A stretch of 64,000 nt of DNA from Rhizobium sp. RU33A (lineage in GTDB: Bacteria; Pseudomonadota; Alphaproteobacteria; Rhizobiales; Rhizobiaceae): positions 248,001 to 312,000 of the forward strand of contig NZ_FTMQ01000004.1 in the NCBI RefSeq assembly GCF_900156055.1, given 5' to 3'. The translations under genes and the position numbers were made by a program. Shown one piece after another: positions 1 through 64,000 of the stretch. The notes under the pieces were generated by a model. That model was not told where the DNA came from. It worked only from the letters and a program-made list of their open reading frames with translations, and made no database searches. Every line of letters starts with the position of its first letter. Positions within the stretch are counted from its first letter, which is position 1.

Positions 1-1
1 T

Positions 2-541
2 GGCGGCTACAAGGCGCTCGATCAGCTGAAATCCTCTGGCGCCATCAAGGCCTTCGGTCTCGGCGTCAATGAAGTCCCCGCCTGCCTGGAGATGATGGCG
101 GACATCGACATCGACGTCATCCTGATGGCGGGTCGCTATTCGCTGCTTGATCGTTCCGCTGTCGAGGAACTCCTGCCGCTCTGCGAAAAGCGTGGCACCT
201 CGATCACCGCCGGCGGCGTGTTCAATTCCGGTATCCTGGCGACGGGTGCCGTTCCGGGCGCGCATTTCGACTACACCCCCGCAACCGATGAAGTGCTCGG
301 CAAGGTGCGCGCGATGGAAGACCTGGCAAAGCAGGCCGGAAAGCCGCTCGCGCAGTTCGCCATGCAGTTCCCGCTGCACCATCCGGCCGTCGCCTCCGTC
401 ATCATCGGCACAGCGAAACCGGAAAGCCTTCACCGCAACATGGCTCTGACATCAGAGGAACTGCCGGCCACCGCCTTCGCACCCTTCGAGGCGCACACAC
501 TCGTTGCACCGCCGCTCGGCGATGCGCCTGTCAGGGAATAG
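2..541 (+). CDS. Aldo/keto reductase, C-terminal part (likely L-fucose/aldose 1-dehydrogenase type)
   Basis: The frame is open from the first bases of the window, so the N-terminal half lies off the left edge. The visible 179 residues are the second half of an aldo/keto reductase TIM barrel: the strand and loop around 'GVFNSG', then 'QFAMQFPLHHPAVASVIIGTAKPE', which carries the NAD(P)-binding GTAKPE segment typical of D-threo-aldose/L-fucose dehydrogenases. The gene ends 9 bp before a FucU-type mutarotase, so the two are probably cotranscribed. In the non-phosphorylating L-fucose route such an enzyme oxidises the sugar to its lactone. The substrate is inferred from context; another aldose is possible. 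Confidence 0.8.
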   Translation, partial: GGYKALDQLKSSGAIKAFGLGVNEVPACLEMMADIDIDVILMAGRYSLLDRSAVEELLPLCEKRGTSITAGGVFNSGILATGAVPGAHFDYTPATDEVLGKVRAMEDLAKQAGKPLAQFAMQFPLHHPAVASVIIGTAKPESLHRNMALTSEELPATAFAPFEAHTLVAPPLGDAPVRE

Positions 542-550
542 GAGCGCGCC

Positions 551-997
551 ATGCTGAAGGGCATCCACCCTCTGCTCGGACCTGACCTGCTGCACGCCAT
601 CGCCACCATGGGGCATGGCGACGAGATCGTCATTGCCGACGGCAATTTTCCGGCAAGCACAATGGGTCCCCCGGTGATCAGGGCAGACGGCGTCGGCGCC
701 GTCGAAATCCTGGAGGCGATCCTCGCCCACATGCCGCTCGACCAGTTCGTCGAGGATGCGGCCTGGCGCATGCAGGTGGTCGGTGACCCCCACGCGGTCC
801 CGGAAATCTGCGCCGAATTCCAGTCGGTGATCACGAAACTGGCGGGCGACGTCCAGCTCGAAAGCCTCGAGCGCTTCGCCTTTTACGAACGCGCCCAGAC
901 GGCAGCATACATCGTCGCGACCACGGAATTACGGATTTACGGCAACGTCATCCTGAAGAAGGGCGTCGTCTATCCGGAAGAGGTTCACCGGGTCTGA
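551..997 (+). CDS. fucU: RbsD/FucU family sugar mutarotase
   Basis: The 148-residue protein begins 'MLKGIHPLLGPDLLHAIATMGHGDEIVIADGNFPA', the hallmark of the RbsD/FucU family, with the catalytic His in the first segment and a GHGDE loop. Length is normal for FucU (about 140-150). These small cytoplasmic decamers interconvert alpha and beta anomers of L-fucose or related sugars. It directly follows the aldo/keto reductase gene and precedes, after about 190 bp, a CUT2 sugar transporter, which fits delivery of the right anomer to the dehydrogenase. FucU is preferred over RbsD because of the fucose-dehydrogenase-like neighbour; the sugar is not proven. Confidence 0.88.
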   Translation: MLKGIHPLLGPDLLHAIATMGHGDEIVIADGNFPASTMGPPVIRADGVGAVEILEAILAHMPLDQFVEDAAWRMQVVGDPHAVPEICAEFQSVITKLAGDVQLESLERFAFYERAQTAAYIVATTELRIYGNVILKKGVVYPEEVHRV

Positions 998-1062
998 GGA
1001 GCCCCGGGAAGCCCTGGGTTTCAAGGCAAAAGCGAGTTCGGAGGAGCTCATTTTGCCCGCTT

Positions 1063-1083
1063 GCATTCTCCAGAATGCTGGAG
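1063..1083 (+). promoter_or_regulatory. Overlapping inverted repeats upstream of the ABC transporter operon
   Basis: Two mutually exclusive perfect inverted repeats overlap here: GCATTC-N4-GAATGC (1063-1078) and CTCCAG-N4-CTGGAG (1068-1083). They lie between fucU and the transporter operon, just upstream of a second, AT-rich palindrome. They may be an operator or a weak alternative RNA fold; no U-tract follows, so a terminator is unlikely. Confidence 0.35.
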
Positions 1084-1092
1084 TAGCGTGCC

Positions 1093-1114
1093 TCGATAAA
1101 ATGTTTTTTATCGA
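1093..1114 (+). promoter_or_regulatory. Perfect 9+9 palindrome, probable operator of the sugar transporter operon
   Basis: TCGATAAAA, a 4-base spacer (TGTT) and the exact complement TTTTATCGA form a perfect inverted repeat 74 bp upstream of the binding-protein start. Its AT-rich composition stands out from the GC-rich surroundings. Position and symmetry fit a repressor operator of LacI, DeoR or GntR type controlling sugar uptake. The regulator is not in the window. Confidence 0.6.
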
Positions 1115-1187
1115 TAAAGATCGACCCGGTTGCGTTCTGCAGGTCGATCTCACCGGAGGAACAGGACGCGTTGAGAGGAGAACCACA

Positions 1188-2174
1188 ATGACCATTCTGA
1201 AGAGCATGACTCGCCGCGCCCTGATGGGGATCGCCGGCGCTGCAATGATGACGTCGATGATGCCGGCCGCATCCTTCGCCCAGGACGTGACCATTCCGAT
1301 CATCGTCAAGGACACCACGTCCTTCTACTGGCAGATCGTGCTCGCCGGCGCCCGTCAGGCCGGCAAGGACCTCGGCGTCAACGTGCCGGAACTCGGCGCT
1401 CAGTCGGAATCTGACATCAACGGCCAGATCAGCATTCTCGAGAACGCTGTTGCCGGTGCCCCGGCCGCCGTCGTCATCTCGCCGACCGAGTTCAAGGCCC
1501 TCGGCAAGCCGATCGACGAAGCAGCCAAGGCAGTGCCGATCATCGGCATCGACTCCGGTGCGGATTCCCAGGCCTTCACATCGTTCTTGACCACGGACAA
1601 CGTCCAGGGTGGCCGTATCGCCGCTGACGGCCTGGCAGCCGCCATCAAGGCAGCAACCGGCAAGGAAGAAGGCGAAGTCGCCATCATCACCAGCCTGCCG
1701 GGCGTCGGTTCGCTCGATCAGCGCCGCGAAGGCTTCCTCGACCAGATGAAGACCAAGTATCCGGGCATCACCGTCGTCGTTGACCGCTTTGCCGATGGTC
1801 AGGCCACGACCGGCCTGAACATGATGACCGACCTGATCACCGCCAACCCGAACATCGTTGGCGTCTTCGCCTCGAACCTGATCATGGCGCAGGGCGTCGG
1901 CCAGGCGATCGCCGAAAACAAGCTCGGCGACAAGATCAAGGTCATCGGCTTCGACTCGGATGAAAAGACCGTCGGCTTCCTCAAGGAAGGCGTTCTCGCC
2001 GGCCTCGTCGTCCAGGATCCGTACCGCATGGGCTATGACGGCGTGAAGACGGCGCTTGCCGTCTCCAAGGGCGAGAAGGTCGAGACCTTCGTCGACACCG
2101 GCGCGAACCTCGTCACCCAGGCCAACATGGCTGAGCCGAAGATGGATGCCCTTCTGAACCCGAAGGTCAACTGA
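1188..2174 (+). CDS. Periplasmic sugar-binding protein of a CUT2 ABC transporter
   Basis: The frame is open from 1053, but the ATG at 1188 is chosen because a strong GAGAGGAG ribosome-binding site precedes it and a signal peptide then begins at once (MTRRALMGIAGAAMM... cut near ASFAQD). The mature part has the type I periplasmic-binding fold of RbsB-like proteins: 'PIIVKDTTSFYWQIVLAGARQAGKDLGV', 'VVISPTE' and 'VIGFDSDEKTVGFLKEG'. It is the substrate receptor for the ATPase and permease encoded downstream. The first gene of this unit, it sits behind a palindromic operator and is followed by a strong hairpin that may stabilise its message. Neighbouring FucU and dehydrogenases suggest L-fucose or a similar sugar. 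Confidence 0.9.
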   Translation: MTILKSMTRRALMGIAGAAMMTSMMPAASFAQDVTIPIIVKDTTSFYWQIVLAGARQAGKDLGVNVPELGAQSESDINGQISILENAVAGAPAAVVISPTEFKALGKPIDEAAKAVPIIGIDSGADSQAFTSFLTTDNVQGGRIAADGLAAAIKAATGKEEGEVAIITSLPGVGSLDQRREGFLDQMKTKYPGITVVVDRFADGQATTGLNMMTDLITANPNIVGVFASNLIMAQGVGQAIAENKLGDKIKVIGFDSDEKTVGFLKEGVLAGLVVQDPYRMGYDGVKTALAVSKGEKVETFVDTGANLVTQANMAEPKMDALLNPKVN

Positions 2175-2180
2175 TCGAAA

Positions 2181-2216
2181 TTTCGGCACGCGCGGCATCC
2201 GTCGCGCGTGCCGAAA
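2181..2216 (+). other. Intercistronic 14-bp stem hairpin after the binding-protein gene
   Basis: TTTCGGCACGCGCG (2181-2194) pairs perfectly with 2203-2216 around an 8-nt loop. It begins 6 bp after the stop codon and has no U-tract. Such hairpins after binding-protein genes usually protect the upstream mRNA and lower expression of the ATPase and permease genes; that role is inferred. Confidence 0.7.
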
Positions 2217-2274
2217 CGGAAATGGCGGACGCGGGAGGCGTCGGCCGGTTTCCCTGCTTTACGGGAGGAATGAC

Positions 2275-3828
2275 ATGACTTCGCTGCACGATGTGAGCCA
2301 CCGGCATGACGACGCGCCGGAACTTCTGGAGACCGATCGCATCCCGCCAGGAACGCCGATACTCGAGCTCGTGGGCCTGCAGAAGAAGTATGGCGCCGTG
2401 GAGGCTTTGAAGCCCGCGACAGTAAGTTTCCTTGCCGGAGAGATTCACGCCATCGTCGGCGAAAACGGCGCCGGAAAATCTACACTCATCAAGCTCCTGA
2501 CCGGCGTCATTCCGCGCACCTCGGGCGAGATTCGTTGGTGCGGCAAGCCCGTGGCGCTCGCCACCCCGAACGAGGCGATCCAGCGCGGAATCAATGCCGT
2601 GCACCAGGAAGTCGTTCTCTGCTCGCATCTCTCGGTCGCCGCCAACATGTTCCTCGGCGACGAGATGTCGTCCGGCGGCATCATGCGCCAGCGCGCCATG
2701 ACGCAGGCCGCCCAGAACGTCCTCGACGACCTCGGCTTCAATCTTCCCGCCGGCGAAATCCTCGGCAACCTGACGATCGGTCAACAGCAGCTGATCGCCA
2801 CCGCCAAAGCCGCGATGCGCGGTATCCGTTTCATAATCTTCGACGAACCGACCGCCTACCTGACGCGCCAGGAATCCGCCCAGCTCTTCCGACTGATCCG
2901 ACGTCTGCAGTCCGAAGGCGTGACGATCGTCTATATCAGCCACCGGATGGAAGAGGTCTTCGAGCTCGCCGACCGCGTCTCGGTCCTGCGCGACGGCACT
3001 CATGTGGGCACCCGGCTGATCGGCGAGACCAATGATGCCGAACTCATCTCGCTAATGATCAACCGTTCGATCGAGCAGATCTACCACAAGGAAAAGCTGC
3101 CGATCGGCGCCACCATCCTAGAGGCCAAGGGACTTTCCGGTCCGGGTTTCTCGGATGTCTCTCTTTCGGTCCGCTCGGGCGAAATCGTCGGCCTCTACGG
3201 CCTGATCGGTGCCGGTCGCAGCGAATTTGCGCTGGGTCTCTATGGCCGTCACAAACTGACGGCAGGCGAAGTCTTCTGGGACGGCAAGAAGGTCGTCATC
3301 GATATCGAGCGCAAGGCCATGGACCTCGGCATCGCACTCGCCCCCGAGAGCCGGCGCGACCAGGGCCTCTGCCTCAACCTGCCGATCGGCCTCAACATCA
3401 ACCTGCCGGTTTTCGGACGCCTGAGCCGGGGCCTCACCATCAGCCCGAAACTGGAAGCCGGAAACGCCGACAAGCAGATCAACGACCTGAAGATCAAGAC
3501 GCCGACCCGCGCCGTGCTGGCCTCTGCCATGTCCGGCGGCAACCAGCAGAAGATCGTGATCGGCAAGTGGCTGAGCCACGGCGCGCGCCTCTTCATCTTT
3601 GATGAGCCGACCGTCGGCGTCGACGTCGGCACCAAGGCCGAAATCTATCGCCTCTTCGCAGAGCTCCTGAAGCAGGGTGCCGGCATCATCCTGATCTCCT
3701 CCTACCTGCCCGAGGTCTACGAACTCGCCGACCGACTGCACGTCTTCCGTCAGGGCAAACTGGTGGCGAGCCACGACTATCGAAGCGCATCGCATGAAGA
3801 CGTGCTGACCGAGGCGATCGGCGTCTGA
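2275..3828 (+). CDS. Sugar ABC transporter ATP-binding protein, CUT2 family (two ATPase domains)
   Basis: The 517-residue length is normal for RbsA/MglA-type proteins with two fused nucleotide-binding domains. Domain 1 has Walker A GENGAGKST (residues 62-70), a Q-loop, 'LTIGQQQLIATAKA' as a modified signature and 'IIFDEPTAYL'. Domain 2 has the usual degenerate P-loop (GLIGAGRSEF), 'SGGNQQKIVIGKWL' and 'IFDEPTVGVDVG'. It energises sugar import from the inner face of the membrane with the adjacent permease. It starts with ATG after a GGGAGGA ribosome-binding site and lies between the receptor and permease genes of the same operon. Confidence 0.92.
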   Translation: MTSLHDVSHRHDDAPELLETDRIPPGTPILELVGLQKKYGAVEALKPATVSFLAGEIHAIVGENGAGKSTLIKLLTGVIPRTSGEIRWCGKPVALATPNEAIQRGINAVHQEVVLCSHLSVAANMFLGDEMSSGGIMRQRAMTQAAQNVLDDLGFNLPAGEILGNLTIGQQQLIATAKAAMRGIRFIIFDEPTAYLTRQESAQLFRLIRRLQSEGVTIVYISHRMEEVFELADRVSVLRDGTHVGTRLIGETNDAELISLMINRSIEQIYHKEKLPIGATILEAKGLSGPGFSDVSLSVRSGEIVGLYGLIGAGRSEFALGLYGRHKLTAGEVFWDGKKVVIDIERKAMDLGIALAPESRRDQGLCLNLPIGLNINLPVFGRLSRGLTISPKLEAGNADKQINDLKIKTPTRAVLASAMSGGNQQKIVIGKWLSHGARLFIFDEPTVGVDVGTKAEIYRLFAELLKQGAGIILISSYLPEVYELADRLHVFRQGKLVASHDYRSASHEDVLTEAIGV

Positions 3829-3873
3829 GCTGCCGCCAAACAACGACATGAAAAGACGACTGGGAGGACAAAG

Positions 3874-4845
3874 ATGAGCACCGACACCACAGAGACAAAG
3901 GTCGCGCCAAAGAGGGGCATGAGCATCCTCTTCAGCCTCACACTGCTCGGCCTCCTGCTTTTCCTCTGGCTGCTTCTCGGCTTTGCCACCAACAGCTTCT
4001 GGACGCCCAACAACATCAGCAATCTGCTGCGCCAGGGTTCGATGACGGCAATCCTTGCCGTCGGTCAGACCTTCGTCATCATCACCGCCGGCATCGACCT
4101 TTCGGTCGGCGCGGTCGTCGGTTTTGCCAGCGTCATCCTCGCCTGGCTATTGGCTGCGGGGCTGCCGGTCTGGCTGGCGATCATCCTCACCCTCCTGATG
4201 GGTGTGGCGATCGGCAGCTTCCACGCCTTTGGCATCGTCCGCATGGGTCTTCCCGCATTCATCATAACGCTCGCGACGCTCACCTCGCTCCGCGGCATTG
4301 GTCTCTTGATCACCAATGGATCGACCATCTCGATCTCCAACGAGGCCTTTACCAACTTCGCCCGAGCCGACTTCCTTGGTGTGCCCAGCCTGTTCTGGAT
4401 GGTCATCGTCGTCGCCGTGCCGGCCTATGTCTTCCTGCACTTGAGCCGCTGGGGCCGCTATCTCTTCGCGGTCGGCTCGAACAGCGAGGCGGCGCGCCTC
4501 TCCGGCGTCAACGTCAACCGCACGATCTACATGGCCTATATCCTGTCCTCGACCTGTGCGGCCTTCGTCGGCATCCTGCTTGCCTCGCGTATCGGGATCG
4601 GCAACGCCACCCAGGCAGAAGGCTGGGAACTGCAGGCAATCGCCTCCTCGGTCATCGGCGGCACCAGCCTCTTCGGCGCCGTCGGTTCGGTCCAGGGCCC
4701 GCTGCTCGGCGCCTTCATTCTGGCGACGATCAACAACGGCGCCAACCTGATGAACGTCAACTCGTTCTGGCAGCGCATCATCACCGGCGCCCTGATCATC
4801 CTGATCGTCTATTTCGACCAGCTCCGCCGCCGCGGCAGCCGCTGA
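3874..4845 (+). CDS. Sugar ABC transporter permease, CUT2 (RbsC-like)
   Basis: This 323-residue integral membrane protein has roughly ten hydrophobic segments after a short charged N-terminus. It carries the CUT2 permease signatures 'ITAGIDLSVGAVVG' (near residue 70) and 'GGTSLFGAVGSVQGPLLGAFIL' (near residue 270). It forms the homodimeric channel used by the ATPase just upstream. The gene begins 45 bp after the ATPase stop, behind a TGGGAGGA ribosome-binding site, and is followed by a U-tailed hairpin that probably ends or attenuates the operon. Confidence 0.92.
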   Translation: MSTDTTETKVAPKRGMSILFSLTLLGLLLFLWLLLGFATNSFWTPNNISNLLRQGSMTAILAVGQTFVIITAGIDLSVGAVVGFASVILAWLLAAGLPVWLAIILTLLMGVAIGSFHAFGIVRMGLPAFIITLATLTSLRGIGLLITNGSTISISNEAFTNFARADFLGVPSLFWMVIVVAVPAYVFLHLSRWGRYLFAVGSNSEAARLSGVNVNRTIYMAYILSSTCAAFVGILLASRIGIGNATQAEGWELQAIASSVIGGTSLFGAVGSVQGPLLGAFILATINNGANLMNVNSFWQRIITGALIILIVYFDQLRRRGSR

Positions 4846-4859
4846 GAATTTCCCAAGGT

Positions 4860-4891
4860 GGGGGTGCCGCGAATGGCATCCCCTTTTTTTT
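4860..4891 (+). terminator. Rho-independent terminator after the sugar permease
   Basis: GGGGGTGCC (4860-4868) pairs with GGCATCCCC (4875-4883) with one G-U pair, followed by eight T residues. It lies only 36 bp before the zinc dehydrogenase start, so it may work as a partial terminator inside a longer operon. Confidence 0.8.
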
Positions 4892-4926
4892 CGTCAAACC
4901 TTGCCGGGCAGCCGAAAGGAATAAGC

Positions 4927-5943
4927 ATGAAGGCCGCATTGTGTGTTGAACCGGGCCGTCTCGAGATCGTCGATCGCGATCCGCCGCCGCGTCCAAAAAC
5001 AGGCGAAGCCCGCATCGCCATCAGCCATGTCGGCATCTGCGGGACGGACTATCATATCTTCGAAGGCAAGCACCCCTTCCTGGAATACCCGCGCATCATG
5101 GGCCATGAGATCTCGGCGACCGTCGTGGAGGCGGGTGAAGGCGTCGACTTGGGCGCCGGCACGAAGGTCATCGTCAATCCCTATGTCGCCTGCGGCACCT
5201 GCATCGCTTGCCGCAAGGACAAGCCAAACTGCTGCACCAATATTCGCGTGCTCGGTGTCCATACCGATGGGGCAATGTGCGAGGAGATCACGGTCCCTGC
5301 CGTCAACCTTTATCCCGCTGACGACCTGTCCCCGGAAGCCGCAGCCACCGTCGAATTTCTGGCGATCGGCGCCCATGCCGTTCGTCGCTCTATGGCGCCC
5401 TCGGGATCAAGAGCACTGGTCGTTGGCGCAGGCCCGATCGGGCTTGGCACGGCGATATTCGCCCGCATTGCCGGACACGACGTGACCCTGCTCGACACCA
5501 GCAGCGAGCGCCTGTCGATGGCAGCCGATCGCCTGGGCTTCACATCAAAGCTAATCGCCGATGACAGTCTCGAGTCCGAGGTCGCGGACTTGACCGGGGG
5601 AGACGGCTTCGACGTCGTCTTCGACGCCACCGGCTATCGCCCCTCGATGGAACGCGCCTTCCGCTTTGTCGCCCATGGCGGAAGCCTCGTGCTGGTCAGC
5701 GTGGTCAAGGAGGACATCACATTCTCCGACCCGGAATTCCACAAGCGCGAGATGATGCTGATCGGCAGCCGCAACGCGACCCGCGTCGACTTCGATCATG
5801 TCCGCAAATCGATCGCGGATGGCCTCGTGCCGATCGACCAGCTGATCACGCATCGCACCACGCTTGCGGATCTTGCGGAGGATCTGCCGCGCTGGGCGCG
5901 GGAGAAATCCGGCCTCATTAAGGCTCTGATCCAGATCGGCTGA
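4927..5943 (+). CDS. Zinc-dependent alcohol dehydrogenase (sugar/aldonate dehydrogenase of the MDR family)
   Basis: The ATG at 4927 is chosen over the open frame from 4858 because it follows a GAAAGGAATA ribosome-binding site and begins the family-typical 'MKAALCVEPG'. The 338 residues include catalytic zinc ligands C38, H60 and E61, structural zinc cysteines C89, C92, C95 and C103, and a Rossmann motif (VVGAGPIGLG near 165). It resembles the L-galactonate/L-fuconate-type dehydrogenases of medium-chain reductases. Its position behind a CUT2 transporter, FucU and an aldo/keto reductase suggests oxidation of a hydroxy-sugar or sugar acid. The exact substrate cannot be read from sequence. Confidence 0.85.
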   Translation: MKAALCVEPGRLEIVDRDPPPRPKTGEARIAISHVGICGTDYHIFEGKHPFLEYPRIMGHEISATVVEAGEGVDLGAGTKVIVNPYVACGTCIACRKDKPNCCTNIRVLGVHTDGAMCEEITVPAVNLYPADDLSPEAAATVEFLAIGAHAVRRSMAPSGSRALVVGAGPIGLGTAIFARIAGHDVTLLDTSSERLSMAADRLGFTSKLIADDSLESEVADLTGGDGFDVVFDATGYRPSMERAFRFVAHGGSLVLVSVVKEDITFSDPEFHKREMMLIGSRNATRVDFDHVRKSIADGLVPIDQLITHRTTLADLAEDLPRWAREKSGLIKALIQIG

Positions 5944-5954
5944 TGGCCGGGACG

Positions 5955-5988
5955 AAAAAAGGCCCGCAGCTCTGTCTGCGGGCCTTTG
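5955..5988. terminator. Bidirectional terminator between convergent genes
   Basis: AAAAAA precedes GGCCCGCAG (5961-5969), which pairs perfectly with CTGCGGGCC (5976-5984), then TTTGT. It separates the dehydrogenase from the convergent esterase and can serve both strands. Confidence 0.85.
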
Positions 5989-6006
5989 TGTTTCGTGTGC
6001 GTGATA

Positions 6007-6615
6007 TCAGTGCTTCTGCAGGAAGGCGGCGATCGCATCGACCTCGCCTTGCGAAACTTCGTGGCCGCCTTGATGCAGGAAGGTCTCTACCTGAGCGCCT
6101 TGCGCCTCGAAATAGGCCGTCAGCCGCTCGGTCAGCGGCAGCGGGCAGATTGGATCTCGCTGGCCGGCAGTCACGAGCACCGCAACATCCGAAAGCCCAG
6201 GCTGTGCCGGTGGATCGAACGGGATCAGCGGATGCATCAGGATCACGCGGTCGAAGAGATCAGGCGCTCCGAACAGAACGGAGGCCAGAATGTTGGCACC
6301 ATTCGAGTAACCGAGCCCATAGATCGGGCGATCCGGGTTCTTTTGCTTGTGAGCGCGGATAAAGGCCGCCATCTGGACCGTCCTCTCTGCGAGATCGGCC
6401 ATGTCATAGACACCTTCGCCGGTGCGCTTGAAAAAGCGCGCAGCGCCGTATTCCGATACGTCGCCGCGTGGCGAGACAATGCCGGCTTCCGGCAGGATCT
6501 GCTTCACCAACCCCGGAAACTGATGTTCATCTCCACCGGTGCCATGGAAGGTGAAGACCAGCGGTGCGGCACCCTCTGGTGCCTGGTAGAGGTGGATGTA
6601 GCTGTCGAGTGCCAT
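6007..6615 (-). CDS. Alpha/beta hydrolase, MhqD-like phospholipase/carboxylesterase family
   Basis: The ATG at 6615 is chosen because GGAGGAAAGC lies just upstream on the minus strand; a longer frame would need a GTG inside that site. The 202 residues hold a complete serine hydrolase triad: S104 in GYSNG, D154 in 'GQRDPICP' and H185 in 'HQGGHE'. 'FTFHGTGGDE' forms the oxyanion loop. It follows the ring-cleaving dioxygenase gene in the same direction. The same enzyme pair occurs in the Bacillus mhq loci for quinone and methylhydroquinone detoxification, so this esterase probably acts on a ring-cleavage product. That role is inferred from the pairing. Confidence 0.82.
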   Translation of the reverse strand: MALDSYIHLYQAPEGAAPLVFTFHGTGGDEHQFPGLVKQILPEAGIVSPRGDVSEYGAARFFKRTGEGVYDMADLAERTVQMAAFIRAHKQKNPDRPIYGLGYSNGANILASVLFGAPDLFDRVILMHPLIPFDPPAQPGLSDVAVLVTAGQRDPICPLPLTERLTAYFEAQGAQVETFLHQGGHEVSQGEVDAIAAFLQKH

Positions 6616-6670
6616 GATGCTTTCCTCCACAAGAGGGGGCGACGCCGTCAGTCATCGCCCCGCTATGCGA

Positions 6671-7603
6671 TTAGTCCTTGATCGGGGTCAGATGGGCTTC
6701 GATCTGCGAGCGATACTGCTGGTAGCGGGTCGGCAGCTTCAGCGCCTCGCCGAGATGAGCGGTATCTTCGTCACGGTTGAAGCCAGGTTCGTTCGTGGCG
6801 ATTTCGAACAGCACACCACCCGGCGTGCGGAAATAGATCGCCCAGAAGTAATCACGGTCGATGACCGGCGTCACCTGGTACCCCGTGTCGAGCAGCGCTT
6901 TGCGCACTTCGAGCTGTGCCGCACGGTCTTCCACGGCAAAGGCGACGTGGTGCACCGAACCTGCACCCTGCTGGGCATACGATGCGCCCGGCAGTACTTC
7001 GAGATCGATATAGTCGGCGCCATTGCCGCCGGTGACCGCATAGCGAACGAAGTCACCCTGTTTGTCGACCGGCTGGTAGCCCATGAACTTCAGGAGTTCG
7101 CCGGTCGCACCTTCGTCGCGCAACCGCATGGTCACGCCGCGGAAACCATGAACACCTTCCGAAACGCCAACCGGACCGCCAGCGAAGGGCACGCGGCTGT
7201 CGCCATCGACTTCGGCAAGGGCAAAGCCATCGCCATCGGGACCGGCGAAACGCAGGCGGTCTTCACCGAAGAGCGAATAGGAGCCAACCTCCTTCACGCC
7301 TTCCTTCGACAGGCGCTCCTGCCAGAAGCCGAGCGTGCCCTTTGGCACAGAGAAGACGGTCTCCGACACTTCACCTGCGCCACGACCGCCCTTGCCCATA
7401 TTGGCGAAGGGGAAATAGGTCATGACCGAGCCGGCATTGCCGACTTCGTCGCCGTAATAGAGGTGGTAGACATCGGGCGCGTCGAAGTTGACGGTCTTTT
7501 TGACCCGGCGAAGGCCAAGCGTCTTGGTGAAGAAGTCGTTGTTTTCTTGGGCATCCGCGGCCATCGAGGTAACGTGATGCAGGCCTTTGATCTGGGTAAG
7601 CAT
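6671..7603 (-). CDS. Ring-cleaving dioxygenase, MhqO/MhqA-like (vicinal oxygen chelate fold)
   Basis: The 310-residue protein has two glyoxalase/VOC modules. The first opens with 'IKGLHHVTSMAAD' (metal-ligand His near residue 9). The second carries 'SVHHVAFAVED' and 'PGGVLFEIATNEPGF', which provide the other His and Glu ligands. Length and motifs match the extradiol-type dioxygenases linked to hydroquinone resistance. An AAAGGATC ribosome-binding site precedes ATG 7603. The gene is divergent from a LysR regulator across 123 bp and heads a two-gene unit with the esterase. The substrate is likely an aromatic diol or quinol. Confidence 0.85.
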   Translation of the reverse strand: MLTQIKGLHHVTSMAADAQENNDFFTKTLGLRRVKKTVNFDAPDVYHLYYGDEVGNAGSVMTYFPFANMGKGGRGAGEVSETVFSVPKGTLGFWQERLSKEGVKEVGSYSLFGEDRLRFAGPDGDGFALAEVDGDSRVPFAGGPVGVSEGVHGFRGVTMRLRDEGATGELLKFMGYQPVDKQGDFVRYAVTGGNGADYIDLEVLPGASYAQQGAGSVHHVAFAVEDRAAQLEVRKALLDTGYQVTPVIDRDYFWAIYFRTPGGVLFEIATNEPGFNRDEDTAHLGEALKLPTRYQQYRSQIEAHLTPIKD

Positions 7604-7687
7604 GGCTCTGATCCTTTCCCGGCAGTCGCGCCGGTCTTGTTCTGTTGGACGGAATATGGGCCATGGCTTTTCTGTTGTGAACAGTTG

Positions 7688-7704
7688 TAATATTGCGGAT
7701 ATTA
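7688..7704 (+). promoter_or_regulatory. LysR-type binding site in the divergent promoter region
   Basis: TAATAT-N5-ATATTA is a perfect inverted repeat with T and A at the outer positions of the T-N11-A type. It lies 23 bp before the LysR start and 85 bp before the divergent dioxygenase start. It is the only strong symmetric element in this AT-rich gap, so it likely serves autoregulation and control of the dioxygenase-esterase unit. Confidence 0.65.
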
Positions 7705-7726
7705 TTTCACTGGGAGCAATAATCCG

Positions 7727-8638
7727 ATGGGCGAGCTCGAAGCGATCAGAACCTTCCTCACGGTTGCCGACCAGAGCAGCTTCAGCGCCGCAGCCCGCCG
7801 CCTCGGCATGACACCAGCCTCGGTCACCCGAACGGTATCGAGCCTTGAAGAACAGCTCGGGGTTCAGCTGCTGTTGCGGACCACGAGAAAGGTCTCCCTG
7901 ACCTCGGCGGGCGCCGCTTATGCTGCACGCGTCGCACCGCTGGTCAAGGGCCTTGCTCGCGCAACCGAGGAGACCCGGGATCTACAGAAGGTCACGGCGG
8001 GCTCGCTTCGCGTCTCGGCCCCGATGTCGCTAGGCATGAAAGTCCTGCCGACCGTCCTGTCTCAGTTTTCCATCATCCACGCGCGCACAAGTGTGGCGAT
8101 CGAGCTGTCCGACCGTTTCGTCGACATTGTGCAGGAAAACTACGATCTGGCGATCCGCATCTCGGGTCCACCGACCGACAAGTCGACGATCTGGCGCAAG
8201 ATCCGTCCGGTTCCGAGGGTCCTGGTCGCCTCCCCCTCGTTCCTCGCCCGCAACGGCACCCCGAAGGTGCCGGAAGATCTGACGACGCTCGAATGCCTGA
8301 GCTATCACGACCAGTCAAAGACCGAGACTTGGGAACTCAGCCGGCCCGGACAGAGCCGCATCGTGGAAGCCAAAGGACGCTTTTCGATCAACAACGGCGA
8401 TTTCCTTGGTCGGCTTGCCGTCGCGGGAGAGGGAATTGCCCTCCTCCCGCGGTTCATCGTTGAGGAAGATCTCGCCGCGGGCCGACTGGTGGAGGTGCTC
8501 CCCGACTGGAGCACGCCGGAAATCTGGCTGACGCTCTACTATCCGCCTTACGAACAGCTGCCGCTCAGGGTCGCGACCTTCTCGGACTTCTTCGAAGCCT
8601 TCATCAAGGAAAGCTGGGACGCTGGACGGAGCGCCTGA
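7727..8638 (+). CDS. LysR family transcriptional regulator
   Basis: The 303-residue length is typical. Residues 1-60 form the winged helix-turn-helix ('FLTVADQSSFSAAARRLGMTPASVTRTVSSLEEQLGVQLLLRTTRKVSLT'), and the rest is a substrate-binding-like effector domain with 'SLRVSAPMSLG', 'YDLAIRISGPP' and 'GEGIALLPRFIVEEDL'. It is divergent from the dioxygenase-esterase pair and shares a palindrome with it, so it is the probable regulator of that pair. In Bacillus the comparable genes are controlled by a MarR protein; here a LysR protein holds the place. Confidence 0.9.
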   Translation: MGELEAIRTFLTVADQSSFSAAARRLGMTPASVTRTVSSLEEQLGVQLLLRTTRKVSLTSAGAAYAARVAPLVKGLARATEETRDLQKVTAGSLRVSAPMSLGMKVLPTVLSQFSIIHARTSVAIELSDRFVDIVQENYDLAIRISGPPTDKSTIWRKIRPVPRVLVASPSFLARNGTPKVPEDLTTLECLSYHDQSKTETWELSRPGQSRIVEAKGRFSINNGDFLGRLAVAGEGIALLPRFIVEEDLAAGRLVEVLPDWSTPEIWLTLYYPPYEQLPLRVATFSDFFEAFIKESWDAGRSA

Positions 8639-8644
8639 CCAAAA

Positions 8645-9331
8645 TCAGCGGTCGCGCCCGAGAAATTCGCCGATTTCCTGCGCAATACGGTCTGTCGCGA
8701 TAGACACGTCTACCTTCTTGACCTTCTCGAAGAGCGGCTCGGGGATGGCAGCCTTGCGGGCCTCCGCCAGCCCCTCGAAGAAGCGCGGCGAAAATTCCGG
8801 ATGCGGCTGATAGGAAAGACCCCAGTCGCCGTAGCGGATGACGGCGTTCTCGCAGGTGTCGGTCTTGCCGACGACTTCGGCTCCCTCGGGTACCTTGATC
8901 ACCTGGTCCTGATGCCAGGCAAGCAGCACTTGCTCTTCGCCCGTATCGGAGCGCTTGTAGGTCACCGGACCGGCAGACCAGCCGCCCTTGAACTTCTCGA
9001 CATGCCCGCCGAGCGCCTTGGCCATGACCTGGTGCCCGAAACAGATGCCGACCATGGGCACCTTGGCCGCATGCACCTGGCGAATGAAATCCTCAAGCTT
9101 GCGGATCCAATCATGGTCCTCGTAGACGCCGAACTTGGAGCCGGTCAGCAGCCATCCGTCGACCTCGGTCGGACTTTGCGGGAACTCGCCGTCAACGACG
9201 AAGTAGCGCTTGAACGAGAAGTCGAAATCGCCCAGCAGCGCGGCGAACATATCGGCGTAATTGCCATACTCGCTCGCGAGTTCGGCGGGTGAGTGACCCG
9301 TAACGAGAATGCCGATGGTCTTGGCGGTCAT
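8645..9331 (-). CDS. Class I glutamine amidotransferase-like protein
   Basis: ATG 9331 is chosen because CAGGAAG lies 7 nt upstream and the family-typical 'MTAKTIGILVTGHSP' begins there; the open frame extends to 9412. The 228 residues contain the catalytic triad of the class I glutaminase fold: C97 in GICFGHQ, H177 and E179 in 'YQPHPEFS'. It is a stand-alone amidotransferase domain like those of the GuaA/gamma-glutamyl hydrolase type. No synthase partner lies nearby, so it may hydrolyse gamma-glutamyl compounds or supply ammonia to a distant partner. A GntR gene is divergent from it. Confidence 0.82.
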   Translation of the reverse strand: MTAKTIGILVTGHSPAELASEYGNYADMFAALLGDFDFSFKRYFVVDGEFPQSPTEVDGWLLTGSKFGVYEDHDWIRKLEDFIRQVHAAKVPMVGICFGHQVMAKALGGHVEKFKGGWSAGPVTYKRSDTGEEQVLLAWHQDQVIKVPEGAEVVGKTDTCENAVIRYGDWGLSYQPHPEFSPRFFEGLAEARKAAIPEPLFEKVKKVDVSIATDRIAQEIGEFLGRDR

Positions 9332-9403
9332 GTGGGCTTCCTGAAACATGCGAAAAGAGCGGCCTTGGGGCCTTGCACTCCGTCCATCTATACCAAATGC
9401 TAG

Positions 9404-9413
9404 TTTGATCAAA
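9404..9413 (+). promoter_or_regulatory. Palindrome TTTGATCAAA in the divergent gap, candidate GntR operator
   Basis: A perfect 10-bp palindrome lies between the divergent amidotransferase and GntR genes, 73 bp upstream of the former's start and 76 bp upstream of the latter's. FadR-type GntR proteins often bind short symmetric AT-rich sites of this kind. The assignment rests on symmetry and position only. Confidence 0.45.
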
Positions 9414-9488
9414 TTTCAAGAGGGTGCACGGCTATTCAGCACGCCCTGACCACGATAGCAGCGAAAAGGCGGGATCTCGATCTGAACC

Positions 9489-10166
9489 ATGACATTTGAA
9501 GAGGGCAAGGCTGAAAAATCGTTGAAGCAGCGGGTCTACTGGACATTGCGCAGCCGTGTAATGTCCGGCGCAGTCGCTCCCGGCCTGCCGATCACCATCA
9601 ACGGTGTCGCCGAAGACCTGGCCGTCAGTGCCATGCCGGTGCGAGAAGCGCTGCATCGTCTCGTGGCCGACGGAGCCCTGGAATATCTCGACAACCGCCG
9701 GGTCCGCGTGCCGGAAATGACGCTTTCCAAATTCGAGGAGATCATTGCCGCCCGCATCGCGCTCGAGACACTCGCGGCAACCAGGGCCTTGCCGCATATC
9801 GACGCCGACCGGCTCGAACGTCTGCAGGTGATCGATACCGCGATCGACGACGCCTATGCGGCGAACGATCTGCTGCGTTCGACGGAACTCAACTTCCTTT
9901 TCCATCGTACGCTTTACGAGCCCGGAGCCAGTGGTGTCCTTCTCGATCTGATGGAGTCCGTCTGGTTGCGTCTCGGCCCGTTCATGCGGCTTGCCACGGC
10001 CAAGCTGGAAGAAAGCTACCGAATTGACCGGCATGCCGAGGCACTGGAGGCGATCCGGGCCAGGGATACAGTCGCGCTTTCGGCCGCAATCGAGGCAGAC
10101 ATTCAGGATGGGGTAGGCCACCTCGGGCGGCACTTCCTAAAGGAAGCAACTGTCGCCGCCCGATGA
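9489..10166 (+). CDS. GntR family transcriptional regulator, FadR subfamily (FCD domain)
   Basis: The 225-residue protein has an N-terminal winged helix ('LRSRVMSGAVAPGLPITINGVAEDLAVSAMPVREALHRLVADGALEY', about residues 18-65) and a C-terminal all-helical FCD effector domain with 'ARIALETLAA' and 'NFLFHRTLYEPG', whose Asp/His residues normally bind a metal. Such proteins repress catabolic genes until an organic acid binds. It is divergent from the amidotransferase gene and convergent with the P-type ATPase gene, so the amidotransferase is the nearest candidate target. Confidence 0.9.
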   Translation: MTFEEGKAEKSLKQRVYWTLRSRVMSGAVAPGLPITINGVAEDLAVSAMPVREALHRLVADGALEYLDNRRVRVPEMTLSKFEEIIAARIALETLAATRALPHIDADRLERLQVIDTAIDDAYAANDLLRSTELNFLFHRTLYEPGASGVLLDLMESVWLRLGPFMRLATAKLEESYRIDRHAEALEAIRARDTVALSAAIEADIQDGVGHLGRHFLKEATVAAR

Positions 10167-10196
10167 TCTGTCGCGCTTGATGCACCGGGACGAGCG

Positions 10197-12902
10197 TCAG
10201 CCCCGATTGCGGAATGCCAAACGCATCTGCTTTTCAATTTCCACGAGAGCGAAGAACACGGCACCGATCCCGACGATCAGCAACCCGTCCTGCAGGGGAA
10301 CGCTGTGCGTCCCGAACAGGGATTGCATGAAGGGCAGATAGGTGACGGCGAACTGGGCAACCGTTACCGAGATCACGCAGATCCAGACGACCTTCGTCCC
10401 GCGCACGGCCTGCCAGGTGAGCGATGTTCCGTAGATATTGCGGATGAAGAAGACATGGAAGATTTCCATGACGACCAAGGTGTTCATCGCCATCGTGCGT
10501 GCGAGCTCAATCGGATAACCCCTGTCCAGCGCGTAGAAGAAAATTCCGAAAACCGCAGCGGCAAAGAGTACGGAAACAAGCAGGACATGCCAGATGAGGT
10601 CGCCGGTCAAAAGCGGCTCGTCCCGCCGGCGCGGTGGTCGCCGCATGGTACCCTCTTCCGATGGCTCGAAGGCAAGCGCCAATCCGAGCGTAGTCGCCGT
10701 GACCAGATTGATCCAAAGGATCTGGACGGCCGTGACTGGGAGCGTCAGGCCGGCAAAGAGCGCAACAATGATGGTTCCCGCTTCGCCGGCATTCGTCGGC
10801 AGGGTCCAGCTGATCACTTTCTTGATGTTGTCGTAGACAGTCCGCCCCTCGCGCACTGCGGCGGCAATAGAGGTGAAGTTGTCGTCCGCCAGAACCAGCT
10901 CGGCTGCTTCCTTGGCTGCTTCGCTGCCCTTCACACCCATTGCGATGCCGGCATCGGCCCGCTTGAGGGCCGGCGCATCGTTGACACCGTCACCGGTCAT
11001 GGCGACCGTCAAGCCCTGGGACTGGAGCGCGGTGACCAGCCGCAACTTGTGAGCCGGCGAGGTTCGAGCAAAGATGTCGGTCTCGGCTGCGGCGAGCGAT
11101 AGCGTGGCATCGTCCATCCGGTCCAGATCCGCTCCGGTCAGCACACGATCGGTGTTCTTGAGCCCGATCATTCCGGCGATCGCCCGGGCCGTCGCAGCAT
11201 GGTCGCCAGTAATCATCTTCACCCGGATGCCCGCCTGATGGCAGTCGGCGACCGCGACAATCGCTTCCGGGCGCGGCGGATCGATCAGGCCCACCAGGCC
11301 GATCAACGTCAGCGTGCCGGAAAGCTCGGTCTGGACAAGACGGGCACCGCTCTCTGGGGGAGCGCCTATGGCAACCGCAAGCACGCGCTGCCCTTCGGAG
11401 GCAAGGACCTCGACCATGTTTTCCCAATAGGGCGCGTCGAGTTGTGCCGACGAACCATCGGGCATGCGCTGGGTGGCGCAAAGATCGAGAACGGCCTCTG
11501 GTGCACCCTTCACATGGACATGCCTTTTGTTTTCGTCGTCGACATGAAGGACGGCCATATAGCGATGCGCGGCATCGAAGGGGATGGCATCGATCCGCCG
11601 CCAACCTGCGGTGAAGGGATCACTGCCGCCCCCGGTGATCTTGCCCGCAAGCGCCATCAAGGCCCCTTCCATGGGGTCGCCTTCCACCCGCCAGGCGCCA
11701 TCAGCCGAATGCAGCACGGCGTCATTGCAGAGCCCGGCGGCACGCGCGAATTCGGAGAGAACCGCGTGGTCTTGCGGATCGACATCCGCGTCATTCCAGC
11801 GGACGGCACCTTCCGGTGCGTAGCCTTCTCCATCCACGGCATAGACATGGCGCGCCGCTACAAGGCTTGCGACCAGCATTTCGTTGCGCGTCAGCGTACC
11901 GGTCTTGTCCGTGCAGATCACGGATACCGAACCCAGTGTCTCGATCGCCGGCAGCCGTCGAACGATCGCATGGCGACCAGCCATCGCCTGGACACCGACG
12001 GCAAGTGTGATCGTCATGACCGCAGGGAGACCTTCCGGGATCGCTGCGACAGCGAGACCGACAATCGTCATGAACAGTTCATCGAAAGGCAGATGCCCGA
12101 CAACCAGTCCGTAGGCGAGCAGCATGCCGGAAATGATCAGGATGAAGAGGGTCAGCCAACGTGCGAAGACATCCATTTGTCGAACGAGCGGCGTCGAGAG
12201 AGTCTCGACGGCCTCCAGCATCCCACTGATCTTGCCGATCTCCGTTGCCATGCCAGTCGCAACGACGACACCCTTGCCCGTCCCCGTGGCAACCAGCGTT
12301 CCGCTGAACAGCATGGAACTGCGATCACCCAGAACGGCATTGGCCGAGACGGCTTCATGGGTCTTGTCGACAGGCACCGATTCACCCGTCAGGGCCGCCT
12401 CCTCGACCTTCAGGCTTCGCGCTTCCAGCAGTCGCAGATCCGCGGGAACGCGATCTCCAGCCTCGACCAGCACGATATCACCCGGCACGAGATCGGCGGC
12501 GTTGACGGAAGTCCGGCGGCCGTCACGCAACACCGCGGCATGCGGCGCCAGCATGACCCTGATCGCATTCATCGCATCTTCGGCGCGACCTTCCTGCAGA
12601 TAACCGACGACGGCATTGCCCAAGACGACCGCAACGATGACGCCCGTATCGATCCAGTGCTGCATGAATCCTGTGACCGCTGCGGAAGCCAGCAGGACGT
12701 AAATCAAGACATTGTGGAAATGCGCCAGGAAGCGGACGACAGCGCTGCGCCTTGGTGTTGCAGGCAGACGATTGGCGCCATGGACCTCCAGCCTTCGCTT
12801 GGCCTCCTCTGCCCCGAGCCCCGCGACATCCGTATCCATCGCCTGGAGCACCACCTGCGGCGGCAGGGCATGCGGCATCAAATCTGCGGTTCTGTCGTTC
12901 AT
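10197..12902 (-). CDS. Cation-transporting P-type ATPase (P2 type, calcium-ATPase-like)
   Basis: The 901-residue protein has the complete P-type ATPase layout: N-terminal cation ATPase domain (1-75), actuator TGES (172-175), transmembrane PEGLP (289-293), phosphorylation site DKTGTLT (D332) and hinge TGDGVNDAP. Six C-terminal membrane segments follow, ending in a cytosolic tail. PEGLP and the P2 architecture match calcium/SERCA-like and PMR1-like pumps rather than heavy-metal pumps; the N-terminus has no metal-binding domain. AGAGGA precedes ATG 12902. It stands alone, convergent with the GntR gene. The ion (Ca, Mg or Na/K) cannot be fixed from sequence. Confidence 0.9.
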   Translation of the reverse strand: MNDRTADLMPHALPPQVVLQAMDTDVAGLGAEEAKRRLEVHGANRLPATPRRSAVVRFLAHFHNVLIYVLLASAAVTGFMQHWIDTGVIVAVVLGNAVVGYLQEGRAEDAMNAIRVMLAPHAAVLRDGRRTSVNAADLVPGDIVLVEAGDRVPADLRLLEARSLKVEEAALTGESVPVDKTHEAVSANAVLGDRSSMLFSGTLVATGTGKGVVVATGMATEIGKISGMLEAVETLSTPLVRQMDVFARWLTLFILIISGMLLAYGLVVGHLPFDELFMTIVGLAVAAIPEGLPAVMTITLAVGVQAMAGRHAIVRRLPAIETLGSVSVICTDKTGTLTRNEMLVASLVAARHVYAVDGEGYAPEGAVRWNDADVDPQDHAVLSEFARAAGLCNDAVLHSADGAWRVEGDPMEGALMALAGKITGGGSDPFTAGWRRIDAIPFDAAHRYMAVLHVDDENKRHVHVKGAPEAVLDLCATQRMPDGSSAQLDAPYWENMVEVLASEGQRVLAVAIGAPPESGARLVQTELSGTLTLIGLVGLIDPPRPEAIVAVADCHQAGIRVKMITGDHAATARAIAGMIGLKNTDRVLTGADLDRMDDATLSLAAAETDIFARTSPAHKLRLVTALQSQGLTVAMTGDGVNDAPALKRADAGIAMGVKGSEAAKEAAELVLADDNFTSIAAAVREGRTVYDNIKKVISWTLPTNAGEAGTIIVALFAGLTLPVTAVQILWINLVTATTLGLALAFEPSEEGTMRRPPRRRDEPLLTGDLIWHVLLVSVLFAAAVFGIFFYALDRGYPIELARTMAMNTLVVMEIFHVFFIRNIYGTSLTWQAVRGTKVVWICVISVTVAQFAVTYLPFMQSLFGTHSVPLQDGLLIVGIGAVFFALVEIEKQMRLAFRNRG

Positions 12903-13293
12903 CCCAGTCCTCTGCGCATTTCGATTGTCGAACAGGCCCGCTGAAGAATGGCCTCGGCAGCCCTTGCGGGCACTGCATCTCTGCTGACGTGCGGGAGAAT
13001 GTCGTCAGGATAGGCCTCTCGCCTTGATCTATGACAATTCTGGACGATGCCGGCCTCGGCTTTGCGCCTCGAACGCCTGTCGGCGAGAACCAACCGGGAG
13101 GTGTGGAAGCACAGGCTCAGGCAAGCCTTGCATCTTAAAAGCAGGTCGTCCTGCGCGATGTCCACAGAACCGCCGGGAAGGACTTTGTGCCGGAAGGTGT
13201 TGAAAAGGTTGAGACGTATTGCCTCGATCGGCTGCATGCCAACCGGTGGAACACATTTGAGCACATTCGTTTCAGAACAAGAGGCCGATAGCG
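12903..13293. other. 391-bp intergenic region between the P-type ATPase and the octad-repeat gene
   Basis: No gene is supported here. Short frames exist on both strands but lack ribosome-binding sites and recognisable motifs. The region must hold the divergent promoters of the two flanking genes. The only element I can point to is an EcfG-like promoter near its right end (13248-13271). Confidence 0.5.
13248..13271 (+). promoter_or_regulatory. EcfG/RpoE2-like promoter candidate for the octad-repeat gene
   Basis: GGAAC (13248-13252) is followed after 15 bp by CGTT (13268-13271). The general-stress consensus in Alphaproteobacteria is GGAAC-N16/17-CGTT, so spacing is one base short. The -10 element ends 22 bp before the ATG, and an AAGAGG ribosome-binding site lies between. 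A near match, not a proven promoter. Confidence 0.35.
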
Positions 13294-16200
13294 ATGACGT
13301 CGATTTCCCTGCTCAGCCCAGCCCAGATCCGGGCGCTCCCCAACTCGACGGTTAGCTCCTGGTCAGACGACGAAATCAGCCAGCTGTCGAGCACGCAGGT
13401 CGGCGCCCTGACGTCGTCCCAGATCTCGGCGCTGCAGACAGAAGCCGTCGCAGGCCTGTCGACGTCGCAGTTGAAGGCAATCGCGCCCCGTTCGATCACC
13501 GGCCTGACGCTGGACCAGATCACCGCCCTGTCGACCGAAGATGTTTCAAGTCTGGTCGTCTCACAGATCGCGGCACTGTCGGCAAGCCAGCTTGGCGGTC
13601 TGTCTTCCGAGCAGTCTGAAGCCTTGACACCGGCACAGGTCGCCAGATTGACCGCAACGCAATTGAGCGCCTTCAGTACTGAAGATCTCGCGACGTTTTC
13701 TCCGGAAGACATGGCCGCGATCAACACGGCTGCCTTGAGAGGGCAATCTCCCGAAAGACTGGCGGGCCTGAGCACGACACAGATCGCGGCCTTGAAGCCG
13801 AACCATATCGCGACGCTCACGCCGACCCAGATCGCAGCGCTCACCCCCGCGCAAGTCGGCGCCTTCTCGACCCAGCAGATGGCAGCCCTGAGTGCAACCC
13901 AGGTTGCAGTGCTGAGCTCCGACCAACTTGGCGCGCTCTCCGCGACGCAAGTCGCGGCCATTTCGCCGCGCGCGATCACTGGCCTCTCGACCACACAAAT
14001 TTCAGGTCTGGGCAATGAAAAAGTCGGTGCGTTGACCGCCGCGCAGATGGCAACGCTGACCTCGAAGCAACTGCCCGCGTTCAGCACCGAACAGGTGGCC
14101 AACTTCTCGACGAGCCAGATTGCGGCGATTAACCCACGCGCCATGTCGGGTCTTTCGGCAGACCAGATCGCGGCTTTGTCGCCGGATCAGATGGCAAGCC
14201 TCACCGGCACGCAGATCGCCGCTCTCACCCGCACACAGATGTCGGCCTTCAGCGACGACCAGCTGGCGGCACTCACCGCAACGCAGATCAGGGCGCTGAG
14301 CGCGACGCAGATCGCGGCCATACCGCCAGCGACCGTCGCAGGCTTTACCGCAACCCAGATCGCGGCTCTCACACCGAAGGCCGTCGCCGGACTGAATGCC
14401 GATCAACTCGCGGCATTGAGTATCGATCAGCTCAAGGGGCTCAGCACCTCTCAGGTCGCTGCCATGACCGCAACCCAGATCGGCAGCCTGTCGAGCGACA
14501 AGGTCGCTGGTCTTTCGCCGGCCCAGATCGGTGCGTTGAGTTCCTCTGCCGTCACGGGCCTTACGCCTTCGCAGATCTCCGCCCTGACCCCTGCTCAGAT
14601 CGGGGCAATGTCGAGCTCGCAGATCTCTGCCCTGAAGACCACACAGGTCGCGGCCTTCACGGCAGACCAGATCTCCGGGTTGACGCCGACACAGATCCGC
14701 GGACTGACCGGCCCACAGATCGCTGCCATGTCCGAGAACTTCATCACGGGCTTCTCCGAGGACCAGATCGCAGCCTTGAGCGCGCGCGCTATCGCCGGAA
14801 TGACGGCCGACCAGATTGGCGCGCTGTCGATGGATCAGCTCGATGCATTGAGCACCAGCCAGATCAGCGCGCTGAACGCCACCCAGATCGCGGCGATACC
14901 GGGAGAGGCCATTGATGCGATGAGCCCGGCGAAGATCGCAGCCATCAGTGCAAAGGCGATCACCGGTCTGACGTCGGAGAACCTGGCGTCGCTCGCGCCG
15001 ACCCAGATCGCAGCCTTGACCGTCACCCAGATCAAAGGCCTCAAGGCCGATCAGGTCTCCAGTCTGACGGCATTCCAGACCGAAGCGATGACCAACAGTC
15101 AGATCAGCGCATTGACGGCGGCACAGCTGTCGGCTCTGTCGGTCAACGCCGTAAAGGCATGGTCACCCTCCCAGATCGGCGCCATCTCTTCTGCTTCGAT
15201 CAGTGGACTGACCACTGATCAGATCACCGCGCTGAATGACAGCCAGATCGACGGTCTCACCGCAGCACAGATTTCACGGATGAATGGGCCGCAGATCGGC
15301 GCCCTGTCCAAGGAGCAGCTTGCAGCCTTGCTTCCGACCGAAATTGCGTCGATCTCCGCCAGCGCCGTCTCATCGATTTCGGCTGACAAGATCGACGGTT
15401 TGAGCCTGGAGCAGATCGCAAGGCTGACCACGGCTCAGATTTCGGCGATGAAAAGCGAGCAGCTGGTCGCCTTCACGCCCACGCAGCTTGCATCCTTGAG
15501 CTCCACCCAGCTGCAAGCCGTAACCTCCGCCCAGATCGCAGCGCTCTCTCCGAGCAACATCGCATCGCTTTCACGCGAGCAGATTGCCAGCCTCTCCGCA
15601 CGCAGCATAGCGTCTCTGAGCACAGAACAGATCGCCGCCATGTCCGCCGATCAGATCGACGCCATGACGGCGACCCAGATTTCGGGCCTCACGGCAAGCC
15701 AACTCGACGCGATGCGCAAGGCTGATATTCTCGCTTTCCTGCCGGCCGAGATTGCAGCGATCAACCCCGGCGCCTTGAGCAGCCTTGATGCGGAGACCAT
15801 CGCGGCACTCAGCATCGACCAGATCGCCGCCATGACCCCGGCACAGCTGGGCGCTCTGAGCGCCGACCAGGTCGCAGCGCTTACGCCAACCCAGCTCGAT
15901 GCAATGAGCGCAAAACAGTTGGCAGGCTTTGGTGCAACGCAGGCGAAGGCGCTGACGACAGCGGCGCTGGGCGCGTTGACGCCGGAACAGATTGCCGGCC
16001 TGAGCACAGCCGCGATTGCCGCGCTCTCGACCACCCAGATCGCAGCCCTGTCGACAAACCAGATCGAAGCGCTGAACACCGCGCAGATGGGCGCGTTGAC
16101 GGCGGCACAGGTGGCCGCGCTGACGCCGACCCAGCTGAGCAACCTGCCGGCAGCGAAGCTGGCAGCGATCAGTGCAACCGGCATAGCCGGACTGACCACC

Positions 16201-17544
16201 CAGCAGATCGCTGGTCTCGGTTCGGACCAGATCAGTGCCTTGACCGCGGCGCAGATCGCCGCCTTGACACCGGAACAGGTCGGCGCAATGACGCCCCAGC
16301 AGGTCACGCTCCTGTCGAACACCCAGATCGCAGCCTTGGGCGCCACTCAGGTCGCCGCACTGTCCAACGACAGTCTGGCCACTCTGACGAGCGAGAAAAT
16401 CGCGGCACTGACAGTCAAGGCAATCCCTGGCCTGACGGCGACACAGATCGCCTCCATGTCGACCACGCAGATCGAAAGTCTGAGCCAGACCCAGATTGCC
16501 GCGCTCACCTCGACACAGATCGGAGCACTGTCGTCGGCACAGTTGGCAACCTTCTCCAACGCTGAACTCGCCGCGATCGCTCCTGCAGCGATTCCCGGAC
16601 TATCGGCAGGAAACATCGCTGGCTTGAGCCAGGAGCAGATAGGTATCCTCACCGCCGCCCAAATCGGTGCCTTGACCTTCGATCAATTGAACGCGCTACG
16701 TCCGGATCAGCTGGGCGTCATGACCCCGACCCAGATCGGAGCCCTGACGGCGACCCAGCTCGCTTCGCTGTCGGCGGGGACCATTTCCGGTCTGACCACC
16801 ACCCAGATCGCAGCCATTTCGACCAAGGCCATCCCCGGCCTGAGCACGGCGCAGATCGCAACGCTGACCGCCAGCCAGATCGATGCGATGACATCGGCGC
16901 AGTTCGGTGCTCTGAGTGCCAACCAGTTGTCAGCATTCAGTCCGACAGCACTCGAAACGCTGACCTCTGCGGACATAGCGGCCCTCTCGCCGAGTGCGGT
17001 AGGGGGGCTCTCGCCGGCGGTCTTCGCTACACTGCAGCCAGAGCAGATCGCATCCCTGACAACGGGTCAGGTGGCAGCGCTGAGCTATCACCAGCTTCGA
17101 GCGATGACCCAGGATCAGATCGGCGCCATGACGCCGGCACAGATCGGGGCGATGAATGCCGTCCAACTGGCAACACTGGGAACAGACCGGGTCGGCTGGC
17201 TGACAACGGATCAGATCTCGGCCATGGATCCCAAGGCAATTGGCGGTTTGAGCGTGGCCCAGGTCAGCGCCCTCACGGCCGCCCAGGCGGAAGCCTTGAC
17301 ACCTGCACAGGTCGCAGGGCTCAGTTCGACGCAATTGACGGCCATGGGCGCGAACAACCTGCGGACCTTCTCGGCCGAGGACCTGGCAGCCATCAGTCAG
17401 CAGGCGATCCCGGGGCTGACAGTCAGCCAGATCTCCAACATGACGTCATCGCAGCTTCAGGCGATCACGACGACACAGTCCAACTACCTGAGCCCGGACC
17501 AGATTGCCGCCGTGCTCGCGGCTTACCAAGCGGCTGGATCCTGA
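13294..17544 (+). CDS. Giant octapeptide-repeat protein (1416 aa, repeats only), no recognised family
   Basis: The product consists of 6 leading residues, 175 back-to-back octads and a 10-residue tail (ending AAYQAAGS). The octad consensus is L-[ST]-x-x-Q-[IV]-x-A, for example LTPTQIAA or LSTTQIAA. Register is unbroken over 1400 residues. Composition is dominated by A, S, T, L, Q and I, with no cysteine and few aromatics. There is no signal peptide, membrane segment or other domain. [ST]-x-x-Q with frequent Pro after the S/T looks like a helix N-cap, so each octad may begin a very short helix, but a beta-solenoid is not excluded. An AAGAGG ribosome-binding site precedes ATG 13294. It is monocistronic, convergent with phnF. 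Function unknown; a structural, surface or scaffold role is a guess. Confidence 0.9.
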   Translation: MTSISLLSPAQIRALPNSTVSSWSDDEISQLSSTQVGALTSSQISALQTEAVAGLSTSQLKAIAPRSITGLTLDQITALSTEDVSSLVVSQIAALSASQLGGLSSEQSEALTPAQVARLTATQLSAFSTEDLATFSPEDMAAINTAALRGQSPERLAGLSTTQIAALKPNHIATLTPTQIAALTPAQVGAFSTQQMAALSATQVAVLSSDQLGALSATQVAAISPRAITGLSTTQISGLGNEKVGALTAAQMATLTSKQLPAFSTEQVANFSTSQIAAINPRAMSGLSADQIAALSPDQMASLTGTQIAALTRTQMSAFSDDQLAALTATQIRALSATQIAAIPPATVAGFTATQIAALTPKAVAGLNADQLAALSIDQLKGLSTSQVAAMTATQIGSLSSDKVAGLSPAQIGALSSSAVTGLTPSQISALTPAQIGAMSSSQISALKTTQVAAFTADQISGLTPTQIRGLTGPQIAAMSENFITGFSEDQIAALSARAIAGMTADQIGALSMDQLDALSTSQISALNATQIAAIPGEAIDAMSPAKIAAISAKAITGLTSENLASLAPTQIAALTVTQIKGLKADQVSSLTAFQTEAMTNSQISALTAAQLSALSVNAVKAWSPSQIGAISSASISGLTTDQITALNDSQIDGLTAAQISRMNGPQIGALSKEQLAALLPTEIASISASAVSSISADKIDGLSLEQIARLTTAQISAMKSEQLVAFTPTQLASLSSTQLQAVTSAQIAALSPSNIASLSREQIASLSARSIASLSTEQIAAMSADQIDAMTATQISGLTASQLDAMRKADILAFLPAEIAAINPGALSSLDAETIAALSIDQIAAMTPAQLGALSADQVAALTPTQLDAMSAKQLAGFGATQAKALTTAALGALTPEQIAGLSTAAIAALSTTQIAALSTNQIEALNTAQMGALTAAQVAALTPTQLSNLPAAKLAAISATGIAGLTTQQIAGLGSDQISALTAAQIAALTPEQVGAMTPQQVTLLSNTQIAALGATQVAALSNDSLATLTSEKIAALTVKAIPGLTATQIASMSTTQIESLSQTQIAALTSTQIGALSSAQLATFSNAELAAIAPAAIPGLSAGNIAGLSQEQIGILTAAQIGALTFDQLNALRPDQLGVMTPTQIGALTATQLASLSAGTISGLTTTQIAAISTKAIPGLSTAQIATLTASQIDAMTSAQFGALSANQLSAFSPTALETLTSADIAALSPSAVGGLSPAVFATLQPEQIASLTTGQVAALSYHQLRAMTQDQIGAMTPAQIGAMNAVQLATLGTDRVGWLTTDQISAMDPKAIGGLSVAQVSALTAAQAEALTPAQVAGLSSTQLTAMGANNLRTFSAEDLAAISQQAIPGLTVSQISNMTSSQLQAITTTQSNYLSPDQIAAVLAAYQAAGS
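13312..17511 (+). repeat. In-frame array of 175 degenerate 24-bp units encoding octads
   Basis: Every 24 bp encodes one octad, residues 7-1406 of the protein. The core CAG-ATC (Gln-Ile) recurs in phase through most units, while third positions and variable codons differ. The array is therefore old and protein-selected, not a recent identical tandem expansion. No insertion or deletion breaks the 24-bp phase. Confidence 0.92.
13720..17391 (+). repeat. Nine 408-bp super-repeats (17 octads each) within the octad array
   Basis: Octads that lack the usual Gln recur with a period of 17. Super-repeats start at 13720, 14128, 14536, 14944, 15352, 15760, 16168, 16576 and 16984; a tenth partial copy starts at 17392. 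At position 1, Ala replaces Gln in 9 of 10 copies (the other is Gly). At position 11 it is Ala or Ser in 9 of 9. Position 9 is non-Gln in 8 of 9. Position 17 is acidic or Lys in 8 of 10, often after a leading Phe. Positions 12 and 14 keep Gln in all 9. Confidence 0.85.
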
Positions 17545-17554
17545 AGAGCTGGCT

Positions 17555-17577
17555 GAGGTCGGCCAGCGGCCGGCCTC
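17555..17577. terminator. Hairpin between the convergent octad gene and phnF
   Basis: GAGGTCGGCC (17555-17564) pairs with GGCCGGCCTC (17568-17577) around a 3-nt loop, with one G-U pair. It fills the 36-bp gap between two convergent stop codons. There is no U-tract, so it is a weak or Rho-assisted terminator. Confidence 0.5.
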
Positions 17578-17580
17578 ATC

Positions 17581-18300
17581 TCAGTTTCGGATTGTGAACT
17601 GCACACGATCCGCCGGGAAACGGGTAACCGCATACTGAATCGGCCAGCCTGCCGGATCGGTATTGAGCGCACGGGTCACCAGCACGATCGCACCCGGCGT
17701 CAACTCAAGATGCATGACGTCATCCGGCTCAGCGTGGACGGCCGAGATCTCGGTAACCTCACGGACGTAGTCATCGACACCACAGCGAGAGAGCGCGCGG
17801 GTGATCGAACCCGTTGCGGCGAATGCCGTGTCGATGCCAGCAAACCGCTCTGCCGGAAACCACATGGTTGAGCGTGAGACGGCACGACCATCGGCCTTTC
17901 TGATGCCATCGAGCCTCAGGACCTCGTCGCCTGGATTGAGTTTCAGGCGCTTGACGAGATCGGCAGAGGCAGTTTCGCGAGCGGACGACAGCAGGATCCC
18001 CTTGAGATCCCGCGCCTGCTCGCCGATGCCTTCGCTGAAGCGGGTACGCCTACCGATCGGAAAATCGAACTTGTCGCGCTGTGTAATCATCGTGCCGCGC
18101 CCCTGGGCCGCCCGCACAATGCCTTCTTGGGCGAGCGCCGCCAGTGCCGCGCGCACGGTGTGTCGGTTGACACCAAATTCCTCAGCCAGCGCCGTTTCCG
18201 CCGGCACCATGCCCGTCGAGTCATAGAGACCTGTCAGGATATTGGCGCGGATCCGATCGGAAATCTGGCGCCAAAGGGCGACCCCCTTCTGTCTCTGCAT
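17581..18300 (-). CDS. phnF: Phosphonate-metabolism regulator PhnF (GntR family, HutC subfamily)
   Basis: The 239-residue protein starts at ATG 18300; a preceding GTG is also in frame. Residues 8-75 are a GntR winged helix ('WRQISDRIRANILTGLYDSTGMVPAETALAEEFGVNRHTVRAALAALAQEGIVRAAQGRGTMI'), followed by a UTRA effector domain of chorismate-lyase fold ('FSEGIGEQARDLKG', 'LRLDGIRKADGRAVSRSTMWFP'). It is divergent from phnG across a 103-bp gap that holds a Pho box and two perfect inverted repeats. It most likely represses the phn operon until a phosphonate or pathway intermediate binds. Confidence 0.92.
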   Translation of the reverse strand: MQRQKGVALWRQISDRIRANILTGLYDSTGMVPAETALAEEFGVNRHTVRAALAALAQEGIVRAAQGRGTMITQRDKFDFPIGRRTRFSEGIGEQARDLKGILLSSARETASADLVKRLKLNPGDEVLRLDGIRKADGRAVSRSTMWFPAERFAGIDTAFAATGSITRALSRCGVDDYVREVTEISAVHAEPDDVMHLELTPGAIVLVTRALNTDPAGWPIQYAVTRFPADRVQFTIRN

Positions 18301-18318
18301 CACGGAAATACCGGCTCC

Positions 18319-18336
18319 CTGTCACAAGCTTGTCAC
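18319..18336 (+). promoter_or_regulatory. Pho box (PhoB site) upstream of phnG
   Basis: CTGTCAC-N4-TTGTCAC is a direct repeat of 7-mers with the 11-bp phase of the consensus CTGTCAY-N4-CTGTCAY, with one mismatch (T for C in the second copy). It lies 68 bp upstream of the phnG start, which fits PhoB activation under phosphate starvation. Confidence 0.75.
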
Positions 18337-18340
18337 GACC

Positions 18341-18365
18341 ACAAGTTACTCATACAGTAACTTGT
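18341..18365 (+). promoter_or_regulatory. Perfect 25-bp palindrome, probable PhnF operator
   Basis: The arm ACAAGTTACT and its exact reverse complement flank a 5-bp spacer (CATAC). It lies 38 bp before phnG and 40 bp before the divergent phnF start. A 10-bp palindrome ACAAGCTTGT at 18324-18333, inside the Pho box, shares the same ACAAG/CTTGT ends and may be a second half-strength site. Confidence 0.75.
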
Positions 18366-18370
18366 ATGGT

Positions 18371-18388
18371 TGTCTATATTACTAGACA
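18371..18388 (+). promoter_or_regulatory. Second inverted repeat TGTCTA-N6-TAGACA upstream of phnG
   Basis: A perfect 6+6 inverted repeat lies 15 bp before the phnG ATG, where a repressor would block the start of transcription or translation. It may be a further PhnF site or bind another regulator. Confidence 0.55.
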
Positions 18389-18403
18389 TTTCGAGGACTA
18401 ACA

Positions 18404-18874
18404 ATGGAAAAAGCCACCGACATCGATCGCGGCGCCCAGACCGCCAGGAAGCGGATCGTTGATCTGCTTGCCAGGGCCACGCTCACCGAACTTCAAGACG
18501 CCCTCACCGCCTTCGACCCGGCACCGGTTTACACCGCGCTGCGCGGCCCCGAGACCGGTCTCGTGATGGTCAAGGGCCGGATCGGCGGCGGTGGTGCACC
18601 CTTCAATCTCGGCGAAGCGACCGTGAGCCGCGCGAGCATTCGGCTCTCGGACGGCCGGATCGGTCATGGCTACCGGCTCGGAACGGACCGCAAGTCAGCA
18701 CAGCTTTCGGCCGTGCTCGATGCTGTGGCGCAGGACGAAGCAGCCCGCGCATTGCTCGAAACACGCCTCTTGACACCGCTCGAAACACGCCTCGCGACGG
18801 AAGCCGAACGGCTCGAAGCCGAAACGGCCGCCACGAAGGTCGATTTCTTCACCATGGTTCGCGGAGAAGACTGA
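18404..18874 (+). CDS. phnG: C-P lyase complex subunit PhnG
   Basis: The 156-residue protein matches PhnG: 'RKRIVDLLARATLTELQDAL' at the N-terminus, 'GLVMVKGRIGGGGAPFNLGEATVSRASIRLSDGRIGHGY' in the middle and 'TKVDFFTMVRGED' at the end. PhnG joins PhnH, PhnI and PhnJ in the core complex; with PhnI it takes part in making alpha-D-ribose 1-methylphosphonate 5-triphosphate from ATP and phosphonate. It is the first gene of the operon behind the Pho box and operator palindromes, and its stop overlaps the phnH start (ATGA), implying translational coupling. Confidence 0.94.
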   Translation: MEKATDIDRGAQTARKRIVDLLARATLTELQDALTAFDPAPVYTALRGPETGLVMVKGRIGGGGAPFNLGEATVSRASIRLSDGRIGHGYRLGTDRKSAQLSAVLDAVAQDEAARALLETRLLTPLETRLATEAERLEAETAATKVDFFTMVRGED

Positions 18875-19482
18875 TGCTCGAAATCACTGAAAGCCTCGAC
18901 GGCGGCTTCCCGGATGCCGTCACCCATGCCCAACAGGTCTTCCGCAGCGTCATGGACGCCATGGCCCGCCCCGGCAGCATCGGTTTGGTCGACGTGACCG
19001 TCGCACCACCCGCCCCGCTCGGTATCGCGGCTGGCGCCCTGCTGCTGACGCTGTGTGACCACGACACGCCGATCTGGGTCACGCCTGTTCTCGCCAAGTC
19101 CGCCCTTTCAAACTGGATCGGCTTCCACACCGGCGCCAGCCTGACCTCCACGAAGTCCGACGCAAAGTTTGCCTTCGTCGAAGCAGGCGCGCCGGTCCCG
19201 TCGCTGACACAATTTGCGCTGGGAACCCAGGAATACCCCGACCGTTCGACGACACTGGTCATCGAGGTCCCATCGCTCGAGGGCGGCAAGCCTCTGCAAC
19301 TGTCAGGCCCCGGAATTCGCGACACCGCCATCATCGCTCCGAAAGGTCTGCCCGAAACCTTCCTGCGCCAATGGGGCGACAATGGTGCCCTGTTTCCGCG
19401 CGGCGTCGACCTGGTGCTGACGGCAGGTCGACGCTTCATCGCGCTGCCGCGCACGACCAAGATCCGCGAGATGGAGGCCTGA
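18874..19482 (+). CDS. phnH: C-P lyase complex subunit PhnH
   Basis: The 202-residue protein has the PhnH opening 'GGFPDAVTHAQQVFRSVMDAMARPGSIGLVDV' and the closing 'NGALFPRGVDLVLTAGRRFIALPRTTKI'. PhnH resembles a PLP-enzyme fold without the cofactor and is needed for assembly and activity of the PhnGHIJ core. Its ATG overlaps the phnG stop, and phnI starts 3 bp after its end, so stoichiometric synthesis is likely. Confidence 0.94.
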   Translation: MLEITESLDGGFPDAVTHAQQVFRSVMDAMARPGSIGLVDVTVAPPAPLGIAAGALLLTLCDHDTPIWVTPVLAKSALSNWIGFHTGASLTSTKSDAKFAFVEAGAPVPSLTQFALGTQEYPDRSTTLVIEVPSLEGGKPLQLSGPGIRDTAIIAPKGLPETFLRQWGDNGALFPRGVDLVLTAGRRFIALPRTTKIREMEA

Positions 19483-19485
19483 GCC

Positions 19486-20592
19486 ATGTATGTAGCCGTC
19501 AAGGGTGGCGAAAAAGCCATAGCCAATGCCCACAAGCTCCTCGCCGATCGCCGCCGTGGTGACAGATCGCTGCCGTCGATGACGATTGACCAGATCGTCG
19601 CCCAGCTCGGCCTCGCCGTCGACCGTGTCATGGCCGAGGCCTCGCTCTACGACTGCACGCTCGCAGCCCTCGCCCTCAAGCAGTCGCGCGGCGACATGAT
19701 CGAGGCGATCTTCCTCCTGCGCGCCTACCGCACCACGCTGCCGCGCTTCGGCACGTCCCGTCCGATCGAAACGGCCGAGATGCGCGTCGAGCGCCGCGTC
19801 TCCGCCACCTATAAGGATCTGCCCGGCGGACAGCTGCTCGGCCCCACCTTCGACTATACCCATCGTCTCCTCGATCCCTCGCTGCTCGATGACGAGAGGG
19901 TGGATATGGGCGAGCAGCGCGAGGAAGGTCTGGATCCGGTCATGCGGGTTTCTGACATCCTTGACGGCGAAGGCCTGATCGAGCCGGATGGCGAGATGCC
20001 GGAGGATCATATCGCCGGCGACATCACCCGCGAGCCGATGGAATTTCCGATGCCCCGCGACCTGCGCCTCCAGGCGCTTGCCCGCGGCGACGAAGGCTTC
20101 CTTCTGGCACTCGGCTATTCGACCCAGCGCGGTTATGGCCGCACCCATCCCTTTGTCGGCGAAATCCGCATGGGTCTGGTCGAGGTCGAATTCGACGTGC
20201 CGGAACTCGGATTTGCGGTTTCACTCGGCGAGATCCGCGTCACTGAATGCCAGATGGTCAACCAGTTCAAGGGTTCGGCCAAGGCGCCGCCGCAGTTCAC
20301 CCGCGGCTATGGTCTCGTTTTCGGCCAGAGCGAACGCAAGGCCATGTCGATGTCGCTCGTCGACCGGGCGCTCCGCACCCAGGAATTCGGCGAGGATGTC
20401 GTGGCACCTGCCCAGGACGAGGAATTCGTAATCTCCCATTGCGACAACGTCCAGGCAACCGGTTTCGTCGAGCATCTGAAGCTGCCGCATTACGTCGACT
20501 TCCAGGCCGAACTCGATCTCGTCCGCCGTATGCGGGCAAAGCACGACGCCAACAAGACAGATCCGACCGACCTGAAGGAGGCCGCAGAATGA
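19486..20592 (+). CDS. phnI: C-P lyase complex subunit PhnI
   Basis: The 368-residue length fits PhnI. Signatures include 'MYVAVKGGEKAIANAHKLLA' at the start, 'QIVAQLGLAVDRVMAEASLYD', 'RAYRTTLPRFGTSRPI' and 'SLGEIRVTECQMVNQFKGSA'. PhnI is the nucleosidase-type subunit that displaces adenine from ATP with phosphonate in the presence of PhnG, PhnH and PhnL. The gene overlaps phnJ by 4 bp. Confidence 0.95.
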   Translation: MYVAVKGGEKAIANAHKLLADRRRGDRSLPSMTIDQIVAQLGLAVDRVMAEASLYDCTLAALALKQSRGDMIEAIFLLRAYRTTLPRFGTSRPIETAEMRVERRVSATYKDLPGGQLLGPTFDYTHRLLDPSLLDDERVDMGEQREEGLDPVMRVSDILDGEGLIEPDGEMPEDHIAGDITREPMEFPMPRDLRLQALARGDEGFLLALGYSTQRGYGRTHPFVGEIRMGLVEVEFDVPELGFAVSLGEIRVTECQMVNQFKGSAKAPPQFTRGYGLVFGQSERKAMSMSLVDRALRTQEFGEDVVAPAQDEEFVISHCDNVQATGFVEHLKLPHYVDFQAELDLVRRMRAKHDANKTDPTDLKEAAE

Positions 20593-21482
20593 CCGCGCCG
20601 GCAACCGAACTCGCGACCTATAACTTCGCCTATCTGGACGAACAGACCAAGCGCATGATCCGGCGCGCGATCCTGAAGGCGATCGCCATCCCCGGCTACC
20701 AGGTACCTTTCGCCAGCAGAGAAATGCCAATGCCCTATGGCTGGGGCACTGGCGGCGTGCAGGTGACAGCCTCGATCATTGGCCGCGACGACACGCTGAA
20801 GGTCATCGATCAGGGCGCCGACGACACGACAAATGCCGTGTCCATCCGCGCCTTCTTCCAAAAGGTCGCAGACGTCGCCGTCACCACCAAGACAAGCGAA
20901 GCGACGATCATCCAGACTCGTCACCGCATTCCCGAAGAAAAGCTGAGGGAAGGCCAAGTGCTGGTCTACCAGGTGCCGATCCCGGAACCGCTGCGTTTCC
21001 TCGAACCGCGCGAGACCGAGACCCGCAAGATGCATGCGTTGGAAGAATACGGCCTCATGCATGTGAAGCTCTACGAAGACATCGCCAGGCATGGCCGCAT
21101 CGCCACGACCTATGCCTATCCGGTGAAGGTCGAGGGCCGCTACGTCATGGACCCGTCGCCGACGCCGAAATTCGACAATCCGAAGATGCACATGTCGGAA
21201 GCCCTGCAGCTCTTCGGCGCAGGCCGTGAAAAGCGCATCTATGCGGTCCCGCCCTACACCGACGTCGTCAGCCTCGACTTCGAGGACCACCCATTCGAGA
21301 TCCAGACCTTCGACAAGCCCTGCGCGCTCTGCGGCGCCCACAATGTCTATCTCGACGAGGTCGTGCTCGACGACAAGGGAGGGCGGATGTTCGTCTGCTC
21401 CGATACCGACCATTGCGAGACGCGCCAGGCCGAGGGCCATGTCGGCGAAATGCTCGCGAAGAACAAGGAGGCCGCCGAATGA
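20589..21482 (+). CDS. phnJ: C-P lyase catalytic subunit PhnJ (radical SAM)
   Basis: The start at 20589 overlaps the phnI stop and gives 297 residues, the usual size. 'NFAYLDEQTKRMIRRAILKAIAIPGYQVPFASREMPMPYGWGTGG' is diagnostic. The unusual iron-sulphur cluster motif is intact as C245-x2-C248-x21-C270, followed by C276 at the position of the cysteine that forms the thiyl radical. PhnJ cleaves the C-P bond of ribose 1-phosphonate triphosphate, releasing methane or another alkane. The gene overlaps phnK by 4 bp. Confidence 0.96.
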   Translation: MTAPATELATYNFAYLDEQTKRMIRRAILKAIAIPGYQVPFASREMPMPYGWGTGGVQVTASIIGRDDTLKVIDQGADDTTNAVSIRAFFQKVADVAVTTKTSEATIIQTRHRIPEEKLREGQVLVYQVPIPEPLRFLEPRETETRKMHALEEYGLMHVKLYEDIARHGRIATTYAYPVKVEGRYVMDPSPTPKFDNPKMHMSEALQLFGAGREKRIYAVPPYTDVVSLDFEDHPFEIQTFDKPCALCGAHNVYLDEVVLDDKGGRMFVCSDTDHCETRQAEGHVGEMLAKNKEAAE

Positions 21483-22255
21483 GCGACCAGCCGCTTCTGA
21501 AAGTTCGCAACCTCTCCAAGTTCTATGGCAACCGCATCGGCTGCTCGAACGTCTCCTTCGATCTCTGGCCGGGAGAAGTGCTCGCCATCGTCGGCGAAAG
21601 CGGCTCGGGCAAGACGACGCTTCTGAACTGCCTCTCGACCCGGCTGATGCCGACGACCGGCAGCGTCGACTATCACATGCGCGACGGCCAGTACCGCGAG
21701 CTCTATCACATGGGTGAAGCCGAGCGACGCTTCCTGATGCGCACCGACTGGGGCTTCGTGCACCAGAACCCCGCCGATGGTCTTCGCATGACGGTCTCTG
21801 CCGGCGCCAATGTCGGTGAACGTCTGATGGCCGTCGGTGATCGCCACTATGGCCGCATCCGCCAGACCGCCAGCGAATGGCTGGAGCGCGTCGAGATCTC
21901 GACCGACCGCATCGACGACCAGCCGCGCGACTTCTCCGGCGGCATGCGCCAGCGTCTGCAGATCGCCCGCAATCTCGTCACCGGCCCGCGTCTGGTCTTC
22001 ATGGACGAGCCGACCGGCGGCCTCGACGTCTCGGTCCAGGCGCGCCTGCTCGATCTCGTCCGCGGCCTGGTCAATGACCTCGGCCTGTCCGCCATTGTCG
22101 TCACCCACGACCTGGCCGTGGCCCGTCTTCTGTCCCACCGCATGATGGTGATGAAGGACGGCAACGTCATCGAACACGGCCTGACCGACCGCGTGCTCGA
22201 CGATCCGCGCGAACCTTACACCCAGCTGCTCGTATCCTCGATCCTGCAGGTCTGA
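21479..22255 (+). CDS. phnK: C-P lyase accessory ATPase PhnK
   Basis: The ATG at 21479 overlaps the phnJ stop; 258 residues is normal. Walker A GESGSGKTT (39-47), signature 'SGGMRQRLQIARNL', Walker B 'RLVFMDEPTGGLDVSVQ' and the H-loop 'VTHDLAV' are all intact. Although ABC-like, PhnK is not a transporter: it docks on the PhnJ face of the core complex and uses ATP to open it. It lies between the core and phnL as in other C-P lyase operons. Confidence 0.94.
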   Translation: MSDQPLLKVRNLSKFYGNRIGCSNVSFDLWPGEVLAIVGESGSGKTTLLNCLSTRLMPTTGSVDYHMRDGQYRELYHMGEAERRFLMRTDWGFVHQNPADGLRMTVSAGANVGERLMAVGDRHYGRIRQTASEWLERVEISTDRIDDQPRDFSGGMRQRLQIARNLVTGPRLVFMDEPTGGLDVSVQARLLDLVRGLVNDLGLSAIVVTHDLAVARLLSHRMMVMKDGNVIEHGLTDRVLDDPREPYTQLLVSSILQV

Positions 22256-22266
22256 CGGAGATATCA

Positions 22267-22974
22267 ATGGCCACGCCCCTCATTGTTTCGGAAGTATCGA
22301 AAAGCTTCACCATGCACTTACGCGGCGGGCTCGTCCTGCCGGTCATCTCCAACGTATCTTTCTCGGTGGCAGCCGGGGAATGCGTCGTGCTCGGCGGCCC
22401 CTCTGGCATCGGCAAGAGCTCGATCCTCAAGATGCTCTACGGCAACTACGCCGTTGATCAGGGACAGATCCTGGTCAATCACGGCGGCCGCATCGTCGAT
22501 ATCGCCAGCGCCGATCCGCGTACGGTGCTCGAAGTCCGGCGCGGCACACTCGGCTATGTCAGCCAGTTCCTGCGCACGGTCCCGCGTGTCTCAACACTCG
22601 ACGTGGTGGCCGAACCGCTCGTCGCTCGCGGCATTGCAGTTGAGGAAGCGCGTGACCGCGCGAGCGAACTCCTGAGCCGGCTAAACTTGCCGCGCGATCT
22701 CTGGCAGTTGCCCCCCTCGACCTTCTCCGGCGGCGAGCAGCAGCGCGTCAATATCGCACGCGGCTTCATCACGGATCATGCCGTGCTGTTGCTGGACGAG
22801 CCCACCGCCTCGCTCGATGCGACGAACCGCGCCGTGGTCGTCTCGATGATCCGCGCCAAGAAGGAAGCAGGCGTCGCGCTGCTCGGCATCTTCCACGACG
22901 AGGAAGTCCGCGAGGCCGTGGCCGACCGGATCCTCGACGTCATGCAGTTTTCGCCGCGAAAGGCTGCCGCATGA
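22267..22974 (+). CDS. phnL: C-P lyase accessory ATPase PhnL
   Basis: The 235-residue protein has an unusual Walker A (GGPSGIGKSS, near 42-51), signature 'SGGEQQRVNIARGF', Walker B 'VLLLDEPTASLD' and 'GIFHDEEVREAVADR' at the switch. PhnL works with PhnG, PhnH and PhnI in the first step and docks on PhnK. It starts 11 bp after phnK behind a GGAGATATCA site and overlaps the next gene by 4 bp. Confidence 0.94.
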   Translation: MATPLIVSEVSKSFTMHLRGGLVLPVISNVSFSVAAGECVVLGGPSGIGKSSILKMLYGNYAVDQGQILVNHGGRIVDIASADPRTVLEVRRGTLGYVSQFLRTVPRVSTLDVVAEPLVARGIAVEEARDRASELLSRLNLPRDLWQLPPSTFSGGEQQRVNIARGFITDHAVLLLDEPTASLDATNRAVVVSMIRAKKEAGVALLGIFHDEEVREAVADRILDVMQFSPRKAAA

Positions 22975-23585
22975 CGAAGAAGCTCGGGGTCGCTCCCCTC
23001 ATCCACGAGACGGCACGGGTCGTGAATTCGACGCTTGGCCGCTACACGGAAGTCGCCGATCGTTGCCGCCTCGAAGACGTGGAAATGGGCGACTACTCCT
23101 ACATCATGCAGGACGGCTCCATCTGGTGTGCGACGGTCGGCAAGTTTGCCAACATCGCGGCCGCCGTGCGCATCAACGCGACCAACCATCCGACCTGGCG
23201 CCCAACGCTGCACCACTTCACCTATCGCGCGGCGGACTATTTCGACGGTGCCGAGAACGATCACGACTTCTTCGCCTGGCGTCGCGAAAACCGCGTCGTG
23301 ATCGGCCATGACGTCTGGATCGGTCACGGGGCAACTGTCTTGCCAGGCGTCACCGTTGGCGACGGTGCGGTGATCGGCGCCGGCGCCGTCGTGTCACGCG
23401 ATGTAGCCCCCTACACAATCGTCGGTGGAGTCCCGGCCAGGCTCATCCGTGAACGATTTCCAAAGTCAGTTGCCGAACGCATGCAGGCGCTCGCCTGGTG
23501 GGACTGGGATCACGACCGGCTGTTCGCCGCACTCGACGATTTTCGTCACATGGACACTGAAGCTTTCCTCGAAAAATACGCCTAA
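22971..23585 (+). CDS. Phosphonate-operon hexapeptide-repeat acyltransferase
   Basis: The 204-residue protein has left-handed beta-helix hexads ('RVVNSTLGRYTEVADRCRLEDVEMGDYSYI', 'NRVVIGHDVWIGHGATVLPGVTVGDGAVIGAGAVV') and a C-terminal helix. It belongs to the xenobiotic/chloramphenicol acetyltransferase-like group found as a fixed member of many alphaproteobacterial phn operons. It may acetylate aminoalkylphosphonates, the job done by PhnO in E. coli, but that substrate is inferred. Its ATG overlaps the phnL stop; a 121-bp AT-rich gap with a possible new promoter follows. Confidence 0.85.
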   Translation: MTKKLGVAPLIHETARVVNSTLGRYTEVADRCRLEDVEMGDYSYIMQDGSIWCATVGKFANIAAAVRINATNHPTWRPTLHHFTYRAADYFDGAENDHDFFAWRRENRVVIGHDVWIGHGATVLPGVTVGDGAVIGAGAVVSRDVAPYTIVGGVPARLIRERFPKSVAERMQALAWWDWDHDRLFAALDDFRHMDTEAFLEKYA

Positions 23586-23622
23586 TCGCAAATATTTCAG
23601 AGGCTTACACAGTTTAACAAAT

Positions 23623-23651
23623 TCTACACAATTCTGACATTCCGGCTTCAC
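23623..23651 (+). promoter_or_regulatory. Possible Pho box upstream of phnC
   Basis: In the AT-rich 121-bp gap, CTGACAT (23634-23640) differs from the PhoB half-site CTGTCAT by one base. Weaker 7-mers TCTACAC and GCTTCAC lie 11 bp to either side, the right phase for a tandem Pho box. This would give phnC its own phosphate-starvation promoter. Confidence 0.4.
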
Positions 23652-23706
23652 GCACCAGCGTTAATGCATTCCCAGCACCGCAATCAATGACGGCGAAGGA
23701 AAGACG

Positions 23707-24564
23707 ATGCTCTTCAGGCTGGACAATCTCACCCGCCAGTTCGGGACAACCAAGGCCGTGGACTCGGTGACCCTCGAGATCCCCGCCGGCCAGATGGTTG
23801 GTGTGATCGGCCGTTCGGGCGCCGGCAAGTCGACACTGCTGCGCATGATCAACCGCCTGGTCGATCCGACCTCGGGCAGCATCCGTTTCGACGATCTCGA
23901 GATCTCCAATCTGCACGGCACGGCGCTGCGCAACTGGCAGCGCGACTGCGCCATGATCTTCCAGCAGTTCAACCTCGTGCCACGTCTCGACGTGCTGACG
24001 AATGTACTGCTTGGCCGCCTGAACCATCGGTCGACAACCCTTTCGATCCTCAACGTCTTCACCCGCGAAGAGCGCCTGATGGCGATCGCCGCCCTCGAGC
24101 GGCTCGGCATCGAGCAAACCGCCCTGCAGGCAGCCGGAACGCTATCCGGTGGCCAGCAGCAGCGCGTCGCGATTGCTCGCGCCCTGATGCAGTCACCGAA
24201 GATGATCCTCGCCGACGAGCCGATCGCCTCGCTCGACCCGTTGAACGCCAAGATCGTCATGGATGCGCTGCGCGACATCAACGAGCGCGAAGGCATCACC
24301 GTCATGACCAACCTGCACACGCTCGACACCGCCCGCAACTACTGCGAGCGCATCATCGGCATGGCGCGGGGCCGCGTCGTCTTCGACGGCACGCCAGCAG
24401 AGCTCACGGCCGAGGCAGTGCACGAAATCTACGGCGCCGACCAGCATGGTGCCGGCATCGATGAAACGATGACCTCGACGAGCATCAACATCGCGCATCA
24501 GGACAACGAACAACGCAAGATCCCATCCGCTGGCCTGCGCCCTCTCGCCGTTGCCGAGGCCTGA
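23707..24564 (+). CDS. phnC: Phosphonate ABC transporter ATP-binding protein PhnC
   Basis: The 285-residue protein has Walker [10 protein letters not shown] (35-43), '[23 protein letters not shown]' (Q-loop with the PhnC-type insertion), signature '[17 protein letters not shown]' and Walker B '[13 protein letters not shown]'. The C-terminal 35 residues are a less conserved extension. It powers phosphonate import with PhnD and the two PhnE proteins downstream. An AAGGAAAGACG site precedes the ATG. Confidence 0.94.
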
Positions 24565-24642
24565 GCCACGAAGATCGCTGGCCCTGCGACAAGGGCAATA
24601 CCGCAAGACATTCCCTCATCCTACGAAACAGGAGATGCACTC

Positions 24643-25548
24643 ATGTTGAAGAAGACCCTGCTCGCCACGGCGGCTCTCGTTGCTCTGGCTTCCAGCGTTC
24701 ACGCCGAAGACCTCAAGGAATTCCGCATCGGCATTCTCGGTGGCGAAAACGAAGCCGACCGTCTGCGCAATTTCCAGTGCATGACCGAAAAGCTTCCGGC
24801 CGCTCTCGGCGTCGAGAAGGTCTCGCTCTTCCCGGCCGCCGATTATGATGGCGTCGTTCAGGGCCTGCTTGGTGGCACGCTCGATTACGCCGAGCTCGGC
24901 GCTTCTGCCTTCGCCAAGGTCTACCTCGCCAAGGAAGACGCCGTAGAGCCGATCCTGACCACCGTCCAGACCGACGGCTCCAGCGGCTACTACTCGATTA
25001 TGGTTGCCCGCAAGGATTCGGGCATCACCAAGATCGAAGACGTCAAGGGCAAGAAGCTTGGCTACGCCGATCCGGACTCGACCTCCGGCTACCTCGTCCC
25101 CCTCGTCACCCTGCCGGAAGCCCTCGGCGCTCCGGTCGACCAGGTCGTCGCCTCCACCGGCTTCGGCGGCGGCCATGAGAACCTGGTTCTCGAAGTCGTC
25201 AAGGGCACCTTCGACGTCGGCACCACCTGGGGTTCGGGCGTTGGCGATTTCAAGGACGGTTACTCTTCTGGCAACCTGCGCAAGATGGTCGACAAGGGCG
25301 TCCTGAACATGGACGACCTCGTCGAAGTCTGGAAGTCCCCGCTGATCCCGAACGGCCCGATCGTTGTCCGCACCTCGATGAACGACGACATGAAGACCAA
25401 ATTCAAGCAGTTCATGGTCGATCTTCCGAAGTCTGATCCGGCCTGCTTCTCGGCAGTCCAGGGGGGCGACTTCTCGGGCTACACCGAAGTCAACGTCGAC
25501 TTCTACAAGCCGATCATCGACGCCCGCAAGGCAACCATCGGCGGCTGA
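24643..25548 (+). CDS. phnD: Periplasmic phosphonate-binding protein PhnD
   Basis: The 301-residue protein has a cleavable signal peptide (MLKKTLLATAALVALASSVHA, cut before ED). Then come the PhnD-family motifs 'FRIGILGGENEADRLRNFQCMTEKL', 'YAELGASAFAKVY' and 'GYADPDSTSGYLVPL', which line the phosphonate pocket. It delivers phosphonates to PhnE. An AGGAGAT site precedes it. A strong hairpin follows the stop, which could raise its level relative to the membrane subunits. Confidence 0.95.
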   Translation: MLKKTLLATAALVALASSVHAEDLKEFRIGILGGENEADRLRNFQCMTEKLPAALGVEKVSLFPAADYDGVVQGLLGGTLDYAELGASAFAKVYLAKEDAVEPILTTVQTDGSSGYYSIMVARKDSGITKIEDVKGKKLGYADPDSTSGYLVPLVTLPEALGAPVDQVVASTGFGGGHENLVLEVVKGTFDVGTTWGSGVGDFKDGYSSGNLRKMVDKGVLNMDDLVEVWKSPLIPNGPIVVRTSMNDDMKTKFKQFMVDLPKSDPACFSAVQGGDFSGYTEVNVDFYKPIIDARKATIGG

Positions 25549-25567
25549 TCGCTGACGAAACCAATAG

Positions 25568-25599
25568 GACCGCCGGCCGGGACACCGCCGGCGGTCTTT
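25568..25599 (+). other. Intercistronic hairpin between phnD and phnE
   Basis: GACCGCCGGC (25568-25577) pairs perfectly with GCCGGCGGTC (25587-25596), then TTTCC. The short T run suggests partial termination or 3'-end protection of the phnD message, with read-through to phnE. Confidence 0.65.
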
Positions 25600-25630
25600 C
25601 CTTGAAGTCTTTTCCAAAGGATTTGCGGTG

Positions 25631-26593
25631 ATGGCCATGACGGCGACACAGCCCACCCTGAGCGAGCGCGGCGCAGTCGTCGAGCGCCATTGGCAGGAAC
25701 TGGCGGCGAAACGGCGCATCTATACCGGCCTTGGCGCGGTGATCCTGCTCCTCGCCGTGACCGGTTCGCTCTGGTTCGCCAACGACACCAATGCCGGCAA
25801 GTTTTTCGACCGCCTGCCCTACCTTTTTGACTTCGTGGGCGAACTCGTCCCCCGCGACGGTTGGGAGATCTGGCGGGCCCTGTTCGACCTGCCCTCCCCC
25901 TATGACGACGGCAGCTTGAAATACAATTATCCGGAGGGTCGGTTCTACATCACCGACAGCCTCTACATCCCCGAATACTTCCACAAGATGCTGGAGACGG
26001 TGAACATCGCGCTCCTGTCCACCGTGATCGCGATGATCTTCGGCTATGCGCTCGCCTTCCTTGCAGCCAAGAACACCATGCCGAGCGCCTGGATCCGCTG
26101 GCCGGTGCGCCGTTTCATGGAGATCTTGCGCGCCTTTCCGGAAGTGGTCATCGCAGGTTTCTTCCTGGCCATCCTTTCGCTTGGTCCCATCCCTGCGATC
26201 ATCGCGGTGACGATCCACACGATCGGCGCACTCGGCAAGATGTTCTTCGAAGTCATTGAGAATGCCGACATGCGGCCGGACGAAGGTCTGCGAGCCGTCG
26301 GCGCCAACTGGTTCGAGCGCGTCTGGTTTGCCATCACGCCTCAGGTCATGCCGAATTTCATGAGCTACTTCCTGCTGCGCATAGAAATCAACGTACGCGC
26401 CTCGACGATCATTGGCGCAGTCGGCGGGGGCGGCATCGGCGAAGCCTTGCGCCTTTCCATCGGTCAGGGCCACGAGGCCAAGACGCTCGCAATCATCCTG
26501 CTGCTTTTGTCGACAGTCATCGCTGTCGACCAGTTCTCCGCATGGCTGCGCCGCAAGCTCGTCGGCGAGCAGTCTTTCCAGTCGGTCACGTGA
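25631..26593 (+). CDS. phnE: Phosphonate ABC transporter permease PhnE (first copy)
   Basis: The ATG at 25631 follows an AAAGGA site; an in-frame GTG lies one codon earlier. The 320 residues contain an N-terminal membrane anchor (near 33-50), a periplasmic loop and a five-segment permease core with 'EILRAFPEVVIAGFFLAILSLGPIPAII' and the coupling region 'EGLRAVGANWFERVWFAITPQVMPNF'. 'INVRASTIIGAVGGGGIGEAL' is the PhnE signature. It forms a heterodimeric channel with the second PhnE, whose gene starts 7 bp later. Confidence 0.92.
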   Translation: MAMTATQPTLSERGAVVERHWQELAAKRRIYTGLGAVILLLAVTGSLWFANDTNAGKFFDRLPYLFDFVGELVPRDGWEIWRALFDLPSPYDDGSLKYNYPEGRFYITDSLYIPEYFHKMLETVNIALLSTVIAMIFGYALAFLAAKNTMPSAWIRWPVRRFMEILRAFPEVVIAGFFLAILSLGPIPAIIAVTIHTIGALGKMFFEVIENADMRPDEGLRAVGANWFERVWFAITPQVMPNFMSYFLLRIEINVRASTIIGAVGGGGIGEALRLSIGQGHEAKTLAIILLLLSTVIAVDQFSAWLRRKLVGEQSFQSVT

Positions 26594-26600
26594 GGTTTCG

Positions 26601-28127
26601 ATGTCCATGATGAACGCTGCCGAACTGAACCGTCTGGCCGAACGCTATCCGCAGGTGCTGGAGCGCAGCCTCTGGCAACGCTACCGCATTCCAGCTTCGC
26701 TTGGCATTCTGACCTTCTACTTCCTCTTTTGCTGGTGGTTCTTCGCCATCGGCAAAACGATGTCGGAGGCCAATTGGGGCATCGCCGGCAACTACCTTGC
26801 CGACTGGGTCTCCTATGAGATACGCCCGGAATTCGACATCGACCGCGACGGGGCCTTGACGATCAATTATCCGCGCTTCGATCCCATCGGACCAAACCCG
26901 AACCCGGACTGGATCGAGACGAAACGCGAAACGATCACCCGGTCCGAACCGCAGCCCCCTGCAGCAGCCGCGCCGGCCCCGGCAACCTCCACGCCGAACT
27001 CGACATTCAGCTTCATGGCGTCCCCGAATCCGCAGGCATCAACTGCGACCTCGGGTACCGAGACCAATGTCGCCACAGCGCAAGCAACCTCCGAGGAAGT
27101 GATCACCGAAGCACAGGTGGCACTCTCCGGCACGGCCCGTATCGACATTGCCGGTGATCGCGTCACACTTGTTCGCGGCGAAGAAACGGTGAGCCTGTTG
27201 CTCGATCCCGCCAGGGACACCGTGACGGTCGAAGGCGCACGTCCCGACTGGGTGGAACAGCGCCTCGAAGGCGGCCGCGTAATCGCCTATTTCGGCTCGG
27301 CCGGCTGGCTCGACGTCTCCTCGGATCGCGTCCGCGTCCGCAAACGCTTCTTCGGCTGGGAAAATTTCATCTTTGATACCAACTCGCCCTTCTTCGGCCT
27401 CTCATCGGGTGAAGTCTGGCAGACAATAACCTCCGGCGAACGAATCGATCCGAAGATGAGCAATCTGGCACTCGCCTGGAACAACATTCTGTATAATGCC
27501 TCCTGGCAGCATCTCGACGTCTGGACGAAGCTCCTGCAGACCATCGTCATGGCCTTCATGGGCACGCTGCTCGCCATGCTGGTCGCCTTCCCGCTCTCCT
27601 TCATTGCGGCGCGCAACATCACCCGCAACCGGCCGGTCAACCAGATCACCAAGCGCTTCTTCGACTTCGTTCGGTCGGTCGACATGCTGATCTGGGCGCT
27701 GTTCTTCACCCGCGCCTTTGGCCCTGGGCCGCTTGCCGGCATCTCGGCAATCTTCGTCACTGACACCGGCACGCTCGGCAAGCTTTATGCCGAGGCGCTG
27801 GAAAACATCGACGATAAGCAGCGCGAGGGGGTGAAGTCTGTCGGAGCGCCGGCAGCGGCCGTCCAGCGCTTCGGTGTACTGCCGCAGGTGATGCCGGTTT
27901 TTGCCTCCCAGGCCCTCTATTTCTGGGAATCGAACACACGATCGGCAACCATCATCGGCGCGGTCGGCGCAGGTGGCATCGGCCTCAAACTCTGGGAAGC
28001 CATGCGCACCAATTCCGACTGGGAAAATGTCGCCTACATGGTGCTCCTGATCTTGATCGTGGTGTTCCTATTCGACGGCATCTCCAATAGCCTGCGCTCC
28101 CGCCTAATGGGCAAGAGCCGCCACTGA
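26601..28127 (+). CDS. phnE: Phosphonate ABC transporter permease PhnE (second copy, with large periplasmic insertion)
   Basis: The ATG at 26601 gives 508 residues, far above the usual 260-320. Residues 33-52 are a first membrane helix. Residues about 53-305 then form a periplasmic insertion with a Pro/Ala/Thr/Ser-rich linker (115-165) and a beta-rich part ('GTARIDIAGDRVTLVRGEETVSLLL'). From 310 on it is a standard PhnE core: 'FDFVRSVDMLIWALFFTRAFGPGPLAGISAI', 'EGVKSVGAPAAAVQRFGVLPQVMP', 'NTRSATIIGAVGAGGIG'. The core shows it is the partner of the first PhnE. The role of the insertion is unknown. Confidence 0.9.
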   Translation: MSMMNAAELNRLAERYPQVLERSLWQRYRIPASLGILTFYFLFCWWFFAIGKTMSEANWGIAGNYLADWVSYEIRPEFDIDRDGALTINYPRFDPIGPNPNPDWIETKRETITRSEPQPPAAAAPAPATSTPNSTFSFMASPNPQASTATSGTETNVATAQATSEEVITEAQVALSGTARIDIAGDRVTLVRGEETVSLLLDPARDTVTVEGARPDWVEQRLEGGRVIAYFGSAGWLDVSSDRVRVRKRFFGWENFIFDTNSPFFGLSSGEVWQTITSGERIDPKMSNLALAWNNILYNASWQHLDVWTKLLQTIVMAFMGTLLAMLVAFPLSFIAARNITRNRPVNQITKRFFDFVRSVDMLIWALFFTRAFGPGPLAGISAIFVTDTGTLGKLYAEALENIDDKQREGVKSVGAPAAAVQRFGVLPQVMPVFASQALYFWESNTRSATIIGAVGAGGIGLKLWEAMRTNSDWENVAYMVLLILIVVFLFDGISNSLRSRLMGKSRH

Positions 28128-28135
28128 TTCTTAAG

Positions 28136-28158
28136 GGCGCGGGGTCCGTTTCCGCGCC
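28136..28158 (+). other. GC-rich hairpin between phnE and the DUF1045 gene
   Basis: GGCGCGG (28136-28142) pairs with CCGCGCC (28152-28158). No U-tract follows. It lies 8 bp after the permease stop and 22 bp before the next start, so it may modulate read-through or processing. Confidence 0.4.
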
Positions 28159-28180
28159 ACTACACACGAAAGACATACCC

Positions 28181-28882
28181 TTGCGTTACGCCCTATACTT
28201 CGCACCCTGCGCCGACGCACCGCTGAGCCAGACGGCAGCGGCTTGGCTGGGACGCGATGCCTTCACCGGGATTGAACATCCAAGAACGGCCGAAACGGAT
28301 TTTCCGGCGGAAGAACTGGATGCCCTGACGGCCGATCCCCGGCGATACGGCTTTCACGCGACGCTCAAGGCGCCCTTTCACCTGGCCGAAGGCGTGAGCG
28401 AAGCTGATTTGCTTGCCGAGTTTGCCGCGTTCGCCGCGAAAACGGTGGCCTTCGAAGTCCCCTCGGTTATCGTCGGCCAGCTTGGGCCGTTCTTCGCCCT
28501 GGTTCCCGAGACACTTCATCCGCCGCTGCAGCAATTCGCAGCCGATGTCGTAGAAACCTTCGAGCCCTTCCGCGCCCCGCTCTCCGAAGCGGATGTCGCA
28601 AGGCGCAAGCCGGACAGCCTGCCTCCGCGCCAGCGCGAAAACCTGATGCGCTGGAGCTATCCTTATGTCTTTGACGAGTTCCGTTTCCACATGACGTTGA
28701 CCGGGCCTGTATCCGACGCCCAGTCGCCTGCCATGGCCAATGTGCTCAACCTCCGCTTCGCCGAATTCAACGGCCGCCCCCTCCGGATCGATGGCCTCGC
28801 GCTCTTTATTGAGCCTGAGCGTGGCGCCCCCTTCCTTGTCCATTCATGGCTGCCTTTAAAGGCAGCCCAACAAAACGGCTGA
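28181..28882 (+). CDS. DUF1045 phosphonate-operon protein, 2H-phosphoesterase fold
   Basis: The 233-residue product carries two H-x-T-L motifs, H59-A-T-L and H170-M-T-L, the catalytic pair of the two-histidine phosphoesterase superfamily, which opens cyclic phosphates. The family occurs mainly in phn operons. No phnP-like metal phosphodiesterase is present in this cluster, so this protein is a good candidate for opening the ribose 1,2-cyclic phosphate intermediate; that is inference. The start is TTG: the conserved 'MRYALYFAP' opening begins there and no ATG lies nearby. The stop is 4 bp before phnM. Confidence 0.85.
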   Translation: MRYALYFAPCADAPLSQTAAAWLGRDAFTGIEHPRTAETDFPAEELDALTADPRRYGFHATLKAPFHLAEGVSEADLLAEFAAFAAKTVAFEVPSVIVGQLGPFFALVPETLHPPLQQFAADVVETFEPFRAPLSEADVARRKPDSLPPRQRENLMRWSYPYVFDEFRFHMTLTGPVSDAQSPAMANVLNLRFAEFNGRPLRIDGLALFIEPERGAPFLVHSWLPLKAAQQNG

Positions 28883-28886
28883 CCCC

Positions 28887-30023
28887 ATGTCCGAACAGAT
28901 CTTTTCCAACGCCCGCATCGTTCTCGAAGACCGGATCCTAGACGGAAGCGTCGTGATCCGTGACGGTCGTGTTGCCGCGATCGACGAGGGTTCGAGCCGC
29001 AGCGGCGAGGACTTCGGCGGCGATTATCTGATCCCCGGCCTGGTCGAGCTCCACACGGATCACCTGGAATCACACTATTCCCCCCGCCCCGGCGTGCGCT
29101 GGCACATGACCTCGGCCATTCAGGCCCATGATGCGCAGATCGTCACCTCGGGCATCACCACCGTCTTCGATTGCCTGCGCATGGGCTCCGACGAGGACGG
29201 CGGCTTCGACAAGGGCGAGATGCGCGACATGGCAGACGCCATTCAGGCCGCGGAACGGGACGACAGGCTCAGGGCCGAGCACCTGATCCACCTGCGCTGC
29301 GAGGTCGCCTCCGACAACGTGCTTGAGCATTTCGCTGACTTCGAGAACGATCCGCATGTGCGTCTCGTCTCGTTGATGGACCATTCGCCGGGCCAGCGTC
29401 AGTTTCAGACGATGGAACAGTACACACTCTACTACAAAACCAAGCGTGGCCTGACTGACGAGCAGTTCGCCCGCTTCGTCGAAAGCCGGCTTTCGCTCTC
29501 CGAGCGTTATTCAGCCCTGCATCGCGACACTCTCGCCAGGTCCTGCGCCGGGCGCGGTATCACGGTCGCAAGCCATGACGACGCGACGCTGGCCCATGTC
29601 GAAGAGGCCAAGGGACACGGCGTCAAGCTCGCCGAATTCCCGACCAGCATCGAAGCCGCCGAAGCCTCGCACCAGTCGGGCATGAGCGTGCTCATGGGCG
29701 CCCCCAACGTTGTCCGCGGTAAATCGCATTCCGGCAACATCGCCGCCCGTGATCTGGCCAAGCGCGGTGTGCTCGACGTCCTCTCGTCCGATTACGTGCC
29801 GCTGAGCCTGCTGCATGCGAGCTTCGTGCTGGCCGACGAGATCGACGGCATCTCTCTGCCCCAGGCGATCGCCATGGTGACGGCGACGCCCGCGCGGACG
29901 GTGAGCCTTGACGACCGTGGGCGGATCGCCCCGGGCCTTCGCGCAGATCTCGTGCGTGTGCGCCGTGACGAAGGCGTGCCAGTGATCCGCGCCGTGTGGC
30001 GAGAAGGGCGGCGGGTCGCGTGA
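28887..30023 (+). CDS. phnM: Alpha-D-ribose 1-methylphosphonate 5-triphosphate diphosphatase PhnM
   Basis: The 378-residue amidohydrolase has the metal-binding 'VELHTDH' (H56 and H59), 'HLIHLRCEVASDN', 'SHDDATLAHVEEA' and 'VLSSDYVPLSLLHA', which together supply the binuclear site. PhnM removes pyrophosphate from ribose 1-phosphonate triphosphate before PhnJ acts. The family-typical 'GAPNVVRGKSHSGNIAA' is present. Its stop overlaps the phnN start by one base (TGATG). Confidence 0.95.
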   Translation: MSEQIFSNARIVLEDRILDGSVVIRDGRVAAIDEGSSRSGEDFGGDYLIPGLVELHTDHLESHYSPRPGVRWHMTSAIQAHDAQIVTSGITTVFDCLRMGSDEDGGFDKGEMRDMADAIQAAERDDRLRAEHLIHLRCEVASDNVLEHFADFENDPHVRLVSLMDHSPGQRQFQTMEQYTLYYKTKRGLTDEQFARFVESRLSLSERYSALHRDTLARSCAGRGITVASHDDATLAHVEEAKGHGVKLAEFPTSIEAAEASHQSGMSVLMGAPNVVRGKSHSGNIAARDLAKRGVLDVLSSDYVPLSLLHASFVLADEIDGISLPQAIAMVTATPARTVSLDDRGRIAPGLRADLVRVRRDEGVPVIRAVWREGRRVA

Positions 30024-30616
30024 TGACGCACGCCGCATCAAACGCATCTTTGGAAAAAGCCACCGGAACTCTCGTCGTCGTCGTCGGCCCGAGCGGTGTG
30101 GGCAAGGACAGCCTCCTGGACATTGCCCGCCGACACTTCACCGACCGGGATGACGTCCGCTTCGTGCGACGGACCATTACGCGCCCAGAAGAGACCGGCG
30201 GCGAAGTCCATGACGCTGTCAGCCCCGAAACTTTCGAACGGCTTGTCAGCTCCGGAGCATTTGCCGTGAGCTGGAAGGCCCACGGCCTTGGCTACGGCAT
30301 TCCGCTCGATGTCCGTACGGACCTCGCTCAAGGACGCACGCTGATCGTCAACGGATCCCGCTCCGCCCTTGCAAGCGTGCACGCGGCCTTCCCCAATCTC
30401 GTGGTGGTCAATGTGACCGCACGCGCCGACGTGCTGGCAAAGCGCCTCGCAGCCCGCGGTCGCGAGACGACAGAGGAAATCGAAGCCCGCCTCACCCGAA
30501 CCACTGCCCCCCTCCCCGCAGATCTCACAGTCATCACCATCGACAACAGTGGTGATCTGGAACGGGCTGGCAACGAGCTTGTGCAAATGATCGAGGGATT
30601 TTTGCACACTGAGTGA
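30023..30616 (+). CDS. phnN: Ribose 1,5-bisphosphate phosphokinase PhnN
   Basis: The ATG at 30023 overlaps the phnM stop and gives 197 residues, the usual size. A guanylate-kinase-like fold is shown by the P-loop GPSGVGKDS (22-30), 'RRTITRPEETGGEVHDAVSPETFERLVSSGAFAVSWKAHGLGYGIP' and 'RGRETTEEIEARLTR'. It makes PRPP from ribose 1,5-bisphosphate, the last step of the C-P lyase route. It is the last gene of the operon and ends about 45 bp from the broken tRNA-Ser on the other strand. Confidence 0.93.
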   Translation: MTHAASNASLEKATGTLVVVVGPSGVGKDSLLDIARRHFTDRDDVRFVRRTITRPEETGGEVHDAVSPETFERLVSSGAFAVSWKAHGLGYGIPLDVRTDLAQGRTLIVNGSRSALASVHAAFPNLVVVNVTARADVLAKRLAARGRETTEEIEARLTRTTAPLPADLTVITIDNSGDLERAGNELVQMIEGFLHTE

Positions 30617-30661
30617 TGGTGAGCCCAGGTGGCCAAGCGCGACCGCGCACGATACCGACCC

Positions 30662-30735
30662 ATTCGAACCCACGATACCCTTGCGAGTATGCCGCATTTC
30701 GAGTGCGGTGCTTTCGACCACTCAGCCACCTCTCC
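30662..30735 (-). pseudogene. Truncated tRNA-Ser (anticodon CGA), 3' quarter missing
   Basis: Read on the minus strand from 30735: acceptor 5' strand GGAGAGG, D arm GCTGAGTGGTCGAAAGC, anticodon arm CCGCA-CTCGAAA-TGCGG (anticodon CGA), a long class II variable arm (ATACTC...GGGTAT), then the T-stem 5' strand and loop GTGGG-TTCGAAT. The expected CCCAC, acceptor CCTCTCC and CCA are absent; the sequence continues as GGGTCGG. The gene is therefore cut inside the T arm and cannot fold into a mature tRNA. UCG codons could still be read by tRNA-Ser(UGA). The break lies on the phn-cluster side. Confidence 0.85.
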
Positions 30736-30770
30736 GGTCACATTGGTCGGCGCTCAGTGGCGCGGGCTGT

Positions 30771-30799
30771 CTCATAGCGGCAACTCACCCCCCATGCAA
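30771..30799 (-). promoter_or_regulatory. Sigma-70-type promoter retained by the tRNA-Ser remnant
   Basis: On the minus strand, TTGCAT (30799-30794), a 17-bp spacer and TATGAG (30776-30771) lie 36 bp upstream of the tRNA 5' end, the usual distance. The promoter side of the tRNA is thus intact while the 3' end is lost. Confidence 0.55.
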
Positions 30800-30831
30800 G
30801 AGCGAATATGACGGTTTTTCCGGCTTTTGTC

Positions 30832-30860
30832 TTGACACCTAGAATGCCCTCACGTATGCG
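30832..30860 (+). promoter_or_regulatory. Sigma-70-type promoter for rplU-rpmA, with a 150-nt leader
   Basis: TTGACA (30832-30837), a 17-bp spacer and TATGCG (30855-30860). The leader to rplU is about 145 nt and contains a CCCCT-N4-AGGGG hairpin (30966-30979) flanked by GGTTCCG and CGGAAC segments that could pair. This could be an autoregulatory L21 leader, which is inference. Confidence 0.55.
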
Positions 30861-31009
30861 AGCCTCGACTAAAAGCGTGGGTGAACTGCGCCTTGTGTTC
30901 TTCGCGATACGCGAAGTTGAACTGGCGGAACGAAGGTTCCGCTCCTCCGACTGGCAAAAAGACGGCCCCTCGCAAGGGGAGAGCCGGAACGAACATGAAA
31001 GGATAAACA

Positions 31010-31324
31010 ATGTTCGCAGTCATCAAAACCGGCGGTAAGCAGTACCGCGTTAACGCCAACGACGTGCTGACCATCGAAAAGCTGGAAGCCGAAGCTGGTG
31101 CAACCATCGAATTCACCGAGATCCTGATCGTCGGCGAAGGCGAAACAGCGACCATCGGCGCGCCCTTCGTGGCTGGCGCCAAGGTCACGGCCGAAGTTGT
31201 CGAACAGATGCGTGGCAAGAAGGTCATCGCCTTTAAGAAGCGTCGTCGTCAGAACTCTAAGCGTTCGCGCGGCCATCGTCAGCACCACACTGTGGTGCGC
31301 ATCACCGATATCGTCGCAGCCTGA
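31010..31324 (+). CDS. rplU: 50S ribosomal protein L21
   Basis: The 104-residue protein starts '[30 protein letters not shown]' and holds the L21 signature '[31 protein letters not shown]'. It binds 23S rRNA in the large subunit. An AAAGGATAAAC site precedes the ATG. It forms the conserved rplU-rpmA pair with the gene 33 bp downstream. Confidence 0.98.
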
Positions 31325-31357
31325 AACGCTGATAACTAGGTTTAAAGGAGCAATCCA

Positions 31358-31627
31358 ATGGCACACAAAAAAGCTGGCGGTTCCTCGCGCAACGGTCGCG
31401 ATTCCAATTCCAAGCGCCTCGGCGTGAAGAAGTTCGGCGGCGAAGCCGTCATTCCGGGCAACATCATCGTGCGTCAGCGCGGTACGCAGTGGCATCCTGA
31501 CGCCAATGTCGGCATGGGCAAGGATCACACCGTATTTGCGCTCATCGAAGGCAATGTCGCGTACCGTACCAAGGCCAATGGCAAGGTATACGTGTCCGTA
31601 ATGCCGAAAGCCGAAGCAGCAGAATAA
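31358..31627 (+). CDS. rpmA: 50S ribosomal protein L27
   Basis: The 89-residue protein starts '[29 protein letters not shown]', the L27 N-terminus that reaches the peptidyl-transferase centre. '[14 protein letters not shown]' is also diagnostic. There is no Firmicutes-type N-terminal cleavage extension. AAAGGAG precedes it. A strong terminator follows the gene. Confidence 0.98.
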
Positions 31628-31696
31628 AGCCGGTAGCGTTTAAAAAACAGCCGGTGTCTCATCGACCCGGCTGAGCTCGCAAGGTTCAGTTTTGAG

Positions 31697-31734
31697 AAAA
31701 AGGGGGAGATGGGACACCATCTCCCCCTTTTTCT
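31697..31734. terminator. Strong terminator after rpmA
   Basis: GGGGGAGATGG (31702-31712) pairs perfectly with CCATCTCCCCC (31717-31727) around a 4-nt loop, followed by TTTTTCTT. An A-rich run on the left side makes it symmetric. It separates the ribosomal operon from the acetyltransferase genes. Confidence 0.92.
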
Positions 31735-31757
31735 TGTCCAACGAAGGAGACTGAACC

Positions 31758-32396
31758 ATGCAAAGTCTGATGTTGAGGGATGACCAATCACGGTCACCCG
31801 ACGAACAGCCAAGGCCCGATCGGCCGAGGAGCGATTGCCCTGTCTTATTGTCGCAAAGGCTCGTCCTGCGCGCACCCCACATCGAAGACATCGACGCCCT
31901 TGCCCATCTCGCCAATAACGCCGCCATCGCCACCATGGTGGCGCGCATGCCGCATCCCTACACGGCGAAAGACGCGGCCGACTTCGTGCGACGCACGAAT
32001 ATCGGCGAGATCGGCAAGTGCGTCTATGCCATCACCAAAGCGGACAATGGCGAGTTCCTCGGTTGCTGCGCGATGGAGCCCAACCCTGTCGACGATACGA
32101 CGCTGGAATTGGGCTACTGGCTAGGCGAACCCTACTGGAACAAGGGGTATGCCACCGAAGCGGCCCATGCGCTGATCGACATGGCGTTTCGGACCCGGGA
32201 ATGGGTATCTCGCATCGATGCGCGCTGCCGGGTGACCAACATCGCTTCGCGCCGCGTCATCCAGAAGTCGGGCTTCCAGTTCCAGGGCACCGGCATGGTC
32301 GGTAACCTCGCCATGGGCGGCACCGTCCCCGTCGAATGGTACAGGCTCGACCGCAAGACCTGGCTGTCGCTTAAGAGCTGGGGAGAGATGCGATGA
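31758..32396 (+). CDS. GNAT acetyltransferase, RimJ/RimL type (first of a pair)
   Basis: The 212-residue protein has about 30 variable residues, then a GNAT domain: 'LSQRLVLRAPHIEDIDALAHLANNAAIATMVARMPHPYT', 'LGYWLGEPYWNKGYATEAAHALIDMAF' (acetyl-CoA loop) and 'NIASRRVIQKSGFQFQGTG'. This is the ribosomal-protein/small-molecule N-acetyltransferase type; the substrate is unknown. AAGGAG lies 10 bp before the ATG. Its stop overlaps the start of a second GNAT gene (ATGA), so the two are translationally coupled. Being next to ribosomal genes fits, but does not prove, a ribosomal target. Confidence 0.85.
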   Translation: MQSLMLRDDQSRSPDEQPRPDRPRSDCPVLLSQRLVLRAPHIEDIDALAHLANNAAIATMVARMPHPYTAKDAADFVRRTNIGEIGKCVYAITKADNGEFLGCCAMEPNPVDDTTLELGYWLGEPYWNKGYATEAAHALIDMAFRTREWVSRIDARCRVTNIASRRVIQKSGFQFQGTGMVGNLAMGGTVPVEWYRLDRKTWLSLKSWGEMR

Positions 32397-32968
32397 GCGC
32401 GATGCTGGCAGAAAGGCCGGCGATCAAGTCGGCAGTACCAGGCCCCTGCCCGGTCATCGAAACGGAGCGCCTCGTCCTGCGTCCCCACCGGATGCAGGAC
32501 GCGGATGCGATCGCTGCCTCGCTCAGCGATTTCAGCGTCGTCCGCATGTTGACGCGCGTGCCGGCTCCCTATGATCGGGAGGACGGTCGCGACTGGCTGA
32601 ACATGGTGACATCAGGGTTGAAACCCGACTGGCATCTCGCCCTCACGCTCGACGGCGTACATGTCGGCGTGGCCTCCCTGGAGCTCCGGCACGGCCTCTG
32701 GCACATCGGCTACTGGCTGAATCGCTTCTACTGGGGCCGTGGCCTTATGACGGAAGCAGTGGACGGAGCATTTGAGCGCTTCTTCCAGCGTATGCCGCAG
32801 GCCGAGATCCTCGGTGGCGCCTTCGCCGATAACCCGGCCTCTCTGCGTCTGCTGGAGGCACGCGGCTTTCGGACCATTGGCGTCCGGGATGTCTACTCGA
32901 AGGCACGCAACGCCATGGCACCGCTTGTGGAGTCACGGCTCTCGCAAGCAGACTTTGCAGCGCGCTGA
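32393..32968 (+). CDS. GNAT acetyltransferase, RimJ/RimL type (second of a pair)
   Basis: The 191-residue protein is a paralogue of the previous gene product: 'IETERLVLRPHRMQDADAIAASLSDFSVVRMLTRVPAPYDREDG', 'IGYWLNRFYWGRGLMTEAVDGAFERFF' and 'NPASLRLLEARGFRTIG'. It starts inside the ATGA overlap. The pair likely arose by tandem duplication followed by divergence. A terminator hairpin follows before the convergent nuclease gene. Confidence 0.85.
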   Translation: MSAMLAERPAIKSAVPGPCPVIETERLVLRPHRMQDADAIAASLSDFSVVRMLTRVPAPYDREDGRDWLNMVTSGLKPDWHLALTLDGVHVGVASLELRHGLWHIGYWLNRFYWGRGLMTEAVDGAFERFFQRMPQAEILGGAFADNPASLRLLEARGFRTIGVRDVYSKARNAMAPLVESRLSQADFAAR

Positions 32969-32989
32969 CGCAAAGCATAGCCGACAATG

Positions 32990-33012
32990 CTCCGGGCGTT
33001 CACCGCCCGGAG
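32990..33012. terminator. Hairpin between convergent genes
   Basis: CTCCGGGCG (32990-32998) pairs perfectly with CGCCCGGAG (33004-33012) around a 5-nt loop. It sits just before the convergent stop codon at 33014. There is no clear U-tract on either side. Confidence 0.6.
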
Positions 33013-33013
33013 T

Positions 33014-33877
33014 TCATGTCCCCGCGAGCTCTACCCAGACCGGAAAATGGTCTGAGCCGCGAGCAGAATTGTCCACCCGGCAGGCCTTCAGGCGATGAAC
33101 GAGGCCTCCACTGACGAAGCAGTAGTCCAGATGCATGCGACGCCACCCATCCTCGCTGATCCAGCTGTAACCGTCCGCCGGGCGGGCCTTCAGATGGGCT
33201 TCGGCATCCGTCGCATAGCCGGCCCGCGGCGCGCGTCCGTAATACGCATCGTTCCGACCGACCATGGCCACGTATTCGGGGCTTTCGGGCTGCATGTTGA
33301 AATCGCCCATGATCAAAAATTCCGCCGGCAGCGGCGGATCCGAAACCGCAAATTCGACGGCACCGGTCAAGGCGCCGCCTTCGTTGATGAAATGGCAGGC
33401 ACGCTCCTTGAGAAAGGCGATCTGTGCCAGCCGCTCGTCAGGCGACACATGGTCAAGGTGAACGGAATAGACGCGCAAGGCCCCGCCCGGCGCATCAATG
33501 ACTGTCTCCAGCGCGCCGCGCTGAAGGTTGAGCTTGTCGAAGGTGCGGTTGCGCGGCAGAAGCAGGTTGCGGCTGGCCCGGATCGGATAACGCGACAGCA
33601 CCATGTTGCCGAACTGGAAGCGCCGTTCGTGAAGCCGCCCCTCGATCGTGGTATGATCCACCAGCACGTCGCAGGCCGGGCCGAAGGCCGCAAAGTAGTC
33701 CGGAAACAATGCGGAAAAGGTCTCGACCAGATCGGCGTATCCGTTACGACTGTAGCCTCGGGTCACTTCCTGCAGAGCGATCACATCCGCACCTCGTATG
33801 CTCTCGGCGATACGCACAGGATCAAAACGCCCGTCCTGGCCAAAGCCATACTGGATGTTGTAGCTGACGAACTTCAC
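33014..33877 (-). CDS. Endonuclease/exonuclease/phosphatase family protein
   Basis: A GTG at 33877 is chosen (287 residues) because it gives the family opening 'KFVSYNIQYGFG'; the frame extends to a TTG at 33901 that overlaps the GGAGG site. Catalytic motifs of the EEP superfamily are intact: Asn in 'SYNIQYG', Glu in 'IALQEVTRG', 'YSVHLDHVSP', 'IMGDFNMQPES' and the terminal 'GSDHFPVWVEL'. It could be a metal-dependent nuclease or phosphodiesterase. No signal peptide is seen. It is divergent from obgE. Confidence 0.85.
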   Translation of the reverse strand: MKFVSYNIQYGFGQDGRFDPVRIAESIRGADVIALQEVTRGYSRNGYADLVETFSALFPDYFAAFGPACDVLVDHTTIEGRLHERRFQFGNMVLSRYPIRASRNLLLPRNRTFDKLNLQRGALETVIDAPGGALRVYSVHLDHVSPDERLAQIAFLKERACHFINEGGALTGAVEFAVSDPPLPAEFLIMGDFNMQPESPEYVAMVGRNDAYYGRAPRAGYATDAEAHLKARPADGYSWISEDGWRRMHLDYCFVSGGLVHRLKACRVDNSARGSDHFPVWVELAGT

Positions 33878-33889
33878 GATACTCTTTGA

Positions 33890-35055
<1,166 letters not shown>

Positions 35056-35056
<1 letters not shown>

Positions 35057-36231
35057 TGTCCACCCGGCTCCGCTCGCTCTCCCGCGTCAAGCGGGTCGTC
35101 ATCAAGATCGGATCCGCCCTTCTGGTCGATCGCGGTTCCGGGATCCGCAAGCAATGGCTCGATGCGATCTGTGACGATATCGCAGCCCTGAAAGCCCGTG
35201 GGACCGACGTTCTCGTCGTCTCCTCGGGCGCTATTGCGCTCGGCCGCACCGTGCTCGACATGCCCTCCGGCGCCCTCAAGCTTGAGGAGAGCCAAGCCTG
35301 TGCTGCGGTTGGCCAGATCGCGCTTGCCCGTCATTGGTCGGAGAGCCTGTCTCGCCACCAGATCGTCGCCGGACAGATCCTGCTGACGCTCGGCGACACC
35401 GAGGAACGCCGGCGCTATCTGAACGCCCGCGCCACCCTCAGCCAGCTCTTGAAGATCGGCGCCATCCCGATCATCAACGAGAACGACACCGTCGCCACGA
35501 CCGAAATCCGCTACGGCGATAACGACCGCCTGGCAGCCCGAGTAGCGACCATGGCCGGTGCCGACCTGCTTGTGCTGCTCTCCGATATCGACGGCCTCTA
35601 TACGGCCCCGCCGCACCTCGATCCTGAGGCACAGTTCCTCGACACGATCGAGGAAATCACGCCCGCAATCGAAGCCATGGCCGGAGGGGCTGCCTCCGAA
35701 CTCTCCCGTGGAGGCATGCGCACCAAGATCGATGCCGGCAAGATCGCGACCAGCGCCGGTTGCGCCATGATCATCGCTTCCGGCAAGACGATGAACCCGC
35801 TGTCATCGATCGAGAACGGAGCCCGCCATTCCTGGTTTGCGGCCTCCAAGTCGCCCGTGACGGCACGCAAGACCTGGATCGCAGGTCAGCTCCAGCCGGC
35901 GGGAACGATTCAGGTCGACAACGGCGCCGAAGGCGCGCTGCGCTCGGGCAAGAGTCTATTGCCGGCCGGTGTCCACTCCGTCTCCGGCGCCTTCCATCGC
36001 GGTGATACGGTTTCAATCGTCACGATCGAAGGTCGCGAGATCGCTCGCGGTCTGGCGGGTTACGACGCCGATGAAGCGCGCCGCATCTGCGGCCGCAAAT
36101 CTAACGAGATCGAGAATATCCTCGGTTATGCCGGTCGCGCTGCGATGATCCATCGCGACGACCTCGTCATGACCGAACTCGGCCAGCGCGAAGCCGCAGC
36201 CGGTGACCGGAAGGATGCCGCCCATGCATGA
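35056..36231 (+). CDS. proB: Glutamate 5-kinase
   Basis: ATG 35056 shares its A with the obgE stop and is preferred over an in-frame TTG one codon earlier. The 391 residues hold the amino-acid-kinase fold ('[18 protein letters not shown]', '[11 protein letters not shown]', '[26 protein letters not shown]', '[27 protein letters not shown]') and a C-terminal PUA domain ('[23 protein letters not shown]'). It carries out the first step of proline synthesis. It overlaps proA by 8 bp. Confidence 0.97.
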
Positions 36232-37507
36232 TACCGTGTCGAACCAGAACTCCGTCGAAGGCCTGATGCTCGACATCGGCCGCCGCGCCCGCGCGGCAGC
36301 AAGACCGCTGGCTGTCGCATCGACCGAAGCGAAGAACCAGGCACTTCTCGCCATGGCCGACGCCTTGATGACGGCCGAGGCTGACATTCTCGCGGCCAAT
36401 GCGATCGATCTCAAGGATGCGGCAGAGTCAGGCCTTGCCGCATCCTTCATCGACCGGCTCACCTTGAATTCTGATCGTATCGCCGCGATCGCCCGGTCGA
36501 TGCGCGAGATTGCCGAACTGGCCGACCCCGTCGGCACTGTCATCACCGAATGGGACCGTCCCAACGGCCTGCATATCGAGCGCGTTCGCACGCCGCTTGG
36601 CGTCATCGGCGTGATCTACGAAAGCCGCCCCAACGTCACAGCCGATGCCGGAGCCCTTTGCCTGAAGGCCGGCAATGCCGTGATCCTGCGCGGCGGCTCG
36701 GATTCGGCCAATTCGTCGCGCGCTATCCATGCCTGCCTGGTGAAGGGCCTTCTCTCCGCCGGCCTGCCCGCTGACGCCATCCAGCTTGTGCCGACCACCG
36801 ATCGTGCCGCCGTCGGCGCGCTGTTATCCGGCCTCGAAGGATCGATCGACGTAATCGTGCCGCGCGGGGGAAAAAGCCTCGTTGCGCGCGTGCAGCAAGA
36901 GGCCCGCGTGCCGGTCTTCGCCCACCTCGAAGGTCTGTGCCATGTCTATGTCGACGGCTCCGCCGATCTGGAGATGGCGAAGAAGATCGTCGTCAACGCC
37001 AAGATGCGCCGCACCGGTATCTGCGGTTCGGCTGAAACCCTGCTGATCGACAGTGCCGCAATCGGTACCCATCTGCAGCCCCTGATCGAGGCGCTGACCG
37101 AAGCGGGCTGCGAAGTCCGCGCCTCCGCGACAGTGCTCCGGGTCATGCCAGGCTTCAAGCCGGCAACAGAAGAGGACTGGCGCACGGAATATCTCGACGC
37201 GATCATTTCCGTCGCCGTGGTCGACGGCATCAGTGGCGCCATCGATCATATCGCTCGCTATTCTTCGAACCACACCGAAGCCGTGATCGCCGAAGACCCA
37301 GCCGTCGTCGAACGCTTCTTCAACGAGATCGATTCCGCCATCCTGCTACACAACGCATCGACCCAGTTTGCCGATGGCGGCGAATTCGGCATGGGCGCCG
37401 AGATCGGCATCGCGACCGGAAAAATGCATGCGCGCGGGCCCGTGGGCGTCGAGCAGCTGACATCCTTCAAGTACCGCGTCCGCGGCACCGGCCAGGTTCG
37501 TCCCTGA
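36224..37507 (+). CDS. proA: Glutamate-5-semialdehyde dehydrogenase (gamma-glutamyl phosphate reductase)
   Basis: Three in-frame starts exist (GTG 36203, ATG 36215, ATG 36224). The last is chosen because GGAAGG lies 9 nt upstream and the length (427) is normal. '[35 protein letters not shown]', the active-site Cys in '[14 protein letters not shown]' and '[31 protein letters not shown]' are diagnostic. It reduces glutamyl phosphate made by ProB. nadD starts 1 bp after its stop. Confidence 0.97.
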
Positions 37508-37508
37508 C

Positions 37509-38141
37509 GTGGCGGAAACGGCGCTCGCCCATCGCCATATCGTGATGCCGCATGTCGAGCGCGGCATGGTGATCGGCCTCTTCGGCGGCTCCTTCAACCC
37601 GCCGCATCCGGGACACCTGCTGGTGGCCGAGATTGCCTTGCGGCGTCTGGGTCTTGACCAGCTCTGGTGGCTCGTGACACCGGGCAACCCGTTGAAGAGC
37701 CGAACGGAGCTGATGCCTCTCGCAGAGCGCCTGAAGGCCTGCGAGCATTTGGCCACGGATCCGCGCATCAAAGTTACCGCCTTCGAGAAAACGCTCGGAA
37801 CGAGTTACACCGCACGCACGCTCGAGTTCATCCGTACTCGCAATCCACATGCCCATTTCGTCTGGATCATGGGGGCCGACAATCTCGCCGGTTTCCATCG
37901 CTGGCAGCGCTGGCAGAAGATCGCCACCACCTTCCCGATCGCCGTGATCGACCGACCCGGCTCGACGCTCGCCTATCTCTCCTCGAAGATGGCCCGCACC
38001 TTCGACTATGCACGTGTCGATGAGGAGGATGCTGGCGTGCTGTGGCAGAAGCGGGCGCCGGCCTGGACCTTCATTCATGGGCCACGCTCGACGCTGAGCT
38101 CGTCGGCGATCCGAGCGGCAGCCGGCACCGTGCGACAATGA
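37509..38141 (+). CDS. nadD: Nicotinate-nucleotide adenylyltransferase
   Basis: The core begins 'VIGLFGGSFNPPHPGHLLVAEIALRRLGLDQLWWLVTPGNPLK', the HxGH nucleotidyltransferase signature, and ends with 'GPRSTLSSSAIRAA', the ISSTxIR-type motif. From the GTG at 37509 the protein has 210 residues. An ATG at 37545 would give 198 and is nearly as likely, since the first 12 residues are unconserved and no good ribosome-binding site favours either. It makes deamido-NAD. The gene follows proA immediately and precedes rsfS, the usual order. Confidence 0.93.
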   Translation: MAETALAHRHIVMPHVERGMVIGLFGGSFNPPHPGHLLVAEIALRRLGLDQLWWLVTPGNPLKSRTELMPLAERLKACEHLATDPRIKVTAFEKTLGTSYTARTLEFIRTRNPHAHFVWIMGADNLAGFHRWQRWQKIATTFPIAVIDRPGSTLAYLSSKMARTFDYARVDEEDAGVLWQKRAPAWTFIHGPRSTLSSSAIRAAAGTVRQ

Positions 38142-38275
38142 CGACAACGGCGCGAAGCACGCGCATCTGCGACCATGCCTTGAAAGTTTAATGGATCGAT
38201 GCCACCTTTTGTCTGCGATCTCAGTTATGAGAATCGCAGACGTGCTGTTCTGTTTTGCCAAGGAAAGGACGAACT

Positions 38276-38686
38276 CTGACAACAGTACACACCAAGGGAC
38301 GCGCCTCCCGCGCCATCCCGAAGAGCATGGAACGTGGCGCCGATGCTGCAGCCCGTGCGCTTGAGCTGGTCCTCGCAAGCCTCGAGGACTCGAAAGCAGA
38401 AGACATCGTCTCTATCGACATTGCCGGAAAATCGGCGCTGGGCGACTACATGGTGGTCGTATCCGGACGCTCGAACCGTCATGTCTCGGCGATCAGCGAA
38501 CACCTCATTTCCGATTTGAAGGACGAAGGCCTGGGTTCAGCCCGCGTCGAAGGCCTTGAGAATGGGGATTGGGTCCTGATCGACACGGGAGACATCATCG
38601 TTCATGTGTTCCGACCCGAAATTCGTGAGGTCTACAACCTGGAAAGGATGTGGGCCACGCCGGATATCGAGGATCGCCTGCACTGA
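38276..38686 (+). CDS. rsfS: Ribosomal silencing factor RsfS
   Basis: The RsfS core is clear: 'LELVLASLEDSKAEDIVSIDIAGKSALGDYMVVVSGRSNRHVSAISEHLISDLKDEG' and 'ENGDWVLIDTGDIIVHVFRPEIREVYNLERMW'. It binds L14 and blocks subunit joining in starvation. The start is unusual. The best ribosome-binding site, AAGGAAAGGA (38260-38269), is followed after 6 nt by CTG, which gives 136 residues beginning '(M)TTVHTKGRAS'. A TTG at 38255 lies before that site, and the first ATG (near 38327) would cut off conserved-looking sequence. Confidence 0.92.
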   Translation: MTTVHTKGRASRAIPKSMERGADAAARALELVLASLEDSKAEDIVSIDIAGKSALGDYMVVVSGRSNRHVSAISEHLISDLKDEGLGSARVEGLENGDWVLIDTGDIIVHVFRPEIREVYNLERMWATPDIEDRLH

Positions 38687-38790
38687 AAACGGCCGGCCGT
38701 CTTCAAGGACGGTCACGAAGCCGGATTGACACGGCAGTGCTCTTGCTGCCGATAGAGATGGTTTCGTGACCTGAAACTGGGACTGCCCGC

Positions 38791-39273
38791 ATGAAAATTG
38801 GCATCTATGCCGTGGGCCGGCTGAAGGCCGGTCCGGAGAAGGAACTCGCGTCCCGCTATCTGGACCGCTTCGCCAAGGCCGGACCGCAATGCGGCCTGGA
38901 ATTCACGCGCTCCGTGGAGCTGAACGAAAGCCGCGCCGGCAATGCCGACACGAGAAAGCGCGAGGAAGCCCAGGAGCTTTCCCGCCAGATCCCCGACGGC
39001 GCGCTGATTGTCGTCCTCGACGAGCGCGGCAAGGCCTTCGACAGTGCCGAATTTGCGAAATTCGTCGGTGATGCGGCCGACAACGGCCAGCGCGACATGG
39101 CCTTCGTCATCGGCGGCGCCGATGGCATCGACCCGGACCTCCGTGATCGCGCCCGCCTCGTCCTCAATCTTGGCAAACTGACCTGGCCACATCAGCTGGT
39201 CCGCATCCTGATTGCCGAGCAGCTTTACCGGGCCGTGACCATCCTGACGGGACATCCCTATCACCGTGTTTGA
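38791..39273 (+). CDS. rlmH: 23S rRNA (pseudouridine1915-N3)-methyltransferase
   Basis: The 160-residue SPOUT methyltransferase starts 'MKIGIYAVGRLKAGPEKELASRYLDRFAKAG'. It has the SAM-knot motifs 'LIVVLDERGKAFDSAEFAKFV', 'MAFVIGGADGIDPDLRDRARLVLNLGKLTWPHQLVRILIAEQLYRA' and the C-terminal 'GHPYHR'. It modifies helix 69 of 23S rRNA. It follows rsfS by about 100 bp, as in most bacteria. Confidence 0.96.
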   Translation: MKIGIYAVGRLKAGPEKELASRYLDRFAKAGPQCGLEFTRSVELNESRAGNADTRKREEAQELSRQIPDGALIVVLDERGKAFDSAEFAKFVGDAADNGQRDMAFVIGGADGIDPDLRDRARLVLNLGKLTWPHQLVRILIAEQLYRAVTILTGHPYHRV

Positions 39274-39344
39274 GGCGCTGATCACGATCGGCGCGGCATA
39301 CCTTTGCCTTGTTCGCAAATCAGCGTATTTTCCCGCCGAACCGG

Positions 39345-40832
39345 ATGAAGCCTTTGCCCACTGCAGCCAATGACAATGCACGTCTGATCGACGGCAGCCG
39401 CCGCAAGGTTGGCTTGGCGGCGGCCTTTGTTCTGGCGGCACTCCTGGCGTCGGCATCCCCCCTTTCGACCCATGCGCAACAGAACACGCCTGCGGATACT
39501 GGTACCACCACTGGCGCGCTGCCGCCGGCGCAGGCGACCACGGGCGACCGTGTCGTATCAGGTCCAGCGACTGATCCAGCCCTCGAACTGCGTTCCAAAC
39601 GCGATCAGGTGAGCTCGGAATTGCAGGAAATCGCCGCCAGCATGAAGCTGTCGGAAGAAAAGGCGACCGAACTCGAGAACAGCATCGCGGAGCTGGAAAA
39701 GACCTCGGAGAGCCTGAAGACGGCGCTGATCGAATCGGCCCAACGCCGCAAGGACATCGAAAATCAGATCAGCGAGGGCGAGAAGCGGCTCGCCGATATT
39801 GGCCTGCGTGAAGATGAGATCCGAGGCTCCTTCCGGGAGCGTCGGGCGACGCTGGCGGAAGTCCTGGCTGCTCTCCAGCGGATGGGTCGCAATCCGCCGC
39901 CAGCCCTGCTGGTCAGTCCCGAGGACGCACTCGGCTCCGTTCGCACAGCGATCCTTCTGGGTGCGGTCGTCCCCGGCATTCGCCATGAAACGGACAAGCT
40001 GGCCGCCGATCTCGAAGAGTTGATCGCGCTCAGGAATGCGGGGAAGCAGGAGATGGACAGCCTTGTCGCGGCCATCGCCAACCGTCAGGAAGAAGAGCGG
40101 CGGATGGATCTTCTCGTCGTCGAAAACGATCGGCTCGCCCGCACGAATTCGCTGCAGCTGCAGGCAGAACGCAAGCAATCGGAGGCACTTGCCGAGCGTG
40201 CCTCAACGATGGAGGCCCTGATCCAGTCGCTCGAAAGCGAGATCACCTCGGTGCGCCAGGCGGCAGAACTTGCCCGCGCCGAAGAGGCACGACGCAGCCA
40301 GATGAGCGACGAGCAGAAGGCCCGCGCGCTGGAGCTCGCGCAGTCTGGATTGCCCGATAAAAACCGCATTGCGCCAGCATATCCGTTCAATGATCTGAAG
40401 CAGAAACTGGAATTGCCGGCTGCCGGCGAAACCCTGCGTCAGTTCGGTGACCCGGACGGGACAGGGCACCAGGCTCAGGGCATGGTCATTGCCTCACAGC
40501 CAGGAGCGCTCGTGACCGCACCGGCGGATGCATGGGTAGTGTTTGCTGGAAATTTCCGAAGCTACGGCCAGATGATCATTCTAAATACGGGCGACGGCTA
40601 TCATATGGTGCTGTCCGGCATGGACCGGATCAGCACGAGCCAAGGCAAGTTCGTCCTCTCTGGGGAGCCTCTGGCGACCATGGGTGAGAAAAGAGTGGCA
40701 AGCGCGACAGTATTGGCGCTGGAAACCGATCGGCCGACGCTTTACATTGAACTTCGGAAAGACGGTAAACCGGTTGATTCCCGTCCCTGGTGGGCCGGAG
40801 GCGATTCTGGAAAGGCACAGAATGATACGTAG
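39345..40832 (+). CDS. envC: EnvC-like murein hydrolase activator (coiled coil plus degenerate LytM/M23 domain)
   Basis: ATG 39345 gives 495 residues with an N-terminal signal or anchor ('KVGLAAAFVLAALLASASPLSTHAQ') ; the open frame from 39309 begins with TTG. Residues about 90-340 are coiled coil ('SSELQEIAASMKLSEEKATELENSIAELEKTSESLK'...). The C-terminus is M23-like ('GHQAQGMVIASQPGALVTAPADAWVVFAGNFRSYGQMIILNTGDGYHMVLSGMD'), but the HxH and HxxxD zinc ligands are not preserved. That fits a non-catalytic activator of amidases at the septum. It overlaps ctpA by 11 bp. Confidence 0.88.
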   Translation: MKPLPTAANDNARLIDGSRRKVGLAAAFVLAALLASASPLSTHAQQNTPADTGTTTGALPPAQATTGDRVVSGPATDPALELRSKRDQVSSELQEIAASMKLSEEKATELENSIAELEKTSESLKTALIESAQRRKDIENQISEGEKRLADIGLREDEIRGSFRERRATLAEVLAALQRMGRNPPPALLVSPEDALGSVRTAILLGAVVPGIRHETDKLAADLEELIALRNAGKQEMDSLVAAIANRQEEERRMDLLVVENDRLARTNSLQLQAERKQSEALAERASTMEALIQSLESEITSVRQAAELARAEEARRSQMSDEQKARALELAQSGLPDKNRIAPAYPFNDLKQKLELPAAGETLRQFGDPDGTGHQAQGMVIASQPGALVTAPADAWVVFAGNFRSYGQMIILNTGDGYHMVLSGMDRISTSQGKFVLSGEPLATMGEKRVASATVLALETDRPTLYIELRKDGKPVDSRPWWAGGDSGKAQNDT

Positions 40833-42141
40833 GGTCTCTCTTCTCCTCGTCGGCGCATTGATGGGCGCAACCGCGATGAGCGTCATTTATTCGGCGGGTG
40901 TTCCGGCTCAGGCTGCGGGCAATTCCACCTATCGTGAACTGTCGATCTTCGGCGATGTCTTTGAGCGCATTCGCGCCCAATACGTGACACCGCCGGACGA
41001 GAACAAGCTGGTTGAAAGTGCCATCAACGGCATGCTGACCTCGCTGGATCCGCACTCCGTCTACATGAACGCCAAGGATGCGGCGGACATGCAGACCCAG
41101 ACGCGCGGTGAATTTGGCGGCATCGGCATCGAAGTCACGATGGAAGAGGAACTCGTCAAGGTCATCACGCCGATCGACGACACGCCCGGCTCCAAGGCCG
41201 GGATCCTCGCAGGCGACTTCATCTCGGAGATCAACGGCGAATCCGTTCGCGGCCTCAAGCTTGAGGAAGCCGTCGAGAAGATGCGCGGTGCAGTTAATAC
41301 ACCGATCAAGCTTACCATCCTGCGCGAGGGTGCCGACAAGCCGTTGGACATCACCGTGACCCGCGAAATTATTGCGATCCGCGCCGTCAAGTCGCGCGTC
41401 GAGGGCGATGTCGGCTATCTCCGCGTCATCTCGTTTACCGAGAAGACCTATGACGACCTTGAAGCCGCCATCGAGAAGATCAAGAAGGAAGTCCCGGAAG
41501 ACAAGTTGAAGGGCTATGTCCTTGACCTGCGTCTCAACCCGGGTGGCCTGCTCGATCAGGCAATCTACGTCTCCGACGCTTTCCTGGAGCGTGGCGAAGT
41601 GGTTTCGACCCGTTCGCGCGATCCGCAGGATACCCGTCGCTTCAACGCCACCGCAGGCGATCTGGCTGACGGAAAGCCGGTGGTCGTGCTTATCAATGGC
41701 GGTTCGGCATCAGCATCGGAAATCGTGGCCGGCGCGCTGCAGGACCTGAAGCGTGCGACCGTGCTCGGCACCCGCTCCTTCGGCAAGGGTTCCGTGCAGA
41801 CCATCATCCCGATGGGCGACAAGGGCGCACTGCGCCTGACGACGGCACTCTACTACACCCCGTCCGGCAGCTCGATCCAGGGAACCGGCATCGAGCCCGA
41901 CATCAAGGTCGAGCAGCCGCTTCCGGAAGAGCTTCAGGGCAAGGTGCGGACCGAAGGCGAATCCTCTCTTCCTGGCCATATCAAGGGCCAGAACGAGAAC
42001 GAGGAAGGCTCCGGCTCGGTTGCTTACGTGCCGCCGGAAGCCAAGGACGACGTCCAGCTCAACCATGCACTCGACCTGCTGCGTGGCGTGAAGACCGATC
42101 CGGCCTTCCCCGCCGATCCGCAGAAGGCCGCGCTGCAGTAA
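40822..42141 (+). CDS. ctpA: C-terminal processing peptidase CtpA (S41 family)
   Basis: ATG 40822 follows GGAAAGG and starts a signal peptide (MIRRVSLLLVGALMGATAMSVIYSAG...); the open frame from 40684 lies inside envC. The 439 residues contain a PDZ domain ('GIGIEVTMEEELVKVITPIDDTPGSKAGILAGDFISEING') and the Ser/Lys dyad region ('INGGSASASEIVAGALQDLKRATVLGTRSFGKGSVQ'). This periplasmic protease trims or degrades envelope proteins. It is coupled to envC by an 11-bp overlap and ended by a strong terminator. Confidence 0.95.
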   Translation: MIRRVSLLLVGALMGATAMSVIYSAGVPAQAAGNSTYRELSIFGDVFERIRAQYVTPPDENKLVESAINGMLTSLDPHSVYMNAKDAADMQTQTRGEFGGIGIEVTMEEELVKVITPIDDTPGSKAGILAGDFISEINGESVRGLKLEEAVEKMRGAVNTPIKLTILREGADKPLDITVTREIIAIRAVKSRVEGDVGYLRVISFTEKTYDDLEAAIEKIKKEVPEDKLKGYVLDLRLNPGGLLDQAIYVSDAFLERGEVVSTRSRDPQDTRRFNATAGDLADGKPVVVLINGGSASASEIVAGALQDLKRATVLGTRSFGKGSVQTIIPMGDKGALRLTTALYYTPSGSSIQGTGIEPDIKVEQPLPEELQGKVRTEGESSLPGHIKGQNENEEGSGSVAYVPPEAKDDVQLNHALDLLRGVKTDPAFPADPQKAALQ

Positions 42142-42152
42142 GTATCTGATCC

Positions 42153-42190
42153 GACCGCCCGCGTATCCCTGATACGCGGGCGGTCTTTCT
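42153..42190 (+). terminator. Rho-independent terminator after ctpA
   Basis: GACCGCCCGCGTAT (42153-42166) pairs perfectly over 14 bp with 42172-42185, followed by TTTCTGT. It separates ctpA from the next gene. Confidence 0.85.
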
Positions 42191-42224
42191 GTATCCGGAC
42201 TGCCGACATCACTGGAAGTATCGC

Positions 42225-43406
42225 ATGGATCTTCATGCACCGCTCGGACAGGAGCGCAAGGACAAGAAGCCAGGCAAAGGCAGTTCTGCTTTGTCCAGTC
42301 TTGCGTCTGTTCTTGCCGTTGTCTCCCTTGCAGGCTTTTCCGCATGGACGGCCCTGTCCCCGGCAAACCTGCGCGCGGTCCCGCCGATCAATCTCGCCCC
42401 TGCACCACCGGAAACCGCCGAGGCTCCAGACACCCCGGCAAGCAGTGAACCGCAGAATGAGGCAGCCGGCATCGTCAGGAGCGGTCCGAACGACGGAGCC
42501 GTGCTCCGCCGCACCACGACAGAAGACGGCAATGTCGTCACGACCTTCAGCCCGACGGGTCGACAGGGACCGGTGATCATCGGTACCGCATCGACCCAGG
42601 ATCCGCGACTGGCCGGCCAGCCCAATGAAGACCTGATCGAACTTACCGATGCGGGCGAACTTCCTGCCGTGTCTACTTCCGGCCTCCGCCCGGTCGATTT
42701 CTATGCAAGGCCCTGGTCCGGCGCACGCGGCACACGGATCGCGATCGTCATTGGCGGCATCGGCCTCAGCCAGACCGGCAGCCAGAAGGCGATCCGCGAA
42801 CTGCCCGAGGACATCACCCTCGCTTTCGCCGCAACGGGCAACAGCCTGCAGCGCTGGATGCAGGAGGCGCGCCGCAAGGGACACGAGATCGTTCTTCAGG
42901 TGCCGATGGAGCCCTTCGATTATCCGGCCAACGATCCGGGGCGCGGCGCGTTGCTGGCCGAGAAGACGGCAGAGACCAATATCGCCAACCTGCATCAGGC
43001 CATGGCGCAGATCACCAACTACACCGGCATCATGAACTATATGGGCGCCCGCTTCCTCGCCGACGACAAGGCCATGGACCCTGTCATGCGCGATATCGGC
43101 AAGCGCGGGCTGATGTTCCTCGATGACGGCTCCACCGCGCGCTCGCTGTCGGGTGATTTCGCCAAGGCGATCGGCTTCCCGCATGCCTATTCGGATGTGA
43201 TGATCGACGCGCAGGTGGATCGCCAGGCGATCCTGGCGAAGCTCGATGAACTGGAGCGTATTGCGCGGCGCAACGGCCAGGCGATCGGCGTCGGTGCGGC
43301 CTTCGACGAGACCATTGCAGCGGTCGCCGAATGGCGTAATGAAGCAGTCGCCCGCGGCATCGAATTCGTCGGCGTTTCGGTGCTCGCCAACGACAACAGC
43401 CCCTGA
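42225..43406 (+). CDS. Divergent polysaccharide deacetylase family protein
   Basis: The 393-residue protein has one N-terminal membrane helix (about 24-44, '[23 protein letters not shown]'), a Pro/Ala/Glu-rich linker and a deacetylase-like barrel ('[32 protein letters not shown]', '[24 protein letters not shown]', '[11 protein letters not shown]'). This is the divergent (DUF610) branch that sits between ctpA and rppH in Rhizobiales. The first metal-ligand Asp pair of classical NodB enzymes appears as 'GGIG', so deacetylase activity is doubtful. Periplasmic location is expected. Confidence 0.88.
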
Positions 43407-43413
43407 GGATATC

Positions 43414-43947
43414 ATGACCGAGCCCCAATCGACCAAGCCCCAGGTGAAGGCTGAAGACCTGCCCTATCGCCCCTGTGTCGGGATCATGGTGTTAAACCGC
43501 GAGGGTCTCGTCTGGGCGGGACGCCGCCTCTCCGAAGGCAATTCGGAATATGACGGTTCGCCGCAACTCTGGCAGATGCCGCAGGGTGGGATCGATCCAG
43601 GCGAAGATCCGCTACCGGCCGCCATGCGCGAGCTTTATGAGGAGACCGGCATGAAATCCGTCTCCCTGCTCGCCGAAGCCGGTCGCTGGATCAATTACGA
43701 CCTGCCGGCGCATTTGATCGGGATTGGCCTGCGCGGCAAGTTCCGCGGCCAGACCCAGCGCTGGTTCGCCTTCCGCTTCGAAGGCGACGAAAGCGAAATC
43801 GCCATCAACCCACCGCCGGGTGGCCATCAGGCAGAATTCGACGCCTGGGACTGGAAACCGATGCAGGAGCTTCCAGGCCTGATCGTTCCCTTCAAACGCC
43901 GCGTTTACGAAGAGGTCGTCGCCGAGTTCGCCCATCTGGCGGGGTGA
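43414..43947 (+). CDS. rppH: RNA pyrophosphohydrolase (Nudix)
   Basis: ATG 43414 gives 177 residues; the longer frame from 43246 lies inside the upstream gene. The Nudix box is complete: '[23 protein letters not shown]' matches GX5EX7REUXEEXGU. '[21 protein letters not shown]' and '[13 protein letters not shown]' are typical of RppH. It removes pyrophosphate from 5' ends of mRNAs to start decay. The gene follows the deacetylase-like gene by 7 bp. Confidence 0.95.
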
Positions 43948-43965
43948 GAAACGCCGCCCATCCGT

Positions 43966-44364
43966 TCAGACGCCGGTTGCGATCTCAAACCCTTCATCCG
44001 CCCAGCCGGTCATGCCACCGATCATCACCTTGACCTGGCACCCGAGCCGCGCAAGCCTGAGCGCCGCGCGATCCGTGCCGTTGCAATGCGGTCCGGCGCA
44101 ATAGACAACGAACAGCGTATCCAAGGGCCATTCCGCCATCTTCCGCTCGGTCATCTTGCCATGCGGCAGATTGATCGCGCCTGGCACATGCCCCCTTTCG
44201 AACAGTTTCGGTCCGCGCACGTCGAGAAGCACAAAGTCCGCCTCGCCGCCGCTCATCACCTCATGCACATCCCAGCAGTCGGTCTCGAAGGCGAGCCGCG
44301 CCTGATAATGCTGGGCGACAAGGGCGGGATCGGCGGCGGGAATTTCGCTGACGAGGCTTGGCAT
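43966..44364 (-). CDS. Rhodanese-like domain protein
   Basis: The 132-residue single rhodanese domain has 'DFVLLDVRGPKLFERGHVPGAINLPHGKM' and the active-site loop 'FVVYCAGPHCNGTDRAALRLARLG' with C89 at the sulphur-accepting position and a second Cys, C94, in the loop. It likely transfers sulphur or acts as a thiol sensor in the cytoplasm. It is divergent from an FtrA-type regulator across 69 bp, a pairing that recurs in rhizobia, so that regulator probably controls it. Confidence 0.88.
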   Translation of the reverse strand: MPSLVSEIPAADPALVAQHYQARLAFETDCWDVHEVMSGGEADFVLLDVRGPKLFERGHVPGAINLPHGKMTERKMAEWPLDTLFVVYCAGPHCNGTDRAALRLARLGCQVKVMIGGMTGWADEGFEIATGV

Positions 44365-44403
44365 GGCAGGCTCCTGTTCGGTCGTTGTTATCTAGAACTT
44401 GCC

Positions 44404-44424
44404 TTTTCCCGGGAATTCGGAAAA
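44404..44424 (+). promoter_or_regulatory. Nested palindromes between the rhodanese and FtrA-type genes
   Basis: TTCCCGGGAA is a perfect 10-bp palindrome (44406-44415), inside a wider TTTTCC-N9-GGAAAA repeat (44404-44424). It lies 9 bp before the regulator start, in the divergent promoter gap, and could be an operator for the FtrA-type protein. Confidence 0.45.
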
Positions 44425-44433
44425 CTGGCGTGA

Positions 44434-45462
44434 ATGACAACATGCGTAAAGATTACGCCAATGACATCGGCATCCCCTTGTCCATCCTCGCCGCTTAAAG
44501 GACCACGCGTCGTCACACTCGCCTATGACGGCCTCTGCACCTTCGAATTCGGGGTTGCCATTGAGGTCTTCGGCCTTGCGCGACCGGAAATGGGAGAGGA
44601 CTGGTATCGTCACGCAACGGCGGCGATCGAGCCAGGGCCTCTGCGCGCCGCCGGCGGTCTGACGGTCAGCGCTTCAGGTGGGCTGGAACTCCTCAAGGAG
44701 GCTGATCTGATCGTCGTGCCCGGCTGGCGCGGGATCGACGAGCCTGTTCCGGTATCGTTGATCGAGGCGTTATGCGTGGCGCATGCCGGGGGAGCGCGCC
44801 TGATGTCGCTGTGTTCAGGCGTGGCGGTGCTGGCCGCGACCGGCCTGCTTGACGGCCGGAAAGCCACGACCCACTGGCGCTATGCCGACACGATTTCGCA
44901 AAGACATCCCGAAATCCATCTCGATCCCGATGTGCTCTATGTCGACGAGGGTCAGATCTTGACGGCTGCGGGCAGTGCCGCCGGCATCGATCTGTGCCTG
45001 CATGTCGTCCGCCGCGATTTCGGCACTGAAGCCGCCAACAGCGTTGCCCGCCGTCTTGTGGTCCCGCCGCATCGGGAAGGGGGGCAGGCGCAATTCATCG
45101 TAAGGCCGGTGCCCCAGGAACGCGAAGGACAGCGGATGGGGCCGCTGATCGACTGGATCGAGGCCAATCTGCAGCGCGAGGTGACACTGGCCGAGATGGC
45201 AGCACGGGCCGGGATGAGCAACCGGACCTTCCAGCGCCGCTTCCGCGATCTCACAGGTCACAGCCCCGGCGAATTCCTGCTAACCCGCCGACTGCGCCAT
45301 GCCTGCGATCTTCTGGAACGCAGGGCAACCCTGTCACTCGACGACATCGCCGTCGCATCGGGCTTCGGCACACCGGCGACCCTGCGCCATCATTTCCGCA
45401 CCCGGCTGCAAACCAGCCCCGCCGCCTACCGGGCCCGCTTCGGGCACACAGGCAAGAATTGA
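44434..45462 (+). CDS. ftrA: GlxA/FtrA-type transcriptional regulator (DJ-1/PfpI domain plus AraC DNA-binding domain)
   Basis: The 342-residue protein combines a DJ-1/PfpI-like domain (about 18-200: 'VVTLAYDGLCTFEFGVAIEVFGLARPEMG', 'LIVVPGWRG', 'LMSLCSGVAVLAATGLLDGRKATTHW') with a C-terminal AraC pair of helix-turn-helices ('VTLAEMAARAGMSNRTFQRRFRDLTGHSPGEFLLTRRLRHACDLLE'). In the first domain, Cys in 'SLCSG' marks the nucleophile elbow. It is divergent from the rhodanese gene, its likely target. Starts at 44434 and 44461 are both possible. Confidence 0.88.
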   Translation: MTTCVKITPMTSASPCPSSPLKGPRVVTLAYDGLCTFEFGVAIEVFGLARPEMGEDWYRHATAAIEPGPLRAAGGLTVSASGGLELLKEADLIVVPGWRGIDEPVPVSLIEALCVAHAGGARLMSLCSGVAVLAATGLLDGRKATTHWRYADTISQRHPEIHLDPDVLYVDEGQILTAAGSAAGIDLCLHVVRRDFGTEAANSVARRLVVPPHREGGQAQFIVRPVPQEREGQRMGPLIDWIEANLQREVTLAEMAARAGMSNRTFQRRFRDLTGHSPGEFLLTRRLRHACDLLERRATLSLDDIAVASGFGTPATLRHHFRTRLQTSPAAYRARFGHTGKN

Positions 45463-45471
45463 TAGCCGGAC

Positions 45472-45915
45472 CTACCGCTCAGCAGCGGCGGCCTCTTCGG
45501 CGCTTTCCTCGATCCGCTCCATGTCATCATCGGAAAGGCCGAAATGATGGCCGATCTCATGGATCAGCACATGGGTGATGATGTCGCCCAGCGTCTCCTC
45601 GTTTTCGGCCCAGTAATCGAGGATGGGGCGGCGATAGAGGATGATGCGGTTCGGCATCATGCCGGTCTCCATCGAAAAACGCTCGGAAATCCCGCGCCCT
45701 TCGAACAGGCCTAGCAGGTCGAAGGGCGTCTCAAGCGCCATATCCTCGAACACTTCATCGGTCGGAAAATCGGCGATCTCGATGATGAGATCGCGGCTGA
45801 GGTCGCGGAACTCCTGCGGCAGGTGCCCATAGGCCTCGATCGCCAGCGACTCGAATGTGCTGATCGTCGGGGCGTGTCGTTCGCGCCAATCCTCGCTCTG
45901 GTCTATGCGGGCCAT
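45472..45915 (-). CDS. Zincin-like metallopeptidase family protein
   Basis: The 147-residue protein carries H119-E-I-G-H123 with the extended 'HEIGHHFGLSDDDM', a zinc-protease motif of the minimal zincin family (DUF1025 type). The rest is a small alpha/beta fold with 'PFDLLGLFEG' and 'RIILYRRPILDYW'. AAGGAG precedes ATG 45915. No signal peptide is seen, so it is cytoplasmic. Substrate unknown. It is convergent with the FtrA-type gene and divergent from imuA. Confidence 0.88.
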   Translation of the reverse strand: MARIDQSEDWRERHAPTISTFESLAIEAYGHLPQEFRDLSRDLIIEIADFPTDEVFEDMALETPFDLLGLFEGRGISERFSMETGMMPNRIILYRRPILDYWAENEETLGDIITHVLIHEIGHHFGLSDDDMERIEESAEEAAAAER

Positions 45916-46038
45916 GAATACTCCTTACTGCCCGCAGATATAGGATGTTTGCGACGGTATTTCGAGAGTGAATTCAACCGAGGAATAAATTCTCATTTGA
46001 ATCCGGTTGACTCTTCCGCGAAGCTCTGGAATCCATAG

Positions 46039-46053
46039 GAACAAATAGAGAAC
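46039..46053 (-). promoter_or_regulatory. LexA (SOS) box upstream of imuA
   Basis: GAAC-N7-GAAC on the plus strand reads GTTC-N7-GTTC on the minus strand, the exact alphaproteobacterial LexA consensus. It ends 21 bp before the imuA start, where LexA would block transcription of the mutasome operon. Confidence 0.9.
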
Positions 46054-46074
46054 AATTCATCAGGAGACATCGTC

Positions 46075-47004
46075 ATGGGCGAGAGCCCTCAGGCGCGCGA
46101 GACGCTTTTTGCCTTGCGAGAGGCGATTGCCCGGATCGAGGGAAAGCCCGACCATGCCGCGCGTCTGACGGTCCAGCCTACGCGCGTGGAAACGAAACAG
46201 AGGGCCGTGAATGAGAGGCTCGAACACCAGGATCTCTTCGGCAGCATTGTGGGTGACAGCCTCGCCCGGGGAACGTTGATCGAAGTGAGGGGACAGAGGC
46301 TGCAACAGGCGGGAACCGTGACCGGTTTCGGGCTCGCCCTTGCTCTGATGGCCGCGGAGAACAATCAGACGCAGAGGCAGCGCCTCCTCTTCATCGCCGA
46401 TCCCCAGGTCGTCCGGGAAGCGGGTCTCGCCTATGGTCCTGGCCTCCTCGATTTCGGCCTGTCGTCGACCGCCTTGGTGCATGCCCTGCCTCGCAGGGTC
46501 GAGGACGCGCTCTGGCTGGCCGAGGCAGCCCTTGCCTCCCGCGCCTTTTCCACCGTGCTCCTGGAAGTACAGGGCAATCCGAAGAAATTCGGCCTCACCG
46601 AGAGCCGGCGCTTGAGCCTCAAGGCGCGCGCCACCGGTGGCAGGCTGTTGATCCTCCGCCAGGCGGGCGAGGAAGAGGCCTCGAGCGCTCTTCTTCGCCT
46701 GTTTGTCGAACCCGCGCCGGCGGCGGCGCGATCTCTCGCCGACGGGTCCCTGCTGGGCGGCAGCATCGGGTCATCAGTCTTTCGCATAACCCCTGAGAAA
46801 TCCCGCATTCCGGGCTCACCCGAACTCATTCTGGAGTGGAATTCCGATGACCGCCGCTTTCAACTTTTCGAGCAGCCCGAACCCGCAAGCCTTGGATCGC
46901 CGCATTCTCTCGCTCTTTTTCCCAAGGCTCCCGACCGATCGCATCGCCCGGCGGCGCTGGGGTCTCTCGTGGCGTTTGCACCCCGGCTCGACCGCGCATC
47001 CTGA
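46075..47004 (+). CDS. imuA: ImuA, RecA-like mutasome protein
   Basis: The 309-residue protein shows a RecA/SulA-like core: 'ALREAIARIEGKP', 'GSIVGDSLARGTLIEVRGQRLQQAGTVTGFGLALALMAAE', 'RLLFIADPQVVREAGLAYGPGLLDFGL' and 'TVLLEVQGNPKKFGLTESRRLSLKARATGGRLLILRQ'. It assists ImuB and DnaE2 in SOS mutagenesis. It is the first gene after the LexA box. Its last 52 codons overlap the start of imuB in another frame (158 nt), and that tail is less conserved-looking ([14 protein letters not shown]...). Confidence 0.92.
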   Translation: MGESPQARETLFALREAIARIEGKPDHAARLTVQPTRVETKQRAVNERLEHQDLFGSIVGDSLARGTLIEVRGQRLQQAGTVTGFGLALALMAAENNQTQRQRLLFIADPQVVREAGLAYGPGLLDFGLSSTALVHALPRRVEDALWLAEAALASRAFSTVLLEVQGNPKKFGLTESRRLSLKARATGGRLLILRQAGEEEASSALLRLFVEPAPAAARSLADGSLLGGSIGSSVFRITPEKSRIPGSPELILEWNSDDRRFQLFEQPEPASLGSPHSLALFPKAPDRSHRPAALGSLVAFAPRLDRAS

Positions 47005-48472
47005 CCGGGCGCCACTGGCATGCGCCGGTCGTTCCGCCAATGCCATGCGGATCACCGCACTGGATGACATGGCCGAAGGCTACGGCCTGCGGATCGGACA
47101 AGGACTGGCGGAAGCCCGGGCCATCTGTGCGGATCTCGACGTGATCGAAGCGGATCCGGCCGCCGACCGCGCTCTTCTCGATGCCATCGCCGACTGGTGT
47201 GACCGCTACACGCCGCTGGTGGCGCTCGACGGTGATGACGGGCTGATGCTGGACATCACCGGCTGCGCCCATCTTTTCGGCGGCGAAGAACGGCTGATCG
47301 AGGATGTTGATCGCCGCATGACCGCCTTCGGCCTTGCGGTCAAGATCGCAGTCGGCCCGACCCCTGGCCTCGCCCGTGCCTGCAGCCGTTTTGACGGCGC
47401 CCGGCGCGTCGCACCATGCGAGGCTGCAACAGCACTCGCCCCCCTACCGATCGCCGCCCTCCGGCTCGAACCGCAGATCGTCATGAATCTCGCCCGGGTC
47501 GGCTTGAAGACAATAGGGGATCTTCTCACAGCCCCGCGCGCACCGATCACCCGTCGTTTCGGTGCAGGTCCGATCCTACGTCTCGATCAGGCGCTTGGAC
47601 GCGAAGGCGAGCCCATTTCGCCGCGACGCCATTTGCCGCTCTTGTCGGCCGAAAGGCGTCTCGCGGAACCGATCATGACCGAAGATCAGGTCCTCGATCT
47701 CGCCGGCCGCCTGGCTGCCGGTTTGAAAACCTCGCTTGAAGCCCGTGGCGAAGGGGGCCGTCTGTTCGAACTTCTGGTTTTCCGGATCGATGGCAAGGTC
47801 TTTCGGATCGAGGTCGGGGCCTCCGCCCCCTTGCGTGATCCAGGCCGCATCCGGGCCTTGTTCGAGGAACGCCTTTCCGTCATCCATGACGAGCTTGATG
47901 CCGGCTTCGGCTTCGAACTCGTGCGCCTCAACGTCCTCCTGAGCGAAGCCTTTGAAGTCCGCCAGTCCGCCCTTGCCGACGAGGAAGACGGCAGCGAAGA
48001 TCTCACGCGCTTCCTCGATCAGGTGGCCGCCCGCCTTGGAGAAAGGGCGCTTCGCCTGCCCGTGCCGCTTGCCAGCCACTGGCCGGAAAGAGCATCCACA
48101 CACGCCCCGGCCGCCGATGCGCTCAAGGCGGCAGATCTCTCTTTGTCTCGATCTCGGACGACGGCGAGATCGGCGCGTGCCCTGCGTCCCTTGCGCCTCC
48201 TCCATCGACCTGAAGAGGTCGAGGTCATGTCCGTGGTCCCGGATGGTCCACCGGCCAGCTTTCGCTGGCGCCGTGTCCAACGGCGTATCCTCAGGGCCGA
48301 AGGCCCGGAGCGCCTGGCGCCGGAATGGTGGTCCGATGGCGAAGATGCTCCGCCACGCGATTATTTCCGCATCGAGGATACGGACGGCCAGCGCTTCTGG
48401 CTGTATCGCGAGGGTCTTTATGAGCGACGGACCGTGACGCCGAGCTGGTTCCTTCAGGGCTTCTTCGCGTGA
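46847..48472 (+). CDS. imuB: ImuB, inactive Y-family polymerase of the mutasome
   Basis: The 541-residue protein begins with '[21 protein letters not shown]' soon after the start. The Y-family-like body follows ('[52 protein letters not shown]', '[15 protein letters not shown]', '[22 protein letters not shown]'). As known for ImuB, the carboxylate triad of active Y polymerases is not evident; it serves as an adaptor linking DnaE2 to the beta clamp. The start must lie inside imuA (ATG 46847, or TTG 46892). Confidence 0.93.
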
Positions 48473-48488
48473 GGCAGGATCCGTGACG

Positions 48489-51400
48489 ATGCAGAGGTTT
48501 TACGAAATCGGATTGCGCAGCAATTTCTCCTTCCTCGACGGCGCATCCCATGCCGAGGAACTGGTGGAACGAGCGCTGTTTCTGGGCCTTTCGGGCCTTG
48601 GCCTCGCCGATCGCAACACGGTCGCCGGTGTTGTCCGCCTGCATGCCGCTGCAAAATTGAATGGTCTCGAATTCCGCCCCGGCGCCCGCCTCGTCTTCGA
48701 CGACGAAACGCCTGAACTTCTCGCCTATCCCTTGAGCCGCAAGGGATGGGGCAATCTCTGCCGTTTGCTGAGCGAGGGAAATCTGCGCTCGAAAAAGGGG
48801 GTTTGCACGCTATGGGAAAAGGATCTTCTGGCATGGTGCGAGGATCTTCTGTTCATCGCCATGCCACCTCCGTTGTCGAGCCATGCCGATGTCGAAACCT
48901 TCGAAAGCCGGCTCGCCTCTCTCCGCCCTCGCCTGGCGGATCGTCTGTATCTCGCCCTCATTCCCCGTCACGATGGCGCCGACCAGAGGAACTTCGCGGA
49001 GCTGAATGGGATTTCGAAACGGCTCGGTCTTCCCCTGATCGCCACCAACGATGCCCTTTACCATGCCCCCGAGCGCAAGCCGATTGCCGATGTGGTCGTC
49101 GCAATCCGCGAGCATGTGACGATTGCCGAAGCCGGGCTCCGCCTGCACGCGCATGCCGAACGACACCTGAAAAGCCCAGAGGAAATGGCCCGGTTGCTGA
49201 GAGCCTGGCCGGAGGCCCTGGACAACAATATCAACTTCTTTAGCCGGCTTCAGTTTTCTCTCGATGAGTTGTCGCACCAGTACCCCGATGAGATCTTCGA
49301 CGGAGAATCTCCGCCTCTGGCCCTCCGGCGGCTGACCTATCAAGGCGCGCGCAACCGCTATCCGGGGGGTATTCCTCAAAAGGTCCTCGGGCTCCTCGAC
49401 TACGAACTGAAACTGATCGCGGAGAAGCGCTACGAACCCTACTTCCTGACCGTCTACCGGATTGTCTGTCACGCCAGAGAGGCAGGCATTCTCTGCCAGG
49501 GCCGGGGTTCGGCCGCCAATTCCGCCGTCTGTTTCTGCCTCGGCATCACGGAAGTCGACCCGCAGAAGACGACGCTGCTGTTCGACCGCTTCATCTCGAC
49601 GGAACGCGACGAGCCGCCGGATATCGATGTCGATTTCGAGCATGAGAAGCGGGAGGACGTGATCCGCTTCATCTACGAAACCTATGGTCGACAGCATGCC
49701 GCCCTGACGGCGGCCGTCATCAGCTATCGCGCCCGGTCTGCCGGCCGCGAAGTGGCCAAGGCCTTTGGCATGTCCGAGGATGTGCAGTCCGCCCTTGCCG
49801 GTTCGATCTGGGGCTGGTGGACAAGCGATTTCACCGAGGAGCAGGCAAAGGCTGCAGGCCTCGACCTCAAGGATGCCACGACCCGGCGCGTGCTTGATTA
49901 CGCCCAGGCCTTGCAGGGCTTTCCCCGCCACCTCTCCCAGCATGTCGGCGGCTTCGTCATCACCCGCGACCGCCTCGACGAGGTCGTTCCGATCATGAAC
50001 ACGGCCGATGGCCGCTACATGGTTGAATGGGACAAGGACGATCTCGACACGTTGAAGATCCTGAAGATCGACGTTCTCGCGCTCGGCATGCTGACCTGCC
50101 TCGCCAAGGCCTTCAAGCTGCTGGCCATTCATTACGATCGTCACGAGACGCTGGCCTCAGTCAATCAGGACCAGTGCCCTGAGGTCTATGACATGATCTG
50201 CCGCGCCGACACGATCGGCGTCTTCCAGATCGAAAGCCGGGCCCAGATGAGCATGCTGCCCCGGCTGAAACCGCGCGAGTTCTACGATCTGGTGATCGAG
50301 GTCGCCATCGTCCGCCCAGGCCCGATCCAGGGCAACATGGTCCATCCCTATCTCAAGCGACGTGCGGACAAACTCGCGGGCCGACCCATCGACTATCCGA
50401 GCGAAGAACTGCGCACCGTCCTGGAGCGCACGCTGGGCGTACCCCTTTTCCAGGAACAGGCGATGCAGATCGCCATTACGGCTGCGGGCTTCACCCCGGG
50501 AGAAGCCGACAAGCTGCGCCGTGCCATGGCCACCTTTCGCCGCACCGGCCAGGTCTCCAGCTTCCAGAAACGCATGATCGAGGGAATGGTGGCCAATGGC
50601 TACGATCCGGATTTTGCCGCCCGCTGCTTCAGCCAGATCGAAGGCTTCGGCGAATACGGCTTCCCCGAAAGCCATGCCGCCTCCTTCGCCCTGCTCGTCT
50701 ATGTCTCCTGCTGGTTCAAGGCCTTCTATCCGGATGTCTTCTGTGCCGCGATCCTGAATTCACAGCCCATGGGCTTTTACGCCCCCGCCCAACTCGTGCG
50801 CGATGCCCGCGATCACGGCGTCGATATCCGCCCGGTCGACATCAACCACTCGACCTGGGACTGCCTGCTCGAAGGGGAAAAGGCGGACGATTTCGATCCG
50901 GCCCGCATCGCCAGCCGTCATCGGTCCATGGCCGGCGTGATCAGGTCGAAAAAGGCAGTTCGCATCGGATTTCGCCAGATCAAGGGCATACCGAAGGAGG
51001 CCATGGATATCCTCGTTGCAAGACGGGGTGCGGGTTATGATTCCGTTCGCGACCTGTGGCTGCGCACGCGACTTGCCCGCCCCGTCATCGAAAAACTCGC
51101 CGATGCCGACTGCTTTTCCTCCCTTGGACTGTCGCGTCGCGAGGCGCTCTGGGCGGCTCAGGCCCTGGATGGAGAGGCGGCCATCGAAGTCCTGCCGCTC
51201 TTCGAGGCCGCCCCACAGGAAAATCTGCAGCACGAGGCCGAAATGATCCTCCCCCGCATGTTGCCGGGCGAAGAGGTCTTGAGTGATTACCGCAGCCTGA
51301 CCTTCTCCCTGAAGGCGCATCCCGTTTCATTCCTTCGTCAGGCCATGCAGCGGGCCGGCCTCAAATCGGCAACCGATCTCGAAAGTCTTTCCCATGGCGC

Positions 51401-51839
51401 CAAGGTTGAGATTGCCGGCCTAGTCCTGGTCCGTCAGCGACCCGGTTCGGCCAAGGGTGTCATCTTCATGACGCTGGAGGATGAGACGGGTACAGCCAAT
51501 GTCATCGTCTGGCCGAAGGTGTTCGAACGTTACCGGCCGATCGTCATGGGCGCGCGGCTGGTGGCCCTGCGCGGACGCCTGCAGAAGGCGCATGGCGTCA
51601 TCCATGTGGTCGCAGACCATTTGGTCGACGCAAGCTCCAGGCTCGGTCTGCTGCTCGAAGAGCTCAAGACTTTCGACACGCTCGCCCATGCGGATGAAGT
51701 TCGTCGCCCGGGCGTCGATCAGCGACAGGGGAAACGGGAAAAGGTCCCGCGTCCCCCCATAGCCGCAGCCCCTCCGCCCGGCCATCCTCGCCGCAGCGCC
51801 ATGGCGGACCTGATGCCGAAAGGACGCAACTTCCATTGA
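48489..51839 (+). CDS. dnaE2: Error-prone DNA polymerase DnaE2
   Basis: ATG 48489 lies 9 nt after AGGA; an in-frame GTG at 48483 is too close to it. The 1116 residues include a PHP domain ('[46 protein letters not shown]'), the polymerase core ('[21 protein letters not shown]', '[26 protein letters not shown]', '[27 protein letters not shown]', '[23 protein letters not shown]') and an OB fold near the end ('[24 protein letters not shown]'). It is the translesion C-family polymerase of the SOS mutasome, 16 bp after imuB. Confidence 0.96.
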
Positions 51840-51932
51840 CGGTGCGACACCTCGAGGAGCGATCACATCTGATACCCTATCCGCGATTTTTCTTGACAAA
51901 GGCCATCTGGTTTACGACAAAGGCGAGAGTGA

Positions 51933-52283
51933 ATGTCATGTTTGACGAGTGCCCCGGCCATGCTGGTCTGCAGCTGCAATTACATCACCGACAAAGACAT
52001 CAAGTCAGTCATCAACGAGATGCTGGACGAAGACTGTTGGCAGTTGATTGTTCCGGGCAAGGTTTACCACGCCATGAACAAGCGCGGCCGTTGCTGCGGC
52101 TGTTTTCCGAATGTCGTCGATCTGATCATTCGCACCACCGAAGAATATCACGCCCTTCGTCAGACCGAAGAAACCAAGGTCATCAACTTCATGGAACGCC
52201 TCAAGCAGTTCCACGAAGAGCAGAAGGCCGCGCTGGCCGAACGGCGCCAGGCTACGTCGACGGCCCGACGCGCTGCCGGCTGA
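51933..52283 (+). CDS. bfd: Bacterioferritin-associated ferredoxin
   Basis: The short [2Fe-2S] protein has ligands C13-x-C15 and C54-x2-C57 ('MLVCSCNYITDKDIKSVINEM', 'GRCCGCFPNVVDLIIRTTEEYH'). Bfd reduces the ferritin core to release iron. ATG 51933 has an AAAGGCGAGAG site and gives 116 residues. ATG 51960 begins the conserved 'MLVCSC' and would give 107. The C-terminal 45 residues are a charged helix that many Bfd proteins lack. bfr lies 220 bp downstream, in the same direction but with its own promoter. A TTGACA at 51893 could be its -35 element. Confidence 0.92.
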   Translation: MSCLTSAPAMLVCSCNYITDKDIKSVINEMLDEDCWQLIVPGKVYHAMNKRGRCCGCFPNVVDLIIRTTEEYHALRQTEETKVINFMERLKQFHEEQKAALAERRQATSTARRAAG

Positions 52284-52421
52284 GACGCCTGCATCGGCAT
52301 CAGCCGCTCACTAGGCCACCAGAACGATTCCCCCACCCGTCACGCACCAGTTCTCAGACGCTACGCGGATTGAACCTGCCCTGTCGATCTGGCCACTGAA
52401 ACCTGCGTGCCACCCCCAAGA

Positions 52422-52438
52422 ATTAGAATACTTCTAAA
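52422..52438 (+). promoter_or_regulatory. Irr-type iron control element upstream of bfr
   Basis: TTAGAA-N3-TTCTAA (52423-52437) is a perfect inverted repeat matching the core of the rhizobial iron control element (TTTAGAA...TTCTAAA). It lies just upstream of the bfr promoter. Irr is known to control bfr in rhizobia, repressing it when iron is low. Confidence 0.8.
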
Positions 52439-52444
52439 AAGGGC

Positions 52445-52473
52445 TCGACAGGCGACAGCGCTGGCGCTAGAGT
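52445..52473 (+). promoter_or_regulatory. Sigma-70-type promoter of bfr
   Basis: TCGACA (52445-52450), a 17-bp spacer and TAGAGT (52468-52473) lie 34 bp before the bfr ATG and directly after the iron control element. Confidence 0.55.
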
Positions 52474-52506
52474 TGCACCATTCAATTCATACAAGGGACG
52501 AATATT

Positions 52507-52992
52507 ATGAAGGGTGATCCGAAGGTCATTGAACGGCTCAACGAAGCGCTGTTCCTCGAACTCGGCGCGGTCAATCAGTACTGGCTGCACTACCGCCTGC
52601 TCAACGATTGGGGCTACACGAAGCTCGCCAAGAAAGAGCGGGCCGAGTCGATCGAGGAAATGCAGCACGCCGACAAGATCATCGATCGGATCATCTTCCT
52701 CGAAGGCCATCCGAACCTCCAGACCGTTGCGCCGCTGCGCATCGGCCAGAACGTCAAGGAAGTGCTCGAAGCCGACCTCGCCGGCGAATACGACGCCCGC
52801 ACCTCCTACAAGGCCTCGCGCGACATCTGTTACCAGGCCGGCGACTATGTCTCGATGAAGATCTTCGAACAGCTGTTGATCGACGAGGAAGGCCATATCG
52901 ACTTCCTGGAGACCCAGCTCGAGCTTCTCTCCAAGATCGGCGAAGAAAAATACGGTCAGCTCAACGCGGATTCCGCCGACGCTGCCGAGTAA
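52507..52992 (+). CDS. bfr: Bacterioferritin
   Basis: The 161-residue four-helix protein has the ferroxidase ligands E18, E51 and H54 and the haem-ligating M52 ('[24 protein letters not shown]'), with '[40 protein letters not shown]' supplying the second half of the di-iron site. It stores iron as a 24-mer cage with haem at dimer interfaces. It is preceded by an Irr box and followed by a strong terminator; bfd upstream encodes its reductase partner. Confidence 0.97.
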
Positions 52993-53012
52993 AGCGCCAC
53001 CCACTCTTCCAG

Positions 53013-53037
53013 AAAGCCCCGCTTGCGGGGCTTTTTT
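53013..53037. terminator. Terminator after bfr
   Basis: AAAGCCCCGC (53013-53022) pairs perfectly with GCGGGGCTTT (53025-53034), with a T-run to 53037. It lies between convergent bfr and moxR-type genes. Confidence 0.9.
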
Positions 53038-53092
53038 CGTTCGTCAGAATTTACACTACCGCGGCTCTTAGCGTCTCCGCGCAACCGCGAAC

Positions 53093-53932
<840 letters not shown>

Positions 53933-54296
53933 CGTATCTGCGCCTCGTTCATCGTCGGCGGCAACGTAATGACGCATCTGACCGGGCGCAAGCACAGGTG
54001 CGGCTTTAGCCCGCTTACCAGAAATAGCTTGTATTTTCCCGGCAATCTGACAGGCTGTATTCCATGAACGCTGATGCGTGTCCGTCTGCAAGTGCCCCAT
54101 CCGCAAGGACGGAATTTCGGGCTCCGGACATCACCGACCTTCTCCTCGACCCCATATTCGCAGTCTGGACCAATTGGTCCGGCCGCAATGCCTCGTATAA
54201 CGGCAGGCTCCTTTAGACCGGCGGGACGTTTTGTCCGACCCGCAAGTCAGAAGGATCTCTGTCCCGACCGCAGCCTCCCAGCTGCAGGAGATCCCC
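53933..54296. other. 364-bp region between the MoxR gene and a small-protein gene
   Basis: No gene is supported. It holds the promoters for two divergent units. The one clear element is a 14-bp perfect palindrome at 54167-54180. Short frames cross the region without ribosome-binding sites or conserved motifs. Confidence 0.5.
54167..54180 (+). promoter_or_regulatory. Perfect 14-bp palindrome GGACCAATTGGTCC
   Basis: A spacer-free perfect palindrome lies 117 bp before the small-protein gene and 235 bp upstream of the MoxR start. Symmetry suggests a dimeric regulator. No regulator gene is adjacent. Confidence 0.5.
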
Positions 54297-54587
54297 ATGA
54301 CCAGACACCTGTATTCCATCGGCGACACAGTGACGCTGAAAGATGGCCCCGTCCGCCTCGCCCGCAGCAATGGCTCCTGCAAGGTGCTGGCGACCCTTCC
54401 CGAGACCGGGGGAAGCCGCCAGTACCGCGTCCGCTTCGAAAGCGAGAGCTTTGATCGCTGCATCGCAGAAACGGATATTGATCCCAGCCGCAGCAAGGCA
54501 TCCGCCCGGACGACGGCTCCTGCAAACACCCCGAAAAAGGAAAGCACATCATGGCTAAAGGCCAACAGCGTTCGAACCGCGAAGTAA
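54297..54587 (+). CDS. Small conserved-looking protein, unknown function
   Basis: The ATG at 54297 lies 6 nt after GCAGGAG and gives 96 residues: 'MTRHLYSIGDTVTLKDGP...CKVLATLPETGGSRQYRVRFESESFDRCIAETDI', then a Ser/Thr/Lys-rich tail. The first 60 residues look like a small beta-barrel (SH3-like) fold with two cysteines. The tail, from about residue 66, is low-complexity and its last codons overlap the next small gene. I do not recognise the family. Confidence 0.7.
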   Translation: MTRHLYSIGDTVTLKDGPVRLARSNGSCKVLATLPETGGSRQYRVRFESESFDRCIAETDIDPSRSKASARTTAPANTPKKESTSWLKANSVRTAK

Positions 54588-54688
54588 GAAAGCCGAAGCA
54601 GGACAAGGCCAAGCCGGCGGCGACCCCGGTTTCGACCTTCACCACGCAGATCAAGAGTGCAGAAGCCGCTTCTCCCAAGAAGCGTTGA
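54551..54688 (+). CDS. Small basic protein (45 aa), unknown function
   Basis: ATG 54551 follows AAAAAGGAAAG at a good distance. The frame reads 'MAKGQQRSNREVRKPKQD...' and ends in 'SAEAASPKKR', stopping at 54688. It is lysine/arginine-rich at both ends and overlaps the previous small gene by 37 nt in another frame. Size and charge suggest a nucleic-acid- or ribosome-associated peptide, but that is a guess. The strong ribosome-binding site supports it as real. Confidence 0.6.
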   Translation: MAKGQQRSNREVRKPKQDKAKPAATPVSTFTTQIKSAEAASPKKR

Positions 54689-54811
54689 AATCGCTCGACC
54701 CGGACTGTGCCCGAAACGGCTGGTCCGGGGAGCCGTTCGACAAGCAGCCAAGCGCAGTCTGCGACGCATTCGCCTTTCCCTTTTTGGCGAAGATGCGCTA
54801 AGGGCTGGCGC

Positions 54812-55465
54812 ATGACCTCGACCTCTTTCACCCTTCTTCTCGGCGGAAGCCTCGCCGTTACCGACCGCCTGCGGGCGCTGACCGAAGGAAGCCGCGTGAT
54901 CGCGGCCGATGGCGGCATGCGCCATGCAGTGAACCTCGGCGTCACTCCAGAACTCTGGGTCGGAGACTTCGACAGCAGCGACAGCGAATTGATCGCCCGT
55001 TTTCCGACCGTGGAACGTCGCAGCTATCCGGCGGCAAAGGCCGTCACTGACGGGGAAATCGCGGTTGCGGAAGCAATAGCGCGCGGCGCCACCCGGCTGA
55101 TCTTCGTCGGCGCGCTTGGTGGCGAACGGTCCGATCACGCGCTGCAACATTATCTGAACGCCCTCGGCCTCGTCGACGACGGTTACGAGGTGGTCCTGAC
55201 CTCTGGCGAGGAAGAGGCCTATCCCTTCGCCGAGGACAGCGAACTGGCGCTCGAAATGCCCAAAGGCGCGCTTTTTTCGGTGCTCGGCTTCACCACCCTC
55301 GAAGGACTGACGATCCGCAACGCACGCTATCCTTTGCAGGACTTCAGCGTACCCTTCGGCTCGTCGCGCACGATATCCAATATCGCCGAAGGACCGATCT
55401 CGGTCTCACTCTCCCGCGGCCGGGCGATCCTGCTGGCCCGCCCCTACGATCTTTCAGGAGCCTGA
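54812..55465 (+). CDS. thiN: Thiamine pyrophosphokinase
   Basis: ATG 54812 gives 217 residues; the frame is open from 54707. 'TLLLGGSLAVTDRLRALTEGSRVIAADGGMRHAVNLGVTPELWVGDFDSSD' and 'AVTDGEIAVAEAIARGATRLIFVGALGGERSDHALQHYLN' are the diphosphokinase signatures; the C-terminal beta domain follows ('GLTIRNARYPL'). It converts thiamine directly to TPP. It stands upstream of the ABC-F gene and the riboswitch-controlled thiamine transporter, forming a salvage locus. Confidence 0.93.
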   Translation: MTSTSFTLLLGGSLAVTDRLRALTEGSRVIAADGGMRHAVNLGVTPELWVGDFDSSDSELIARFPTVERRSYPAAKAVTDGEIAVAEAIARGATRLIFVGALGGERSDHALQHYLNALGLVDDGYEVVLTSGEEEAYPFAEDSELALEMPKGALFSVLGFTTLEGLTIRNARYPLQDFSVPFGSSRTISNIAEGPISVSLSRGRAILLARPYDLSGA

Positions 55466-55469
55466 TGCC

Positions 55470-57299
<1,830 letters not shown>

Positions 57300-57388
57300 G
57301 GCCCTCCTCTGTCTTGCCCTCCATCGGGCACCCTCCCTCCTGCCCCTCCATCTTCCATTTTCCAGTCTCGTGCTAAGGGTGCGGGTCC

Positions 57389-57417
57389 TTGCAGAACCGT
57401 ACCAGTCGCGCTATCTC
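57389..57417 (+). promoter_or_regulatory. Promoter of the thiBPQ operon
   Basis: TTGCAG (57389-57394), a 17-bp spacer and TATCTC (57412-57417). Transcription would start near 57424, just before the riboswitch aptamer, which supports the assignment. Confidence 0.55.
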
Positions 57418-57426
57418 CACAGTGCT

Positions 57427-57522
57427 CTAACGGGGTGCCTTTCGATCCTTCGGGACCGGAATGCTGAGAGGCGTCAGCCAACCCGCGGAACCTGATCCGG
57501 TTAACACCGGCGGAGGGATTAG
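57427..57522 (+). ncRNA. TPP riboswitch (THI element)
   Basis: Both conserved blocks are present: ACGGGGTGCC near 57430 and GCTGAGAGG at 57463-57471 on the pyrimidine-sensing side, then ACCCGC-GAACCTGATCCGG-TTAACACCGGCGGAGGGA (57481-57518) on the pyrophosphate side. It lies 60 bp before thiB, and its 3' end is near the ribosome-binding site AAGGAGGAG. With no clear terminator, translational control is more likely. Confidence 0.93.
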
Positions 57523-57581
57523 ACGCGTCGATCGCAAAGCGCGCTATCCCGACAGCAATGATGATGAAGGAGGAGGGCGCC

Positions 57582-58601
57582 ATGCGACCCACGACTGTTT
57601 CCCTGTTTATCGGCGGCGTTGCAGCCGCCATGATCGGCATCGTCTCCCCGACGCTCGCCGCCGACAAGACGCTGACCGTCTACACTTATGAGAGCTTCGT
57701 CTCCGAATGGGGTCCGGGGCCCAAGGTCAAGGAAGCTTTCGAACAGACGTGCGACTGCACCGTCAATTTCGTCGGCGTCGCCGATGGCGTGGCGCTGCTG
57801 ACCCGTCTCAAGCTCGAAGGCGAGACCTCGAAGGCCGATGTCGTGCTCGGCCTCGACACCAATCTCGTCGAGGAAGCCAAGCAGACCGGCCTCTTCGAAG
57901 CCCATGCCGTTGATGCCGCCAATGTTCAGGTGCCTGGCGGCTTCAGCGACGATGTCTTCCTGCCCTATGACTACGGCCATTTCGCCGTGATCTACGACAC
58001 CGAGGTCATCAAAACCCCGCCGACGAGCCTGAAGGACTTGGTCGAGGGCGACCCGTCCCAGAAGATCGTCATCCAGGATCCACGCACCTCGACGCCGGGC
58101 CTTGGCCTGCTGCTCTGGGTCAAGTCGGTCTATGGTGACCAGGCGCCAGAAGCCTGGGCCAAGCTCAAGGATCGCGTCCTGACCGTTACGCCGGGCTGGT
58201 CGGAAGCCTATGGCCTGTTTACCAAGGGCGAAGCGCCGATGGTGCTCTCCTACACGACTTCGCCGGCCTATCACATGGTCGCCGAAGAGACCGACCGCTA
58301 TCAGGCGGCAGAGTTCTCCGAAGGGCATTACATCCAGATCGAGGTCGCCGGCCTTGTTAAGAATGCGCCGGAAAAGGAACTCGCCCGCCAGTTCCTCGCC
58401 TTCATGCTTGAACCCGGTTTCCAGGACACCATCCCGACCAACAACTGGATGATGCCGGTGGCCGCAACCTCCGAGCCCCTGCCGGAGGCATTCGGCAAGC
58501 TCGTCCAGCCGAAGACCACTTTCCTGATGAGCCCGGCAGAGGTCGCCGCAAACCGCCAGGCGTGGATCGACGAATGGCTGAAGGCCATGACGCTGAAGTA
58601 A
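57582..58601 (+). CDS. thiB: Periplasmic thiamine-binding protein ThiB
   Basis: ATG 57582 is chosen because AAGGAGGAG lies just upstream; the in-frame ATGs at 57558-57566 are before that site. The 339 residues have a signal peptide ([29 protein letters not shown]) and thiamine-binding motifs '[28 protein letters not shown]', '[17 protein letters not shown]' and '[15 protein letters not shown]'. It captures thiamine and its phosphates for ThiP. It is the first gene after the riboswitch. Confidence 0.94.
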
Positions 58602-58607
58602 GACCGG

Positions 58608-60263
58608 ATGCTCCGACCGCTTCACCAGTCGAGACGTCAGAGGCTGCCCGCATTCGCGGGCGGCCTTTTGGTTTTGCTGGCCGTGGCGGCTTTCGTCGGC
58701 ATCGCCCTCTCCGCACTGCTCGCAGGGAGAATGACCAGCGGCATCCTGCAGGCCTTCGGCGATCCCGTCGTCCGTTCGGTGCTGTCATTCACCCTCTGGC
58801 AGGCCTTCCTGTCGACGCTCCTCTCTGTCGGCCTTGCCTTGCCTGTTGTCAGCGCGCTCGCCCGTCAGCCGGATTTTCCCGGACGGATCTGGCTGATCCG
58901 CCTGATGGCAGTTCCCATGGGTCTTCCCGTTCTGATCGGCGCATTGGGTCTGATCGGTATTTTCGGCCGCAACGGCATCGTCAACGATGTCCTGACTGGC
59001 CTCGGTCTCTCGCAGCCTATCTCGGTCTACGGCCTGACCGGAATTCTGATTGCCCATGTGTTCTTCAACCTGCCGCTTGCAACACGACTGATGCTCTCCG
59101 CCCTGGAGCGCGTGCCGGCCGAATACTGGCGGATGTCGGCAAGCCTCGGCCTGTCGCCGATCGCCACCTTCCGCTTCATCGAGTGGCCCGTCTTGGCGCG
59201 CGTCATCCCGGGGGCCGCAGGCCTGATCTTCATGCTCTGCGTGACGAGCTTCACGCTGGTTCTAATCTTCGGCGGGGGCCCTGCCGCCACAACGATCGAA
59301 GTCGCCATCTACCAGGCTCTCCGCTTCGACTTCAATCCGGAGCGCGCCGTATCCCTAGCGCTGCTGCAGATCACGGTCACTGGCGTGATCCTCATCGGCC
59401 TCAGCCTCCTGCCGGCGGCCTCCGACACCGGTGTCACCAGTGGACGACGTTTCCCCCGTTTCGATGGCCGGCGCCCGCTCGTCCGTTTGATCGACGCGCT
59501 GCTGCTTTCGCTGGCCGGCCTCTTTCTCATCCTGCCGCTTGGCCAGGTCGTCATCTCGGGACTACAGGCAGACCTCGCTCGGCTGATATCGCAATCGGCC
59601 TTCCAGCAGGCAGCTCTGACCAGCCTGCTGGTGGCGCTCGTATCAGGCGTTACGGCGACACTGCTTGCCTTTGGCGCGGTCGCAGCAAGGACCGAAATCG
59701 ACACGCAGCGAAACCGGAATGTCGGCAATCGCCTCATGTCGATCGCGCTTGCCTCGCTGTCATCGCTGGTTCTGCTTATCCCGACGAGCGTGCTTGCCAC
59801 CGGCTGGTTCCTCGCGCTCCGATCGAGCGGTGAGATCGCAAGCTTTGCCCCCTTGATCGTCGCCGGCATCAATGCCCTGATGGCCCTGCCGTTCACCGTG
59901 CGCGTGCTGGAGCCGGCCTATCGCGAGCACCGGTCGCGCACGGGGCGCCTTGCCGAAAGCCTCGGCCTGTCCGTCGCTCAGCGTCTGCGCCGCGTCGACT
60001 GGCCGGAGCTGAAACGGCCATTTCTGACCGCGCTCGCCTTCTCCATGGCACTTTCCTTGGGAGATCTCGGAGCAGTCGCCCTGTTCGGCTCGGAAAACAT
60101 CATGACACTACCCGCCCTCATCTATGCGTCTATGGGAAGCTACCGCAGCACCGATGCTGACGGGCTTGCCCTATTGCTCGGAATGCTGTGTCTCCTCCTC
60201 GCGCTCCTCGGGGCGCCGGGAAGACGTCAGGCAAGTGAACGGGAGGCCCCCGATGCGCGATAA
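58608..60263 (+). CDS. thiP: Thiamine ABC transporter permease ThiP
   Basis: The 551-residue protein has about twelve membrane segments as two fused permease halves. The coupling regions are '[40 protein letters not shown]' and '[51 protein letters not shown]'. The start is 6 bp after thiB, and the end overlaps thiQ by 11 bp. It forms the thiamine channel of the ThiBPQ importer. Confidence 0.94.
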
Positions 60264-60996
60264 GACTTCGACGGCAATCCGCCTCGATGGGGTGCAACTC
60301 ACACTCGGCCAAAGCGACTTTCACTTCGATTTCGCTTTCGATACCGGCAAGATCACTGCCATTGTCGGCCCGTCCGGATCCGGCAAGTCGACCCTGCTCA
60401 ACCTCGTCTCCGGCTTTGAGCAACCCCACACGGGCCGGATCGAAATAGCTGGTCGTGATGTGACGGATCTGGCGCCGGCGGAGCGTCCGGTCTCGCTGGT
60501 CTTTCAGGACAACAACCTCTTTGCCCACCTCGACCTCTTCACCAATATCGGCCTCGGCATCCATCCTGGCCTGCGTTTGACCACCGCGGACCGCAAGGCG
60601 GTCTCCGACGCTCTGGTGCGGGTCGGCCTTGCAGGCTACGAGCGGCGGCTGCCGGGTTCGCTCTCGGGCGGAGAGCGGCAACGGGCAGCCTTCGCTCGCG
60701 CCTTGGTCCGCAGCCGCCCGATCCTGCTCCTCGACGAACCCTTCGCCGCACTCGATCCGGGTCTGCGGAGCACAATGGTTGACCTTCTCGCAGAACTCCA
60801 TGCCGAAACATCTGCCACCATCCTGCTCGTCACCCACGATCCGCGCGACGTCGTTCGCTTGGCGGATCAGGTCGTCTTTCTCGAAAACGGCCATGTGGTG
60901 GTGAATGCGTCCAAGTCCGATTTTCTCGCGAGAACAGAAGTCACAGCCGTGCGCGACTTCCTCGGTCCGGCCCGGATTGCACCCGAATCGCCTTAA
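60253..60996 (+). CDS. thiQ: Thiamine ABC transporter ATP-binding protein ThiQ
   Basis: ATG 60253 follows GGGAGG and gives 247 residues. Walker [10 protein letters not shown] (39-47), '[24 protein letters not shown]' (Q-loop), '[15 protein letters not shown]' and '[13 protein letters not shown]' are intact. It drives thiamine import with ThiP. The 223 bp that follow hold no gene I can support and separate it from the M48 protease. Confidence 0.94.
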
Positions 60997-61219
60997 TTTG
61001 GTCGCCCGCGCCTGCCATGCGCGTTTGGAATAGTTGTTCCTGCAGCAAGACCATTGGTCATTTGCCTCGGCGTGACTATCTTCTGGAGCGAGTGGTGTTT
61101 TCGCACTATGTGGAATGCTGCCGGATCAGCAGAATGCGGATATCGGCTGAAGGCAATTGGATGCTGCACCCGGATATCGCCAGCTTGGCGATCGTTCGGG
61201 AACAGGGTGAAGGGGCAGG

Positions 61220-62746
61220 ATGCAGTTTTTGAGCCGGAACAGCGCGATAGCTGCAGAAACAGATCTGCGGCGCCGGCCTTTCAGGTTTGCGTCGAGTGTT
61301 GCCGTGCTCGTCTCGGCGGGTCTCGTCCTATCCTCCTGCCAGTCGCTGTTCGAGCAGGCCTACGAGCCATCCGTTTCGCCTTCCAGCAATCCGCAGATCG
61401 TCGACGAAGTGCAGAAAGGCGATCCGCGCGCTCAGATGGGTGCCCGCGAGCACCCCCGCATCGTCGCATCCTATGGCGGCGAATATTCGGACGCCAAGAC
61501 CGAACGCCTCGTCGCCCGCATTGCCGGTGCGCTAACGGCGGTCTCGGAAAACCCGAATCAGTCCTATCGCATCACCATCCTCAATTCGCCGGCGATCAAC
61601 GCCTTTGCGCTGCCGGGCGGCTATCTTTACGTGACGCGCGGCCTCCTGGCGCTCGCCAACGACGCGTCGGAAGTGGCAGCCGTTCTCAGCCATGAAATGG
61701 CGCATGTGACCGCCAATCACGGCATCGAACGCCAGCGTCGCGAAGAGGCAGAAGTCATTGCGAGCCGCGTCGTCGCCGAGGTTCTGTCGAGCGATCTCGC
61801 CGGCAAGCAGGCGCTGGCCCGCGGCAAGCTGCGCCTCGCCGCCTTCTCGCGCCAGCAGGAGCTGCAGGCCGACGTCATCGGCGTGCGCACGCTGGGTGAA
61901 GCCGGCTATGATCCCTATGCTGCGGCCCGCTTCCTCGATTCCATGGCCCGCTACAGCCAGTTCAGCTCGGTTGATCCCGATGCCGACCAGAGCCTGGACT
62001 TCCTCTCGAGCCATCCGAACGCCCCGCAGCGTGTGGAACTTGCTAAGCGCCATGCCCGCGCCTTCGGGCCGGAGGGCAGCCATGGCGAAACAGGCCGCGA
62101 GTATTATCTGAACGGCATCGACGGCCTGCTCTATGGCGACAGTCCCCAGGAAGGCTTCGTCCGTGGCCAGACCTTCCTGCATGGCCAGCTCGGCATCCGC
62201 TTCGACGTGCCCCAGGGCTTCCAGATCGACAACAAGGTCGAGGCCGTCCTCGCCACCGGACCTGGCGATGTGGCCATCCGTTTCGACGGCGTGGCCGACA
62301 GTCAAAAGATCAGCCTGCCAAACTATATCTCGAGCGGCTGGGTCACCGGTCTTCTGCCCGATACAATCCGGACCATCAGCGTCAACGGATTGGAAGCGGC
62401 AACAGCCCGCGCCTCCGCCGATCGCTGGGATTTCGACATCACCGTCATCCGGATCGGGCCGCAGATCTTCCGCTTCCTGACGGCCGTGCCCAAGGGCAGT
62501 CCGGCTCTGGAAACCACAGCCGCTCAGCTGCGTGCCTCCTTCCGCCGGATCACGCCACAGGAAGCAGCCTCGCTGAAGCCGCTTCGCGTCCGTGTGGTGA
62601 CGGTCGGTTCCAACGACTCGGTCGGAACCTTGTCGGCACGTATGATGGGCACCGATCGCAAGCTTGAACTGTTCCGGCTGATCAACGCACTCGGCCCGAC
62701 CTCCACGGTCACGCCGGGCATGCGCGTCAAGATCATCTCCGAGTAA
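61220..62746 (+). CDS. M48 family metalloprotease lipoprotein (BepA/LoiP-like)
   Basis: The 508-residue protein has a lipoprotein signal ending in LSSC (C40). A zinc-protease domain follows with HEMAH (158-162), 'INAFALPGGYLYVTRGLLAL' before it and 'RQQELQADVIGVRTLGEAGYDP' supplying the third ligand. A C-terminal LysM-like segment ('RVVTVGSNDSVGTLSARMMGTDRKLELFRLINAL') may contact peptidoglycan. It probably degrades misfolded envelope proteins. A strong bidirectional terminator follows. The start could also be slightly further downstream. Confidence 0.9.
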   Translation: MQFLSRNSAIAAETDLRRRPFRFASSVAVLVSAGLVLSSCQSLFEQAYEPSVSPSSNPQIVDEVQKGDPRAQMGAREHPRIVASYGGEYSDAKTERLVARIAGALTAVSENPNQSYRITILNSPAINAFALPGGYLYVTRGLLALANDASEVAAVLSHEMAHVTANHGIERQRREEAEVIASRVVAEVLSSDLAGKQALARGKLRLAAFSRQQELQADVIGVRTLGEAGYDPYAAARFLDSMARYSQFSSVDPDADQSLDFLSSHPNAPQRVELAKRHARAFGPEGSHGETGREYYLNGIDGLLYGDSPQEGFVRGQTFLHGQLGIRFDVPQGFQIDNKVEAVLATGPGDVAIRFDGVADSQKISLPNYISSGWVTGLLPDTIRTISVNGLEAATARASADRWDFDITVIRIGPQIFRFLTAVPKGSPALETTAAQLRASFRRITPQEAASLKPLRVRVVTVGSNDSVGTLSARMMGTDRKLELFRLINALGPTSTVTPGMRVKIISE

Positions 62747-62767
62747 CATCACCAGACTCAGACCAGC

Positions 62768-62797
62768 AAAAAAGCCGGCTCGAAGGCCGGCTTTTTT
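62768..62797. terminator. Bidirectional terminator between the M48 gene and rpoH
   Basis: AAAAAAGCCGGC (62768-62779) pairs with GCCGGCTTTTTT (62786-62797) around TCGAAG. A and T runs on both sides make it work for both convergent genes. Confidence 0.92.
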
Positions 62798-62817
62798 GCT
62801 TGTGATTTGTGATTGGC

Positions 62818-63693
62818 TCAATACGCCATTTCATATCGCGCCGCGGCCGATGGTGCCTTGTCGGTCAGCGCAAGTTTCAGCTTCTCAAGCGCTCGCGTTT
62901 CGATCTGGCGGACACGTTCCTTGGAAATCCCGAGCTCGGCGCCGAGTTCTTCCAGCGTTGCGCCATCTTCCGTGAGACGCCGCGCCTTGATGATCCGGCT
63001 TTCGCGCTCGTTGAGGCGGTTCATCGCATCCTTGAGCCAGCCATTCCAGCGCTCGCCATCGATGATGGACGTGACCTGCTCGTCCGGCAGCGCCTCGTTG
63101 CTCTCCAGCATCTCGAGCTGTTCGGTGCCTTCGCCATTGCGACCAGCGACAGGCGTCTGCAGCGAGGCGTCATTGCCGGACAAGCGGGCGTCCATCGACT
63201 GAACGTCGGACAGGCTAACGCCAAGGGCGGTGGCGATTTCCTGATGGATGGCCTGATCAGAGAGGCGATTGTCGCCCTGGGCGAGCTTGGCGCGCAGGCG
63301 ACGCAGGTTGAAGAACAGCGCTTTCTGACTGGAGCTGGTGCCACCGCGGACGATCGACCAGTTGCGCAGGATATAGTCCTGCATCGAGGCCCGGATCCAC
63401 CAGCCGGCATAGGTCGAGAAGCGCACTTCGCGACCAGGGTCGAAGCGGGCAGCCGCTTCGAGAAGGCCGATATAGCCTTCCTGGATCAGATCGTTGAGCG
63501 GCAGACCGAAGCCACGGAACTTGGAAGCCATGGCAATGACCAGACGCATATGCGCCTGGGCGATGCGGTTGCGCGCACCCTGATCGTCATTTTCCTTCCA
63601 GCGGATCGCAAGGTCGAGCTCTTCCTCGCGCTCAAGATAGGGCTGTGACATGGCATACTTTATGATGTGTCTGTCAGCGGATGTGGCTTTCAT
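62818..63693 (-). CDS. rpoH: RNA polymerase heat-shock sigma factor, RpoH2 type
   Basis: The 291-residue protein has sigma region 2 ('AHMRLVIAMASKFRGFGLPLNDLIQEGYIGLLEAAARFDPGREVRFSTYAGWWIRASMQDYILRNWSIV'), the RpoH box 'QKALFFNLRRLR' (123-134), diagnostic of sigma-32, and region 4.2 ('TLEELGAELGISKERVRQIETRALEKLK'). A GGAGATG site precedes ATG 63693. An EcfG-type promoter upstream matches the known RpoE2 control of rpoH2 in Sinorhizobium, so this is more likely rpoH2 than rpoH1. Confidence 0.94.
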   Translation of the reverse strand: MKATSADRHIIKYAMSQPYLEREEELDLAIRWKENDDQGARNRIAQAHMRLVIAMASKFRGFGLPLNDLIQEGYIGLLEAAARFDPGREVRFSTYAGWWIRASMQDYILRNWSIVRGGTSSSQKALFFNLRRLRAKLAQGDNRLSDQAIHQEIATALGVSLSDVQSMDARLSGNDASLQTPVAGRNGEGTEQLEMLESNEALPDEQVTSIIDGERWNGWLKDAMNRLNERESRIIKARRLTEDGATLEELGAELGISKERVRQIETRALEKLKLALTDKAPSAAARYEMAY

Positions 63694-63960
63694 CGAACAT
63701 CTCCATGGTCTCTGGGGACCGCTGGCCTCTCGCAGGCCTATTTGCCGGCATTGTTTGCTGAACGGTTCAGTCTCGGTCAGGTTCCAACAATGTCGAACAG
63801 GGCGGTGGTTGCATCACTCTCATCTGCTTGTCTGACCACTATTACGGGCCGTGTACGGCATCGGATTGCCGCACGGGGTGCGACCTTCTGTCGAACAGGG
63901 GGGATCACGGTGAAGTGAGAGAAAGAGGGCGCCGAGCTGAGTGCGGTGATCGGGAAACGC
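63694..63960. other. Region upstream of the rpoH gene
   Basis: Apart from the EcfG-type promoter, no gene or further element is supported. A 61-codon frame on the minus strand (63777-63962) overlaps the promoter and has no recognisable motif. Confidence 0.5.
63761..63785 (-). promoter_or_regulatory. EcfG/RpoE2-type promoter of the rpoH gene
   Basis: On the minus strand GGAAC (63785-63781), a 16-bp spacer and CGTT (63764-63761) match the alphaproteobacterial general-stress consensus exactly. It lies 68 bp upstream of the rpoH start. Confidence 0.85.
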
Positions 63961-63987
63961 AAAACGGCGCGGGTTGCCCCGCGCCGT
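63961..63987 (-). terminator. Terminator of a minus-strand gene beyond the right edge
   Basis: ACGGCGCGGG (63964-63973) pairs perfectly with CCCGCGCCGT (63978-63987). Read on the minus strand the stem is followed by TTTTGCG, so it ends transcription coming from outside the window, upstream of rpoH. Confidence 0.75.
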
Positions 63988-64000
63988 CGGATCAGAATTC

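Follow-up and report, generated by a model that had tools for sequence, protein, structure and literature searches.

The window analysed here, 64,000 nucleotides of the 4.85 Mb genome of Rhizobium sp. RU33A (contig NZ_FTMQ01000004.1, positions 248,001 to 312,000), contains a long repeat gene with the following features and neighbours.

10197..12902, minus strand: P-type cation-transporting ATPase, the upstream neighbour, divergently oriented (Pfam)
13279..13284, plus strand: Shine-Dalgarno-like AAGAGG, 9 nt 5' of the ATG (read in the DNA)
13294..17544, plus strand: ALTTAQ-repeat protein, whole frame including stop (1416 aa; Pfam PF20080, 637 bits; dN/dS about 0.1)
13294..13311, plus strand: N-terminal lead MTSISL, 6 residues (from the division into octads)
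13294..14535, plus strand: N-terminal stretch, residues 1-414, predicted by AlphaFold2 to form a short helix per octad (pLDDT 94.3, pTM 0.81)
13312..17511, plus strand: 175 in-register octads with a 17-octad (136-residue) superperiod; the fundamental of this array fits about 3.40 octads per putative turn
16312..17535, plus strand: C-terminal stretch, residues 1007-1414, predicted by AlphaFold2 to form a short helix per octad and a 13-residue final helix (pLDDT 93.6, pTM 0.79)
17512..17541, plus strand: 10-residue tail VLAAYQAAGS, placed within the final helix by AlphaFold2 (from the octad division; 8-12 residues in orthologues)
17581..18303, minus strand: GntR/UTRA regulator, the downstream neighbour, convergently oriented, then phnG-phnH-phnI (Pfam)
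18404-20592: phnG, phnH and phnI, phosphonate C-P lyase genes

A conserved octad-repeat protein of the ALTTAQ family

The 1416 codons of the frame divide into 6 + 175x8 + 10 in a single register, exactly as calculated in the preliminary description of this DNA. Octad position 1 is occupied by L/M/I/F/W/V in 99.4% of the 175 units and position 6 by I/L/V/M/F in 97.1%, and both are hydrophobic in 96.6%, whereas 2000 shuffles of the same residues never exceeded 14.3%. Gln is found at position 5 in 69% of octads, Ser or Thr at position 2 in 80% and Pro at position 3 in 24%. Cys is absent from the protein, and no signal peptide was seen in its sequence by eye. At the DNA level repeats are weak (seven TRF rows, each of about two copies), indicating that the repetition is kept at the level of the protein. 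Of the 14 orthologous loci, 11 have the AAGAGG-like motif upstream and three (L040, L041 and L067) do not; scans for sigma-70-like promoters and terminators around the window gene found none.

The nearest named relatives of the genome among those compared are Agrobacterium albertimagni AOL15 (92% identity for this protein) and Rhizobium rosettiformans W3 (80%). Our orthologue set, window included, comprised 14 loci from 13 genomes, because two of the loci, L064 and L037, appear to derive from a single assembly. All 14 contain exactly 175 octads, with 51-94% identity to the window array in a position-by-position comparison that is gapless by construction. No substitution is seen in 428 of the 1400 columns, and octad position 5 contributes more of these than any other (124 of 175). 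The lowest identity over 10 octads was 0.38 (L041 and L067), where octad composition alone would give 0.33; that paired indels cancel out in these two loci is excluded, through gapped alignment, for L067 only. A gapped alignment of the window array with the orthologue of Rhizobium sp. AAP43 (54% identity) likewise contains no gap. Ratios of dN/dS were 0.085-0.125 in seven ortholog pairs (dS 0.33-1.65), placing the frame under purifying selection, and per octad position they were at most 0.25 wherever computable, with the minimum at position 5. The GntR regulator and phnG are present at all 13 other orthologous loci, and the cation ATPase is in the flank covered for nine of them.

Against Pfam-A the window protein matches PF20080, 'ALTTAQ repeat', with 637.3 bits (gathering cut-off 26.4; E 6.7e-197) in 62 stretches, and its octads follow the PF20080 pattern as read in the present analysis (hydrophobic residues at 1 and 6, Ser/Thr at 2, Gln at 5). 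The PF20080 model also matches one of 14 control genomes, that of Caulobacter vibrioides. A relative is found among known structures as well: PDB chain 9zem, HeliScrew4 (120 aa), was aligned gaplessly over 110 residues by phmmer (E 1.7e-19), and a profile of 15 sequences recovers it at E 1.1e-29. The statement in the preliminary description that no named family has such a layout is overturned by these two matches. The Pfam search it proposed thus returned a strong match to a repeat family; a function for that family is another matter, as the literature searched by family name, chain name and motif yielded no description of the ALTTAQ/PF20080 family or of what it does. The window gene is a real, conserved rhizobial protein of a known, functionally uncharacterised repeat family.

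Other assignments were considered and rejected. No TAL effector model was present among the seven Pfam matches and no TALE chain in the best 60 of 67 PDB matches. A leucine-rich repeat was set aside because none of the seven Pfam families (E up to 10) is of that type and AlphaFold2 shows no strand; PDB chains with leucine-rich repeats did come up when sequences were searched (E down to 8e-14), which we read as compositional resemblance. The Pfam matches to CAAP1 and SAM_3, above the curated cut-off, were likewise taken as low-complexity resemblance. Among 50,697 phage records there was a single weak match.

At both ends of the window protein AlphaFold2 predicts one helix per octad, mostly of 5-6 residues. 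An array of very short helices had been suggested before, together with a prediction near residues 1-400, and the model of residues 1-414 bears the suggestion out. The accompanying argument, that selection acts on the geometry of a regular solenoid, gains support from the count of exactly 175 octads in 13 genomes at identities down to 51%.

Length and periodicity of the arrays

The sister array on contig C8 of the same genome is 1711 residues long in seven of eight genomes, and in the six compared with the window's own genome the alignment is gapless at 62-88% identity; in the eighth (G015) it carries one insertion of exactly 136 residues, or 17 octads. Converted to phase at 3.393 octads per turn, octad counts between anchors fall into one group at 0.48-0.65 turn (63, 97, 175, 209, 212, 226, 229 and 294) and a second at 0.29-0.39 turn (286, 310, 320 and 344), in a grouping that omits eight arrays without an N-anchor, six with register breaks and arrays cut by the locus end, and for which the phase of the window's 175 was calculated manually from this constant. 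Either selection on phase or recombination between look-alike units would explain the two groups. Among the pairwise indels listed, sizes of 7, 10, 17 and 24 octads are favoured and other sizes occur too; these sizes are not independent proof, because an aligner is drawn to the same self-similarity. Total octad counts do not suffer from this bias. Register breaks were observed in arrays of G481, G392, G441, G510 and G566 and in the shorter array of G002, so not every ALTTAQ array is register-perfect.

Three genomes of the window's genus (L174, L175 and L176) share an array of 286 octads with L073, a plasmid of Rhizobium sp. ACO-34A, whose copy is 97% identical to that of G018; the likeness may reflect either transfer or close kinship of ACO-34A with G018. 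In L190, L191 and L192 (G441, G510 and G566), the short helix cap with which an array usually ends is replaced by a Ser/Thr-rich tail of about 50 residues that closes with a LIMSMLSV-type hydrophobic end.

Within the window array, octads are most alike 17 units apart (z 8.5), lags of 34, 51, 85, 60 and 10 also exceed z 4, and these lags recur in the orthologues of 51-54% identity. Leading lags are 17, 44, 34 and 27 in the 212-octad C8 sister (L032) and 27, 17, 44 and 10 in a 320-octad relative (L068). The similarity recurs at 7, 10, 17, 27 and 44 units, the numbers at which a screw of about 3.39 units per turn would return to nearly the same face. The mean spectrum of 46 arrays, which are not independent since 13 are those of the window gene and its orthologues, peaks at 0.295, 0.4105, 0.116, 0.1785 and 0.471 per octad, i.e., at harmonics 1-5 of about 0.2947, modulo 1. 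A weak extra peak lies at 0.0595 per octad, near 1/17. Spectral power by harmonic order of 0.2947 is 12.9, 12.6, 11.8, 3.4 and 2.1, and at 1/17 it is low (1.2). In a harmonic-sum fit, the best fundamental was 0.28-0.31 for 18 of 23 arrays and another frequency came top in the remaining five (L069, L117, L120, L121 and L122); 13 arrays fit 3.39-3.40 octads per turn, and L060, L123 and three arrays of G230 fit 3.43-3.44. An exact-looking period of 17 or 6 octads dominates L069, L120 and L122. In L120 (12701-18613) and L122 (14169-19007) the dominant 6-octad (48-residue) period stands over a weaker line at 0.292.

Charged residues at octad position 4 follow this periodicity. In the window array, Lys/Arg (7% of octads) concentrate at 2 degrees (R 0.91) and Asp/Glu (28% of octads) at 173 degrees (R 0.54), values that none of 2000 shuffles reached for either group, at a frequency picked from the same data. 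The corresponding angles are 7 and -178 degrees in the AAP43 array and -6 and 172 degrees in the C8 sister; in L073, the fourth array tested, each group is again concentrated, but the angle between them is 134 degrees and not 180. Taken together, the spectra suggest a repeat of about 3.39 octads, or 27 residues, per turn with Lys/Arg and Asp/Glu on opposite sides at position 4, and from this sequence periodicity we infer a physical screw of the rod. As far as we have searched, the periodicity and the charge pattern are new.

Sister arrays, a GT41 enzyme and two chemical classes

All 97 ALTTAQ matches in the genome fall within the window frame, on contig C13, and one frame on C8. The C8 array is adjoined by a TPR-GT41 protein (PF13844, E 2.3e-68), a PF12248 protein, a UDP-galactopyranose mutase and a nucleotide-sugar epimerase, and the GT41 gene (G000:C8:685746-687794) is the genome's only match to the GT41 query. 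The best PDB matches of the enzyme are XcOGT (2jlb, E 7e-75) and chains of the 110 kDa OGT subunit. On Rhizobium plasmid L069 the array has a GT41, a PF12248 protein and, by annotation, the mutase beside it, and on plasmid L073 a GT41. The PF12248 (Methyltransf_FA) proteins, of 417 residues, lie between the GT41 and the UDP-galactopyranose mutase (L032 4437-5690; L069 3759-5012). A curlin-annotated gene is present in Rhizobium sp. CCGE531 (L069 1741-2154), about 6 kb from its GT41-linked array.

The association with a close clade of this enzyme, defined by at least 47% identity and more than 600 bits, was surveyed in three genome samples, in all of which phylogeny is uncorrected. Among 60 relatives, the clade was present in 29 of 30 ALTTAQ genomes vs. 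none of 30 others (Fisher p 5e-16), and in 26 of the 29 a GT41 lies within 5 kb of an array match. In the family sample of 257 genomes it was found in 26 of 47 ALTTAQ genomes, weak matches included, vs. none of 210 others, and in the class sample of 289 genomes in four of the five with strong ALTTAQ matches (nine have any match) vs. none of 284 others. More distant GT41 proteins are common both with and without ALTTAQ. The enzyme that neighbours the sister arrays looks able to attach sugars to them.

The arrays also differ in the chemistry of octad position 3. In 30 hand-picked GT41-linked rows (many of them partial arrays beside the enzyme, with orthologous duplicates and arrays away from the enzyme excluded), the Ser/Thr fraction at this position is 0.58-0.97 with a median of 0.865, phylogeny uncorrected. 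For 16 arrays whose genomes lack the close GT41 clade (several of these genomes hold distant GT41 proteins), the median is 0.27 and the maximum 0.59, again uncorrected for phylogeny. When positions were compared in the family sample (16 v 11 loci; this 27-locus test omits L033, L049 and L148 of 30 and the second L143 array), Ser/Thr at position 3 differed by presence of the enzyme (p 8.5e-5) and at positions 2 and 4 it did not (p 0.44 and 1.0). Four genomes without the close clade, G518, G572, G409 and G584 (L137, L136, L146 and L149), have intermediate values of 0.48-0.59, possibly reflecting another modifying enzyme or recent loss. Both the GT41 link and the position-3 association are new as far as searched; among the matches listed for literature on GT41 combined with either Rhizobium or protein glycosyltransferase, no title concerned ALTTAQ.

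Arrays of the plain class are found in enzyme-bearing genomes as well, with position-3 Ser/Thr of 0.29 in the window protein, 0.30 in L121 and 0.22 in L123. Under the definition of a GT41 substrate used here, the window protein falls outside: besides its low position-3 fraction, the enzyme of its genome is on C8 and not adjacent. By composition it is of the Ala/Pro class. In G026 and Rhizobium sp. AAP43, both of which carry the window gene, no GT41 match was found, so sugar is not needed for the window member. The second arrays of these two genomes have position-3 Ser/Thr of 0.26 and 0.27. Each adjoins an ABC-F gene whose counterpart in the window's genome, 95-96% identical, is situated about 7 kb from the GT41-linked array there; the surrounding gene order is not identical. 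The common ABC-F gene points to a shared neighbourhood, in which one genome has the enzyme and a Ser/Thr-rich array and the others have a position-3-poor array and no such enzyme.

No exporter, secretion or glycosylation gene was detected by Pfam among the 10 ORFs at window positions 6614-20592, three of which had no match; type I secreted proteins do not strictly require an adjacent exporter gene. In a distant genome, L120 (G205, 3872-18613) contains a nucleotide-sugar epimerase, two GT41 proteins, an HlyD-type protein, an ABC exporter whose N-domain is C39-like at a sub-threshold score, and an ALTTAQ array in which the Ser/Thr fractions at positions 3 and 4 are 0.95 and 0.86. ORFs of similar sizes, two of them of 709 and 498 aa, occur in the same order in L122 (G286). 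A dedicated T1SS for ALTTAQ proteins was considered, but within the genus the distribution of the L120-type exporter is not that of ALTTAQ. Its relatives at 39-42% identity occur in genomes both with and without ALTTAQ and its best match in the window's own genome reaches 31%, and we therefore claim no exporter link.

A proposed screw-rod model and comparison with known systems

The window protein is most likely a structural rod. Each octad would form one short helix, capped by Ser/Thr at position 2 and filling the core with Leu at position 1 and Ile/Val/Leu at position 6, and the helices would wind as a screw of about 3.39 octads per turn, giving about 52 turns for 175 octads. In such a regular screw the presumably exposed residues of position 4 would line up in lengthwise stripes, Lys/Arg on one face and Asp/Glu on the opposite one, through which rods may pack side by side, forming a bundle or a layer on the cell surface or outside it. 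Exact length and phase would then be kept because ends and stripes must align. The Ser/Thr-rich sister rods may receive an O-linked sugar in the cytosol from their dedicated GT41, with position 3 the likely acceptor, and the window rod, in which this position is mostly Ala, Pro or another residue, would be the plain form. We regard this joint model, a long stiff rod packed at or outside the surface with sugared sisters and a plain window member, as an even call. Somewhat more doubtful is its extension to ALTTAQ proteins at large as bacterial phase-locked screw rods of 27 residues per turn that change in length only by steps preserving the helical phase (7, 10, 17, 24 or 34 octads) and exist in a plain Ala/Pro form and a cytosol-modified Ser/Thr form with one position-3 acceptor per octad.

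The charged stripes could serve another purpose. A cytosolic alpha-solenoid scaffold or adaptor, whose screw faces bind proteins in the manner of armadillo/importin-alpha, would use them as binding surfaces and not as rod-rod contacts; we think this unlikely. Equally unlikely in our estimate is that the 17-octad period is a mere scar of ancestral tandem duplication, uninformative on shape. The 17- or 6-octad periods that dominate L069, L120 and L122 and the weak spectral peak near 1/17 are in keeping with such a scar, and unequal recombination between similar units would also yield indels of 7, 10 and 17 octads. However, none of the lags 7, 10, 27 and 44 is a multiple of 17, and still they score high across arrays of differing length, and a bare 17-period gives no reason for a preference for 5/17, 7/17 and 2/17. 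Power drops instead with harmonic order of 0.2947, is low at 1/17, and shows neither 4/17 nor 6/17 among the peaks listed, while the sign of the position-4 charge follows the angle.

That the window protein is itself glycosylated, at the Ser/Thr of position 2, by the GT41 encoded elsewhere in its genome is improbable. The enzyme is indeed encoded in the same genome and 80% of octads offer such a residue, but position-2 Ser/Thr is equally high with or without the enzyme (16 v 11 loci), as fits a helix cap, position 3 is poor in acceptors, and the orthologue persists in G026 and AAP43. Least credible by far is an untranslated frame or a chance product of DNA repeats: long antisense frames do overlap 13294-17544, as expected of repetitive GC-rich DNA, but the low dN/dS in seven pairs, the Shine-Dalgarno-like motif at most loci and the weakness of the DNA repeats all argue for translation.

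The rod model can be set against several known systems. PF20080 shares the octad repeat with the window protein and nothing in the match excludes it; the match table gives no function, and the present analysis adds the 17-octad order, the constant count of 175 and the link to GT41. For a family named by Pfam whose function was not found in the literature searched, these offer a testable physical model, in which the twist of the screw may be read from sequence alone, the charged stripes lie opposite each other and the number of units is fixed. HeliScrew4 (9zem), likened here through its chain name and aligned sequence, has LTPEQIAA-type octads as in the window protein, in 120 residues vs. 1416, and is not among the best 50 Foldseek matches listed. 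In those matches a mesothelin-type spiral of short helices accounts for six of the ten best rows, and for the top six, with probability 1.00, and an idealised octad query also matches mesothelin by sequence (E 0.001). The same query matches TALE chains at E down to 1.6e-16. LTPEQVVAI-like stretches are common to TALE and octad repeats, and the TALE repeat is 33-35 residues long.

The closest parallels for the enzyme are FlmG, XcOGT and OGT, which like the neighbour of the sister arrays (PF13844) combine TPRs with a glycosyltransferase. According to the FlmG report (PMC7591256), the Caulobacter protein is cytosolic, consists of an N-terminal TPR part that binds flagellins and a GT-B part, and is required for flagellin O-glycosylation. 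By analogy, FlmG as described there is a precedent for cytosolic O-glycosylation through a TPR-GT enzyme. Its substrates are flagellins (PMC7591256), whereas the GT41 of the sister arrays adjoins a repeat rod, which it may glycosylate. If the model is true, Ser/Thr rods would be densely and regularly sugar-coated in the cytosol by a dedicated O-GlcNAc-transferase-like enzyme, and a bacterial OGT clade would have a known, highly repetitive substrate, which would help work on GT41 specificity and provide a programmable rod with a sugar coat.
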